Part shown: in pieces, positions 1 through 64,000 of the stretch | Position numbering within the stretch: position 1 is the stretch's first letter | Layout of the letters: each line of letters opens with the position of its first letter | Assembly (NCBI RefSeq): GCF_964355755.1 | Contig: NC_092677.1 | Coordinates: 2,671,001 to 2,735,000 of the forward strand | Length of the DNA stretch: 64,000 bases | Source of the DNA: Antedon mediterranea | Lineage: Eukaryota > Echinodermata > Crinoidea > Comatulida > Antedonidae | Direction: 5' to 3' | Made by a program: the position numbers and the translations under genes | Notes under the pieces: generated by a model | What the model saw: the letters and a program-made list of their open reading frames with translations, nothing else | What the model was told of the DNA's origin: nothing | Databases searched by the model: none

Positions 1-700
1 CTGTCTTACTGCTTAGCCACAAACTCACTTACATTTATTGCTGTGACTACATCATAAAGTTGTACATTAAAAAAACTTTAACAATCATACGTTACTGCAG
101 TAAAAAATGTCATTACTGCAGTAGAATAATTTTACACAACATGATTTCAGTAAGAAAGCCCTTAAATTTTATATTAGAATTAGTAAATTACATCTAACTT
201 TTAATAAATTTTGATTATGCAAATCTTTAAAAGACATCGATCATGTAATAAAAAATTTATCTCTTCAATTAGAAGACAAATGAGTGGTTATTGCATTTCT
301 TATTTCGATACATGTCATGAATAAAAATGAAAAATGACAAAGTTTGTGTTGAAGTAAAATGATTAAATAATAATTGAAGTAAAGTTTTGGAAAGTAATAT
401 AAACGAGATTACATTCAGATTGATTCAGAAGGATCTTATTTAATTATTAGAAAGGACTGATGAGTAAGATCAACTTACAATTTTAAGACATTTTCATTGG
501 TAGTCAAACAGAGAAATTACTTTGTTGATAATATATCATAAACAAACTAATAATTTTACTGACAGGAGATAATTTAAACTATCTAAAAAATTATAAAATA
601 AGAATTATTGTCATAATGATAAAATATGGCAACAATAGATCAGATAAGAAAGAAACAATCTAAATCTTATAATAATACTAATCAAGTATAAAAAAAATAT
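1..700. other. AT-rich sequence, no gene seen
   Basis: Very AT-rich with no convincing exon, conserved protein frame or repeat array. It presumably belongs to an upstream TOMM40 intron, because the first TOMM40 exon in the window starts in mid-protein at 2571. Confidence 0.5.
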
Positions 701-1540
701 TTACATAAATTCAAGTCAAGTATCATTTATTGTCATTTGTTTAAAGGAAAAACATAGAAATTCTGTTTGCTCTGTTGGCGGAGCACAATATCCAACGGAC
801 ACAACACGAACTCAAAACAAAAACATTACAAAAAGTGATGTTTAAGGCCCTAATAGCTCCTGGAAAGAAACTATTTGTAAATCGCTCCTTATTGGCCTTA
901 ATAGAACGAAATCGCCGACCGCTGCTCAACTGGAACATACTATGATTTGATAGCCTTTTTCAGAAGACGATCCGAGAAAATGTTCTCCAAAGGCAATTGT
1001 GCAGATCCAATTATACGCGATGCGGTCTTGACTATTCTATTTAGGTCAAGCTTTTCATTTTCGGTAGCGCTACCGAACCATACCGTTAAAAAATACGTTA
1101 TGACACTCTCTATAACTGACCTATAGAATTATTGCAAAGTTTATACCAAATGACCTAAGTCTACATAGGAAGTAGATTCTTCTCTGGGCCTTTCTAATAA
1201 TGTTACGTGTGTTAATATGCCACTTCAGATCATTTGAAATATAAATACCCAAGAATTTGAATTCATCAACAAACTCAACTGATACCATTAATAAATATTG
1301 GATATTTGACATTAAGTGATTTTCGGAAGTCTACAACCATTTCTTTGGTCTTAGATACATTCAAGAACAGATTGTTTTCGTTACACCAGTCTACAACTCG
1401 TTTCACTTGGTTGCGATAATTAGACTCATCACTGTCATCATCATTGATTACACCTACAATGGTAGCGATATGACAGTTACTGTAGTAGGTAACACACTCA
1501 TAGGTAAATAAAGTAAAAAGAAACAGGCGACAGTACACAT
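700..1540 (-). pseudogene. Rex1/CR1-like non-LTR retrotransposon relic, 3' part
   Basis: Minus-strand frames carry the end of a LINE reverse-transcriptase protein in broken pieces. At about 1310-1470 there is a stretch ending in KTKEMVVDFRKS, at about 1120-1280 one with FKFLGIYISNDLKWH, and at about 835-935 the C-terminal motif with ANKERFTNSFFPGAIRALN. The same motif order (KTKEMIIDFR, then KYLGIVFNDKLSW, then the C-terminal block) occurs in the better preserved element at 36.5-39.7 kb, so this is a relative of that family. Frame changes separate the pieces. The low-coordinate edge (about 705-740) looks like the 3' end of the element, with AATAAA and short ACTTG-type tail repeats on the minus strand. 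Not functional. Confidence 0.75.
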
Positions 1541-1559
1541 TTTCGAAATAATAATAACT

Positions 1560-1860
1560 TATTATGGATACAATAAAATATAATAAAAATATAATTATTA
1601 ATCATATTAATTATAATCAAGTATAAAAAAAAAATGTAAATAAAATGTTGTAAAATCGGATTAATATTAATAAATAAAACTCATGATGGATACAATAAAA
1701 TATAATAAAAATATAATTATTGATCATAATTATTAATTATAATCAAGTATAAAAAAAAAATGTAAATAAAATTTTGTAAAATCGGATTAATAATAATAAA
1801 AACTCATGATGGATACAATAAAATATAATAAAAATATAATTATTATGAATAATAAATTCC
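1560..1860. repeat. AT-rich tandem repeat, about 122-bp unit, 2.5 copies
   Basis: The phrase GGATACAATAAAATATAATA recurs at about 1564, 1687 and 1810, followed each time by similar AT-rich sequence and a run of A. Sequence identity is high. Confidence 0.8.
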
Positions 1861-2037
1861 AACATATTGTTGAATATGAACATTTTAATAAGTTTTTATG
1901 ATGTTTTAATAAATTATGCATTTTTCATTTTGACAAGTCTTACCTTATCCAAGTTTTTAAGTGACAAGGTGAAATGAATACGACAACTCAATGTATTTAA
2001 TACTTACAACTAAATAAATTTCAACTTGTCTAACATT

Positions 2038-2185
2038 AAATGTATGTAATGTCACACATTAAGTATGGGATGTCACACATTAAATGTATGAAATGTCACA
2101 CATTAAATGTATGAAATGTCACACATTAAGTATGGGATGTCACACACTACGTATAGGGTGCCACACATTACGTATGGGGTTTCAG
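2038..2185. repeat. 23-bp minisatellite
   Basis: About six copies of a 23-bp unit containing ATGAAATGTCACACATTAA, with the last copies diverged. Confidence 0.8.
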
Positions 2186-2570
2186 ATTTGATTAAAAAAT
2201 GATCAAGGTTTATTTTAAGAAAAATATTTAATCATGCATATGGAATCTTGTCAAAATTATTCTATTCTACTGCAGTTACTGAAGTAACTCAGCATATATC
2301 TCTGTTTTAGTAACCCTATTATACTTACATGAAATTTTAATGGTATAAAACTACAGTTCTAGCCTTTTTTTTTCATTATTTTCTTTTTCCATTTTATTTT
2401 TGTCATTATGTTTCAATTATTTAATTTTTTCCCGTATTTTGTTTTTACATTTATTAATTTTTTTCATTATTTTTTTTGGCTTATTTTTTATTCCTTATTT
2501 TCAAAAAATAATTGTATAAAACCTTATTGACGTATTCCATAGAGTGAGGTAAATGATTTTGATTTTTTAG

Positions 2571-5500
2571 ACCCAGCAAACTCGGTGGATGGTGTACCAA
2601 CTAGAGAATGAATACAGAGGGCCATCATACACCGCGTCTGTGGTGCTAGCTAATGTGAACCCTTTAGAGAGTACAGGCATCATTGTAACACAGTATCTTC
2701 AAAGTATAACAAAGAGGCTGGCTTTAGGTGCAGAATTACTCTATCACTACGGACAAGGCCAACAACAAACTATATTAACATTAGCAGGAAGATACACAGG
2801 TAAGCAATAGTGTAAACGCTCATCAAACATACACCCTTTTCACACTGCTTAGAAGAACTAGTTTAACCGCTCCTCAACATACACCTCTTTTAACTGCTCC
2901 TTAACCATACACCCCTTTCACACTGCCTGGAAGAGCTAGTTTATCCACTCCTCAAAGATACACCCCTTCAAACTACCTAAAAGAACTAGTTTATCACTAC
3001 GGGGAAGGCCAACAACAAATCATATTAACATTAGAAAAACCTGAGTTTACACACAACATACAAAATACCTGTTTACACTATTAAACTTTATGTGACAAAT
3101 AGTGTTATGCCCAACAAATGGTGACGTCATCCATTTTAAAGTTAACATGCTCGTGCGAAAGCTCCCTACAGGTAGTTGATCACACACGACAATGCAGGTT
3201 GCCTTTTTTTCATATTCATATTTCTATTTATATATATTGTTTTGTAACAGGGGGTTTCTACTTATAAGCTGTGCTTCAGAGATTCCCCCTTTCCATTTTT
3301 TTGTTTAGTACTACGATTATTTATGTAATATGATTTTGTGAATGGAAATAAAGTAAGAAAAAAAGAAAGAACCAACCAGTACAGAGTTGTACACATCATT
3401 GGTGAAATAAACTCTTTACTAGTTGCTAGCCCACATGGAATTGATAATTATTATACGCATTGTCATGTTTAATAACCACAACATGAATGATTATCTTTAT
3501 GATGGATTGCTGGGGGTTTTTTGTGATCATTATCTCTTGTCATAATTGACTTCTCTTTAACAATATACACCTACTCATCTAGTGAATGTCGTCAAACATT
3601 ACATTGCTTTTTATAATGAATGCTCATCACTCAAGGCTCATCATTTCCTCAACAGTATTATTGTTTTGTAAAGTTTGTTTTTTTATAAAAATGATGTTAG
3701 CACTAACTGCTTTAAAACCATGAAAAATAGGCAACAATTTCGACATGAAAATTATGCTTTTTATAGAAAATGTTAATACAAAAATGTGTATGCAGTCAAT
3801 TGCAAGTGAAAAATAAATATGCGATCTAAATGTCAATATTTGTTACTGCAGTAAAATCTTTTGTAGAAAAAGCAGTCACTTTTAACAATAAAAAGTGAAT
3901 GATTATTATAAGGTTCAAATGTTGATATAAAAAGAGCGATATCTTCAAAAAACAGTAGATATTTCACATTATGTCTGCCTTGTCGTCATGTTGCAACTAG
4001 ATCATGATTTATTTCATAGCCAATATTTATCAACATCCATACTATTTCATCTAACGTTATTTTTCATCATGCGTAGCTGATAATTGGTTAGCATCCGGAA
4101 CTGTCGGTCCTGCATCGTGTCACGTCGCTTATTATCACAAAGGAAAAGAAGTACAAGTCGGTGTTGAATTTGAAAGTAATTTTAAAATGCAAGAAAACGT
4201 GACGTCTATAGGCTACCAAGTTGACTTACCACAAGCTAATGTCACATTTAAAGGTACGTTTTTATTTTAGCTTTATTTCATACACTGTAGAATCTAGTGA
4301 CAATACAGCATGCAGTTTCTTGTCTAGTGACAATAAACAGCATGCAGTATCTTGTCTAGTTACAATAAACAGCATGCAGTATCTTGTCTAGTGGCAATAA
4401 ACAGCATACAGTATCTTGTCTAGTGACAATAAACAGCATGCAGTATCTTGTCTAGTGACAATAAACAGCATGCAGTATCTTGTCTAGTTACAATAAACAG
4501 CATGCAGTATCTTGTCTAGTGACAATAAACAGCATGTAGTATCTTGTCTAGTGAAAATAAACAACTTAATGTAAACTTTTCTAGTGACTATAAACAGCAA
4601 ACAGTATCTTCTCTATTGACAATAAACAGAGTGCAGTATCTTGTCTAGTGACAATAAACAGTGTGCTGTATCGTATCTATTGATAGAAATACTCATTTCA
4701 TGTGGGATACTGTATACTCTCTTTGCAATATACACTGCTGTAACAACTTTTCAAAAGCATTATGTCATAACCATTCGAGGTCTCCAATCGATAGAACATA
4801 GTTCAAACCCCACTGGGTATTCATGTGGGATACTGTATACTCTCTTTGCAATATACACTGCTGTAACAACTTTTCAAAAGCATTATGTCATAACCATTCG
4901 AGGTCTCCAATCGATAGAACATAGTTCAAACCCCACTGGGTATTCATGTGGGATACTGTATACTCTCTTTGCAATATACACTGCTGTAACAACTTTTCAA
5001 AAGCATTATGTCATAACCATTCGAGGTCTCCAATCGATAGAACATAGTTCAAACCCCACTGGGTAGGAAGGAAGAACATTCTTGGAATTTTGAATGAACG
5101 AGACTGTCAATTTTTTTTATTTCTATAAATTCCAATTTAAGATATGAAATTAGAGTAATCTCATTACTTATCTACAGTAGTATAACAGAAAATTATTTGG
5201 AAAGTGAATCGAATTGTTATTAATAATTTTCCGATATGAGTCAATTTATTCACAAGATATAAATGCTCTATATAAACAAAGTGATTGTCTTTGGATTTGA
5301 ACACATGCCTTTGATAAAAAAAGTTGGTCTATTTCATATGTAGCCTACCTGGATAAACCGACAATAGCCCTTTCTCCTCAAAGAAAAGTAGAAATTGTGC
5401 TGTTTTTTATAATTTTCAAAGAACACCCCTCTCCACAAATGGTATAGTCCATAAACTATATAACAATGCTCAGGTGGGAGCCTTCCCACAAACCACCATG

Positions 5501-8500
5501 GAACACTATTACATAATTTAAACAATAATGCTTAATACTATATTTTATTTGCCGCACCTACTTGCGTAACGTTCAAAATAACAAATTATATAATAATGAT
5601 GAATACATTAATGTCTATAGTTTACTAAATTTCAGATTATTGTCTATTGATTTCATTTTGAATGTTTTTAAAAATATATATACTGTACTATATTTTTCCT
5701 AATAAAGTACCTAATATCATTTATCCTTGATATTAATAATGGCCTGCACAATGTTTTATTAATAGTTATATTAAAGATGTATTGTCCCTTTGAACACAAA
5801 AAATGAAGGTCAAAATATTTTAAGTTTAAATTGGCCATATCAAAGTAATATTAAAGTTATTCACTTTAAGTTAAAAATTCGAGCCAAAAACAACAAGTTT
5901 ACGTAATTAACAGGTAAATTAGTTTGATTAAATTTCGTCTGGAAAATCATTCCGAGCGAAAGTAAACAAAGATTTCAAACCACGAGTAAGAATTATGCAT
6001 GATATGCTAATTAAGATTGTTTACAACTTGTCACGGTTGAGGAGATGTTTTCACACATCGCGAGAGGAAGTTTTATGATTATGCATATATAGCCAAACTG
6101 TACGTACGCGCGCCGGCGCGGCCGGCAGTAGGGATGCCTAGTTGCGGAACGAAGTTTGTTTTAATGTATTCAAGAAACCCATATGGATTTATCGGTAAAT
6201 ATATTACTATTTTTTACTTAGTTTCTCTCAAATAAAATGTATACTTGTGGCCTAGTTTAGATACTAGGCTACTACTACTAAGCCTAGCTCTAAGCTGTAA
6301 CTTGCACAGTACCTACCTAGGATAGGATAGGCCTAGCCTTCTAATCTAGGCTACTCTAGGCCTAGGTAGGTAGGTAGGTCTACCTTTCAGGTTCACGTTG
6401 TCTTTTTATTAATATTAGGCCTATGCTTTAGACTCATTTTTAAGTATTCGTCGGCTACCCGTATTCATTTTGGCCAGGTCCGATTCATCATTACTAATTA
6501 TCAAGTATAGGCTAGTAAAATGTGCAAGTTAGCCCACTGTACTGGCAACTGATTCGTCATTTTGACGAGAGATGCCAGTTCTATTTTTAAAGACTAGCCT
6601 ATTACTAGTAGTAGTAGCCTAACTATTGAATTGTACTGTATATAAAAAGAAATACACTAATCATATCCATGGGATTTTTTAATTAGAAATATGTTACTAA
6701 TAATTAATACTATAATTTCCATATACAATATATATAAAAGTCTATAGGATCTGTGGTTATTTACTATTTTTGTGACAATACTTTTAGAAATATTCACAAC
6801 TAATTAGCTTTACTGTTATTGTTACTTGTCAATGGACCAGTAATACATAAAGGTAAAAAGATATTGTGAAACCTGGTTCAACATTTGAAATTCTGGTGGC
6901 AAATTGCAAAGATTCCTCACGATAAATTTTTCATATTTCCATATTTAGCAGTAAACAATTTATAACAATTTTATTTTACTTTAGGTTAAAATGAATGCAT
7001 TGACAGAGGTAGTGGCTAAAGACCTACTAACTAAAGGAAGCAGCAGAGAAAAAGTACCTGAGAGGGAGGTCATCATCCTGTAGCATCAGCAACTACACCA
7101 AGTTGGTGTGTTTGCAACAACTGCTGGCAAATTCAAACTGAAAATGAAAGAGTGTGCTGTACCCCTATTCCAGTTGTTGTCCATAGGCGCTGCTAATATA
7201 TCTTGATGATAGGCTCGTGCCAATTCCAACATTGCTTCATTTAGAATGAGCAACTTAAAGTCCTAAAATGAAAAAAAAATGTTTATTTAGTATTTTTTGT
7301 TTAGTTTTATGTTATGTACTATTTTTCAAAATAATATAAGCTGGTAGCAAGTCTGTATTTTAACAACAGTACTTATTAAAAATAAAGCAGAACTTGCTAC
7401 ACAAAATGTTAAATTAGTTTGACAAAAAGACAATTCTTTTTGTGTTTTTTTTTAGATACACTATATCGACACTTTATCAACTGGAATAGGGGTCATAAAC
7501 ATACAGCCTACCGGCAGTATGTTTTGTGGCAGCATGGTCGTCTCGGTATTGGCATCAGAATATAATACCCAGTTGTGTATGGGCAGTACGGGACAAATAC
7601 CCCGATGCATTTGGCCAGTATGTTGGTTTTCAACCAGGTCGAATTTAAAGACGTATTGTCCCTTTGTACAATTCCCAAAAATAGATTTCCAAATTTAATT
7701 GCTCATTTTAGTACCATAACAGAAAAAAAGAAATCATTTTAAACTGAATACATTAAAAACTTAACAGGAATTGCCCAGTACTGTTTGCACGAATAGAAAG
7801 GTAACTGATACAATCATAGTTTTGTTTAAAATCTTGACAATTTCTCTTCAACTAGTTGATGAGTTGGTGGTGCTGGTACTGAAGCAATGTTTCTGCTGAG
7901 CCTTCTTGGGTCATCTTCTCCTAAGCATGTTACTGTTTTCAGCATGTTACTGTTTTCAGGCTAGTTTCATCAAGTAGTCTTCTGTATACAACCATTTCCA
8001 CCAATTTCTGGATGTAGCTGTAATCTTTTTCTTCTTTAACAGGCACCACTGTCGACCTCTTACTTTTTTTGTTAAATAAGCGTTGATATCTACACAACAG
8101 AAAATCATTTTTTATAATTTTTAACAGCAATTTGGAATATTTTGCTTAGATTGCAATTCGGGAAAACCGATTTTAAAATTAATTGTCGAATTTCTTTTGC
8201 CCATATAGCTAGTTCCATGGTAACTCCATTGTACATGGCATAAAGATACAGACAATTGATTTAAGAATAGACTTGTCGGTTTCATACGTAGTACGGTATT
8301 TAGTAATTAATATAGCCAATTAATATTCAACTGTAAAAAACTATGGAATGTACCTTGTGGTCCCATCTTTATTTTTCTTGATCTCTCGTTGATATTTTGC
8401 TGTGTAATCCTATGCTGCCAGAAGATTCCTTACTTTGTACATTGGTGGACTGTAATGGAATCTTTTGGCCGCATACATCAAAATACATTGGTGGAAATTT

Positions 8501-11500
8501 TCCAGTTCAGCAGTTCCACTAAAAATACACAATATGTATATATAAATAGCTAAGTCAATACTGTTGTCAAATGCAATAAAATATGCAAGTTTTAAAGTAA
8601 TACTAATAAATGTGTTTATTGTGTGTATATTCTGTTGAAATTTATATTTATTGTTTAGAGCACCTGTTTTGTTTTTAGCTTTAATCAATACTACAGAATA
8701 TGCACAGAAATGCTTGTACAGTATAAACCATTCCTCTATTTTTAATCAATTTGCTCACCGAAAATTAAGCCAATATGGGATTTTCTTCAGGACGATCTTT
8801 CGTAGTGCATCGTGCTCTGGATGACCTAAGAAACAATAATAAACAGTAAAACAATACAAAGACAAGAAGAGGTAAATAAGAGAAAGGAATGCCATCATTG
8901 GAGTCATGATTAGAAGTAAAAAACTTGTCTCACCATGACCCTGAGAGAGAGAAAAAAAGATATAAAAAGCTACCTTATATACATTATTGTTGCTACAGTG
9001 ATAAATGTATCCCATAAGCATTATTCCACGTTGTGAATATAGGCCTACTCTTGTTGAAAATAAAATATATTTCAATTCGTTACAAGAGTACCAATGTTTT
9101 TTAGATATTAAAGTGACATATCACTTCTGTATATTTACGAGAGAGTTGATAGAGTATCAGAATAAAGAAGATGTCATTACTAATATGGATATACAACAAC
9201 TAGGTTATTGCCTCATTACTGGCACCCAATCATGAAAGTAATAACACGCACTATCACCAGTATGTCTCAACATTTCCTGTTTGATTAATTTTTCACCTTT
9301 TTTTCTGATTTTTTTTTCTCGTGTTAATAAATAGAACAAATTCAGATATTTAGGCAGACTATTTTTATATACTTTTGTTTCTTCTTTTTTGCTAAATCTC
9401 TATGTACACTATCAAACTTTATGTGACAAGATTATGTGAGGTGTCCTTATATGGACATGATGATGTCATATCACTACCATATTTAGGTATATCACTACCA
9501 TACTTGAGCACATCCCACTTTTTTTTGTCAAACTAGTTTGATAGTGTAGACAGAGCTTAAAGCAGGACAAATACAGATATTTTAGATAATAATTATTTTT
9601 TCACTTTTTTTTTAAATTTCTTTTTTTGGTTGTTAATAAACATAACCAACCTAGATATTTTGGTTGACTTACAGATAGGTCAATAGGTGTATTTGTAGTT
9701 TACCGCAATAATCTTTTAATTTACTTTTAAAAACATTGAAAATGACATGTTGTCTTGTGAGGCGGCGCGTCTTTATTGATACAGTACATCACTTCAAATT
9801 AAAAATCGGTGAAATAAAAGCTCAACTCATATACAAGGTATTAATAATGATTATTGTGTGTAGCAAAGTATACATTGTACTACACTCACTCGCTCACTCA
9901 AAAAATGCAATCAATTTTTCCTCGGGCTTAAGCGTCTTGTTTGACTTGTTTTATCCACATATTTTTTTTATTTTAATTTCATTTATTTATATTTGGTATT
10001 TTAAATGCATACACAGTATGATACAGAGGCAGATTTCAGATATCCACTTGCTTTAAATATTACTGTATAATATGAAATGAATGCTAGTCGTCATTTTATG
10101 GCCAGATGCTCTCCGGTACATTTATGATACTGAATGCTAGCCGTCATTCTATGGCCAGATGCCCTCCGGTACATTTATGCTACTGAATGCTAGCCGTCAT
10201 TTTATGGCCAGATGCTCTCCGGTACATTTATGCTACTGAATGCTAGCCGTCATTTTATGGCCAGATGCTCTCCGGTACATTTATGCTACTGAATGCTAGC
10301 CGTCATTTTATGGCCAGATGCTCTCCGGTACATTTATGCTACTGAATGCTAGCCGTCATTCTATGGCCAGATGCTCTCCGGTACATTTATGCTACTGAAT
10401 GCTAGCCGTCATTTTATGGCCAGATGCTCTCCGGTACATTTATGCTGCTGAATGCTAGCCGTCATTCTATGGCCAGATGCTCTCCGGTACATTTATGCTA
10501 CTGAATGCTAGCCGTCATTTTATGGCCAGATGCTCTCCGGTACATTTATGCTGCTGAATGCTAGCCGTCATTCTATGGCCAGATGCTCTCCGGTACATTT
10601 ATGCTACTGAATGCTAGCCGTCATTCTATGGCCAGATGCTCTCTCCGGTACATTTATGCTACTGAATGCTAGCCGTCATTTTATGGCCAGATGCTCTCCG
10701 GTACATTTATGCTGCTGAATGCTAGCCGTCATTCTATGGCCAGATGCTCTCCGGTACATTTATGCTGCTGAATGCTAGCCGTCATTCTATGGCCAGATGC
10801 TCTCCGGTACATTTATGCTACTGAATGCTAGCCGTCATTCTATGGCCAGATGCTCTCTCCGGTACATTTATGCTACTGAATGCTAGCCGTTATTCTATGG
10901 CCAGATGCTCTCAGGTACATTTATGCTACTGAATGCTAGCCGTCATTCTATGGCCAGATGCTCTCTGGTACATTTATGCTACTGAATGCTAGCCGTCATT
11001 CTATGGCCAGATGCTCTCTGGTACATTTATGCTACTGAATGCTAGCCGTCATTCTATGGCCAGATGCTCTCTGGTACATTTATGCTACTGAATGCTAGCC
11101 GTCATTCTATGGCCAGATGCTCTCCTGTACATTTATGCTACTGAATGCTAGCCGTCATTCTATGGCCAGATGCTCTCCGGTACATTTATGCTACTGAATG
11201 CTAGCCGTCATTCTATGGCCAGATGCTCTCTGGTACATTTATGCTACTGAATGCTAGCCGTCATTCTATGGCCAGATGCTCTCTGGTACATTTATGCTAC
11301 TGAATGCTAGCCGTCATTCTATGGCCAGATGGTCTCTGGTACATTTATGCTACTGAATGCTAGCCGTCATTCTATGGCCAGATGCTCTCTGGTACATTTA
11401 TGCTACTGAATGCTAGCCGTCATTCTATGGCCAGATGCTCTCTGGTACATTTATGCTACTGAATGCTAGCCGTCATTCTATGGCCAGATGCTCTCTGGTA

Positions 11501-14500
11501 CATTTATGCTACTGAATGCTAGCCGTCATTCTATGGCCAGATGCTCTCTGGTACATTTATGCTACTGAATGCTAGCCGTCATTCTATGGCCAGATGCTCT
11601 CTGGTACATTTATGCTGCTGAATGCTAGCCGTCATTCTATGGCCAGATGCTCTCTGGTACATTTATGCTGCTGAATGCTAGCCGTCATTCTATGGCCAGA
11701 TGCTCTCTGGTACATTTATGCTACTGAATGCTAGCCGTCATTCTATGGCCAGATGCTCTCTCTGGTACATTTATGCTACTGAATGCTAGCCGTCATTCTA
11801 TGGCCAGATGCTCTCTGGTACATTTATGCTACTGAATGCTAGCCGTCATTCTATGGCCAGATGCTCTCTGGTACATTTATGCTGCTGAATGCTAGCCGTC
11901 ATTCTATGGCCAGATGCTCTCTGGTACATTTATGCTGCTGAATGCTAGCCGTCATTCTATGGCCAGATGCTCTCTCTGGTACATTTATGCTACTGAATGC
12001 TAGCCGTCATTCTATGGCCAGATGCTCTCCGGTACATCTATGCTGCTGAATGCTAGCCGTCATTCTATGGCCAGATGCTCTCCGGTACATCTATGCTGCT
12101 GAATGCTAGCCGTCATTCTATGGCCAGATGCTCTCAGGTACATCTATGCTGCTGAATGCTAGCCGTCATTCTATGGCCAGATGCTCTCCGGTACATCTAT
12201 GCTGCTGAATGCTAGCCGTCATTCTATGGCCAGATGCTCTCAGGTACATCTATGCTGCTGAATGCTAGCCGTCATTCTATGGCCAGATGCTCTCTGGTAC
12301 ATTTATGCTACTGAATGCTAGCCGTCATTCTATGGCCAGATGCTCTCCGGTACATTTATGCTACCTAATTACACATGACATATAGTGTAGTAACTTTAGG
12401 TTTCGCTTTCATACATATTTTGTAGATTTTTACCAGCCACAAGATATGTTGGTTTTTTTTTTATCATTTTTAACCTCTACAGGTATGTTCACCTACAGTA
12501 GTGTAAAAGTAAACATGTAATTTAAAGCGTGTGATAGCGTGAGATGGGTTAAAAACCCACCAATCATGTGTCAGGCAATGATATGTATGCATTATGTAAT
12601 TAAATGATGTGTCCCTCTGCGTATGTATTTATACTTCTAACATAGTGTGTACTGTATCATCATTATGGACTGATAAAGAAGAGACAGCAATTAATGTGGA
12701 CGCAAGCATTTCACTGTCGCTAAAGTATTCCCCGCTGGATCCATTTAATAGTTTAATTTCCCTGAGGGCAGTATTTTTTACAGTGCCATGAAGAGTATTG
12801 TAATTATTGGTTTATAAGCAAATTTTCAACTATTGACCTCTTTTGACCCGTAGGGATTTAGTTATACTTTGCTATTCGATTAACTACATTATGTAGTGAT
12901 TTTGTGTACGCCCTCTAGGCCTACCGTTAAATGTTCGTTCGCTGAGCTTTTAAAGATATCTTAAATACTTTAATTTCCGTAAAGTCAACGTTCGGTTTAA
13001 TAACTGCACACAGCGATCTTCTACTTTATGCCAGTTAGTCTGTGCACATGTGTGGATGCTGTGTTGACTTCTAAATATAGCAGTCTCATCAGTTTTCTAG
13101 TGTGGGCATGACTGTGATTTAGAAATCATTTCTCTGGCAAGGTTGAGCATAGGTAGGGTAATTACTCAAAATTGAAAATATTAATAAGATGATGAATGTT
13201 ATTGTAGTGGAATGCCACCAGGAACATGTAAACATTTTATAGCCAATACCAATTACCTGTAGTACCAAGCTACTGCAATAATAATAGATGACACAAAATC
13301 CAGCCATTGCCATGACAGTCTAGTCTGTAAAGGCCATTTCTATTTAATTTATTTTCCCAATATAATAACATACAGTACATACCTGGATAAAAAATACAAT
13401 GAAGTAATCACCTGATTGATTTGCCATTGGTCAATTGGCTCCAACAACATTTCATTAAGATCTACGCGACTGGTATTACCCTAAAATGGTACCATCTATA
13501 ATCCATTCGATAGAGCCTTGATTTAATTCAAATCCCTTCTCACTCTTCAATATTAATCAATGCGAGAAGTACGATAGTCTAGCTGACAAGCCTGTCTCTT
13601 AAACTTATTTCTTTTCACTGTTTTTTTTTTTTTTTTTGTAATTTCATTACTACTATTATAGTACCGTATTATGCTTGAATGTTATAACGTATGGATTATA
13701 GATGGTACCGTTTTAGGGTACTACGGGTCGCGTAGATCCTAATAAAATGTTGTGGAAGCCAATTGGCCAATCAATCAAACGTATATGGGCAGGCATAATC
13801 GTATCGTATCCAAACCATTCCATTTGATCCAACACGTCTCGGTGCACTCTTGTTTAAATAGATAGCCTTGTTTAAACCATCACATTATTTGTATGTAATG
13901 ATGTTAAATGAAAGTTACAAAAGTAGTTGTGCGCTAATATCATTTCCGGAAAAGACAAATAAATGTTAGTGTGTTTCTGATTCTTATGAAAGGTGATTTT
14001 ATACTCTGAAGATTCTCAAGATGATAAATGGTAACATAACTTGTTTCAGACAGAAACGAGACAGTGAGTTTCCTTAAGTTGGCACATAGTTAGTTTAACC
14101 CTACAGGCAGAGTTTTTACAAACCAAAGTTCAAATATATTGATTGTTTAAATAAAGTTATGTATCACTTTAATGTTTATACCCCTTAATGTTTGTGTTCA
14201 TTATTATTCACTTATGTGCTGCTTAAATCTGTGGATGACAATCGCTGGAAGCTAAATTTGCTTTTACTTAATTATTTGTGTACATATGTAATAAAGATTT
14301 GCAATTGTTAAGATTATTTTGGAATACTTATTTAAAAGATTTTATTTTTAAATTAATGAAACATTAAATGATACATTAATGTATTGTATTAATGTAGATT
14401 GCTCATCATCTATTATCTAAATGCTTAATGTTATCTTTTAATGTACATCATCTTTACATATATTCATATTACAAACTGGTATGTCATAGCAATCATAATA

Positions 14501-15409
14501 CCAGACCACTATAGATTATTTCCATTGGCTATATTTTCATGTGGTGTTGTGTATTCCCTGATTGATGACCAGGTCATCCCCATTACTGACCATGCTGGAC
14601 GAGACTTTCAGTACTTTTACATTTTCTTGGAATCAAATTCAAAATCGTGTCCTTTAATTTATGTTGTTTTTAGTAATAAATTGATATTTTCTGTTGTCAT
14701 CTTTTTAGTAGGCCTTGACAGTAGTGTCTTTTAATTATAGATTATTTAATAAAAAATAATCGATAATAATATCTTTTTAAAGTTGGTCTGGACCTTATTT
14801 AATGGTTCTCAAAACAATACTGCACTTTTATCCTTTTTTGTATATTTTTAAAATAATATCTTGGTATTAATATTAATAGTCTTGAATCACTATAAGATCA
14901 ATGAAGTCAAAATAACATTCAATAGAAAGCATATCTTCTCAATAAAAATAGTGTTTTTCCTTTTTATTAGTCAATAAAAATAAAATATCTTTTTTTTTCA
15001 TTTAGTGATTTTAACTATCAAACTAATTTGATAGTGTGATGTGACAAAACAGGCAAGGACGTTAACCACCAAGCTACAGCTCCATTACAGTTATTATTTA
15101 AAGGCTTCTGTGTTCTTCAACATACTTTCATTCTTCCTTTTGATATTAACTCTTTCTCTCTTTCAGGAATGGTAACTGGTCTGTGTCTGGTGTCCTAGAG
15201 AAGAAGCTTCTCATGACACCATACTCCTTTCCATTCTTCCTTTTGATATTAACTCTTTCTCTCTTTTAGGAATGGTTGATAGTAACTGGTCTGTGTCTGG
15301 TGTCCTAGAGAAGAAGCTTTTACCAATGCCATTCACCTTCGTCATCAGTGGAATGATCAACCATTGGAAGAACAAGAGTCGTTTTGGATTTGGACTTATG
15401 ATTGGTTAG
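2571..15409 (+). CDS. TOMM40: TOMM40, mitochondrial outer-membrane import pore (3' half; three exons)
   Basis: Tom40 is the beta-barrel channel through which nuclear-encoded precursor proteins cross the mitochondrial outer membrane. Exons: 2571-2799, 4077-4253, 15270-15409 (TAG stop 15407-15409). All have AG/GT borders and compatible phases (0/1, 1/1, 1), giving 181 residues. Recognisable blocks include ENEYRGPSY, VTQYLQSITKRLALGAELLYH, DNWLASGTVG, YYHKGKEVQVGVEFE, GYQVDLPQANVTFKG and the C-terminal beta-signal region NHWKNKSRFGFGLMIG, all in the order and spacing of animal Tom40. The family is about 340-360 residues, so roughly the N-terminal half is encoded before the window. The last intron is about 11 kb and full of repeats. 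Two exons have partial copies nearby (about 2992-3035 and 15129-15231). A truncated family A element begins about 12 bp after the stop codon. Confidence 0.93.
2810..3040. repeat. Degenerate intronic repeat containing a partial copy of a TOMM40 exon end
   Basis: Positions 2992-3035 repeat, with few changes, the end of the TOMM40 exon at 2744-2787 (shared words TATCACTACGG, AAGGCCAACAACAAA and TATTAACATTAG). Between the exon and the copy lie three or four diverged units with CTCAACATACACC and AGAACTAGTTTA. The copy lacks a clear donor and reads into unrelated sequence, so it is a fossil exon fragment. The rest of this intron to 4076 shows only the LINE-like end listed next and otherwise nothing recognisable. 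Confidence 0.75.
3190..3370 (+). mobile_element. Possible LINE 3' end
   Basis: Sequence with a T-rich block, the CTTATAAGCTGTGCTTCAGA phrase and an ending of GGAAATAAAGTAAGAAAAAA resembles the 3' UTR and tail of a 5'-truncated non-LTR element. No coding part remains, so the call rests on the ending alone. Confidence 0.35.
4290..4675. repeat. 32-bp minisatellite in TOMM40 intron
   Basis: About twelve copies of a 32-bp unit built around GCAGTATCTTGTCTAGTGAC followed by AATAAACA. It begins within about 40 bp of the donor of the exon ending at 4253. The last copies are diverged. Confidence 0.9.
4697..5066. repeat. 123-bp tandem repeat, three near-identical copies
   Basis: Three copies start with TTCATGTGGGATACTGTATA at about 4697, 4820 and 4943. 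The copies are almost identical, so the duplication is young. The unit is 41 codons long and happens to be open in one forward frame, producing a repetitive ORF of 141 codons. I see no codon conservation or splice context and do not call it a gene. Confidence 0.9.
5067..5772. other. Intronic sequence, nothing recognised
   Basis: AT-rich TOMM40 intron sequence. No repeat array, inverted repeat or conserved protein frame was seen. Confidence 0.4.
5773..7680 (+). mobile_element. Segment bounded by direct repeats, possibly a mobile element
   Basis: The phrase TTAAAGATGTATTGTCCCTTTG at about 5774 recurs as TTAAAGACGTATTGTCCCTTTG at about 7648, in the same orientation and each followed by A-rich sequence with AAAAATAG or similar. 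Between them are a GC-rich block (about 6100-6150, rich in CGCGCGCC) and the P2X7-ballast-like pieces at 7.1-7.6 kb. Direct terminal repeats could mean an LTR-like element, a solo repeat on each side, or two copies of one short repeat; I cannot tell which. Confidence 0.4.
7012..7645 (+). pseudogene. P2X7 ballast-domain-like protein fragment, disrupted
   Basis: Two forward-strand pieces match the zinc-binding intracellular ballast domain known from the P2X7 receptor C-terminus and from many uncharacterised invertebrate proteins. Piece one (about 7107-7170) reads CVCNNCWQ followed by ERVCC. Piece two (about 7478-7640) reads HTAYRQYVLWQHGRLGIGIR, then after a frame change IPSCVWAVRDKYPDAFGQY and VGFQPGR. 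The cysteine pairs, AYRQY, GRLG, IPSC and GQYVGF have the family order. Between the pieces lies a possible intron (7250-7455). The frame break near 7562 and a stop near 7081 argue against function. No P2X channel part is present, so this is not a receptor gene. It may be cargo of a mobile element, since the preserved block ends exactly where the 7648 direct repeat starts. Confidence 0.6.
7939..9075 (-). pseudogene. Transposon-derived protein fragment, C-terminal pieces in several exons
   Basis: Minus-strand pieces in the correct order match the C-terminal part of a widespread uncharacterised, apparently transposase-related animal family: HPEHDALRKIVLKK (about 8765-8825), then FSGTAELENFHQCILMYAAK with RFHYSPPMYKVRNLLAA (about 8408-8530), then a block with YQREIKKNKDGTTRY (about 8345-8400), then NKKSKRSTVVPVKEEKDYSY (about 8015-8080) and the IQKLVEMVVYRRLLDE tail. 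Pieces are separated by non-coding gaps of about 230-240 bp that could be introns. The N-terminal and catalytic regions were not found. I cannot decide between a degraded transposon and a spliced gene fragment. It lies just downstream of, and opposite to, the P2X7-ballast-like piece. Confidence 0.5.
9401..9560. mobile_element. Family A inverted-repeat element, copy A1
   Basis: About 160 bp. The ends are inverted repeats: TACACTATCAAACTTTATGTG on the left and AGTTTGATAGTGTAGACAGA on the right. The centre holds TATGGACATGATGATGTCAT and several CACTACCATATTT words. No coding capacity; a MITE-like element. Confidence 0.8.
10079..12365. repeat. 53-bp minisatellite, about 43 copies
   Basis: The unit contains GAATGCTAGCCGTCATTCTA, then TGGCCAGATGCTCTCCGGTA, then CATTTATGCTACT. 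Point variants sit in blocks: CATTTTATGG is common in the left third, CTCTGG in place of CTCCGG dominates the middle, and CATCTATGCTGCT occupies about 12035-12270. A few units carry an extra CT in CTCTCTCC. Such blocks are expected when neighbouring copies are duplicated together. The array lies inside the 11-kb TOMM40 intron. Confidence 0.97.
12366..13412. other. Intronic sequence, nothing recognised
   Basis: Ordinary AT-rich intron sequence of TOMM40. Short open frames on both strands show no conserved motif. Confidence 0.4.
13413..13779. mobile_element. Foldback element with about 90-bp inverted arms
   Basis: Arms at about 13413-13505 and 13687-13779 are inverted copies sharing TACCCTAAAA, GGTACCATCTATAATCCAT, ATCTACGCGAC and CAATTGGC words. 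The centre is about 180 bp with a poly-T run. There is no ORF, which fits a non-autonomous DNA transposon. From 13780 to 15128 I see only one family A relic and otherwise nothing. Confidence 0.8.
15011..15045. mobile_element. Family A relic
   Basis: The word ACTATCAAACTAATTTGATA with GTGTGATGTGACAAAAC is the two family A ends joined almost directly. It is a deletion product of the element. Confidence 0.5.
15129..15231 (+). pseudogene. Duplicated acceptor and 5' part of the last TOMM40 exon
   Basis: This 103-bp unit repeats at 15232 onward, where it contains the real acceptor (AG 15268-15269) and exon start. The upstream copy keeps the pyrimidine tract, the AG (15165-15166) and the text CTGGTCTGTGTCTGGTGTCC, but lacks 7 bp (TTGATAG type) near the exon start. 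Splicing to it would shift the frame and reach TAG within about ten codons. Its tail still resembles the exon (EKKL followed by a diverged LMTPYSF-like stretch). Confidence 0.85.
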
Positions 15410-15420
15410 CTTACATACCT

Positions 15421-15543
15421 CACGTGATGTGCCCATATATGGACATGATTATATCACTACCATATTTGAACATATCACTACACCATATTTGGGCATATCA
15501 CACTTTTTTTTGTCAAACTAGTTTGATAATGTCGACAGAGTCT
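15421..15543. mobile_element. Family A element, truncated copy A3
   Basis: This copy keeps the GTGATGTGCCCATATATGGA centre and the right end GTCAAACTAGTTTGATAATG with a GACAGAG terminus; the left end is missing. It starts about 12 bp after the TOMM40 stop codon, so it forms the start of the 3' UTR. The following stretch to 16104 holds nothing else I recognise. Confidence 0.75.
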
Positions 15544-16104
15544 AAACTGTGTATGTTTCTAATAGAACCTTGTTAATGTTTTCCACCTACTTCCGAAAAA
15601 CAAAAGGGTTTAAATTTTTTGGAAACATTAGTTGGATGGTACACAACTGGTAGTTACCAAATTAAGATTGGATTGACTCCAATTAGGGACCATTAAAAGC
15701 TAATATTATAGACATCATAACAGGTTGGGTTGGTCTTTCATTGGAATCATATCGCAATGCGAGATAAATTGTTGGGAACTAGGGGTAAATACAATAATAT
15801 ATCAAATAATAATTTAGAGACTTTCTAAAAAATATTGAAATTTTTAACATCATTTAAATTTATTAAACCTCGGTATTTACCAAATTTTAATTGCTTAATG
15901 ATTTTTAAAAAGAAAAACAAGATAGATAAGTTTATTTAGCGTACATCTTCGAACAAGATTTTTATAAACGGGTCAAAGTTCAATTGCAAATTATGTGCTA
16001 CCATGGGTGCTGGAAAATATTGCTCTGGAACTGTTTATACAAGCCACATTCACACTGGTAACTAAATGTCTATTCCTTGTCTTAATTCTGTATTATGTTT
16101 ACAT

Positions 16105-16640
16105 CTGTTGGTAGTTCCAAATTATTGTGTGAATCCACCTTAAAATTGCTTATTAATGTGTGAATCCACCTTAAGAAGATTGCTTATGAATTATTGTGTG
16201 AATCCATCCTAAGAAGATTGCTTGTAAATTAATGTGTGAATCCACCTTAAGGCGATTGCTTATAATTTAATGTGTAAATCCACCTTAAGAATGTTTAAAA
16301 ATTAATGTGTGAATCCACTTTAAGATTGCTTATGAATTATTGTGTGAATCCATCCTATGAAAATTGCTTATAAATTAATGTGTGAATCCACTTTAAGATT
16401 GCTTATAAATTAATGTGTGAATCCACTTTAAGATTGTTTATAAATTAATGTGTGAATCCACCTTAAGATTGTTTATACATTAATGTGTGAATCCATCCTA
16501 TGAAGATTGGTTTTAAAATAATGTGTGAATCCACCTTAAGATTGTTATAAATAATGTATGACTCCACCTTAAGATTGTTTATAAATTGTGTGAATCCACC
16601 TTAAGATATCTTATTCTGTAAATTAATGTGTGAATCCACT
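16105..16640. repeat. 35-bp minisatellite
   Basis: About 15 diverged copies of a unit with TTAATGTGTGAATCCACCTT followed by AAGATTGCTTATAA. Units vary in length and sequence, so the array is older than the 53-bp one. Confidence 0.9.
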
Positions 16641-16792
16641 TTTATGTTACTTATTAATCAATAGATTATCTGACATGATCTTTTTATATTAATTGAAGAT
16701 TAGTCAAGATATACATAACTTATAAGAGGCCTACTATATTTACTTTGTATTTGTACTATGACGTCATGCTATTTTGTATTAATGTTGGATGC

Positions 16793-17660
16793 TCCAATAG
16801 AGAGAAATGGTGAACCGACGTCTAAAATCCGAGTGGGTATAAAATCATAACAAACCGTTGAGGGCGGCACATTTCCTATGTTTATACACGTGAATCATGG
16901 CGTCGTCTAACCAATGTTGTTGCTGTAACGCTCATAATTCTTTTCTATTTGTGTATTTAGTCATCCATCATTCACAATCATATTCCTAAAAATATCTCAT
17001 ATATCTGTAGGTCTACATTAGACTAGGCCTATAGTATTAGTAGAATGGTGTTATCAAGTATTCATTACTGGCGGTAGCCCCCCTGCAGGAAGCATCACTA
17101 GCCACATAACCGTTAACAAAATGGCAGTTGTCAAGCTGAAACTAAATGCTAGGCCTACGTCTACTAGAGATGCTCTATTTAGTCTTACTACCTAGCTAGG
17201 AGAGGCCTAGCAGCACCCTAGCTAAAGTAGTAGTAGTACAGTATGCAATAAAGAATTTCCAATATTATTATTATTATTATTATTATAATAACCGATAATC
17301 CGTGCTAGGCTCGCTCGAGTAGGCCTACTCGAGGGTACTACACAGCATCAGCGAAACTATCTAGAGGAGGGCCTAGAGCTGGGTACAGTATATAACAAAA
17401 ACGCGTCTTAATTCAATCCAAATTGAAATAAAATATGTTAAGATTTGCCAATATAACATTAAAATTGTTAAGGGTGTTGCAAAAAAAAAGATACTGCTAT
17501 TATGTGTGTTTTAAACGTTCTTTTCTAACTACCTTTTTAACTCAACCCATCGGAATTTCCCATACAAAAACATGTGGCGAAATGGTTTGTTTACAATCTA
17601 TACCCACTCGGTGAAATTTGAGTGACGTCATCGCGGTTCGCCATTTCTCTCTATTTCATT
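16793..17660. mobile_element. Non-autonomous TIR element, about 870 bp
   Basis: The left end (AATAGAGAGAAATGGTGAAC and GAGTGGGTATA) and the right end (TATACCCACTCGGTG and GTTCGCCATTTCTCTCTATT) are inverted copies of about 50 bp. The interior has an ATT microsatellite and no coding frame. Confidence 0.75.
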
Positions 17661-18810
17661 ACAGTTTACATTAAATGAGAAACGTATAAAAATGTAAAAT
17701 TGTATTTGATATTTACGATGACATTTTTATTGAAAACATTTACACAAATGTTAAATGATATACATATAGATTTAGACTTGCCTCAAGTCGCTCGTTATTT
17801 TGTTTTATATAAACGCCTAAATAAATTCCTGTCATTTGATTGGTGGATTGTGGATCACATGGCGTGCAATAATACTCACTATTGAACGGTCGTTCAATAG
17901 TGCATTCACCTCGTTGAAATATAACCTTTCATAATTCACCTCGTCATTATTTGTACCATTACACTACAGTAATAAAGATGTATTATTTGTATGTTAGTCC
18001 ACCAGTCGACATTCTAATGTTTGTCTGTAAACTAGATTCCATGTAGCCCAAATTATACCTATGAAACGCCATGTGTACATTAATGTTTATATTTTAATCA
18101 ACATTAAATCGAATCTAGAACCTAGAATAAAATAGATGCTGAAATAAATAATGTATTGGTAAATAGCCAAATTAACAACACCATATTGCTGCTTTTCTCT
18201 CATCTTTATCGCCTCGCATTCCATTTCTAGACAGCTTGTCGAGTCGTCTTTCACATAGTAGAGCTGGTGTACTTTGTACTGCAATGAAATTTAAGTGACA
18301 TTCATTCTGTTATATTGGTAATAATTCTACTTTACCATGTGAATTGCTGTAAATTTCATTGCTTTTTACGATTAATTTGAAGATTATTTTATATGAACGT
18401 TACAAAATAGTGTTGTTATTACTATAACGTGTTAATGGCAAACTACACACAAAAACGTATGAGGTCAAAAGAATTGCAAAACGAAAAAGCGACCAAAAAA
18501 TTCAAATAGAGGCAGCCACATACGAACAAAAATGAACAAATTAAAACAAAACAGAAACAGAAAAAACGCCTCGAAAGAAAAACGTAGTTAAAAACGAAAA
18601 CGCGATTAAAAACGCAAATATCCAGCCACAAGCGAGCGAACAACTGAGCCACAAATCAAAACGAGTCTACATACAAAATCGCCTCGAAGGAAAACTGAGC
18701 AACAAACGAATAAAATTACGGTCGCAAATGGAAACATGGCCACAAATAAAAAGTCACAAAAAACGGTGACACAAACGAATACGGAACCACTGCCACCGGC
18801 GCCGCACGTG
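17661..18810. other. Intergenic sequence, nothing recognised
   Basis: No gene seen. About 18440-18780 is unusually rich in AAAACG and CAAACGAA words on the + strand; it looks like low-complexity drift rather than code. Confidence 0.4.
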
Positions 18811-18914
18811 TAAAGGCCAATTTACATAACCGACGGACATGGGGAGATTCTACGTTGGACAAGCCACGCGGTTTTCCCGTTTACCGTTACCGTTCGTCTG
18901 TGTAAATTTGCCTA
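18811..18914. mobile_element. Short foldback element
   Basis: The ends AAGGCCAATTTACATAACCG and CGTCTGTGTAAATTTGCCT are imperfect inverted repeats around a centre with CCGTTTACCGTTACCG. Small, no ORF. Confidence 0.5.
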
Positions 18915-19474
18915 ACCTCAAAGCGTCAAATGAATATATGTATGTGCAGCTGAGAAATAGGAAACTTTAAATGTAATGTATTGTAAGTGGTTCGGTAACA
19001 AAATATTCATTGTCTCAACAATCTGACACACCGCCAATAATTCGTTCTAAGAGTAGTTGACATTTTTTCACAATTAGTTCGGAAATGAGATCACGACACA
19101 AGGCCTTTTCAATGAGATTTTAGATTTATTAACGTTTTTACAATGAGAATGTCAAGTCGAACATATTGTTGCATTTAATATTAGTGCCAAGTGTTACATA
19201 ACTTTCGTAATGTTCATTTTACGATGTAAATGAGAATTATTATAAACTATTGATTTTGGATTTATCTAAAATTACAAGTAGCTTAAAAGAGCACTTTGAA
19301 TTACCACCAATTGAGGTTAATTTGAAGATGATTGAGAATACGTGAGCAGCAATGAACAATTATTTTAGAAAATAAATAAGCTATACACCCCACATTGATA
19401 ATGTCTGCCGTACTGTACATTTTTTCTTAAGGGCATTGCGTAGAATAAGAAATTGTTTAGACAAAAAAACGTGT

Positions 19475-20041
19475 ACCGGAGGCTATGAGGTCACTAATTC
19501 TATCCAGGTTAGATTATTGTAACTCACTATTTGTTGGAATGTCCAAACATAACATTTCGAGATTACAAAAGCTTCAGAATCGGGCTGCCAGGTTAATTTA
19601 CCAAGTACCTATGTTTGTTAGTTCTAGACCTCTGCTTTATGAATTGCATCCTGGCTACCTGTTGAAAGTAGAATCACTTTTAAAGTGTTATTCATATGTC
19701 TACAATTTTATAAATAATAATGCGCCCTGTTATCTGAGCAATCTCTTACGGGTGTATAGATGTGCTAAGAGAGGCCTGAGGTCCGAAATAGATCACACTA
19801 GATTGGATCACTGTCTCGAAAAGCGGACCTCTGGAAATAATACTTTCTCAAAATTTGGACCGGTGATGTGGAATGAACTCCCGTCTGTGATGATCCGGGA
19901 ACAAACCACGGTTTTAAAATTTAAAAAAGCCCTCAAAACACATCTATTTCAAGTAACTCATTGTTGGGTCTGCTTTGATCATTTTATACTAATTTGGAAA
20001 AGCGCTATATAAATAAAATAATAATAATAATAATAATAATA
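19475..20041 (+). pseudogene. L2-like LINE, C-terminal end with microsatellite tail
   Basis: The open frame 19485-20012 encodes the C-terminal region of a CR1/L2-group LINE protein: LILSRLDYCNSLFVGM, then LQKLQNRAARLIYQVP, then FGPVMWNELP, and FKKALKTHLFQ near the end. It closes with AAAGCGCTATATAAATAAAA and an ATA microsatellite, the usual 3' end of this group. Endonuclease and most of the reverse transcriptase are absent, so it is a 5'-truncated, inactive copy. The surviving frame is undamaged, suggesting a fairly recent insertion. Confidence 0.85.
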
Positions 20042-20264
20042 AGCTACAGAAAATAGTTTCACCTCCTCTAAGCTATTATACTCTTTCCTAGATTGATTTA
20101 AGTTCCTGGTTTTCGAAGATATCATCTAAGCTTAACCGTTTCAGAATTCATTAACTGGGAGGTTTAGAATTTGTTGTCAAAAGACACGATATACCAGACT
20201 GTTTATTGTCGCCAGACGAGATACAGCATATATCGTGTGAACTAAGGTCCTCTCATTGATTGCC

Positions 20265-20406
20265 TAAAGCTCTGTCTACACTATCAAACTTTATGTGACA
20301 AAAAATGTGATGTGCCCATATATGGACATGTTGATGTCATATCACTACCATGGGCACATCGCACATTTTTTGTCAAACTAGTTTGATAGTGATAGACAGA
20401 GCTTAA
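20265..20406. mobile_element. Family A element, copy A4 (near complete)
   Basis: About 142 bp with both ends: AAGCTCTGTCTACACTATCA on the left and TTTGATAGTGATAGACAGAG plus CTT on the right. The centre contains GTGCCCATATATGGACATG. This is the best copy for defining the family ends. Confidence 0.85.
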
Positions 20407-20690
20407 AGGTACATTGTTTGAATGCAATAGCAATGTTCAGGTCCAACACGACTATGTGATTGACCACGCTATACAACTCATTAACCAGTAGAGGGCCTAC
20501 CTATGATTGGATACCTCTCATCTATGGTTTCATTTAAAGACAGTATAAATGATAACATTATTCAACCGAAATGGCTTGGTTACAACTTGAGCGTACGCAA
20601 TAATGAGATAGGCGCCTGCGTTGCGCTTACGTCATTGTGTGCGTCTAATGCAGGCGTATAATCGCAGGATAATATTAGTTACACCCTGCT

Positions 20691-20791
20691 TGTTCTTACG
20701 GAATACGGGAAATATCTACGGTGCGTTCTGGTTCTGAGGCCGAAAAATATGACAGATATTACCCGTATTCCGTAAGAACAAGCAGAGTGCT
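20691..20791. mobile_element. Foldback element, about 100 bp
   Basis: Arms ACCCTGCTTGTTCTTACGGA with ATACGGG and CCCGTATTCCGTAAGAACAA with GCAGAGTGC are inverted copies of about 32 bp around a 35-bp loop. It could form a strong hairpin. The next 500 bp contain nothing recognised. Confidence 0.75.
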
Positions 20792-21309
20792 ACGATTTTA
20801 TCTCTATAAAGTGTACACATTATAAGCATTGGACAAGAGACAAAGAAAAAAAACAAAGGTAGGCCTATACATAAGTATCTTGTGTCATAAATTTAATTAA
20901 ACTTGGTCTAATTAGCTTCCATATACAAACAGCTGTTCTAAACAACATAATGTCAATGAAGTTCAAAACTAACAATAACAACAGTACAGTGGTGTTGAAA
21001 TCGACGACCTTTATTTTCATTCATTTTGACCTCTAGCTATCACAACAACAATAGGGAGCTTTCGACGATTACGATTAGCTTTTTGTACGGACCGTCGAAT
21101 ACGGGTTCATATTCTAGGGTTGAAATCATAACTACGCATGCGCTCAACGATAAAAATACAATACAATACATAAACAACGCGCGCGTAGAAACTTTAAACA
21201 GGTAATACGGGATATATTACCCTTCTGATCCGCTTGACTGAATAGATGGGCATAATACGGAATTATATCTCATACATATTGACCAATCTACAGAATTCAC
21301 GTACACTAA

Positions 21310-21515
21310 AGCTTGATTCTCACTAGCGACGCAACTTACGCAACGTAAGAAAATGCTCTTCCGATAATCGTGTTTGCCCCCGCCTGCGTGAAATCAAACC
21401 TGCGACTTCGCAGCAAACGTCGTCGGTTACCACTTGCGATTACGCAATACAGCACTTTGCGTCGATACGTCGCTGCGTTACGTTGCGTTGCGTTCTAGAG
21501 TGGGAACCACGCTTA
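21310..21515. mobile_element. Family B inverted-repeat element, copy B1 (diverged)
   Basis: Starts AGCTTGATTCTCACTAGCGA and ends TTCTAGAGTGGGAACCACGC. The interior is rich in TTGCGT and ACGCAA words in inverted arrangement. It is more diverged than the copies at 24 and 29-30 kb. Confidence 0.7.
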
Positions 21516-21603
21516 AGAGATAAATGTGAGTATTTAATATTAGCAAATAAAACTATTAGAAAGTAGTTCCAACTACTTCAAACTACTCGAACTTTATTGT
21601 TTA

Positions 21604-21675
21604 GCCTTGTCTACACTATCAAACTTTGACAACACGTTTTTGTCACATAAAATTTGATAGTGTAGACAGAGCTTT
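21604..21675. mobile_element. Family A element, minimal copy A5
   Basis: Only the two ends remain: TTGTCTACACTATCAAACTT and AAATTTGATAGTGTAGACAG, with about 30 bp between. It is an internal deletion derivative. Confidence 0.75.
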
Positions 21676-22214
21676 AGGCCAATATAGTTAATTTACGAAT
21701 TAAGGTTTGATTCATATTGTGGCGAAGATCGATTGCACCATATGGCCTACTCGAATGTGAAATAAAAGGTAGGCTTAGATTCTTTACGTTATTGTACTGT
21801 TCAATCGTACCATAGGGCCTACTACTCGAATGTTTTGTTCTAACGGAAACTTACATTTAAGAGAAAAAAGTACATTATTCAACATAGATATATTTCTGGA
21901 TAAAACCCATTAACTTAAAATGAATGTCAGCAAAATCGATATAATGTTCAGCTTATAAATTAATAGTTATAGATCCGACAGATACTTATCGACGTTTGAA
22001 CAGCTTTATTTTGACAGATGACGGGAAAAGATTACGATAATAGTAAAAGTTACAGTAACCAACGGGTGAAATATGCATAGCATATTCGGTACTCACTTCT
22101 TATTATTTTGTAGCAAAAAAAATCTTTATCTTTCACAGATTCCCCGCACCTAGCCGATATCCCATGATACCTCATTGTTTATTTTTACATGTTTTGTTTA
22201 TAGTAGCAATAAAG

Positions 22215-22300
22215 AATATAATAATAATAATAATAATATAATAATAATAATAATAATGTTTAATTTACTATAGCGCAAAATGCAGGACGCCCCTAAGCGA
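22215..22300 (-). mobile_element. L2-like LINE 3' end (solo, minus strand)
   Basis: An ATA microsatellite followed by TTTACTATAGCGCAAAATGC mirrors the AAAGCGCTATATAAATAAAA end at 19995-20015. It is a very short 5'-truncated insertion. The sequence to 23390 holds a 3-unit GGGTTA run (22424-22441) and otherwise nothing I recognise. Confidence 0.5.
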
Positions 22301-23390
22301 TGAACAACCAACAGAAAAAAGAAGAGCAAAAACTAAAGAAAATGCAAATTAAAAAGGTTGGATTTTCAGGAGTTGTTTGAATGTGGTGAATGATTCTTCA
22401 GCATTCCTGATGTAATTTGGAAGGGTTAGGGTTAGGGTTAGGTGTTCCAGAGAACAGCAGCTAACCACGCACGAAAAGGCACGTTGTCCATACAATTTTG
22501 TTGCTCACACAGGCGTGTATATCTCGTTAGAGATGAAAATGCATTTACCTTTGCGCGTGTGTTTAAACGTTGAAGCCGCGCCGGCACGCGCACGTCGGCG
22601 CACAGAAGGGGATGATACAACAAAAGGAATTAGCTGCTCACGTCACAGAACTAAAAATGAATATACTGAGAAATTCAAATATTGATTTGATTTGATTTAT
22701 ACAATATCGGCTCATTACAATTACAACAGAAAACATAAAAATATATAATGAAACAAAAAGCCAGGATTGTCACAAGCGAACCCAATCACTGTTTAAAGAC
22801 TTTCCTTTAACATAAATAAAATATAATATAAATATAAAATTTATTGTAGAGTTGTACACACAGCGAGGTAGTATCTACGAGAACAATTACGGAAGATTGT
22901 TACTCGATCAAAAATGATTTGAGCTGGGTAACAGGAAGGAAGTTGTCGGATTCCTGATTGAAACGACGACGAGGAGGTTTGTCTCGATTAATCCTCGATC
23001 CTGCAAACACTGCTAATAGAGTAGTAATACTAATACTTTATATGTGAAACTTCAAGAATATATCGCGCATATGCCCTACAAAACATTTGATGTTTTTACG
23101 GCGAACTGTCTATATATTAATCGAAGATGATCGAACACAGATAACAAAATATTCCCAATACGCAACAATCGATCGATGCGCCGAGACAATCAGGGTTCGG
23201 CAATTTCCGTGTCTATAGCATCTAGGCCTTCGAGCGTCAACAAAGACGAATTACCAACACAGTTTGTTTCGTTACAATTCCGATTATTAACACGTACGAC
23301 GCGTCAGTAAAATTGTTATCCGGGTTATTTGTATTGATTGCTTGTTTTTAACTTGTGTGATATAGATCTCTCACATCAACGTCGATTTTT

Positions 23391-23710
23391 TAAGCTGATT
23401 TTCCACTAGGCGAATTGGTTCGCGCGAATCGAAAGCGTCATGCTCTGCGCATGCGTATTCGAGTTTATGTCTGTCATACTCCCTTCTGCGACGAATTCTA
23501 GTTCCTTGATTTTTCGCTGCAGCAAAATTTACTTGTTCGAATTGTTTCTAATTTTTGCGAAGTGAAATATTGCGCAACCAATAAGAGCTCAGGAAATGAG
23601 TTATGACGCTTTCATGAGCAGTCATGCGAATCGAAATGCTCAGCAACCACGCGTCTCTTCGAAACGTTTGATTCGCGCGAATAAATTCGCCTAGTGGAAA
23701 ATCGGCTTGG
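23391..23710. mobile_element. Foldback element, about 320 bp
   Basis: The ends AAGCTGATTTTCCACTAGGC and CGCCTAGTGGAAAATCGGCTT are inverted; inside, GGTTCGCGCGAATCG pairs with GATTCGCGCGAAT. Its layout resembles family B but the sequence is distinct. Confidence 0.75.
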
Positions 23711-23754
23711 TTTTTAGGCCTATTGCAAATAGCTTGATTTCGTGAGGAACGTCA

Positions 23755-23880
23755 TTGCACAATGCATGATGGGAAGGATTTGGGAGCAAACGTCACGGCG
23801 CGTACGTACAAACAATAAATCACGTACGCACGCGTCGTGACGTTTTCTCCAAAACCCTTCCCACCATGTGTCGTGCACGC
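23755..23880. mobile_element. Foldback element, about 125 bp
   Basis: Arms of about 55 bp: TTGCACAATGCATGATGGGA through GTCACGGCGCGTACGT, paired with ACGTACGCACGCGTCGTGAC through CCCACCATGTGTCGTGCA. There is almost no loop, so the copy is a near-perfect hairpin. Confidence 0.7.
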
Positions 23881-24270
23881 TATTTTCGATAAACCTTATT
23901 ATTATATGGATTCTTCTCCATTGTTATTTTAATGCCTTATTATAATAATTCCTAGTACATGACAAATTAATCGATTCACGTCATAAAAGTTTATTAATGA
24001 TGTTAAAACCCCGTTACCATAGTGAGTACGCGTAAATGGCGTCAATAACCCATTTTCTTTGATGTATAACTTTTAATGATTCATATTAATTTTTGCAGAT
24101 GAAACAAAAATCGAAATTAATTGATTAAGCAAACTGACCGCGACTTTTTTTACAAGTTTTGAATTATTATTTTTCATTTCTTCTACTAAATATTGATAAA
24201 TGGTACGGTATTGTAATGTCTAAAAATGTATTACTGTAGTAATTAGAATCCCAGCCGAATCCGTCCTTTA

Positions 24271-24452
24271 AAGCTTGGTTCCCACTAGAACGTAACGCAA
24301 GGACGTAAACGCAACGCAAGCGTTTTAACCAATGACAAGCGAAGTTATAGACAGTTAGCAATCACAAGCGAATAAGCCATCGCTTGTGATTGGTCAATTC
24401 ACTTGCGTTGCGTTACGTCCTTGTGTTGCGTCGCTAGTGGGGACCACGCTTA
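24271..24452. mobile_element. Family B element, copy B2 (complete)
   Basis: About 182 bp. It starts AAGCTTGGTTCCCACTAGAA and ends CGCTAGTGGGGACCACGCTT. Inner blocks GGACGTAAACGCAACGCAAG and CTTGCGTTGCGTTACGTCC form inverted arms. The centre carries AATCACAAGCGAATAAGCCA with its inverted partner TGGCTTATTCGCTTGTGATT lying in the other orientation in B3. No ORF. Confidence 0.85.
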
Positions 24453-24583
24453 ATTGTGAAATTAGCAACAGTGAGAACGCTATAAAGCATCGCACTTAGT
24501 ACTTTAGGAATAAAATGTTAGACGTGTCAGTACGTAAATGAATAACGTTTGCCATCGGGTGACGTAACGTAACATGCCGCATT

Positions 24584-24862
24584 AAACGTGGTTCCCACTA
24601 GCGACGCAACACAAGGACGTAACGCAACGCAAGTGAATTGACCAATCACAAGCGATGGCTTATTCGCTTGTGATTGCTAAAGCGTGGTTCCCACTAGAAC
24701 GTAACGCAAGGACGTAAACGCAACGCAAGCGTTTTAACCAATGACAAGCGAAGTTATAGACAGTTAGCAATCACAAGCGAATAAGCCATCGCTTGTGATT
24801 GGTCAATTCACTTGCGTTGCGTTACGTCCTTGCGTTGCGTCGCTAATGGGAACCACGCTTTA
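24584..24862. mobile_element. Family B, half copy B3 fused to full copy B4
   Basis: 24584-24681 is the reverse-orientation half of the element, from AAACGTGGTTCCCACTAGCG to CGCTTGTGATTGCTAA. It is followed at once by a full forward copy, 24680-24862, nearly identical to B2. The join falls inside the element centre, so one copy probably inserted into or recombined with another. Confidence 0.8.
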
Positions 24863-25181
24863 TTGAACAATTCGAGGCTAGATTTTCACTGTATGTTATA
24901 TTTTTTTGGTATACTATTACTCGGAAACAGCAATAAGCGAATAAACATATGGACAAAATCAGACGGTGTTATTAACGGATAAACAATATCAAAAACCTGC
25001 AACAATTATAACAATACCGGTACAGCAGTATGACCATATTAAACAGCAATAATAATCCGCAGGTAATGCGATAATATTACCGATAATAATTATAATAATG
25101 AATAATAATAATATTACAATGAAGCTGATTATGTATTTGTTCAGTATAAAGTAATTTTTTTACAAAAATGGACATAATGCC

Positions 25182-25869
25182 CTGTCTGCACTATCAAACT
25201 TGATATGGCAACAAAATGTGATATGCCCATACATGATGATTCATTCATTCTGCTTTTATTCAATATTTCTCTTTGCAGTATATATAAAATAAAACTGAAT
25301 GGCGAGAGATTTACATATAAAATTGGTACAAGCTTTCAAACATCAACATTTACAACATTAAAAAGTTAAAAAGTTAAAAAAAAAAATTTTTTAAAAAGGA
25401 GATATTACACATGGAAGAAACTGATGAAAGTACTTATTACTTATTATTATTATTATTGTTGTGTTTATTTTGGTTTATTAATTAGTCTACACAGTGCTGG
25501 GAAACATGAGTTGTTGAATCTTTTAGTATATGTTTCACTTTGCTTCTTAGCATTCCTAAGTATCCTGCCACACGTTTCGCCTCTCAATTTAGGAAGTGCG
25601 TTAGGGACGATTTTGTTAAGATTTTTAGCAAAATCAAGAAGAATATCTTCTCTTCTTTGATCTAAAAATTTAAGATTAAGTAGTTTAATTGCTTGATCAT
25701 AGGATGCATATTTTTGTCCGAGAATTATTCTACATGCGCGTTTCTGTATAGATTCAAGCTCCATGGATTGTGCTATGGTTAAGGCAGAGTGCCCATATTT
25801 GGGCATGTCAGTACCATATTTGGGCACATCACACTTTTTTGTCACATAAAGTTTGATAGTGTAGACAGA
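25182..25869. mobile_element. Family A element split by a LINE insertion (A6)
   Basis: The left end (CCTGTCTGCACTATCAAACT, then GTGATATGCCCATACATGAT) stops near 25228. The right part (GTGCCCATATTTGGGCATG to AAAGTTTGATAGTGTAGACA) resumes near 25789. The 560 bp between are the retrotransposon relic listed next. Confidence 0.8.
25229..25788 (-). pseudogene. CR1-group LINE relic, C-terminal end, nested in A6
   Basis: On the minus strand a frame at about 25490-25770 encodes SMELESIQKRACRIILGQKY, ASYDQAIKLLNLKFLDQRRE, LLDFAKNLNK and NNSCFPALCRLINKPK, the usual C-terminal end of CR1/jockey-group LINE proteins. The 3' end on the minus strand finishes with GAATAAAAGCAGAATGAATG, a short ATGA-type tail against the family A sequence. 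It is 5'-truncated. The open frame suggests it is not very old, and the surrounding family A copy is older. Confidence 0.8.
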
Positions 25870-25874
25870 GGGTA

Positions 25875-26050
25875 ACATTGATTGGTTCCCACGCAAGGAC
25901 GCGACGCAATATCACGTACACATAACGCGTGGATGATGTACGCACAGCGTAAAGATATACTTGCGCACGGCGCAAACACGTATTTTGACAAATCAAATAA
26001 ACGTGATGGATTATCTGAACTATCGATTGTGATTGGTTAAATAATGCGTC
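25875..26050. mobile_element. Possible diverged family B copy
   Basis: Contains GATTGGTTCCCACGCAAGGA and GTGATTGGTTAAATAATGCG with CACGTACACATAACGCG between. It has the vocabulary of family B but no clean inverted ends. The stretch 26051-26589 shows only simple CATCAT-rich sequence. Confidence 0.4.
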
Positions 26051-26589
26051 TAAGTGAATCACCCTTTACCATGACAACCAATACACATCATTGTTCATCG
26101 CCACCATAATCATCATTATTTCATTAAAACTTGCCATCGTTTTCATAATACAAACATTTATCATCATTAATATCTTCCCCTTCTTTTCCAATATATATGT
26201 CCATCTTCTTTCGTTATATTATTACAATCGAACAAACATGATATTTCATCGACAAATACGCATTGTCACCACAACCTCACCCGTAACATAATGACAACAC
26301 AATTTGGGTACAACTTATTTAATGATTTCCTTGGTAGAGTTTACAACAATGATATATTATATACACATCTTATAATGATAATGAGTCAATTCCATCTCGA
26401 TCATCATCATTCACGTCACAACAACGTCATCAGCATCGTTATTATCATGGTCGTCATCGTCATCAGCAGATCGGATCCATGACGGGGTACCGTAAGCAGG
26501 TAAAAATCACGTTAAAATCCTCTTAAAATATCATATTTTCTTTTCATCGTCAACTATTTAAAGCTTTTTTTCGTACTTTAACCCAACAA

Positions 26590-26945
26590 CGCAGTGACGT
26601 AAGGGGAGTGACCAATCACGACGCGGTACGATAGATCACCCGAACTTGTGATTGGTCAACTTATTTGTGTTGCGCCTATATCGTCGTCGTTGCGTTAAAG
26701 TGGAACCAAGCTTTATACATAAAATTGATTACCTTGACTCTATAAAAAAAAAACAACAAACACAATCCAATTTGAAATTTTTCTAATTTTAAATACACTA
26801 TTTAATATTTATACACTTTGTAAACGCAACGTTGTGATTTGACCAATCACAACACTTATATTAAGCAACTCATCATGTTTAATCCAGTCACTTGTGATTG
26901 GTAAAATGACTAGCATTGCGCGTACGTTCTGCGTGGTTTCCTAGA
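26590..26945. mobile_element. Two diverged family B copies
   Basis: 26590-26713 ends GTTAAAGTGGAACCAAGCTT and has paired GTGACCAATCACG and TTGTGATTGGTCAAC words. 26820-26945 has GATTTGACCAATCACAAC and CACTTGTGATTGG with a CGTTCTGCGTGG end. Both are eroded relatives of the 182-bp element. Confidence 0.55.
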
Positions 26946-26959
26946 ATAGTCAACAGCAG

Positions 26960-27095
26960 CATGGTAATAATAATAATAATAATAATAATACTACTATTAA
27001 TAATAATAATAATAATAATAATACTACTATTAATAATAATAATAATAATATAACAATTTATATAGCGCACATATCCACTAAAAGTGCTCAATTGA
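26960..27095 (-). mobile_element. L2-like LINE 3' end (minus strand)
   Basis: An (ATA/TAA) microsatellite is followed by CAATTTATATAGCGCACATA and TCCACTAAAAGTGCTCAATTG, the inverted form of the AAAGCGCTATATAAAT end at 20 kb. It is a short 5'-truncated copy. Confidence 0.55.
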
Positions 27096-27469
27096 CTAAA
27101 AACTATCAGACGTATGACTACAAGAATGTCTTACTGCTGTTTTATATTAGTAGTATTGAAAGGTTACTAGGCAGGCAGGATATATCATAGAAAATGTTGG
27201 TTTCTACAAAAAGTTTGTAATCGCCCCTTTTCTACTTCTGACGCTTGTGCGTCAGTGAGGAACCCTGTTATGCATTTTGCCAGATCAAGAAGCAAAATTG
27301 CTGCGCTCAACACAAACTCGAATATAATAAATTCAGGAGACATCAGTAAACTAATCCATTGGAGAGATTGTAGTCAGCAAACAAGAAACTAAAGGTGCTG
27401 TTTATTGGCTCTAGACATAATACTGTACGAGAATCAAGTGTGCTCTACAAACTAAACACCCACTTTTTG

Positions 27470-28507
27470 TTAAACTTCATCCTTTTCCCCAATTTCATCC
27501 ATCTCATGTTCGTCATCTTTGAGGAGTTGAGTAAACCTTGTCTTGTTCTTAACCGTCGAAATGACCCTTGTGCTCGTGTTAGTACTGTTCACTTTCGACG
27601 TTTTATTAGACTTACAGCCGAACATTTTCATTAATCCGTCCCGGTAAGATCTACTCATAAGATACAGGATGATGGGATTGCTACAGCCGTTTATATAGAC
27701 CAGGGTTGTTTTCCATGTGGGTAGATGAGATTCGTGCACATCCATTGTGAATTCAAAGAAATCATATTGATAGTGTTTGTAGATACTGTAAAAAGTTGTC
27801 GGAGCCCAGCAAACTGCAAACAGCACAGCAATAACTATAACAAGCATTCCAAGTCTTTGCCGTTCCCTCTGCACCCGGTCACAACTGTTGGACGAATTCT
27901 TAGCAAACTGAGTACTCCTAAATAGACGATGGGCTATCAGAACATACGAAACTAATATTACTATAAGGGGTAGGCCGTAAAATAAACCGGCGCGTACGCA
28001 ATCATACGCGAAACCGCCGGTGTGCTCATAATCTGGCACGTACAAACAATAGGTTGCATTGACCTCTGTACTTGCCTCTCCTAAAAATAATATCGGCGAT
28101 GCCATCGCTATTGAAATAATCCAAATTATAGCGACTACAGTTCCGTAGATTTTACCCGGTCGTAATCGCATAATCGCAAACGGATGAACAATGGCCAGAA
28201 ATCGGTCAATGCTAAGCGCCATTAGTGTCAATACGGCTATGCCTTGACTGACGACAACGGCGACAGCAGTACCAAGGCAAATAACAGGTTTGTTTATGTC
28301 CACAATATCGAATTCAATAAGAACATCAACAAGATCACATGTTAATAATAAGAATAAGTCACCGATTGCAATGTTTGCAAGTAAATAGTTTCTAGGACTA
28401 CTAGTAACTTGACGTGTGAATATGATCAGGATGATAGAGCCATTACACACTGTGCCGATTATCAGCATAACTACATCAAGTATCAATAGTGTGTGTTGTA
28501 CATCCAT
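27470..28507 (-). CDS. Class A (rhodopsin-like) G-protein-coupled receptor, probably peptide-binding
   Basis: One uninterrupted frame of 345 codons encodes seven hydrophobic segments with class A landmarks: TM1 GTVCNGSIIL (N1.50), TM2 LANIAIGDLFLLL, the TM3 end ALSIDRFLAIVHP (DRF in place of DRY), a TM4 tryptophan (IIWIISI), TM5 YGLPLIVILVSYVL, TM6 VLFAVCWAPTTFYS (CWxP) and TM7 NGCSNPIILYLMS (NPxxY variant). A conserved cysteine pair is likely at VICLG and TYCLYV. The region with LLLLTC and VD in TM2-ECL1 and the TM7 text look most like bombesin/CCHamide-type neuropeptide receptors, but I cannot assign the ligand. The frame starts with only about six residues before TM1, and an in-frame stop lies 15 bp upstream, so there is almost no extracellular N-terminus unless an upstream exon supplies one. 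The C-tail is rich in Lys, Ser and acidic residues. Confidence 0.9.
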   Translation of the reverse strand: MDVQHTLLILDVVMLIIGTVCNGSIILIIFTRQVTSSPRNYLLANIAIGDLFLLLTCDLVDVLIEFDIVDINKPVICLGTAVAVVVSQGIAVLTLMALSIDRFLAIVHPFAIMRLRPGKIYGTVVAIIWIISIAMASPILFLGEASTEVNATYCLYVPDYEHTGGFAYDCVRAGLFYGLPLIVILVSYVLIAHRLFRSTQFAKNSSNSCDRVQRERQRLGMLVIVIAVLFAVCWAPTTFYSIYKHYQYDFFEFTMDVHESHLPTWKTTLVYINGCSNPIILYLMSRSYRDGLMKMFGCKSNKTSKVNSTNTSTRVISTVKNKTRFTQLLKDDEHEMDEIGEKDEV

Positions 28508-28689
28508 GTTTGTAGCTTGTTATTTTAAATTTGCGAGTAAAATCGTATCAAACATTCCTGAAAATAAATGGAAAAGAAGCATTACTTCATGGTTCCTGGT
28601 CGACTAGGAGATGTTAATAAGCATCTACTTAGTTTCTAACAAGCAACACCTGACTAACCATAGTTTTCGCTTTTTTGTTTCATCTTTAA

Positions 28690-28910
28690 AACTTGGTTCC
28701 CACAAGGTCGCAACACAAAGGCATACACGCAACGCACGCGAGTTGGCCAATCACAAGTGACAGTTCAGCGATGATCGCACTGTGATTGGTCAATTTACTT
28801 GCATTGCGCTTAAAGCGTGGATCCTACTAGAGACGCAACGCAAGGACGTACGCGCAACGCAAGCGAGTTGACCAATGGCAAACCACTGTTTGAATAATCC
28901 ATCGTTTGTT
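28690..28910. mobile_element. Two partial family B copies
   Basis: 28690-28808 runs from TTGGTTCCCACAAGGTCGCA to TTACTTGCATTGCGCTTAA. 28811-28910 runs from AGCGTGGATCCTACTAGAGA to CCATCGTTTGTT. The second lacks its right half and abuts the complete copy at 28911. Confidence 0.65.
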
Positions 28911-29190
28911 AAGCTTGGTTCCCACTAGAACGTAACGCAAGGACGTAAACGCAACGCAAGCGTTTTAACCAATGGCAAGCGAAGTTATAGACAGTTAGCA
29001 ATCACAAGCGAATAAGCCATCGCTTGTGATTGGTCAATTCACTTGCGTTGCGTTACGTCCTTGCGTTGCGTCGCTAGTGACAACCACGCTTTATTGACTA
29101 CGTTGCGTTTATCTTGCGTTGCGTCGCTAGTAGGAAGCAAGGTTAAGTAAGTCCTTGAGTTGCGTCCTATAGTGGGAACCAATTAAGCAT
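28911..29190. mobile_element. Family B copy B10 (complete) plus a half copy
   Basis: 28911-29092 matches B2 and B4 closely across 182 bp. 29093-29190 adds a right-half fragment with TTGCGTTGCGTCGCTAGTAG and a terminal TATAGTGGGAACCAATTAA. Together with the two preceding pieces this forms a four-part cluster 180-680 bp upstream of the GPCR start. Confidence 0.8.
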
Positions 29191-29229
29191 TAACATTGTA
29201 GACCTGGCGTTGATTTTTAAACTTGAAAC

Positions 29230-29300
29230 TTATATACAAGATACAAGATACAAGATAACTTTATTGTCAAATAGTTCGTCAACGAACGATTTGAAATTGG
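29230..29300 (-). mobile_element. Rex1-like LINE 3' end (minus strand)
   Basis: ACAAGATACAAGATAACTTT followed by ATTGTCAAATAGTTCGTC is the inverted form of a 3' end like that at 39615-39660 (AATAAAAGTTATCTTATC). It is a very short copy. The stretch from 29301 to 30030 holds nothing else I recognise. Confidence 0.5.
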
Positions 29301-30153
29301 TTTTTCTCATGGCAACTTAATATAACTATATAAAAATAACTATTTTATGTTATTGTATCAATTAAATTTAAAAGAAGCCTGGTCGTCAACAATGCCATAA
29401 ATAGAAAACAAAATGAACGTCTTGTTTTGAACCATTTGAATTATGGTTATCATGTTATCATTCAATGTTGTAAAATTCTACCAACTTTATAAAAAATAGC
29501 CTATCGTAAAATATATAGCAAATTCCGAGACTATTATTATCCTACCTTACATCTAAAACTGTTCGGTTTGTCCCAGTTGCTTTTTCTGTCGTGCTCTTAT
29601 TCCTTCAGCATTAAACTCCAGAGAAGAAAGAGAAAACTAGAATGCCGAAAACTTCACGACATTTCATTGAAACGTTCGATTTGGTTGTGCGCGTTGCTCG
29701 TGCGTTTTCTCTCGATTGATTGGCCACAACCTCAAACCGCCTTAAATACACATTTCAGCTTGCATTCTGATTGGCTGAATACTTGTGTGGCGGCGGGCTC
29801 TGTGATGAATTGGAAAAATGCATGAAGAAAAGTTTAATCAATCATAAAAATAAATACGTTTTTGTTTTGTCTGATATTCATCTCTTTCCACTAAATCTTC
29901 AACTCATTTAAAATAGAAGACATAATTATTGTAATTAAAATCTAGGATAACGGCTTCTATTTTTTGTTTTTACGAAGTAAGGGATGTTGAATGATGATGA
30001 AATTGTAAGATTTCCCATCATGAGTTTGGTTCACAATTGCGCTTGTTCTTATAAAGCGCACAATTAGTAATTTGACCAATCACGACTATTGGTTGTGATT
30101 GGTTCACTCACTTGTGTTGCGCCTCTACGACGTTACATTACGTAGCGCGTGTG

Positions 30154-30330
30154 AAGCTTGGTTCCCACTAGAACGTAACGCAAGGACGTAAACGCAACGC
30201 AAGCGTTTTAACCAATGACAAGTTATAGACAGTTAGCAATCACAAGCGAATAAGCCATCGCTTGTGATTGGTCAATTCACTTGCGTTGCGTTACGTCCTT
30301 GTGTTGCGTCGCTAGTGGGAACCACGCTTA
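30154..30330. mobile_element. Family B copy B13 (complete, small internal deletion)
   Basis: Starts AAGCTTGGTTCCCACTAGAA and ends CGCTAGTGGGAACCACGCTT. Compared with B2, eight or so bases are missing after CCAATGACAAG. A more diverged relative lies at about 30045-30150. Confidence 0.8.
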
Positions 30331-30387
30331 AGTGGGACAATAGCTTCAACTCAGTCAATCAATAATGTTATATCTAAGCTATCTAAG

Positions 30388-30556
30388 GCACTGTCTACAC
30401 AATCAAACTTTATGTGACAACAAAATGTGTGATGTGCCCATATTATATGGACATGATGATATCATATCACTACCATATTTGGGGCATATCACACCATATT
30501 TATGCACACCATACTGTTTTTTTGTCAAACTAGTTTGATAGTTACGACAGAGCTTA
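30388..30556. mobile_element. Family A element, copy A7
   Basis: Left end GCACTGTCTACACAATCAAA, right end GTCAAACTAGTTTGATAGTT with a GACAGAGCTTA terminus, and a centre with TATGGACATGATGATATCAT and two extra CACACCATA words. Confidence 0.8.
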
Positions 30557-32026
30557 AGAAACAATTAATTTTTCAATTTCCGTTTGTTCATCCTAACGAT
30601 CATAACAAGTTCAAATGGAAGAGTTAATGCTTCAATAAAGTTTTATCTTTCTGTAATGTTTATGACAGTTATGTTTATTAATATCTTAAGATCCTAAATA
30701 AATAAAGAGAAGTAGGCAAAATGATAACCAAGGCTAGAATTAAACAGTTTAATCATGAGGAGAAACGCCCCAAATGATGGCTTATCCGTAGCCTAGTCCC
30801 CGTTGAGTTCATTGCCAAGACATTAGAAAAGTCACTTCCTTCTTTCACTACCATAGGCCCTATGCCTGCATCGGTTGGTTTGTTTAAACAACATTTGAAC
30901 ACTAAGGGCAGTTTTAGGAACTAACAATCAACTAAGTGCTTTCGATTAAAAGAACGAGAGCGAGTAGACAACGTGTATTATTTGGATATAACGGTTTACA
31001 CTAATAAAACTACTAATTTTATTAGTTTAAAATCTCCAGTTGTTGGTCATACATACCAATGAGTAATAAATGCATATCAATTGGAATATAAAATATACCT
31101 GTGATTGGGGTTATTCCAAGGTAATGACTTGAAATATATGTTTGTTTTTATTTGGAGGTTCAGACCTAAAGCCAAATTGGCTTAATGAAATCCCCACACA
31201 CATTTTTTATCATTTATATTTTTTTTTAAATGTATGTATTGTTATATTTTTGTGTAAAATAAAATCTGAAACTGAACTGAACTGAAAGTAGGCCTACCTC
31301 TGAATTATTGGTAAAATTTCTAATTAGATCAGAACGATAATATCAATTATTAATGAATATGATCAATCTGTTCATTTTTTATTTCGGTTTGTCTAATAAA
31401 TTACGCTGACCCAAAAAATCGTGGAATATGGCAGTTTACTGACTGTCAACTGATGGTGTTGGATATCGTAAGTATATGATGATATGACAAATGGTAATAA
31501 CTTATGCGAACGATCGAAGTTCGATGAGTGACGTAAGATGATTTGACAGTTGACGCGTTTCTTACACTTGCAACGCAAATAATTCATTGATGTTTTGATC
31601 GCGATTTGTCGATGGTTGAGATGAGGCTATTTAACCGGCAGCTTTGCATAGTAATAATATTTATATAATGTAATTATTCATTCAAAATTCCAGTTAAGCA
31701 TACTACTAAACACTTCGTAGTAGTTTATTCGTCATTATAAAGTTGTATTTGAAGTATTTCATTCAAAATATCTATTTAAATAAAGGAAAAGTATTGTCTA
31801 TTTACACGGAAATGTCGTCTGCTTAGCTCCTTCGAAACCATTTCACATACCAAGTTGTTTTTGCTAAGAATCAGGTCGTAGTGTCTTTTGTAGTTTCTTA
31901 AATGCTGATTTTATGTGATTACAATCTCTGTTTTATCGTATAATTGAACAGTAATACGATAACAGTAATTTAAAGCTGTGTTTAGAAGGTAAAATATATT
32001 GTATTATTTATAATAATATTTGTTAG
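30557..32026. other. Intergenic sequence with a possible LINE 3' end
   Basis: At about 31130-31290 there is a T-rich block ending TAAAATAAAATCTGAAACTG with an ACTGA-type tail, the look of a 5'-truncated LINE 3' end on the + strand. Elsewhere I see no gene, although the last 300 bp presumably include regulatory sequence of IFT57. Confidence 0.4.
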
Positions 32027-32092
32027 GCTCAAGCCCAGCATATGCAGCACGCAGGCCACCCGCAGCAGCAGCACGACGGCTACGGCACGCAG
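32027..32092 (+). other. Candidate orphan exon, 66 bp, Gln/His-rich
   Basis: A GC-rich 66-bp block stands out in AT-rich surroundings. It is preceded by TGTTAG and followed by GTAATA, so it has acceptor- and donor-like borders, and it is an exact 22 codons in the frame that reads AQAQHMQHAGHP then QQQHDGYGTQ. I do not recognise the protein. It could be an alternative or 5' exon of a neighbouring gene, or a chance open stretch of CAG-rich sequence. It lies 258 bp before the IFT57 start codon on the same strand. Confidence 0.3.
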
Positions 32093-32350
32093 GTAATAGG
32101 TGGAGGCTGGCTAAACAATACATAGGCCTAGCCTAAATTCATAGGCCTAGAGGTTTGCTTTTTAATTGTTTTTACATACTTTTCAGTAATTCTGAATTTA
32201 AGGTTAAAACTAAAATACATTTATTTTTTATTTTCTGAAAAAAAACTTTAATTGAGAGATTTAAAATTCTCTTTTTTTAGTTTTATTAAATATTATTATT
32301 AGTCTTTAAATTATTTTTATTTATTTTTTTATTTTTAATAAAGTTTGAAA

Positions 32351-35300
32351 ATGGGAGACGACACAAGAGGAGAAGGAGGTGACAGTGGCCCTGGTCAGAT
32401 TCATAAACAATTTGTTGTTATGGAAGATTTACTAGATAAACTCAAACTTCTCAATTATGAGGAAGGATTTTTGAGAAATCTTGGTTTTAAACCATTATCA
32501 AGGTAACAATTACTAAATAATATACTATTAATGTACCTTAAATCATTACTTTAAACACTTAACACAACCATGTCAATAAAAATATTAATAATATTATTTA
32601 TGTATATTTGTTATCAAAGAAGTTTTTATATAAATTTATTATTAGGTCATCTTTTTTTTTCATTGTAATTAAATTGAAGAAAAAAAAGATTACCAAAAAA
32701 AAATGCTTGCTATCAACAATATTACAAGATAACCATGGAGTGTTTACTTCATGAGATAACAGTGTTATTCATACAAGCAATTTATAATGTTTTTATTTTA
32801 TCTTCACAGGCACTATTTTGCCATAGCAACAAATCCAGGAGAGCAGTTTTTCATTTTTACATCTTTGTGTGCTTGGCTTGTTAATCTAAGTGGTAGGCAG
32901 ATGGAACAACCACAAGAGGTACATAAAGACAATTGACCATTGGTCAACCCATTATTTCAAATTTAAACTAGAGATACTCTGTTCATTAGAACATAAACCC
33001 TATCAAATGAATTTTGTGACCTTTGACCCTAAGCTGTCAACATTCCATGAATTTTACTGATTTACACACTTCAGAAGGAAATACTTATCTTATCTGGCTC
33101 ATTTGCATTATGGGTTGACAAACATCCATACAATTTTCTTATTGTTTTTACTACATAATTCCTTTTATTCATTACTATTTATCAAATGCCTCGCTCACAA
33201 TCTTGATTTTAAAAAATGGGTATAATGAAATACATTGAAATTTAAAAAAATTGTTATTTCCCAGTATGATGAACATTATTCCATACAATTTTGTTAGGAT
33301 TTATTGTTTTTACTACATAAATTATTATTTTACTTGCACTGATGAAGGGCTAGTGTTGCCCGAAAGCTCTGCTAACTTTTCTGGCTGTTTTACTCAATCA
33401 TTTTGATTTAGCTTTTCGCTTTTTGTTCTTGTATCTCCATTGAGATCCAGCCAATGATACCCACAGCATTGTCATTTTTTCAGTAATTTGCCTTTGAATT
33501 TATTTGTAAAATGCAGTTATTATATGAAATATATCTAGGATGAAATAAATTGGGATTTTAAACAAACTTGCGACAATAGAAGATGTAAAAATGAATGATT
33601 ATTTCCCAGTATGATGATCCTAATGCGACCATTTCAAGTATTCTAGATGAATTGCGTCAACTTGGTGGAACGGTAGACTTTCCACCTTCCAAGCTCAAAC
33701 AGGGTTGCGGAGAACATTGTATTTATGTACTAGATAAAATCAGTGATGAGACGCTCAAACATATCAACTTTAAATGGTCCAGGTAATATACTTATTTGTG
33801 CCCTACATTTCAGTAAACAGTTAGAATATGTTTAACCATCACACTACTTACTCAATTATTTGATCACTCACTATTTAGACCACAATACCCGCAAGAGGAA
33901 GCCGATGAAGAAGAAACAGCAGTGGACGAAGAAGAAGAGTTGACGTTGGATAAACTAGAGCAAGACTTTGTTGTAAGTAGTTAAAAGAACACATGCAATC
34001 TCACCTTCTCCTAAACGCATTACGAGTCAAATGAAGAACAATTCTGTCTTCATGCCATCTCACTTTCTCCTAAAGGCATTACAGGTCAAATGAAGAACAA
34101 TACTGTCTCTATGCCATCTCACCTTCTCCTAAAGGCATTACAGGTCAAATAAAGAACAATACTGTCTCTATGCCATCTCACCTTCTCCTAAAGGCATTAC
34201 AGGTCTAATGCAGAACAATTCTGTCTCTATACCTTCGCCTTCTGCTAAGACTTTTTTAAGTGGAACATTCAAGACTTTAACTAAATCATTTATATCACAA
34301 TCTTTATGCTAATATTTGTTTGTAGGAAGAGCATGAGGATGACATTGAAGAAGAAGGTAGTTTTCTTGATCTAGCTGGTCTTCAAAATCTGCAAGCTGCA
34401 ACGGTAAGTAGCATTAAACACACCGCCAAGTATCAATATGGATGCTACAAAGATCAGGCTCCCTGAAATACGGAAATTTCAGATTTTTTTTATGGTCCCA
34501 AATCATTGTTATTTATTTTTCATGGAAACCATTTTTTATTTATTCAGGTTTATACAATAAAAAAACATGCAGCCCGATGGCTGAAATTGTTGATTTACAA
34601 AAATATATATATATATATATGGAAACACAAATATTTAAAAAATACAAAAATTAATACAAAACATTAACAAATTTGAAAAAAATTCACTCGGACAGAAAGC
34701 AAATCATGCGCATGATAAATAATAAATGTCATGTGACCCAATATTGTCCAATCCGATTAAGGATTCTACTCTGTTATTGATATATTACATTTATTTGTTA
34801 ATATTTTCTGTTTTATAATGATAGGCAAATATGGAGAGCTCCAAGCCTGAAAATATAATGGAATCCACAACAAATGCTGATGAATGGAAACTGGAAGTGG
34901 AACGAGTGATGCCGTCATTAAAAGTGCACATCCGTACGGATAACAAAGATTGGAGAACGCATGTGGACCAGATGCATCAGCATAGAGATGGCATTGATAA
35001 TGCGTTGTCACAGACTCAGGTAAAGTTCAGTGCATAGATAGACAGTTATGACAAACTTAGTGTATAAGGTTAGACACCTCAGATCCAAGTTATGACAAGC
35101 TTAGTGTATAGGGTTAGACACCTCAGATCCAAGTTATGACAAGCTTAGTGTATAGGGTTAGACACCTCAGATCCAAGTTTAATGACAAGCTTAGTGTATA
35201 GGGTTAGACACCTCAGATCCAAGTTATGACAAGCTTAGTGTATAGGGTTAGACACCTCAGATCCAAGTTATGACAAGCTTAATGTATAGAGTTAGACAGC

Positions 35301-38300
35301 TCAGATCCAAGTTATGACAAGCTTAGTGTATAGGGTTAGACAGCTCAGATCCAAGTTATGACAAGCTTAGTGTATAGGGTTAGACAGCTCAGATCCAAGT
35401 TATGACAAGCTTAGTGTATAGGGTTAGACAGCTCAGATCCAAGTTATGACAAGCTTAGTGTATAGGGTTAGGCAACAATCCCAAGAAATTTACATTAATG
35501 TTATATTTTGTCTGCTCTTAACTTTCTAGGGACATCTTGGTAAACTACACGATGAGATCACAAAAACACTTGAAAAGATTGGCAGTCGAGAGAAATACAT
35601 CAACAACCAGCTGGAGCATCTCTTACAGGAGTTTAGGGCTATGCAAGACAGTTTGGCAGAGGTAAAGTAATGTTTAAATGATGCAGGAAAGGTCAGAGGA
35701 CAATGGTCGGATTAAAATTTACTTTACTCACCTTGCTCACTGAAAAAAAAAATATAGGATTTTTTTTATTGTTGACAGGCAAAAGAGCAATATAGGCAAG
35801 CCAGTGGTGGTGTAACAGAACGGACGAAGATTCTGGCCGAGATATCGGAAGAATTGGATAAAATTAAAGTAGAAATGGAGGAAAAAGGATCAAGCATGAC
35901 TGATGGATGTGAGTAATCATCAAAATATGGTAGTGATATGCCCAAATATGGTAGTGATATGCCTAAATATGGTAGTTACATGCTTAAATATGATAGTGAT
36001 ATGCTTAAATATGGTAATGATATGCCCAAATATTAGTAGTGATATGACATCATCATGTCCATATATATGGGCACATCACATTTTTTTGTCACATAATGTT
36101 TGATAGTGTAGACAGAGCTTTAAACAAACAGAAAAGACAAACGTCTAACATATAAATAAAACATGTGATCGGAAATCGCTTGCATGCGTCCAAAATGAGC
36201 TCTGTTTAATGTCGTATTTTTTAACTGTAAAAGCTTTAAGCGATTAAGTGATTTCTAGCGTTGAACGTTAGAGTTGAAACTCCTGTTTTCTTTCTCGACG
36301 TCGTCGTAACGCGCAAAAATAAATAGAGGACTCCCCTGCCTCTAGCAGTAGGCTCACAGTGTAGGAGACGTGGGCCTAGGCATACTAATATCTCTATACT
36401 GATGGTTCTTCGTTCTCAGTAGGCCGATCCTAGTCCAAATAGTATTTTGGACTAGGCTGAAGACTTTGACCTATGCAAAGTGGCGCTGTGCAACACGGCG
36501 ACACAGCTCGTCTCATTGTCTCACTATTGTTACTCATTTTTTGACGTTATTTTCGTATATTTGGACTGTATTGTATTGTGGACGAAGTCATTTGATTTAT
36601 ACATTATGTTGTATGTGAAAGTTTTGAAATTTCTGTATTTTTTGCTGATATTTTGGCTGTTCTTACTGTGTGGATTGAGTAAGCCGGGCGGTGGAATTGC
36701 GTACACGTCATCTGATTTGCATTCCATGGGCGAGAGGTCGACCTCACCGCTACTGGCACACGTTGAATTACCATCTGAGATACAACGTCGCAGGCTTCGG
36801 AAAAGGGGCAAGGCTGGTGGGGTCAGAAAGCGACTACAACGAAGGAAATGAAAGCCTTTTATACCATCTTTAATATTTGGAAATGTAAGATCTTTGAATA
36901 ACAAAGTCGATTTACTCAGAGCAAACGTCGAACACTTCAGCGATTTTAGGAATGCCAGCTTACTTGCATTCACGGAAACCCACCTGAGCGATAAGCATAG
37001 CGATCAACATATTCAAGTAGTTGGCTTTAAATCTGTTCGTGGGGATCGTACAGCCGAAGCGAACAAAGATGGCGGTGGTGGTCTTTGCCTCTACATTAAT
37101 GAGAAATACTGTCATCCAAATAACTTTACGCTTAAGCTTCATAAATGTTCGCCACACTCGGAAGTGCTGGTTGTTGGTATTCGCCCCTACTATCTTCCGA
37201 GAGAGTTCTCGCATGTTATCAATGTTATGGTATACATACCTAACAAAAAGCTTGAAAAGCCTGCTATAAATGAGATCGCAGAAATTATCGAAGGTATTGA
37301 GTGTAGTCACCCTGAGGCGCTTGTAATTATCAATGGCGATTTCAACAGATGCAAGCTCAAGAAAACAACGGCCACTTATTATCAGCATGTTACATGTAAA
37401 ACGAGGGACAACGCGATTCTTGATTTATGCTACTCTAGTGTGAAGGATGCCTATATTTCGACCCCACTACCGAACTTGGGCAAATCTGATCATAATTTGA
37501 TTTTACTCAGTCCTAAATATCGCCCGTTAAATAAGACATGCCAACCAAAAATTATTAATGTACGTAAATGGTCTCCTGAAGCCGAGGAAGCCCTGATAGC
37601 GGAATTTGAATCTACCGATTGGGATATTTTTACGGAGGATGAAGATTTGAATAGTATTACTTATGCAGTGAGCTCGTACATAAACTTTTGTATTGATAAA
37701 TGCGTTCCAGTTAAAAAAGTGAAAATCTACCCTAACAACAAGCCATGGATCACGAAAGGCGTTAAATTACTGTTGTGTGAGAAACGTAAAGCCTTTAAGA
37801 TGGGCGACTCTAATCGTATGAAAATATTGACTAGAGAGATTAAATCTGAAATAATGAAACAGAAGAACATTTATAGGAAAAAAGTTGAACATAACTTCAG
37901 GTCTAATAATATGAAACAAGTTTGGCAGGGTATGAAACTTATGAGTGGTTACACAAACGGTGGTAATACACCCACCTCGATTCCGAATGTTACTGTGCAA
38001 TATGTTAATGAGTTAAATGAATTTTATAACCGTTTTAATGTTCATGATTTTAAAAAAGAAAGAGAGGCTCTATTTAGCTTGTGTCGGGTGACTGAAGATG
38101 ATCCCAAATTTAGTATAAGCATTTCTGATGTACATAACGAATTCATGAAACTCAATTCATCGAAGGCTGCTGGGCCGGATAGAATCCCACCACGAGTACT
38201 TAAGGTCTGCTCTCCTCACCTTGATGGTATATTTACATTTATTTTCAATATGTGTCTTTCTTATCATGCGTTCCCGGATATTTGGAAACTTTCATGCATA

Positions 38301-39635
38301 ATACCGGTACCTAAGAAACCTAAGATTAACAGCATGAATGATTTGAGACCCGTTGCACTCACGTCTGTCGCGATGAAAATATTGGAACGTATTATTTTAA
38401 AAATTATGCAACCTTATGCTGAAAAAGTGTTAGACCCGTTGCAATTTGCTTACCGATCACTCCGTAGTACCAGTGATGCGATTTATTTTAAATTACATAA
38501 ATTGTATTCACATCTAGATAATGTAAAGAAAGGCCACTCGGCACGTATTATGTATTTTGATTTTCAATCTGCGTTTAATACCATACAACCCCATATCTTA
38601 GCAGACAAAATGTTGAATATGGAGTTTCCCCGTCCGATTGTTCGTTTAGTTTTAAATTTCATTTGTGATAGAAAACAATTTGTTAATATTAATGGTGTTA
38701 CGAAATCGTAACCTCTGACACCGGTGTTCCTCAGGGTACTGTCAACGCACCTAAATTATATTCCTTGTATACGGCGGATTACAGATCTTTAAATGATGAG
38801 CTTTGCCCCGTTGTTAAATTCGCTGATGACACTAGTACTATTGGTCTCATAGTTTCAAACAATGATGAAAATTATCGTAGCGAAATACAAAGATTTGTTA
38901 AATTTTGTGACGATAATTATCTCCAAATAAATGCATCAAAAACAAAGGAGATGATCATTGATTTTAGGACTAAACATAAATTTAATTTTCAACCAATCAC
39001 TATCAAAGGTAAAGAAATTGAAATTGTTGACCAGTACAAGTATCTAGGAATTGTTTTCAATGATAAACTGAGTTGGGGAGACCATATAGACTTCATCAGC
39101 AAAAAATTAAGTCCCAGAATGTATTGTATGAGAACTTTATTTAAATTTAACTCCTGTGATTTGATGTTACTTTCGTTCTATAGATCCGTTATATGTAGTG
39201 TTTGGACGTATTGCCTCTCCTGTTGGGCTGGTAATGTTACCGGAGGGAATAAAGGACGCCTTGAAACTTTCATCCGTTGGGCTGGTAAAATGATTGGTCT
39301 GGAACTGCCTTCCTTTACCGATGTGCACCTAGAACACCTCCAGAAAGATTTCGAACGCATTGAGTCGGATGCCTCTCATCCTCTCCACAAAGTGATCATA
39401 GACCAACTTAATCCAAGTGGTAGATTGAGGCTCCTCAGTGTGAAAACAAATCGATTTGCTAAATCCTTTATTCCCTCCGGTATCATCCAGTACAACAGGA
39501 AGTCAAGAAGATAATTTTATATTGTAATTTTTTAGATGTTTTTATATGAATGGTTTTATGCTATATTTGTTTTTATAGTGTTTTCTTTGTTTTTATGACG
39601 AGCAATGAATTTCCTTTTTGAGGATCAATAAAAGT

Positions 39636-39666
<31 letters not shown>

Positions 39667-40360
39667 CCTAATATCCACGCGCCTACTTTCCGGAACATCA
39701 TTTTATAGTAATTTGGTAAGGCTAGGCCTAGCTTTGACCGTGCCGCGATGCAACAAAAATAAAACGTAATCAGCAGAATTTGCCATCAATTATGTGACGT
39801 CATGTGCTGTATCGCCATGATGATTGGTCAGTTTTTACGTTTTAGCGTTGCGATATCGCTAGAGTTGAACTGGATTCAACTCTTGCGATTGTCAACGATT
39901 GCGACTTGTAGCGTCGATTACCGTCGATTATTACACCTTTTCCTGTAAATCGCCGACATTTTGTATCGTCATCGTTAGTTAAAAAAGTCCCTTTTCCTGT
40001 AAATCGTTAACATTTCTATGTTTACGTTGAAGATCGCCGATTTTTGTTAACGATAGCGTCGAATAACGTCGACAGGAAAACAGGCTTTACTTTAAATTGA
40101 ATTGTGTCAAATCTGATATACATTCTATCATGTTATATATAAATTCATTTCTTTGATATTATTCTTTTTTCTCAGCCCCACTTGTAAAGATAAAGCAAGC
40201 ATTGCAGCGACTCAAGAACGAAATTCTACAAATGGATATCCGGATAGGAACGGTGGAACACACGTTATTAGCAGGCAAACTTAAGGATAAATCAAATCTA
40301 CAAAAAGACATGAACAAAACATTAACAACGTCACAATATGATGACTACAAGCAGTACTGA
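32351..40360 (+). CDS. IFT57: IFT57, intraflagellar transport complex B subunit (complete, nine exons)
   Basis: IFT57 is a peripheral subunit of the IFT-B complex that carries cargo along the ciliary axoneme. Exons: 32351-32502, 32810-32918, 33610-33782, 33879-33972, 34326-34403, 34825-35019, 35530-35661, 35779-35908, 40176-40360 (TGA). All borders are AG/GT and all phases fit, giving 415 residues against 429 in human. Recognisable blocks: FVVMEDLLDKLKLLNYEE, RHYFAIATNPGEQFF, YDDPNATISSILDELR, DFPPSKLKQGCGEHC, an acidic linker (about 150-195), STTNADEWKLEVERVMPSLK, IRTDNKDWRTHVDQMHQHR, LEKIGSREKYINNQLEHLL, GGVTERTKILAEI, EMEEKGSSMTDG and MDIRIGTVEHTLL. The N-terminal part is the CH-like domain and residues about 230-400 are coiled coil. 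Introns carry minisatellites, and the last one (4.3 kb) holds a family A copy and a Rex1-like retrotransposon. Confidence 0.97.
33988..34235. repeat. About 60-bp tandem repeat, four copies, in IFT57 intron 4
   Basis: The unit has TGCCATCTCACCTTCTCCTA, AAGGCATTACAGGTCAAAT and GAAGAACAATACTGTCTC. It begins about 15 bp after the exon 4 donor. The exon itself is not copied. Confidence 0.85.
35040..35475. repeat. 44-bp minisatellite in IFT57 intron 6
   Basis: About ten copies of a unit with AGTTATGACAAGCTTAGTGT, ATAGGGTTAGACACCTCAGA and TCCA. The last five copies have ACAGCTC in place of ACACCTC. The array starts within about 20 bp of the exon 6 donor and ends about 55 bp before exon 7. Confidence 0.9.
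35923..36122. mobile_element. Family A element A8 with expanded internal words
   Basis: The right end is standard (CACATAATGTTTGATAGTGT then AGACAGAGCTTT). The left part consists of about seven copies of an 18-20-bp word, ATATGGTAGTGATATGCCCA, which occurs once or twice in other copies. The left terminal repeat is missing. It starts 14 bp after the IFT57 exon 8 donor. Confidence 0.75.
36480..39665 (+). pseudogene. Rex1-like (CR1 group) non-LTR retrotransposon, nearly full coding region
   Basis: An endonuclease/reverse-transcriptase protein is spread over one frame (36480-38711) and, after a frame change, 38712-39514. The N-terminal part ends in a basic RKRGKAGGVRKRLQRRK motif and is cut off by a single TGA at 36849-36851. 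The endonuclease region follows, with FTETHLSD, GGGGLCLYINE, INGDFNRC and LGKSDHNLILL. The reverse transcriptase has SSKAAGPDRIPPRVLK, PVALTSVAMKILERI, FDFQSAFNTI, then past the frame change GVPQGT, FADDTS and KTKEMIIDFR. The 3' end has AATAAA and a TTATC repeat tail (about 39626-39663). One stop and one frameshift make this copy inactive, but the rest is intact, so it is young. It is in the same direction as its host gene IFT57 (intron 8). The sequence on either side (36180-36480 and 39670-40170) is intronic, with hairpin-prone GTCGA/GCGTCG words near 39830-40080. Confidence 0.88.
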
Positions 40361-41095
40361 GAAGAAGTCAATTATGAAATATGAACTATAGATAATACGG
40401 AGAAAAAGTCAATATCATAATGACACATTCTGCATTCTGATGTTGGCTGAAAGTACCTCTAAAAAAAAACACTGTACTATGCCAAAAAAACGAAACTGTA
40501 TTAACACCTCTGTTTGGACTTGTTGGGGTACATGTCATATTAAAGTGGACACCCTTGTTAGGGTAAAAATATCCTTTAATAATAATAATACTTTCTTTTT
40601 TATCAAACTTTGTTTATTGAAATTTAAAAAAATAGATACAAATAAATTATATAAAAATATTAAATTAAAAAGACACCCATGTACAAGTATTAACTTGTTG
40701 TAGATGTGTATATTAATAGAATAGTATTAAAGAATTGAAATTTCATATAAGTTAATTGTGCATTAAATTTACATACTGTAATACTGTACATAATTAATAC
40801 ACCTTGATGTGGTATTTTCTGTTGACGTATTTCAGCGCTTTTAAACATAGATAATATGTCGATAAATTTAATAAATTTGTTGTAAAATTTTATAGCATGT
40901 TCGTATTTTTTTGTTTAACTTGAAAATAAAATACAATGGAAGTATGATACTGACGCGTTTGATAATTGACAAACGCATGTTGACGTACTACCGCCATTGA
41001 GAGAAAAAAACTAGAGTGCAGACATACTGTCGCCGCGCGCGGGGATAGAGAAGGGTTTTTAGGTCTAAAATCTGGTTTGGCTTTAGGTGATAGTC
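40361..41095. other. IFT57-TTC12 intergenic region
   Basis: 735 bp separate the IFT57 stop from the TTC12 start codon. AATAAA occurs at about 40642 and 40925 and could end the IFT57 transcript. A GC-rich patch (TCGCCGCGCGCGGGG, about 41030-41044) about 50-65 bp before the TTC12 start is a likely promoter or 5' UTR. I looked for an RFX X-box (GTTNCC-type palindrome) by eye and found no convincing one. Confidence 0.5.
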
Positions 41096-44000
41096 ATGAT
41101 GGATCCATTCCAAAATAAGGAAGGCGATCCAGAACTTGTTGATTTTCTTTCAAAAGTTGATGAAATTGGTTAGTAAAAACATGGAGTAACTTATTCTTTA
41201 CTCCACCATGGTAAAAATTGTAAGGGATCAGGTGCCGTTTTCGGCCACCTCGACTTATATGGACTATACCATTATTATGGTAGGGGTGTGGTGTGTATTA
41301 TGTTTTATGTATAGAAGGGTGTCTATTGAATGGGAAGACAATACAATTGTTCTGTTATGTAACATACAGTACAAACTACTGTACAAGAAACAATACAGAA
41401 CATCAAAAACTAGCAAGCATGCACTTTTTAATAAGGCATGTTATTACTGTATTAGGCACTGTGTTACGCAATGCCAAGATTTTGTAACAATATTACTATA
41501 TTAACTAGGCCTATGTATAACTTACTTACTAATACTATAATAAAAACTAACCTAAACACTATAGTATAATCAAAATTAAAACATATTAAATACTATGTTA
41601 TGCCTCTCTTGATTTCAACACATTACATTTTAGTACAATCGGATTCGAAATTAGAAAATCTTAAATACTAAGTAGATAGGTAGATAAATCATATTTTTTA
41701 TTTGCAAGGGATAAATCTCAACATCATGGATTTGAACCTGGTATCGGTAGACGAACATAATTGAAGATTCATTGACATAATTATATGTTTTTTGTTTGTT
41801 TTACCTCACCAGATACATTTACATTTAATTCTAAGTGTAAAACGAATTAGATACAGAAACACAATTCATATTCATTGACATAATTATATGTTTATTTGTT
41901 TTACTGATTACTGATACATTTACATTTAATGTTAAATGTAAATAAATGAAACGAATGTAGATACAGAAACAAAATGGTAACAGATTCATTAACGTAATTA
42001 TATGTATGTTTTCTTTAGGCCTACTGATCACCTGATACATTTACTTTTAATGTTAAATGTAAATAAATGAAACGATTGTAGATACAGAAACAAAATGGTA
42101 ACAGATTCATTGACGATATATATATTATGTATTTTTGTTTTATACGACGACTCGGCTATAGTTGGATACGATTATTCTCTGTACCTTTCTGAGATTATTC
42201 GATTTACCGATTATGGCAACAATTTTCTTGAAATAAACATAAATAAACGAAAGAAATAAGAATTGATTTTCGAAAACATTGGTCTGACAGTATACATTAC
42301 TTAAAGGAAAGGAGGCAGAGATTGTTAACAATTATAAGTATCTGGGAGTAGTGTTTGATTAAAGCTTAAATAGGTGGACATGTTGATCATATAGTTAAGA
42401 AGTTAAATACAAGGCTGACTGCTTGAGGAAACTCAATTCTTTGGGGTAAAGCAGGATATTTGTACTATAGAATGTTTTACTAATCAGTGATGTTCTATTT
42501 GGGGATATTGTATGTTGGGCTGAGAATATTTAGTAAGTGAATGTGGGGATCACCAAATTGAGAAGGTGCTGGGAGCGGGGAAAGTATAAATTGGCTTGTC
42601 TATGCAATTGCTTGACTCGTTCTACAGCGAACAGCTTGCCGATGTATTCCATGCTATATTGGAAGACATGAATCATCCTCTTCATTGCGACATTATCAGC
42701 TCCGTTTTGCATTCGTTATTGTAACGTTTTGATGCAAAAGTTGTTCAATTAGAACATGTAGGCCTATTTCTACACAGAACGTTTAAATACGTGAAATGTT
42801 CTGTGTTTTCTGGGAACAAAATGGTACAGATTCATTGACATAATTTTAATGTTTATTTGTTTTACTGATTACCTAATAATCAGTATGTGATAGATCTTAT
42901 TAAATGTACTACTGTCATCTTTGTTAAATATACTACTGTGTTATCGTTAGATAAATTATATTTTTTATTTGTAACTGGAATAAAAACTAATTTCTTTATA
43001 GGCCTATACTTTCTGTATCCGTAAAAAGTATTCAATATCCACCTTAGGGAATCCACCTAATATCCATTTTAGGGAATGATACCTAAAATTTATATAGAAA
43101 TAAAGAGCCATAATATACTGTATTAACTTGAAAGCTAAAATTGATTCTACAGCGTGTAGGGCGTAGTTGTTTTCCCTTTGTTGCTGAAACATAATGCACT
43201 AAACAAAAGAACAAAAGCAGCAGTATTTTAACACATTAGCACACTCAAATAATAAATGGGACACCCCTATTTTCCCATCTTTTTATAATGGTATAGTCCA
43301 TACAAGTCGAGGTGGCCGAAAACGGCACCGGATCAGGTGCCGTTTTCGGCCACCTCGACTTATATGGACTATACCATTATTATGGTAGGGGTGTGGTGTG
43401 TATTATGTTTTATGTATAGAAGGGTGTCTATTGAATGGGAAGACAATACAATTGTTCTGTTATGTAACATACAGTACAAACTACTGTACAAGAAACAATA
43501 CAGAACATCAAAAACTAGCAAGCATGCACTTTTTAATAAGGCATGTTATTACTGTATTAGGCACTGTGTTACGCAATGCCAAGATTTTGTAACAATATTA
43601 CTATATTAACTAGGCCTATGTATAACTTACTTACTAATACTATAATAAAAACTAACCTAAACACTATAGTATAATCAAAATTAAAACATATTAAATACTA
43701 TGTTATGCCTCTCTTGATTTCAACACATTACATTTTAGTACAATCGGATTCGAAATTAGAAAATCTTAAATACTAAGTAGATAGGTAGATAAATCATATT
43801 TTTTATTTGCAAGGGATAAATCTCAACATCATGGATTTGAACCTGGTATCGGTAGACGAACATAATTGAAGATTCATTGACATAATTATATGTTTTTTGT
43901 TTGTTTTACCTCACCAGATACATTTACATTTAATTCTAAGTGTAAAACGAATTAGATACAGAAACACAATTCATATTCATTGACATAATTATATGTTTAT

Positions 44001-47000
44001 TTGTTTTACTGATTACTGATACATTTACATTTAATGTTAAATGTAAATAAATGAAACGAATGTAGATACAGAAACAAAATGGTAACAGATTCATTAACGT
44101 AATTATATGTATGTTTTCTTTAGGCCTACTGATCACCTGATACATTTACTTTTAATGTTAAATGTAAATAAATGAAACGATTGTAGATACAGAAACAAAA
44201 TGGTAACAGATTCATTGACGATATATATATTATGTATTTTTGTTTTATACGACGACTCGGCTATAGTTGGATACGATTATTCTCTGTACCTTTCTGAGAT
44301 TATTCGATTTACCGATTATGGCAACAATTTTCTTGAAATAAACATAAATAAACGAAAGAAATAAGAATTGATTTTCGAAAACATTGGTCTGACAGTATAC
44401 ATTACTTAAAGGAAAGGAGGCAGAGATTGTTAACAATTATAAGTATCTGGGAGTAGTGTTTGATTAAAGCTTAAATAGGTGGACATGTTGATCATATAGT
44501 TAAGAAGTTAAATACAAGGCTGACTGCTTGAGGAAACTCAATTCTTTGGGGTAAAGCAGGATATTTGTACTATAGAATGTTTTACTAATCAGTGATGTTC
44601 TATTTGGGGATATTGTATGTTGGGCTGAGAATATTTAGTAAGTGAATGTGGGGATCACCAAATTGAGAAGGTGCTGGGAGCGGGGAAAGTATAAATTGGC
44701 TTGTCTATGCAATTGCTTGACTCGTTCTACAGCGAACAGCTTGCCGATGTATTCCATGCTATATTGGAAGACATGAATCATCCTCTTCATTGCGACATTA
44801 TCAGCTCCGTTTTGCATTCGTTATTGTAACGTTTTGATGCAAAAGTTGTTCAATTAGAACATGTAGGCCTATTTCTACACAGAACGTTTAAATACGTGAA
44901 ATGTTCTGTGTTTTCTGGGAACAAAATGGTACAGATTCATTGACATAATTTTAATGTTTATTTGTTTTACTGATTACCTAATAATCAGTATGTGATAGAT
45001 CTTATTAAATGTACTACTGTCATCTTTGTTAAATATACTACTGTGTTATCGTTAGATAAATTATATTTTTTATTTGTAACTGGAATAAAAACTAATTTCT
45101 TTATAGGCCTATACTTTCTGTATCCGTAAAAAGTATTCAATATCCACCTTAGGGAATCCACCTAATATCCATTTTAGGGAATGATACCTAAAATTTATAT
45201 AGAAATAAAGAGCCATAATATACTGTATTAACTTGAAAGCTAAAATTGATTCTACAGCGTGTAGGGCGTAGTTGTTTTCCCTTTGTTGCTGAAACATAAT
45301 GCACTAAACAAAAGAACAAAAGCAGCAGTATTTTAACACATTAGCACACTCAAATAATAAATGGGACACCCCTATTTTCCCATCTTTTTATAATGGTATA
45401 GTCCATACAAGTCGAGGTGGCCGAAAACGGCACCTGATCCATTGTAAAATAAAGCCTGGTCTGCTAGGCCTATCTAGGCCTAGTAGGGCCTAGCTAGCAG
45501 GTATTATTAGTAGTAGGCCTGCCTAGCCTAGCTAGGCCTAATTGTGTGTTGGACCTAGCCTAGTCTAGTAGAGAGGCTGTGCTTGCTTGGCTAGCTAGCT
45601 AGGACTGGCCTAGTAATAGGAGGCTAGGTGCGAAAGTGCAATGTTTGTAGCGCCTTGTTATCATGTTATATAAAAGAAGTAGGCCTAGCCCTCCCTAGCT
45701 AGGCCTATATATAATATTTCACTTTGGTTGCTTTGCACATTATATTATTATTATTATGTATTGTAGATAAAATAGTTAAAGGATTGAATACAGAAGATGA
45801 CAGTGAACAGAAAAAGGCATTATCAAAAGCAGACAAGATGATTAAAGAGACCAGTAGTAAAATCAACAAGACAATCATTAACAAGACAATCATTAACAAG
45901 ACATCAGCAAACGGCATGGTTAGTTTTATGGTTACTTTTGGTACCGTGTTGTTGGTTGTGGCTTGCCATATAAATGAATAGATATTATTATAACACTATT
46001 TTTGTATCTTTGTTCTTTCAGGACGTAGGTGGGCTTCCACAGGGAATGACACAAGGTATAGCTTGAAATTAAAACACTAGGCTATTGGTCACTCAGGTGT
46101 TAATTTACAAAAATAATTGGTTGTTGTTTATGAATTAAGTTTCTAAACTATTTCTTCTATGTTGTAAATATGCACTAAATAATTGAATGTTTGAACCTTT
46201 ATTTCAGATGCTTTCATGGCATCAGTAGAAGCTGACGCAAGGGAGCGTGCTCAGAGACGTAAAGTTAAAACAAAACGAGCAACCGAGTGGAAAGAAAAAG
46301 GAAATCAGGAATTTAAGGCTGGAAAGTTTGAGAAAGCTGTTGAATATTATACTGAAGGACTTGAATGCCTCAAAGATATGGTAGTCCTTTACACAAATAG
46401 AGCTCAGGTATTTAAACTTATTTCAAAATGGGGATCTTTACATGATTGTAACCCACAATTCTTAAAATGTTGTCACTTGCTCTTAAATTATTGTCATAAA
46501 TTCTTAGAAAGTTGTCAATTATAATTAAATTATTTTCACCAATTCTTAGAATGTTGTCACTCTTAAATTATTGTCACCAATTCCCAAAATCTTGTCACTT
46601 ACTTTTAAATTATTGTCACCAATTCTTAGTAATGTTGTCAACTGTTAAATTACTGTCACCAATTCAACTTACAGTACACTTTAAGTTGTTGCTGACACTG
46701 TAATTTTTATTGAGTTTTTTGGTTACGTTACAGGCATTTAACAAACTAGCTCAATACAATGATGCCATAAAGGACTGTGACACAGCTTTGATCATTGATG
46801 ATAAAAACACAAAAGCTCACATTCAGAAAGGCAATGCTTACCTTGGTCTGTTACAGTATACAAAAGCAATAGAAACATATCAAGAAATATTGAAAATTAA
46901 CCCAAAACAAGAAAAAATAATAAATGGTAAGTAAACAAGTTAAAACAACAATGTGGTCTGCTGTCACAAAGTATATTCATAATTTGTTTTTATTACAAAA

Positions 47001-50000
47001 TTGAATTAGTATATAATATAATGATTACTAATTATTAATTTTCTTTTGTTAAGCATATTGAGGCTTTGTATAATACGCTATATAAACCCCATTTATTATT
47101 TATTTGTTAATGATGTAGGTTTTTTTTTAACTTTTAGATTATGTTCAGAAAGCATCCATGGCCATGGAAGCATCAGAGGCTGAAATGGCAGCCTCTAAAC
47201 TTATAGCAGAAGAGGACAAGAAAGCTTCAAATCTATTGCAACTTATTGAGAAACTGGGACAGACAGACAAACCGGTTGTTTACTATGTTGGTGGCTTGCA
47301 ACTCCTTGCAGCTCAAATAAATGATGGTAATCAAAACATGTTATTTACTTGTGAGTTAGTTAGTAGTTGGTTAGTTGTTAATTGATAATAGTTAGTTGTG
47401 AGTTAGTTGTTACTTATTTGTTAGTTAATTGTTAATTGATAATAGTTAGTTGTCATTTACTTGTTAGTTAGTTGTTAGTTAGTTTGTTGTTAGTTTGTTG
47501 TTAGTTTGTTAATACTCATTTTTATATATTTCTACACTCTTCACAGATATATCAAAGACGTTATTTCGTTCAAATTCTGGATTTGAACTGCTTTTTGACC
47601 AATCATACCTTAGCAAGAAAATTCAGCATGCTCCAGTGAGCACGGACACCGAGATCTGTGAGCTTGCAAGAGTGGCCGTACATGTCTGTGTACAAGTCAC
47701 AGCAAAACATGGTAAGAGGGACGTACTGTACATACAGCATAACAATTACTTAATAGTTTAATATCAAAATGTGTTGATAAAATAGTTATAAAACCACCTA
47801 GAAACTAAGTTCTTCTAAGTGAAATGTTTAAAAATCCTTTATAATTAAAGATCGTCTCCAATTAGAGACCACTTTACCTAACTGAAGTTAATGAACACAA
47901 AAGTATAATAGAAATGCTTTAGTTAGGTGATTCTAATAGAAGACCAAGACTGCTAAGAGGGAATAGTAAAAATGAGTTTTAAAATTAGATTAACATTGTT
48001 GTTAATATTATTATTCAACAGAAGTAAACACTAAGTACATACTTGAGCAAGATGGGTTTAATGAGTTCCTTCTCAACTGTCTCCAATCGACGACTAGTGT
48101 TCTGCTGAAAGAGGATTGTGCAAGATTCTTGTTCCAATTGTCACAGACCAGTCTAGCACGATCTATCATTATATCAAGGTTTGATACATCAAGGTAAATG
48201 AGTGGTTGGTAATTATTAGGCCTAGGATACATAGGCTTTTTGTTCCAATTGTCACAGACCAGCCTGGCACGATCTATCATTATATCTAGGCTTGATACAT
48301 CAAGGTAAATGAGTGGTTGGAAATGATTAGGCCTAGGATACATAGGCTTTTTGTTCCAATTGTCACAGACCAGCCTAGCACGATCTATCATTATATCTAG
48401 GCTTGATACATCAAGGTAAATTAGTTGGTGGTAATTATTAGACCTGAAGTATACATATACTCTTCGAAATGATCACATACTGTATGACCATGTGCAATGT
48501 GTTATATACATAGGTTAATGAAGAATTTGCGATTCATTTTTATTTATTTATTGACCAATTCACCTTTGGACAGTCCAAAAGCAAAACATAACAATTTGAA
48601 AAAGAAACAAAAAGAAGGAAAACATAATGAGAGGGGAAAAAAAAAACTTAGTTTGCTTTCATCATTTGCATGTAAATATTGTGTCCATATTGTGTCATTA
48701 TTTGTGAATACTTGTGTATAATTGGGACAGAGAGACAGACAGACAAATTGCATTTATGTTAAGAGATATTACAGTACTTGTTAAGGCTATACATGTTTGA
48801 ATTTAAACATTGTTTTCAATTTTATTAGGCTGATGTTGGGACTGATCAGCTGTGTTCAGATCTCAGAACAAGGAGCTGAAAATGCCATGAAAAGTTTAAA
48901 CAATCTTGCCCTAGAAAAACAGTAAGTACTAAGTCTTTTCTTCAACAGAGTAAGCAATTTAATTCATAATTCTATTCATTTGTATAACAGGGTAGTTTTG
49001 AGAACAGTTACGTAAACGTTTTTAAGCGAACTGTTGATAGGTGTTGTTAGCTTGTCTTGATTTATTAATCAAAACCTTTATATAGCATTATTTGTTTGTT
49101 CTTCAGATTTCTAGGTCTTGTACGTGTAGAAATGAAAACTAACCTATTACCTGCTTTTGAAGAGATTCTCGTAAGTTGTAAAGATTTCTTCTATGCCCAA
49201 ACATTAAGATATCATTCTGAGAATTCTTTATCAACCAGGCACAGATAGTGCAACTTGCATTGATAATTGGTGTCCATGAGTGTTGAGAGGAGAAATAATG
49301 TTGTCTTGAGAGGTGGTGGACTGGTGTTGTGTGTAATACCCACTGTGTGTAGTGGGGTGAGGTAGTGTTTTCTGATGGTTAAAGGGTGGGTGTTGGTGGT
49401 GTAAATGTTTGAGAGGGATGGTCATTTAATGGGTCAGAAAAAAGATATTAATTTTACAGTATGTTTATTTTTGTTATTTCTTTAGCTGCACAGTGAGTCA
49501 TTTAATAGTACTGTATTCCCATTGTGTATTTTATTATTTCTTTATCTGCACAGTGAGTCAGTTAATAGTACTGTATTCCCATTGTGTATTTTATTATTTC
49601 TTTATCTGCACAGTGAGTCAGTTAACAGTACTGTATTCCCATTGTGTATTTTATTATTTCTTTAGCTGCACAGTGAGTCAGTTAACAGTACTGTATTCCC
49701 ATTGTGTATTTTATTATTTCTTTAGCTGCACAGTGAGTCAGTTAATAGTACTGTATTCCCATTGTGTATTTTATTATTTCTTTATCTGCACAGTGAGTCA
49801 GTTAACAGTACTGTATTCCCATTGTGTATTTTATTATTTCTTTAGCTGCACAGTGAATCAGTTAACAGTACTGTATTCCCATCCTTTATTTTATTATTTC
49901 TTTAGCTGCACAGTGAGTCACTTAATAGTACTGTAATCCCATTGTGTATTTTATTATTTCTTTAGCTGCACAGTGAGTCAGTTAATAGTACTGTGTTCCC

Positions 50001-53000
50001 ATCCATTATTTTATTATTTCTTTAGCTGCACAGTGAGTCAGTTAATAGTACTGTATTCCCATTGTGTTAATTTTTATTATTTCTTTATCTGCACAGTGGG
50101 TCAGTTAACAGTACTGTATTCCCATTGTGTATTTTATTATTTCTTTAGCTGCACAGTGAATCAGTTAACAGTACTGTATTCCCATCCTTTATTTTATTAT
50201 TTCTTTAGCTGCACAGTGAGTCACTTAATAGTACTGTAATCCCATTGTGTATTTTATTATTTCTTTAGCTGCACAGTGAGTCAGTTAATAGTACTGTGTT
50301 CCCATCCATTATTTTATTATTTCTTTAGCTGCACAGTGAGTCAGTTAATAGTACTGTATTCCCATTGTGTATTTTATTATTTCTTTAGCTGCACAGTGAG
50401 TCAGTTAATAGTACTGTATTCCCATTGTGTATTTTATTATTTCTTTAGCTGCACAGTGAGTCAGTTAATAGTACTGTATTCCCATTGTGTATTTTATTAT
50501 TTCTTTAGCTGCACAGTGAGTCAGTCAATAGTACTGTATTCCCATTGTGTATCTCAACCATATCCAACATGACACATGATGACCATATTAGGAAACAAAT
50601 GTCAGCTGACAAGAATTTCTGGCAAGCTATGCTGTCAACTTTGGTAAGTAAGTAAGGATCTTAAAAGATTGCAGCCTTCTGATCAAAGTTCCCAATATTA
50701 AAAGATTTTTATTGGTAAATTATCATTATCTTTGAATAAAATAAAATATCCATAGAACAAGAGATCTTAAATGTGCCCATATATGGACATGATGATGTCA
50801 TATCACTACCTAATTTGGGCATATCACTACCATATTTGGACACATCACACTTTTTTGTCGAACTAGTTTGATATTGTAGACAGAGCATTGGCATCTACAA
50901 TGGTTATGCCAGGCACTTGGCAAAGGCAGAATATGCGTGAAGGCAATAAATTTTCACCTTGTTTGTTGAGCCCAAGTAATAAATTTATACAAAAATTGCA
51001 TTTAAGCAGATTGGCAGATGGCGCAAAATAATGGGAAACTCCTGTGCTTATCAGGAGGGTTGGGGGATCTGAATTATTTTTTTAATGATTTTGAACTTGA
51101 TATACATTTTTTCTTCAGAAAACCCATTGTAGTAAGATAAACAGAGAAGAAAGTGAAAAAGTGTTGGAACCTCTACTTGGTTTGTGTATGAACTTATCCC
51201 TTGAGAAAGTTCATGCTGAGCACCAGCTTACACTACCACTTACTAATTGTGTTGTACCGCTACTTAGCAGAACAAATCAACAATTGATAATGGTTTGTTT
51301 ATTTTGCTTTATATATCAACAGTATTACTTTTTAATTAAATGTTCTAATTAAAGAAAATGCTATTCTGATGTTACTATTTGCTAGTGTTCAAAAATCCTT
51401 TTCAAATATAGTTCAAATGTTAATAACCATACAATAGGCCATTATTGGACATAATGTGTCATTGGACTGTATAGAAACATGTATGTTCTGAATAATTTGA
51501 CACTAAAAATAATTTCATATGTACAATATTTTCAAAGTTATGCGATTTTATGTAGTGCAAAGTTCAAAGGTCAATAATGTTAGAATCGGCCATTTTTTGC
51601 AAAAACATGCCATTGGACTAAATATAAATATGTAGTTTCTGAATAGTTTGAGCCATATTGTGTGTCTCTCAGATAAGTGGTTGCTAAGATATGATAAATC
51701 AAGGTCAAAGGTCAATAATGTTAGAATCCGCCATTTTTTGCAAAAACATGCCATTAGACTGGATATAAATGTGTAGTTTCTGAACAATTTAAGCCCTAAT
51801 TTGTATATCTCCGATTAGTGGTTGCTGAGATATGATAAATCAAGGTCAAAGGTCAATAATGTTAGAAATAGCACTTCCATTCATTTTTGGACAAACTTTT
51901 TCATTAAAGTGAATATAAAAACATATATTCTAACGATTTTGACACCATAATTAAGTATCTGTGACTAGCGGTTTTCAAGATACAGAGTACGTTATTAAAA
52001 ATGGCGGCCATTTTTAATTATGCAAATTAGGCTACTTCCTGTTGTCGAAAAATGTCCTAACGTTGATAAATGTGTTCAGTAGGGTCTAAAGAACACATTT
52101 CATCAAAAAAACCTTTTCTTGCAATAGGCCTTACGGCGAAGCTGAAATGATGCCTGGAAAAGCAATCCCGTTCCTCATCAAGCATAATACTTTTTTACCA
52201 CATATACTGTTCTAAATAAATACTAATAGTACAAAAAGTAAAAGTTCCACAAAAAAATACCTGGCGTTTGGTAGAAAATTACCGTTAAAGTTGGTAAATA
52301 TGCTAACGATTTCTTACGAAATAGCGAGGCTGAAACAACTGGTGGCGCACTATAACTAGACTGTACTATTATTATCACGGTTTATAAGAAATATATAGGC
52401 AAGTTATTTATTATCAAAATAGATTTATTCTTTATTTTTTTAAATAAATTTGGTGAATACAAATTTATATTAACTCTAAAATTGAAATTTAGAGTTAATA
52501 ATTATCCCCCGACATTAAAACATTTATAATTACAAATGGCTTCAACTGTTCGTATAATGGTTTCTCCCGACAGGTAGGCTATTAATAGCAGTAGAAATAC
52601 AGCAGCAATATTACATAGTGACTGATATGATTTAACTGTGAAACATATAGAACACATATTCCTAGTAATAAACACCAATGCAATAGTAAATTTAAATTAT
52701 TAAATAAAATACAAACATCAAATATTTGTTTTGTTTCAATGTAATTGTATTTATTCTCATGGTTAATATTTTTCTTTATATTCTCATGGTTACACAATTT
52801 CTTTTAATGGTTACACAATTTCTATTTTTCTTTATATTCTCATGGTTACAGTTTTTATTATTATATTCTCGTGGTTAAATTATTTATTTATATTCTCATG
52901 GTTACAGTTTTTATTATTATATTCTCGTGGTTACATTATTTATTTATATTCTCATGGTTACAGTTTTTATTATTATATTCTCATGGTTATATTATTTATT

Positions 53001-56000
53001 TATATTCTCATGGTTTCCATTTTGTTTTCATTTTTTTTAAATCTTTTTTTTTATTCACATGCTCACAGTTTCTATTTGCATAACCATGGTTAGTGTTTCA
53101 TCACATTGGTTATAGTGTAGGCCTATTACATTACAGTTACTTTTTATGATGATTTTGTTGCATTCAAAACCGTATAAACAATATATTTCATATTCATCTT
53201 CCTTATAGTCTAATTCATCATCTTCAATGCCATAGTCTGGTGTGTCTTCTTTTTCTTCTTCTTCTTCTCTTGTCCTGTTTTCACACTCATCTCATTCACA
53301 CTCGAACAGTTAATCCTAGAGCAAGTGACTTTGGAGTCTGCCTTCTTCCTTTCCAAGCAAGGTACAGGATGTCCTGGCATATCGATAAAATTTTTGTTCG
53401 AGTTTCTTCAGTAACATCTGAAAATGAGGTTTGTATAGTATCTTCTGCAGCACCAACACACTTTGCGATTAGAGTAAACAACTCATATGGCACAATTTCA
53501 GATATGTCAACATCATTAATGTCCGCTGCTCTTGGAGGCCATTCACTCTGCATACCTTTGTTGGATTTGATGGCATTATTTACTATCGTACCTGCAACTA
53601 CATTTTATAGCATTGGGTGAATGAAACATAGTAATAATAAATTTATATAAAGCATATACTGTATTGTGTACAGCATTTATGATCGACACCACTTACTATC
53701 ATAACAGTTTTGTTTTTTGAGTGCATACAGCTTTCACCTCTTTGATCCACAGCATTTCCTTAATTATGCAATAACATTTATTGTTGTTATTTAAAAATAA
53801 ACCAATATATACAAGTTATTGTATTTTAACCGTACCTGCAAAATATAGAGTCCTTAGTTTGTCTCTATTGTCACCATCAGTGGAGATTTCGTGTGTTGTA
53901 GAAGTAGTTGGAATATCTATGTCATACTTTGATGATTCATCTGTCTCTGTTGTACTTTTTCCTGATGACAAAAATGGATCAGCCACAAATCCAGGGGATA
54001 CATTGCTAAAGTACACCAGAACTGATTCATTTCTAATTAAGAAAAAATAAATAAAATATTTAGTTTGACCAATCCACAAAAAAATAATTTTTTTTTAAAT
54101 TATCCCTGGTGAAAAAATCATTTAATATAAACACACTAAGCAACTAACCTTCTTGTGGGTGAATGGAAAATTAGGTTAGGATAATCCATCCTGAGCTTCT
54201 TCTTCAACACGTCTGATCTATAAATAACACATTAATTGATTATAATTAATTGTAACACAGAAACAATGAAGAAATTATTACAGTAACTGGATCTCAAAAT
54301 TATTTCATCGTTTTTAAGAAGGGATCGACAGCCTACCTTATAGTTGACAAGTAAACTTTTTCTGTTTTTTCAATTGATTTCATGAAAAGCTTTTGGAGTT
54401 TTGCGAGTCTTAGTATCTCCTGTCCATACTGTAACCGTTTATCAATTACATCTCTGCAAAATACCTTATAGCTTTGCTTATATGTTAAAAAAACACTTTC
54501 CAATTCCCTGTAAATAATAATAAATACTGTATTATTAAAATATATTTTAATATTTTATAGATTTTGGTGTTTAAAAATTCAACATTTAGACTGAAGCAAA
54601 TAAAAAAAAAATTAAAAATGTAAATTAAAAAAACCAACAGAGTTTTAGAAAGTTACGTTTTACTCACTTTCCAGAATCATGTCGTTTACGTGAATTAACA
54701 ACTATTTTGGTGTAGTTTTTGTAACATTGGTCATGATATCGCACTTCAATACAAGCACAGCTTTTTCCTCGAATGTCTTTTAAAATACTTTCGTCCTCTC
54801 TCATTTCTGCAGCTTTTCGCAACATTCCTGTCATAAATCAAATCAACAAAAGCAATAGTGTGTAAATTCCTAAATGATTGAAATGATATTTTGTTATGCA
54901 TAACTACAGCATGGAGATATAAAATGTATAGCTCCATGATTACACTATATAGCAAAGGTTCACATGGAAGAAATGTCCTGGAACACCTCATTATGCTGTA
55001 CAGTAGGAAGCTTTTCTAATTGGATTACATCAGTTGAGCCTGCAAAACTCATTATAGGATGGGGATTAGAAAGCAGATTGATTAATTAACCATATGTTTA
55101 CAAATTTCAAGGATAGGAGAAACAACAATAACAAGTGAATTTTTTTTCTTCAAATAATTACCTGCATCATCTGTTAAAGCCTTTCTTAATTTATCATGAC
55201 CTCTTTTGCCTTGGATCGTCACTAATTTGTCTTGCAATTTACAAATGATACATTTCTTTGGCAAAATAGTGGCTTTTTGAACCATTGCTGTGGCTGAACT
55301 ACTTCTCAAAAAATGCTTGGCCCTCTTAACTGGTGGCTCATCTGGGCTCTCACTGTCTCCTGCTTGGGATCTCTTTTTGGCAACTCTTGTTTCAGCCTAA
55401 ACATCAATTTCAACGTATAATTAATTTATACAGCATTTTATTTTGTCTTATATAGAGCCTATATTGGTATTTAACTAAAATTAATTTTGTAGCCTACTGA
55501 ATAATATATACTGTATAATATAATATGGCCTAGGCCTACGTAGTAGTACTGGTACTACAGAGTAGAAAGCCCAATCAACAACCAAGCACAGAAACTAAGG
55601 GCACAATATATAGATCTATAAGTAAGTGCAGTAGCACCCTATATACTGTATCATTTAACTATATTATTAACTCTTAGAGTATTCTGATAATAATCGAAAC
55701 CAAATATTACCTTTTTTAGTCGAGATGTATCAGTATATCGCCTGTAACAGGTAGCATGAAAACCTAAGCCTGGATGCTCGCGTACGACATCGTCAAACGA
55801 TTTACCTTCATCAGACATACCAAGCTCCGTCAAATGTATGGCGATTTCCTTGCCGTTTCCATCTAATTTTATCCAACTCTTTGAACAGAGCAACACTTTT
55901 TTCCATCGAATCTCAGTAATTGGACTGATAATTTCATTTGAATGCTTGTAAATTTGGAAAAAACATTTCAACTTTACTTTGTCTGAGCGAGAAGATCCTT

Positions 56001-58089
56001 CCTCGTCGGACGCCATTTCGTGTTTACATCGTGTGATTTTGACGTCTGCTGCCTAAACGTCGCGTATGATTGGTTTAACTGATGTCATGTGATACAAAAT
56101 GGCAACTGCGAAAATATATTCTTTTAAACTTTTAAAATCAAGATTTCTTTAAAATGTCAGGAAAATTTTCGTGGAACTTTTTAATACGTAATTAATTTAT
56201 TTTTATGTATATGAATCAAGAGAGTTCACTTATTATGCTTAATGAGGAACAAGAAAAAATGTTTTCATCTTCACCGTAAGGCCTACAATTTGTGTGAGTT
56301 AAAAGTCTAAATCCCATTGACTAAATGTATAATGCTTAACTGAGAATGCAGGTTTAATAATCTTCCGTTAACTGCTTAACAGGCAATGTGATTTGTCCTA
56401 ATTTGTGTTGGGTCTTTACATGTATTGCTGACCTGTCCAATGTGCCTTGTTTGAAAGCTTGCTAATAACTTGGAATTCCTTGAATTTCTGAGTCCAGCTT
56501 GAGATAGGTTATTCCTCTATATGTTGTATATATAGTAACACTAAGCCTCTATGTGTAGTTATCATAGAAACCACTCCCAGGAGGACTTGCAGAGTTCTTA
56601 AGGTGTTACTAGAACTGTACTTGCAGAGTTCTTAAGGTGTTACTAGAACTGTACTTGCAGAGTTCTTAAGGTGTTACTAGAACTGTACTTGCAGAGTTCT
56701 TAAGGTGTTACTAGAACTGTACTTGCAGAGTTCTTAAGGTGTTACTAGAACTGTACTTTATATAATTGTAATACTTATTTATTCCAGCGTGTATGTGGGT
56801 TACTGAGCCGAGTCCTTGTGTATTCAACTGAAGCAGTTGATTATTGTGTTCAGCAACATATTGTTGATATCATGATGAACATACTTAAACAGGTATGTAC
56901 AATAAATATCCAATTGTAAGTCTCAACTATAACCCACCTCCACTCAACGGCCTATCATTCCCACTTTATATGTTTATAACATGTTTAATAATCTTGTATC
57001 CAAAAACAAATTTTGTCCTCTTCAAAGCTGTATTAAAAATCACTCTTCACTTTTTTTCTAAGAGTAAAGATGAAACATGCAAGAAGTATTGTCTGAAATG
57101 TCTGACTGTGATAACACAGAGCAATCAGGAATCAAGAAGACAGATACTATCACAAGATAAAGGTAATTACTAATCAATTTACTAACCCTCTGATTTTATT
57201 ATTCTCAAATGTTCTCATTTAGGCATTGATTGTTTTTATATATGATTTGTATATTGCTGTTTTGTGATGGAGATGCCTATTTCCACTATATCATAGCGTA
57301 CATGTATGTGTTTATCAAAATGATTTAACTAATACCAGGGAAGAGTCTTGTTGTAAATATCAGCTATGTCCCCGTAGTAATGATGTAGCTGTACACCAAA
57401 TCTGTAACTTGGTGGTTAACATGCTTGCCTTCCAATCTCAAGGTCCAGGGTTCAAATCTGACCTTTTTATTTCACGCCCTAGGCGTCAAATGAGATTTAA
57501 AGCATGATTCAATTCAATTCAATTCAATTCAACTTTATTTCAGACAAACTGTCCATATGAAACATATAAATACAATAAAAATAATACAAAGCATTATGTG
57601 ACAACCGTCATGGAGAGAGGACTAATAATTATTTGTTGACACATAGTGCCTCTTAAAATACATGTGGATTATGTATGTGGATTTAGTATCTATCCGGTAA
57701 TAATGATAAGTTATTTGCTGTTTGAGGCATTGGATTTGTATTAAATAAAAGCTCCTTGTCCACTATAACCTATTTCAATATGTTTTATTTTTTTAAAAGG
57801 TCTAACAAAGTTGGTGTATTATCTAGACAGTGAAGATGCCATGATGATAGCGAACGCTGCGTTATGTATCGGACATTGTGTACAAGAACCAGGAGCTAGC
57901 CACCATGTCAGTACAGATGTAGTCAAGACATTACTGACAAGAACAGACACTACGAACACTTCAATTAAACAAAACTGTGCAATCACTCTAGCTAAGCTTG
58001 CTACTACAAGTCCAGATCATCTTAATATGCTCAAGAAGTTAGGAGGGATAGGTATTTTGAATAGCTGTATGAAGTATGTAAATTCATGA
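41096..58089 (+). CDS. TTC12: TTC12, tetratricopeptide repeat protein of dynein-arm assembly (complete, fifteen exons)
   Basis: TTC12 is a cytoplasmic TPR/armadillo-fold protein needed for assembly of axonemal dynein arms; human loss causes a ciliary dyskinesia. Exons: 41096-41168, 45767-45918, 46022-46055, 46208-46407, 46734-46926, 47138-47326, 47547-47711, 48022-48193, 48829-48921, 49107-49170, 50509-50643, 51119-51292, 56788-56892, 57063-57162, 57800-58089 (TGA). All borders and phases fit, giving 712 residues (human about 705). Diagnostic text: ASVEADARERAQRRK before the TPRs, WKEKGNQEFKAGKFEKAVEY (from about residue 113), LYTNRAQAFNKLAQY, INPKQ, then a helical C-terminal half ending ANAALCIGHCVQEPG, LAKLATTSP and GILNSCMKYVNS. 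Exon 2 contains a small in-frame repeat (INKTI three times). A second ATG follows the first at 41099. The donor of exon 8 and the acceptor of exon 11 lie in tandem arrays of themselves. Intron 1 holds a TIR-element dimer; intron 12 holds a minus-strand gene. Confidence 0.95.
41225..43329. mobile_element. TIR element, copy 1 of a head-to-tail pair
   Basis: It begins GGATCAGGTGCCGTTTTCGG, then CCACCTCGACTTATATGGAC and TATACCATTAT. It ends with the inverse of this sequence but lacks the last six bases (TGATCC), because copy 2 starts there. The inverted ends are about 42 bp with high identity. Length is 2105 bp. The left flank is ATTGTAAG (41217-41224). No transposase is visible, so the element is non-autonomous. 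It carries a decayed Rex1-like fragment. By TSD length it could belong to the hAT group. Confidence 0.85.
42305..42720 (+). pseudogene. Rex1-like fragment carried inside the TIR element (also at 44410-44825)
   Basis: Reading + strand, AAGGAGGCAGAGATTGTTAA encodes KEAEIVNNYKYLGVVFD, then stops and frame changes follow, with traces such as ADCLRKLNSLG and a C-terminal block before 42720. The same order (KEIEIVDQYKYLGIVF) occurs in the element at 39.0 kb. It is badly decayed. The identical copy 2105 bp downstream was duplicated together with the host element. Confidence 0.7.
43330..45440. mobile_element. TIR element, copy 2 of a head-to-tail pair
   Basis: Everywhere I compared it, copy 2 matches copy 1; features recur at an exact offset of 2105 bp. 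The right end GGCACCTGATCC is complete. The right flank is ATTGTAAA (45441-45448), which matches the left flank of copy 1 at seven of eight positions. The pair therefore looks like one insertion with a single 8-bp target duplication around both copies. Confidence 0.88.
45449..45766. other. End of TTC12 intron 1, AGGCCTAG-rich
   Basis: Short words TAGGCCTA, CTAGCTAG and GCCTAGC are repeated without a fixed unit. The same vocabulary occurs near 6240-6430 and 17010-17230. This is simple-sequence drift; no gene seen. Confidence 0.5.
46430..46690. repeat. About 42-bp tandem repeat in TTC12 intron 4
   Basis: Five or six diverged copies of a unit with TTCTTAGAATGTTGTCAC and TCTTAAATTATTGTCACCAA. 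It begins about 25 bp after the exon 4 donor and does not include exon sequence. Confidence 0.8.
48129..48461. repeat. 111-bp triplication spanning the donor of TTC12 exon 8
   Basis: Units start TTGTTCCAATTGTCACAGAC at 48129, 48240 and 48351. Each contains the last 65 bp of exon 8 and a GTAAAT donor (48194, 48305, 48416), followed by intronic AGTGGTTGG and, in the first two, CCTAGGATACATAGGC. Only the first unit is joined to the exon body. Reading past its donor meets TAA at once, so the two downstream donors cannot extend the protein. Confidence 0.9.
48462..48828. other. TTC12 intron 8 remainder with a possible LINE 3' end
   Basis: About 48530-48640 (TTTATTTATTGACCAATTCA then A-rich sequence with AAAAGCAAAACATAACA) resembles a minus-strand LINE 3' end. 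Nothing else was recognised. Confidence 0.35.
49171..49465. other. First part of TTC12 intron 10
   Basis: This stretch is G/T-rich (GTGGTGGACTGGTGTTGTGT), with no repeat or gene seen. It is the only unique part of the intron before the acceptor array. Confidence 0.5.
49466..50550. repeat. 18-unit array of the exon 11 acceptor of TTC12
   Basis: Units of 60 bp (one of 63) each contain TTTATTATTTCTTTAG, then CTGCACAGTGAGTCAGTTAA and TAGTACTGTATTCCCATTGT, that is, a 3' splice site and the first about 40 bp of exon 11. Positions after the AG: 49486, 49546, 49606, 49666, 49726, 49786, 49846, 49906, 49966, 50026, 50089, 50149, 50209, 50269, 50329, 50389, 50449 and 50509. Four units (49546, 49606, 49786, 50089) have AT in place of the AG. 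The last unit (50509) is the one joined to the unique exon body. Its own AG is part of a TAG in frame with the exon (50506-50508). Confidence 0.95.
50771..50887. mobile_element. Family A element, copy A9 (left end missing)
   Basis: Keeps GTGCCCATATATGGACATGA, CACTACC words and the right end GTCGAACTAGTTTGATATTG with AGACAGAGC. It lies in TTC12 intron 11. Confidence 0.75.
51400..52060. repeat. About 155-bp diverged tandem repeat
   Basis: Units contain CAAGGTCAAAGGTCAATAAT, GTTAGAAT, CCATTTTTTGCAAAAACATG and TATAAATATGTAGTTTCTGA. Two clear copies lie at about 51550-51860 and poorer ones on either side. Words such as TTTGACCTTTGACC recur in inverse orientation at 61.5-62.1 kb, so the two regions probably share a repeat family. 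The stretch 52061-52750 shows nothing recognisable. Confidence 0.65.
52755..53095. repeat. Minisatellite with TTCTCATGGTTACA words
   Basis: Alternating 20-48-bp units of TATATTCTCATGGTTACAGT and TTTTATTATTATATTCTCGT, about eight copies. It lies in TTC12 intron 12, between exon 12 and the minus-strand gene. Confidence 0.85.
53302..56016 (-). CDS. Uncharacterised animal protein with Cys/His-rich modules, N-terminal half (seven exons), nested in TTC12
   Basis: Exons, minus strand: 56016-55711 (ATG), 55396-55162, 54827-54668, 54507-54337, 54217-54149, 54032-53836 and 53591-53302. All have AG/GT borders and matching phases, and none has an internal stop; the last donor (GTGTGA) is less certain. 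The protein opens with MASDEEGSSRSDK, then two probable metal-binding modules: KLKCFFQIYKHS with FHATCYRRYTD, and KKCIICKLQDKL with RYHDQCYKNYTK. Later blocks are AAEMREDESIL, YGQEILRLAKLQKL and QTPKSLALGLTVR. This order fits a large uncharacterised family of invertebrates and fish that usually continues with a PIN/FEN1-like C-terminal half. That half is not found between 51293 and 53302, so the gene looks truncated. The function is unknown; the family's copy number suggests links to mobile elements, which is inference. Confidence 0.75.
56580..56757. repeat. 35-bp minisatellite just before TTC12 exon 13
   Basis: Five copies of a unit with ACTTGCAGAGTTCTTAAGGT and GTTACTAGAACTGT. It ends 30 bp before the exon 13 acceptor but does not include it. 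Each unit contains a CTTGCAG/A word that resembles a 3' splice site. Confidence 0.9.
57500..57610 (-). mobile_element. LINE 3' end (minus strand) in TTC12 intron 14
   Basis: ATTCAATTCAATTCAATTCA followed by ACTTTATTTCAGACAAACTG is the inverted form of a LINE 3' end with a short pentamer tail. No coding part remains. Confidence 0.5.
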
Positions 58090-59095
58090 CGTTTTTTGGA
58101 TATTGGTGTTTTTCAAATTGGCATTCATATGGGTCTCGTCAGTTGTACGCCACACCTAATGTTTCAACTACATGGTTTTTTGGGCTGGGCATATCCACAT
58201 GGTCAGATAGTCCTATAAACAGTGCACATTTTTGGAATGCTTACAAGTGTTTATTTATTTTCATAAATATAATAATATAGTTTGACAGTTTTAATAAGAA
58301 TTTTTACTATTTAGCATTTTCAAAATATACATACATAATCATACATAATAATTTTAATTGCAAGTTCATGTTTTTTTAAATCCTGTTTTCTTAATCTATC
58401 AATCACTGTATAATTTATAATTTTCTTTTACAGTTTTTTAATGTACACTATTATATATAATTTATAAAAAATAACTATTGACATCAACATTATATATCAA
58501 ATCTGTTCACATACAGGTTATGTACAGTCAAGAGATGCACTATAATATTCATATTTGTATTGCATAACAATTAGGCCTACATATCACATTATCAAAATAA
58601 CTTTAATTGTGGCTGTCCACACACAAGATAGAAAAAAACAAAATTCATAAGAGTTTGGTTTGTTCACATATGGCTATATTCCTCACTTAGTATTAGAAAT
58701 TTGTCTTGATTTGAAGTTAATATTTCCCAAACCCATTTTCAATTAGTCCTATGCTAAAATTGTATGAATCTGCCCCTGTGGTACTTGCTACTACAGTCTT
58801 TCTTTATCATTAATAGATTGCATATTATACAGTAAATAAAGTAAACAAATAAGCAAGTTAAATGAGTGCATTTCCAGTAAATATATTGATGAATTTTCTG
58901 TGTAAATATGTTTTTTTTCCTTAAAATATATTTTTTACAACAAAATGTTATTATTTAATTCATTCAAACCTGACTAATTTTACTTAAATGAAAGATTAAT
59001 AAAACTGTTTAAACCCCATTTAAAACGATAAGAATTAAGCATTTTCTATGAATTTAATGTATTTAATACAAGTAACACAGGTTTTATACATTTAT
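58090..59095. other. Sequence downstream of TTC12, nothing recognised
   Basis: AT-rich, presumably including the TTC12 3' UTR. ATAATAATATAG and AATAAAA words are frequent, so I cannot pick the poly(A) signal. No conserved frame seen. Confidence 0.4.
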
Positions 59096-59099
59096 TCCT

Positions 59100-59625
59100 G
59101 GGTGAATCTGGACAGCGCCGAAACACGCATCTGACTGGAGTGCATCTGATTGGCAGATGACACGCAACGCATGTAAGAAACTGAAAATCGACGTGGGTAT
59201 ATCTGCAGAGCTGCAGCGACGCACATCTCACTGGAGTGCATCTGATTGGCAGATGACACGCAACGCATGTAAGAAACTTCCAATCGACGTGGGTATATCT
59301 GCAGAGCTGCAGCGACGCACATCTGACTGGAGTGCATCTGATTGGCAGATGACACACAACGCATGTAAGAAACTTCCAATCGACGTGGGTATATCTGCAG
59401 AGCTGCAGCGACGCACATCTGACTGGAGTGCATCTGATTGGCAGATGACACGCAACGCATGTAAGAAACTTCCAATCGACGTGGGTATATCTGCAGAGCT
59501 GCAGCGACGCACATCTGACTGGAGTTCATCTGATTGGCAAGTGACACGCAACGCAAGTAAGAAACTTCTAATCGATGTGGGTATATCTGCAAAGCTGCAG
59601 CGACGCACATCTGACTGAAAATTGA
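59100..59625. repeat. 96-bp tandem repeat, about five copies, open on both strands
   Basis: The unit contains GACTGGAGTGCATCTGATTG, GCAGATGACACGCAACGCAT, GTAAGAAACTTCCAATCGAC and GTGGGTATATCTGCAGAGCT. Because 96 is a multiple of three and the unit lacks stops in several frames, repetitive ORFs appear on both strands (153 codons forward, 190 and 126 reverse). It is GC-rich against AT-rich surroundings. I see no splice or start context that would favour translation. Confidence 0.92.
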
Positions 59626-59904
59626 TTGATTAGACCCCATTTTTCCTGAAAAATTCAAAAGCAAATGGAATGATGAGATACGTCACTTAATACCTTACAG
59701 TAACAATAGTTAAGACAGATAAGATGTGCCTTAATAAACTATAATGTAAAAAATGTATGCTCCACAAGGAATGATTTTCTTCTATTATTTAAAGATAATA
59801 GTTAAGCCTAATAATAATATTCGTTTTTTATATGACGCTTATTGCACAATGCTTCTAAGTGCTTCACATTATTACCCCATCATTTTTTTTGGGATCAAAC
59901 ATGT

Positions 59905-61440
59905 ATGCAGTGGTGGCGCCAGCGGGGGGGCTACGGGGGCTCTAGCCCCCTCGTCGGGGAGCCTAGCCCCCCCGTCGGGGAACACGGGTACTTTTTGTCG
60001 GGGAATATAATATACAGTAAAAAATGTTCGCGTTCACTTCATATAGCTTCAGCGCCTAGAAAACCACGACGTTCCATTGACCGTGAGAGTACGTCAGAGG
60101 GCTATTATGCACTTTTATGCATTCATTCATTGCCAGCGATCTAACTTACTACTAAACATTAGCTAGGTACGCACTTGTCTGGCGGTATCCCTTTGTACAA
60201 ATCGTTCAACGTTGGGTCGACACGCTTACGCGTGATATCAAGTTCCATCCAGGGACCAAAATGTGTAATGTAGTTATTTTCCAGGCGAAGTTTACCGGCG
60301 GTTACCGAAGGGAACACGGGTACTTTTTGTCGGGGAATATAATATACAGTAAAAAGCGTTCGCGTTTACTTCGTAGCTAGCTTCAGCGCCTAGAAAACCG
60401 CGACGTTTCATTGACCGTGAGAGTACGTCAGAGTGATATTATGCACTTTATATGCATTCATTATTGCCAGCGATCTAACTTACTACTAAACAATAGCTAG
60501 GTTCGCACTTGTCTGTCGGTATCCCTGTGTACGAATCGTTCGATCAACGTTGGGTCGAGACGCGTGATATCATGTTCCATCCAGGGACCAAAATGTGTAC
60601 TGTAGTTATTTTCCAGGCGAAGTTTACTGACGGTTACGTCGTGTACTGCGTCGACGTACGCTACACTACAGCAGCAAAAACGAATTATGTTAATTGTCCG
60701 TATGTTCACCAATTTTTTAATTTACAAGTAACCTTCTCTGTACCGTGGGGCACCTAAAATAAATTTTTCATCCATTACTAAACAAAAAAACATGCTATTT
60801 TCGCTTAGCCAACATCTTATTATAGCTAAGTTATTATGTCATGAATTTCTCACCACTCGGAAATCCAGATGGTACGCACGCATACACTTGGGAGGAATAA
60901 ACTTATTTCCCCGACTGAAAAAGGTCTACGCTTGCGTTTTTTAAGCCTCTAGGCCTGATGTTTCCAAAGTATAAAATGCAATTTTTTGAAGACCTGCAGC
61001 TCTAGTTTTAAACAGTTTCTTAGCTCAGCCCCAACAATAAAGCTGGTCATATTTCGAAGTACAAGAAGTGCATTTTCCGGGACCTAACATCTCTATTTTT
61101 CAAACATTTCTTAGCTCAGTCACAACCATGATAGGGACTTATATATTTTGTTTCATGTTTTGAAGTATAATAAGTCCAATTTCCGGGACCTCCAACTCTA
61201 TTTTTCTGAATTTTCTCTGAAATTTTATTTTTTAAATTGAAAAATATGGATTGAAACAGTCATCGCGCATCGTTTTTTTGCACGCAGTATTTTATTTATG
61301 CATTATAAAAAATGGAAAAAATGGCTACCCTAAATCTGATTAAAATGACCTCAAATGACGCTAGAACGCGTTGCTTCCAGGGGCTTCGCCCCCTGGACCC
61401 CCACCGGGGGCCCTTGCCGGCCCCCTGGCCCCCAGCCTAG
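59905..61440. mobile_element. GC-rich-ended element with internal 325-bp duplication
   Basis: The left end carries GTGGTGGCGCCAGCGGGGGG and CTAGCCCCCTCGTCGGGGAG. The right end (61375-61435) carries GGGGCTTCGCCCCCTGGACC and CCGGCCCCCTGGCCCCCAGC, an inverted G/C-run layout common at ends of some animal DNA transposons. Inside, 59984-60300 and 60308-60640 are two copies of one segment (shared GTACTTTTTGTCGGGGAATA, GCTTCAGCGCCTAGAAAACC and CATCCAGGGACCAAAATGTG). No transposase frame was seen. The family is not identified. Confidence 0.5.
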
Positions 61441-62245
61441 TAGTCCAGTCAATCTATGACAAAAAAGGGCGTAACCCAAAACAAATTGCAATAGTTTCCA
61501 AAGCTTTTTTATTTGATTCTATAAGCATCTGGGAAGATCATTTCCAAAATCTACCAAAATCGGTTCAGTGGAACATACTTTTTAAGGGGTTTTAAGGTCA
61601 TAGGGGTCAAATTACACATTTTTCTATTTTGAAAACTACTAGGCGTAGCATGTTAATTTTGGTGTGAAACTATTCAGAAGACCCATATTTATATGTACTC
61701 TAATAAAACCTTTTTACCAAAAATTACAGGAAAGCATGCTTTTGACCTTTGACCTATTTTATTGTATATTTTCGTATATTCGTATCTTAGTAACCAGTGG
61801 GCGTAGATGAGCGTTATTTGCGTCAAACTACTCATAAGGTCAATGTTTATATTAGTTCTAATGGAAAAGATTCGTGTAAAATGACCGGAAGTCATTATTT
61901 TGACCTTTGACACATATTCATTATTTTAGATTTCTCAGTAAATACATTTTTTATTTCTCAGTAACCACTAAGCACAACTTCGTCAATTTTGTGTCAAAAG
62001 ATTCAGAAGACTCATACAGTATTTATATTCACTATAGGCCTAATGAAAAAGTTTTTTAAAAAATGGATAGAAACTAAGTTTTTGACCTTTGACCTATTAT
62101 ACCAGTATATTTGTTTATATTTACTCTAATGAAAACAAATGCAAATGTACAATATAACCGAAAATCATTATTTTGACCGTTAACATTTTCTAGTCGTGTC
62201 ATGAATAAATCTCGGGTCTCGAGTATAACATTTTAAATTTGACCA
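61441..62245. repeat. Diverged repeat with TTTGACCTTTGACC words
   Basis: The words TTTTGACCTTTGACCTATT, CTCAGTAACCACTAAGCAC and TTTATATTCACTATAGGCC recur at about 160-bp intervals (61740, 61900, 62080). The inverse of the same text is seen at 51.5-51.9 kb. No gene. Confidence 0.55.
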
Positions 62246-62254
62246 AATAATAAG

Positions 62255-64000
62255 TGCGGCGATCTGACAGACGTTGGGCTGGAATATCAACTGATCTTGC
62301 CATAGAACAGTGTTTTATGCGTAGCATAAAAACAAGAGGAGGTCTAACAAGAGGGCGAGGATTAACAGAAATTCAACGACTTGTTTGGGTCCTTTCAACT
62401 CCAGTCTGCGCCAAGATCAATCCTTCAATGCAAGAGTTCACTAACGTTTTGTATACTACCAGTGAACAACATAAAGAAACAACATATGCCAGAAAGATGA
62501 AGGACCTCAGTGATGTACAAGACATATCAAGGTATCTGACACAGCGAAATCCATTCAATACAGACAGTACAAAATCACTGACAAACATTGGAGTGACGGC
62601 ACATATCAATGTAGACTGTGACAATGCCAAGCATGTAGGTCAACAAATTGTGCAATCAATGACAAACCAAAAGGTCGCCAACTACACATTTCGGAAAAAG
62701 AGCCAATCCATTACAATCAAAGAACTTATAACACAAGAATCTCCTGTTCTTCAATTTGCATTCAAAACACAGTATCGGAAGTACAGGGTTAAAAGGTCAA
62801 ACTGGGCGACGCCATTTCACAGCATGGAGCAGCGCCCCTTCCAAACTAGGAAGTCAATTACTCTACCCCGCTAGAGTATTAGCAGATCCCCTCTATGATT
62901 TTGACTTTCTAATTTGATGCGGGCGCCCTACTCCTCAGTAAATTACTCTATCCCCCTAGAGCATTAACAGATCCCCTCTATGATTTTGACTTTCTAATTT
63001 GATGCGGGCGCCCTACTCCATGGCTCACAATGGCGCCACCCATAGCTCTATTCTATCCCACAATGCCTTTCGAAATTGTTACGCGCTTCGGACGAACAGG
63101 AGATTCTTGTGTTATAAGTTCTTTGTTACAATGAACTGCTCTCCCCTTCTTTGTTGTTTTTTTTTTTTTTTTTTTTTTTTTCATATTTTTTATATATATT
63201 TATATTTTTGATATGACATGTATTTTACACGCAATTTGGCTCTTAGCCACGAGTTGTAATTTTGGTCAATTTTTTGATATTTGAAATAAAAGTGAAGAAT
63301 AATAACTCTAAAAGCGCATTGAAGATAAAAGATGATGTGGCCAATGTAGATCCTTTACTTCTATTTCAACGACTTGTAACTGCCGGCACAAGATGCGATA
63401 ATGTATCAGATATATTTAGATTGTTTGAATCACCAGATATGATGAGGTCTGCAAATAAAGCTAGTTTAGCTGATAGTTTGTGGTCAACAGCAATCGAGGT
63501 TGCTCCAGAACCTCCTGATCAAATTCAGTACGTCTTAGATGGAGGAGCACTACTTCATAAAATTACATGGACAAGAGGGGCTTCAGGGGTGACATTATGA
63601 GAGTATACACTAAATATGTTTCTCACAAATATGGAAAACCCATTGTTGTTTTTGATGGGTACGATAACTCACTAAGTACAAAAGACTGTACACATACAAG
63701 GAGAAGTGGTGGTGGTGGTGTAGCTGTACACTTTGACCAATCTATGACCTTACAAACCAAAAAAGAAGAATTACTGTCAAACGTTCAAAACAAACAAAGA
63801 TTCATTAAGATTTTGGGAAATAGTCTTGAAAAAGAAGGTTGTACTGTTCACCACGCAGAAGCTGACGCTGACTATCTTGTGTCGAAGATGGCTCTGTCCT
63901 GTGCAGAACAAATAGGCACGGTTGTCATCGCAGATGATACAGATATCCTGGTCCTCCTTATCCACCATGGTGGTCACACCAAACATAATGTATGGTTCAA
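62255..64000 (+). pseudogene. C-terminal half of the same uncharacterised family, with PIN/FEN1-like region, disrupted
   Basis: The first block (62255-62718) reads VRRSDRRWAGISTDLAIEQ, TRGGLTRGRGLTEIQRLVW, DISRYLTQRNPF and ANYTFRKKSQSIT. About 570 bp of unrelated sequence follow. The frame then resumes at about 63290 with VDPLLLFQRLVTAGTRCDNV, then YVLDGGALLHKITWTRG, and after a frame break near 63583 with DIMRVYTKYV, VVFDGYD, CTHTRRSGGGG, NKQRFIKILGN, VHHAEADADYLVSKMA and VVIADDTDILVLLIHHGG at the window end. The last two motifs have the acidic pattern of PIN/FEN1-like nuclease folds. The interruption (without donor or acceptor that I can find) and the frame break suggest a pseudogene. An upstream stop (TAA 62251-62253) means that any N-terminal half must be on another exon or is lost. 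Confidence 0.75.
62850..63025. repeat. Two-copy 88-bp repeat inside the disrupted gene
   Basis: AATTACTCTACCCCGCTAGA to GATGCGGGCGCCCTACTCC (about 62856-62938) recurs at about 62940-63018 with small changes. It lies in the segment that separates the two coding blocks. A T27-29 homopolymer follows at about 63153-63181. Confidence 0.8.

Follow-up and report, generated by a model that had tools for sequence, protein, structure and literature searches.

The nearest described relatives of the locus reported here are the mirages of amphioxus, known from Adh3 and the globin genes BflGb6 and BflGb9, which the sections of PMC3087553 drawn on here present as minisatellite-like tandem duplications of an intron-exon boundary, either 3' or 5'. 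According to these sections, many units keep their AG or GT, the number of units is unstable (BflGb6 haplotypes have 6 and 3 units), units are homogenized within a cluster with its edges left out, and splicing is reported to be regular. For lancelet PGBD5, an excerpt of PMC3902484 gives repeats of 60 and 108 bp, in the form of a 3 x 108 bp triplication and imperfect duplications, whereas the arrays described below reach 24 units. Intron gain through tandem genomic duplication (e.g., parts of PMC4974935) has in common with our locus an intragenic tandem duplication tied to splice sites; here, however, the duplicated piece includes a boundary from the start, and an old intron is lengthened by the array, which offers only candidate 53-nt AG/GTGAGT frames. 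Internal tandem repeats in human segmental duplications average ~4 repeats of ~30-bp units and include possible new introns with transcript support (portions of PMC2812944); like the arrays described here, they are variable-length minisatellites by which recent paralogues come to differ in their exons and introns, in some cases right at a boundary between the two. Duplicated splice sites are also mentioned in an extract of the methods of PMC8724738, and a boundary-spanning case in a further animal may exist within this literature.

The stretch of DNA analyzed here (the window; 64,000 nucleotides) contains a gene that we take to be TTC12, a name assigned from similarity to the human protein. 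Judged from the sequence, its arrays fit the known mirage type, and the splice-site puzzle that they pose is itself not new. As in mirages, the units span the boundary (44 nt of exon plus 16 nt of intron in one array and, in the other, an exon end plus GT donor within each 111-bp unit), and many but not all acceptor units keep AG; the donor units all keep GT. Length instability is likewise found, measured across three paralogues, W, B, and C (in which acceptor units number 18, 24, and 2 and donor units 3, 9, and 16, respectively), and by eye the inner units are homogenized in copy-specific patterns, with the first units, W1 and B1, as outliers. The 2 to 24 acceptor and 3 to 16 donor units compare with the 6 and 3 units given for the two haplotypes of BflGb6 in the sections cited above, and the acceptor array is an unusually large mirage case. 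Unlike the amphioxus mirages as those sections describe them, the locus combines both boundary types in one gene, three paralogues, and a switch of relationship at an array.

RESULTS

Copy W of TTC12 was modeled with 12 exons, counted from the exon holding MASVE and numbered independently of the first-pass annotation of this DNA (Table 1). At least one further exon probably lies upstream near 45.7 kb, as predicted from an open frame that we take to resemble human TTC12. The encoded protein is of the TPR plus armadillo type. In a comparison with solved structures, 85 chain sequences matched at E 1e-5; the best 60 of these 85 were, by name, TPR proteins and engineered repeats, and none was named TTC12.

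Table 1. Positions within the window of the copy W gene model and of its splice-site arrays
Feature	Position	Strand	Source
TTC12 copy W, 12 exons found, 623 open codons	46208..58089	+	
Exon E5	48022..48193	+	
Donor array, 3 units of 111 bp, each E5 end + GTAAAT donor	48129..48445	+	TRF
Exon E6	48829..48921	+	
Exon E7 (exon 10 of the first-pass annotation)	49107..49170	+	
TTAAT, branch-point-like motif adjoining unit 1	49448..49452	+	sequence
Acceptor array, 18 units of 60 bp, 14 AG + 4 AT	49469..50552	+	TRF, unit listing
Unit 1 AG, decoy with original intron kept upstream	49484..49485	+	
TAG holding authentic acceptor AG	50506..50508	+	
Exon E8 (exon 11 of the first-pass annotation), 135 nt, donor gtaagtaag	50509..50643	+	
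Exon E9	51119..51292	+	

The first-pass annotation had reported 18 tandem copies of the 3' splice site that leads into E8, each made of the acceptor and the start of the exon, and both statements were borne out. TRF returned 18.0 copies with a period of 60 and a 93% match, a repeat that is far beyond chance; the unit listing gave 18 units in 60-bp steps, one of which measured 63 bp, with 16 nt of intron end and 44 nt of exon start per unit. We also recovered the reported split between units that keep AG and those with AT (units 2, 3, 6, and 11). Entry into the exon body had been assigned to the last unit only, and our reading-frame check agrees. The AG of that unit (50507-50508) does sit inside an in-frame TAG, as had been noted, and this TAG is indeed the latest stop for the upstream acceptors, reached by the product of decoy 17 only. 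When all 18 units were examined in this way, with the four AT units spliced as if usable, every decoy was predicted to meet an early stop, giving products of 370 to 415 aa compared with the 623 aa left open by the last unit (all counted from the first Met of the gene model). We considered whether the array might be a translated protein repeat and rejected this; long open stretches do occur in one frame, but the exon is read in a different one. NAGNAG-type acceptors offer alternative AGs 3 nt apart and change the protein in frame. The acceptors examined here are not of that type, being spaced by 60 bp (in one case 63 bp) and leading, from all decoys, to stops.

The authentic acceptor of W is identical to decoy 17 from -139 to +17, and thus local context cannot separate the two; in copy B, the authentic acceptor matches decoy 20 over 231 nt upstream and 15 nt downstream. 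The A of the TTAAT motif lies 34 nt upstream of the end of the unit 1 AG, and this motif is probably the original branch region of the intron.

The same gene carries a second array, absent from the first-pass annotation, in which 111-bp units contain the 5' splice site of E5. The GTs of the three W units lie at 48194, 48305, and 48416; the frame stays open from the first only, and the first unit provides the E5 donor. GT is present in every donor unit of every copy (3/3 in W, 9/9 in B, and 16/16 in C), and five of the nine in B read GTTAAT.

Copies B and C, also absent from the first-pass annotation, lie on the same contig as W. A genome-wide protein search recovered W, B, and C as TTC12 copies, together with one stop-ridden 3' fragment; other matches, on C4 and C10, were weak (32 to 39% identity) and covered the TPR part only. 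Since W, B, and C are the only full TTC12 genes that the search found, it yielded no array-free copy, and TTC12 protein from the copies found must pass both arrays. All three coding sequences are open, that of B only when a transposon in exon E2 is left out; copy B is probably interrupted by this element. dN/dS was 0.117 for W-B, 0.171 for W-C, and 0.215 for B-C, and nonsynonymous changes per site were fewer than synonymous ones (Fisher P values of 3e-11, 2e-8, and 0.0015, respectively). The coding sequences are under purifying selection. AG is borne by 14/18 acceptor units in W, 21/24 in B, and 2/2 in C; among decoys alone, it is kept in 13/17, 20/23, and 1/1, or 34/41 in total. The AT variant occurs in both the W and the B arrays, which suggests that the array predates the W-B split and that W has been constrained while carrying it. 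Higher-order patterns differ between the two copies (W units 7 to 10 recur exactly as units 12 to 15, and B alternates in twos), indicating that the arrays turned over independently.

Left and right of the acceptor array, copy C has different closest relatives, W and B, respectively. Informative sites in intron 7, left of the array, favored W+C by 18:1, and those in intron 8, right of it, favored B+C by 10:1 (P 4e-6). Wider sums of W+C versus B+C sites were 33:2 for introns 4 and 6 and the left part of intron 7 and 9:211 for the pieces from exon 8 on, the latter inflated by the strong divergence of W introns 10 and 11 (58 to 71% identity). The left-side sum omits exon 5 (2:4), the pieces left of intron 4, and the stretch of intron 5 that follows the donor array, which aligned poorly against copy B; exons 6 and 7 have zero sites that separate W+C from B+C. 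Left of intron 4 the counts were low and pointed both ways, with B+C favored 7:1 in the last 140 nt of exon 2, so the history involves more than one exchange.

The genome is repeat-rich, with tandem arrays covering 11.9% of 174,902 bp (GC content over the same length, 33.8%). It contains let-7, and its host is therefore probably a bilaterian. Marker searches run with no positive control in an animal yielded no match for mir-2 (60 of 131,623 candidates scored), for GFP with either the Pfam model or a lancelet-type protein, for GH6 as a tunicate marker, or for COX1; these negatives at most weaken an assignment to amphioxus or tunicates. Two of the 22 W splice sites lie inside arrays, compared with 2.2 to 2.5 expected under circular shifts, and special placement of arrays at the splice sites of this gene was therefore rejected. 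As a control we used 30 loci cut among 80 myosin-head matches elsewhere in the genome, 13 of which are copies of one C3 exon. One of their 60 edges, which are edges of profile matches rather than verified exon ends, was near an array (a 2-copy 28-bp repeat), and one of 34 was near an array when the C3 copies were left out; the former fraction is below the 8.8% array cover of these loci, i.e., there is no enrichment. Boundary arrays are thus not ubiquitous, and other genes may be purged of them.

DISCUSSION

We consider it likely that the acceptor array is a mirage-type minisatellite and that its last acceptor, together with the first donor of the E5 array, is used through exon definition. A short segment across an intron end and exon start of TTC12 would have been duplicated in tandem, and the resulting array would then have expanded and contracted by unequal exchange and conversion; the 111-bp array at the E5 donor would have the same origin, and both arrays would add intron length and no coding sequence. 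We infer from the sequence alone which splice sites are used. The last acceptor and the first donor would be chosen as the only ones that directly adjoin the exon body, the last acceptor also being the one that, paired with the downstream donor, leaves the shortest exon (135 nt). The choice would thus be made by exon definition and not by local signal strength, because the last acceptor and its neighboring decoy are identical from -139 to +17. Under a simple 5'-to-3' search, unit 1, with the original intron and the branch-like motif upstream of it, would be favored. With the nearest decoys the exon would measure 195, 255, or 315 nt, which is still a normal size, and some misuse is therefore expected. 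The first-pass annotation had argued that the most distal acceptor must be picked or nonsense transcripts accepted. That much stands, since a full-length product requires this acceptor and truncation is predicted from every decoy. Its further suggestions, that decoys are under selection or that the array tunes TTC12 output, were unsupported; decoy AGs are mostly kept, unit number varies, and placement fits chance.

A regulatory role would have the decoys used at some rate and their nonsense transcripts destroyed, with unit number setting the TTC12 output of each copy. The retention of AG in 34 of 41 decoys, the early stops predicted from all of them, and the different unit numbers of the paralogues are what such a role would predict, and decay is plausible given that several later junctions are situated downstream of the predicted stops. 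We nonetheless think it unlikely. By eye, neither a pattern of selection on the decoys nor selection for destroyed decoys was seen, the acceptor G-to-T change in 7 of 44 units being within the range of other variable columns; the placement in this gene is what chance would give, and the variation in unit number shows no sign of constraint. The excerpt of PMC3902484 reports that mirages do not produce aberrant mRNA. A wider proposal is that the arrays act as length-variable splicing competitors, in which identical acceptors would be told apart by exon definition only, unit number would set the share of nonsense products, and an exchange ending at the array would both swap gene halves and reset expression. 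Given a host outside the cephalochordates, splice-site minisatellites as large as these would, on this proposal, also be found more generally among animals; we hold this wider proposal to be rather doubtful.

Each unit also contains an acceptor, 7 nt, and GTGAGT, so that the array could be read as nested mini-introns removed stepwise as 53-nt introns. AG plus GTGAGT at +8 is found in 12/18 W, 20/24 B, and 2/2 C units, and from unit 2 on every acceptor is preceded, at a distance of 40 nt (43 nt in W unit 11), by a TTAAY branch-like motif in exon-derived sequence. Stepwise removal would, however, leave 7 nt behind per step, all 11 introns in each copy are at least 161 nt long, and the authentic exon has GTGAGT too, yet the frame is conserved across it; we judge such removal to be highly improbable. 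That W is a decaying gene in which splicing no longer matters would be easier to accept with three copies, of which one could be spared, and with B already interrupted in E2. The 623 open codons of W, its intact splice sites, and its dN/dS of 0.12 to 0.17 against B and C argue against decay, as does the presence of arrays in B and C too, and we regard it as quite unlikely. Assemblies commonly go wrong at tandem arrays and near-identical copies, and array length or the copies themselves might be artefacts of collapsed or stacked haplotypes. Unit number and higher-order pattern differ between the copies, however, and the transposon of B is absent from W and C. When W positions 38000 to 64000 were searched against B and C, collinear matches of at least 300 bp spanned 40.1 to ~59.5 kb only, the rest being scattered or inverted; stacked haplotypes should align throughout, which makes an artefact very unlikely.

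Artificial constructs are the usual means of studying how identical splice sites compete. A natural test is offered by copies C, W, and B, in which one and the same exon is preceded by 2, 18, and 24 near-identical acceptors and another is followed by 16, 3, and 9 donors. These copies bear on the extent to which position by itself governs the choice of a splice site, and on the cost, if any, of a minisatellite growing across one.

Arrays at two splice sites in three copies of TTC12

The window (C8:2671001-2735000, in a genome of 354 Mb and 18 contigs) carries one TTC12 copy, termed W. The 623-aa protein that W encodes begins with tetratricopeptide repeats and shows armadillo-type matches near its end; we take it to be like vertebrate TTC12 over its whole length. 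The units of the array at the 3' splice site of exon E8, which the first-pass annotation numbered exon 11, each consist of 16 nt of intron end and 44 nt of exon start. Our counts were the same as those of the first-pass annotation, with AG in 14 of 18 units, AT in the other four (units 2, 3, 6, and 11), and the last unit alone entering the exon body. That annotation had also argued that splicing to any other unit meets a stop by the TAG of the authentic (last) acceptor, and this was correct. With exons spliced in order, acceptor 18 of W gave the only open frame; all 17 upstream units (decoys), 13 of which have AG, led to stops at 370 to 415 aa. Most decoy products end as soon as the following unit's TAG is read; decoy 17 alone yields one that extends to the authentic TAG.

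Two more TTC12 genes (B and C), on the same contig and strand as W, and a second array, at the 5' splice site of exon E5, had been overlooked. W, B, and C have 18, 24, and 2 acceptor units and 3, 9, and 16 donor units, respectively. The upstream acceptor units of B (n = 23) and C (n = 1) likewise all led to early stops; in the donor array, the first donor gave the sole open frame and later donors led to a stop at 304 aa (computed for W and C). In the stretches of the genome that a protein search covered, the matches were W, B, and C, a 3' fragment with stops, and weak TPR-only matches on contigs C4 and C10; therefore, each TTC12 copy found has both kinds of array. The fragment is the remnant of a fourth copy. 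The insertion in exon E2 of B has inverted ends (GGGTCATTCCA and its complement) and looks like a DNA transposon; with this insertion, B is probably broken.

Features of the TTC12 copies, the window, and contig C3 (window positions unless a contig is named)
Feature	Position	Remarks
53-bp array	10078-12364	43 units, 97% alike; longest array in the window
Receptor-like open frame	27470-28519, minus strand	349 aa; by eye, resembles a peptide-type G-protein-coupled receptor
Retrotransposon-like open frames	36852-39514	By eye, like non-LTR retrotransposon reverse transcriptase
Tandem duplication	41190-45303	~2.1 kb, directly upstream of TTC12; identical open frames recur at that spacing
15-bp tandem repeat	45865-45903	2.6 copies in a probable upstream TTC12 exon; in-frame reading is repeated NKTII
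TTC12 copy W, modelled gene	46208 to stop codon at 58089	12 exons in model
Donor array	48129-48445	111-bp units repeating the end of E5 and its donor
Acceptor array	49469-50552	18 head-to-tail 60-bp units
Exon E8	50509-50643	Continuous with last unit only
Intron 9 of W	51293-56787	5,495 bp (330 in B, 733 in C); several tandem repeats inside
3' TTC12 fragment	C8:2764058-2764847	Between W and B; four stops
Insertion in E2 of B	C8:2797869-2800395	~2.5 kb
Myosin-head matches	C3:19618101-25122537	19, to one part (profile ~342-408), within 5.5 Mb of a single contig

Proposed choice of the last acceptor

The authentic acceptor of W is identical to decoy 17 from -139 to +17. From unit 2 on, every acceptor has a branch-like TTAAY 40 nt upstream (43 in W unit 11), lying in exon-derived DNA, and is preceded by an AG-free stretch of 35 nt (38 in W unit 11). 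What was once the end of the intron, including its TTAAT, sits beside unit 1, ~1 kb from the exon body; thus, the array has split the old splice site, with the intron side at one end and the exon side at the other. As far as the sequence goes, local signals cannot decide between the authentic acceptor and the decoys. Because the last acceptor is set apart only by adjoining the exon body and by having a donor 135 nt farther on, we infer that it would be chosen by exon definition.

Turnover, probable exchange, and constraint

The arrays turn over: W units 12 to 15 exactly repeat units 7 to 10, and in B every other unit is alike. To the left of the acceptor array, W and C are nearly identical, differing at 3 of 774 aligned sites (introns 4 and 6 and the left part of intron 7), whereas to the right the copy most similar to C is B (intron 8 identity, 462/466, versus 455/468 with W). 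Informative sites support W+C by 18:1 on the left of the array and B+C by 10:1 on its right, and the simplest reading is an unequal exchange or conversion ending in or beside it, which may also account for C having only two units. Farther left the signal is mixed, with the exon 2 tail supporting B+C by 7:1, so more than one exchange took place.

TTC12 is under selection: in every pairing of the copies, nonsynonymous changes per site are outnumbered by synonymous ones (dN/dS of 0.117 for W-B, 0.171 for W-C, and 0.215 for B-C). Since the AT variant of the acceptor is common to the W and B arrays, an AT-bearing array probably predates the W/B split; thus, TTC12 has probably remained constrained with the array in place.

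Array load and relation to known mirages

Tandem arrays with a period of at least 20 made up 11.9% of 174,902 bp. Two of 22 W splice sites lie in arrays, versus 2.5 expected by circular shift, so no special cause is needed for the splice-site arrays in TTC12. At 30 other loci, array cover was 8.8% and 1 of 60 match edges (ends of myosin-head profile matches) lay near an array; splice-site arrays are therefore not ubiquitous, and other genes may have been purged of them. The myosin-head matches on contig C3 are a large expansion of a myosin gene; 13 were translated and are almost identical (one has a stop), presumably resembling myosin XIX.

Tandem duplications across intron-exon boundaries are termed mirages in amphioxus, where they are reported from the genes for Adh, globin, troponin C, and PGBD5; they affect 5' as well as 3' boundaries, their unit number is unstable, and splicing is reported to be regular (PMC3087553, PMC3902484). 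The TTC12 arrays have the same anatomy but differ in size, in the occurrence of both arrays in each of three paralogues, in the switch of relationship at the array, and perhaps in host. Searches for amphioxus markers (GFP, by Pfam model and by a lancelet-type protein), run with no positive control, gave no match. They are a real, large, and well-replicated instance of an already known type, valuable as a natural experiment in splice-site choice rather than as a new mechanism.
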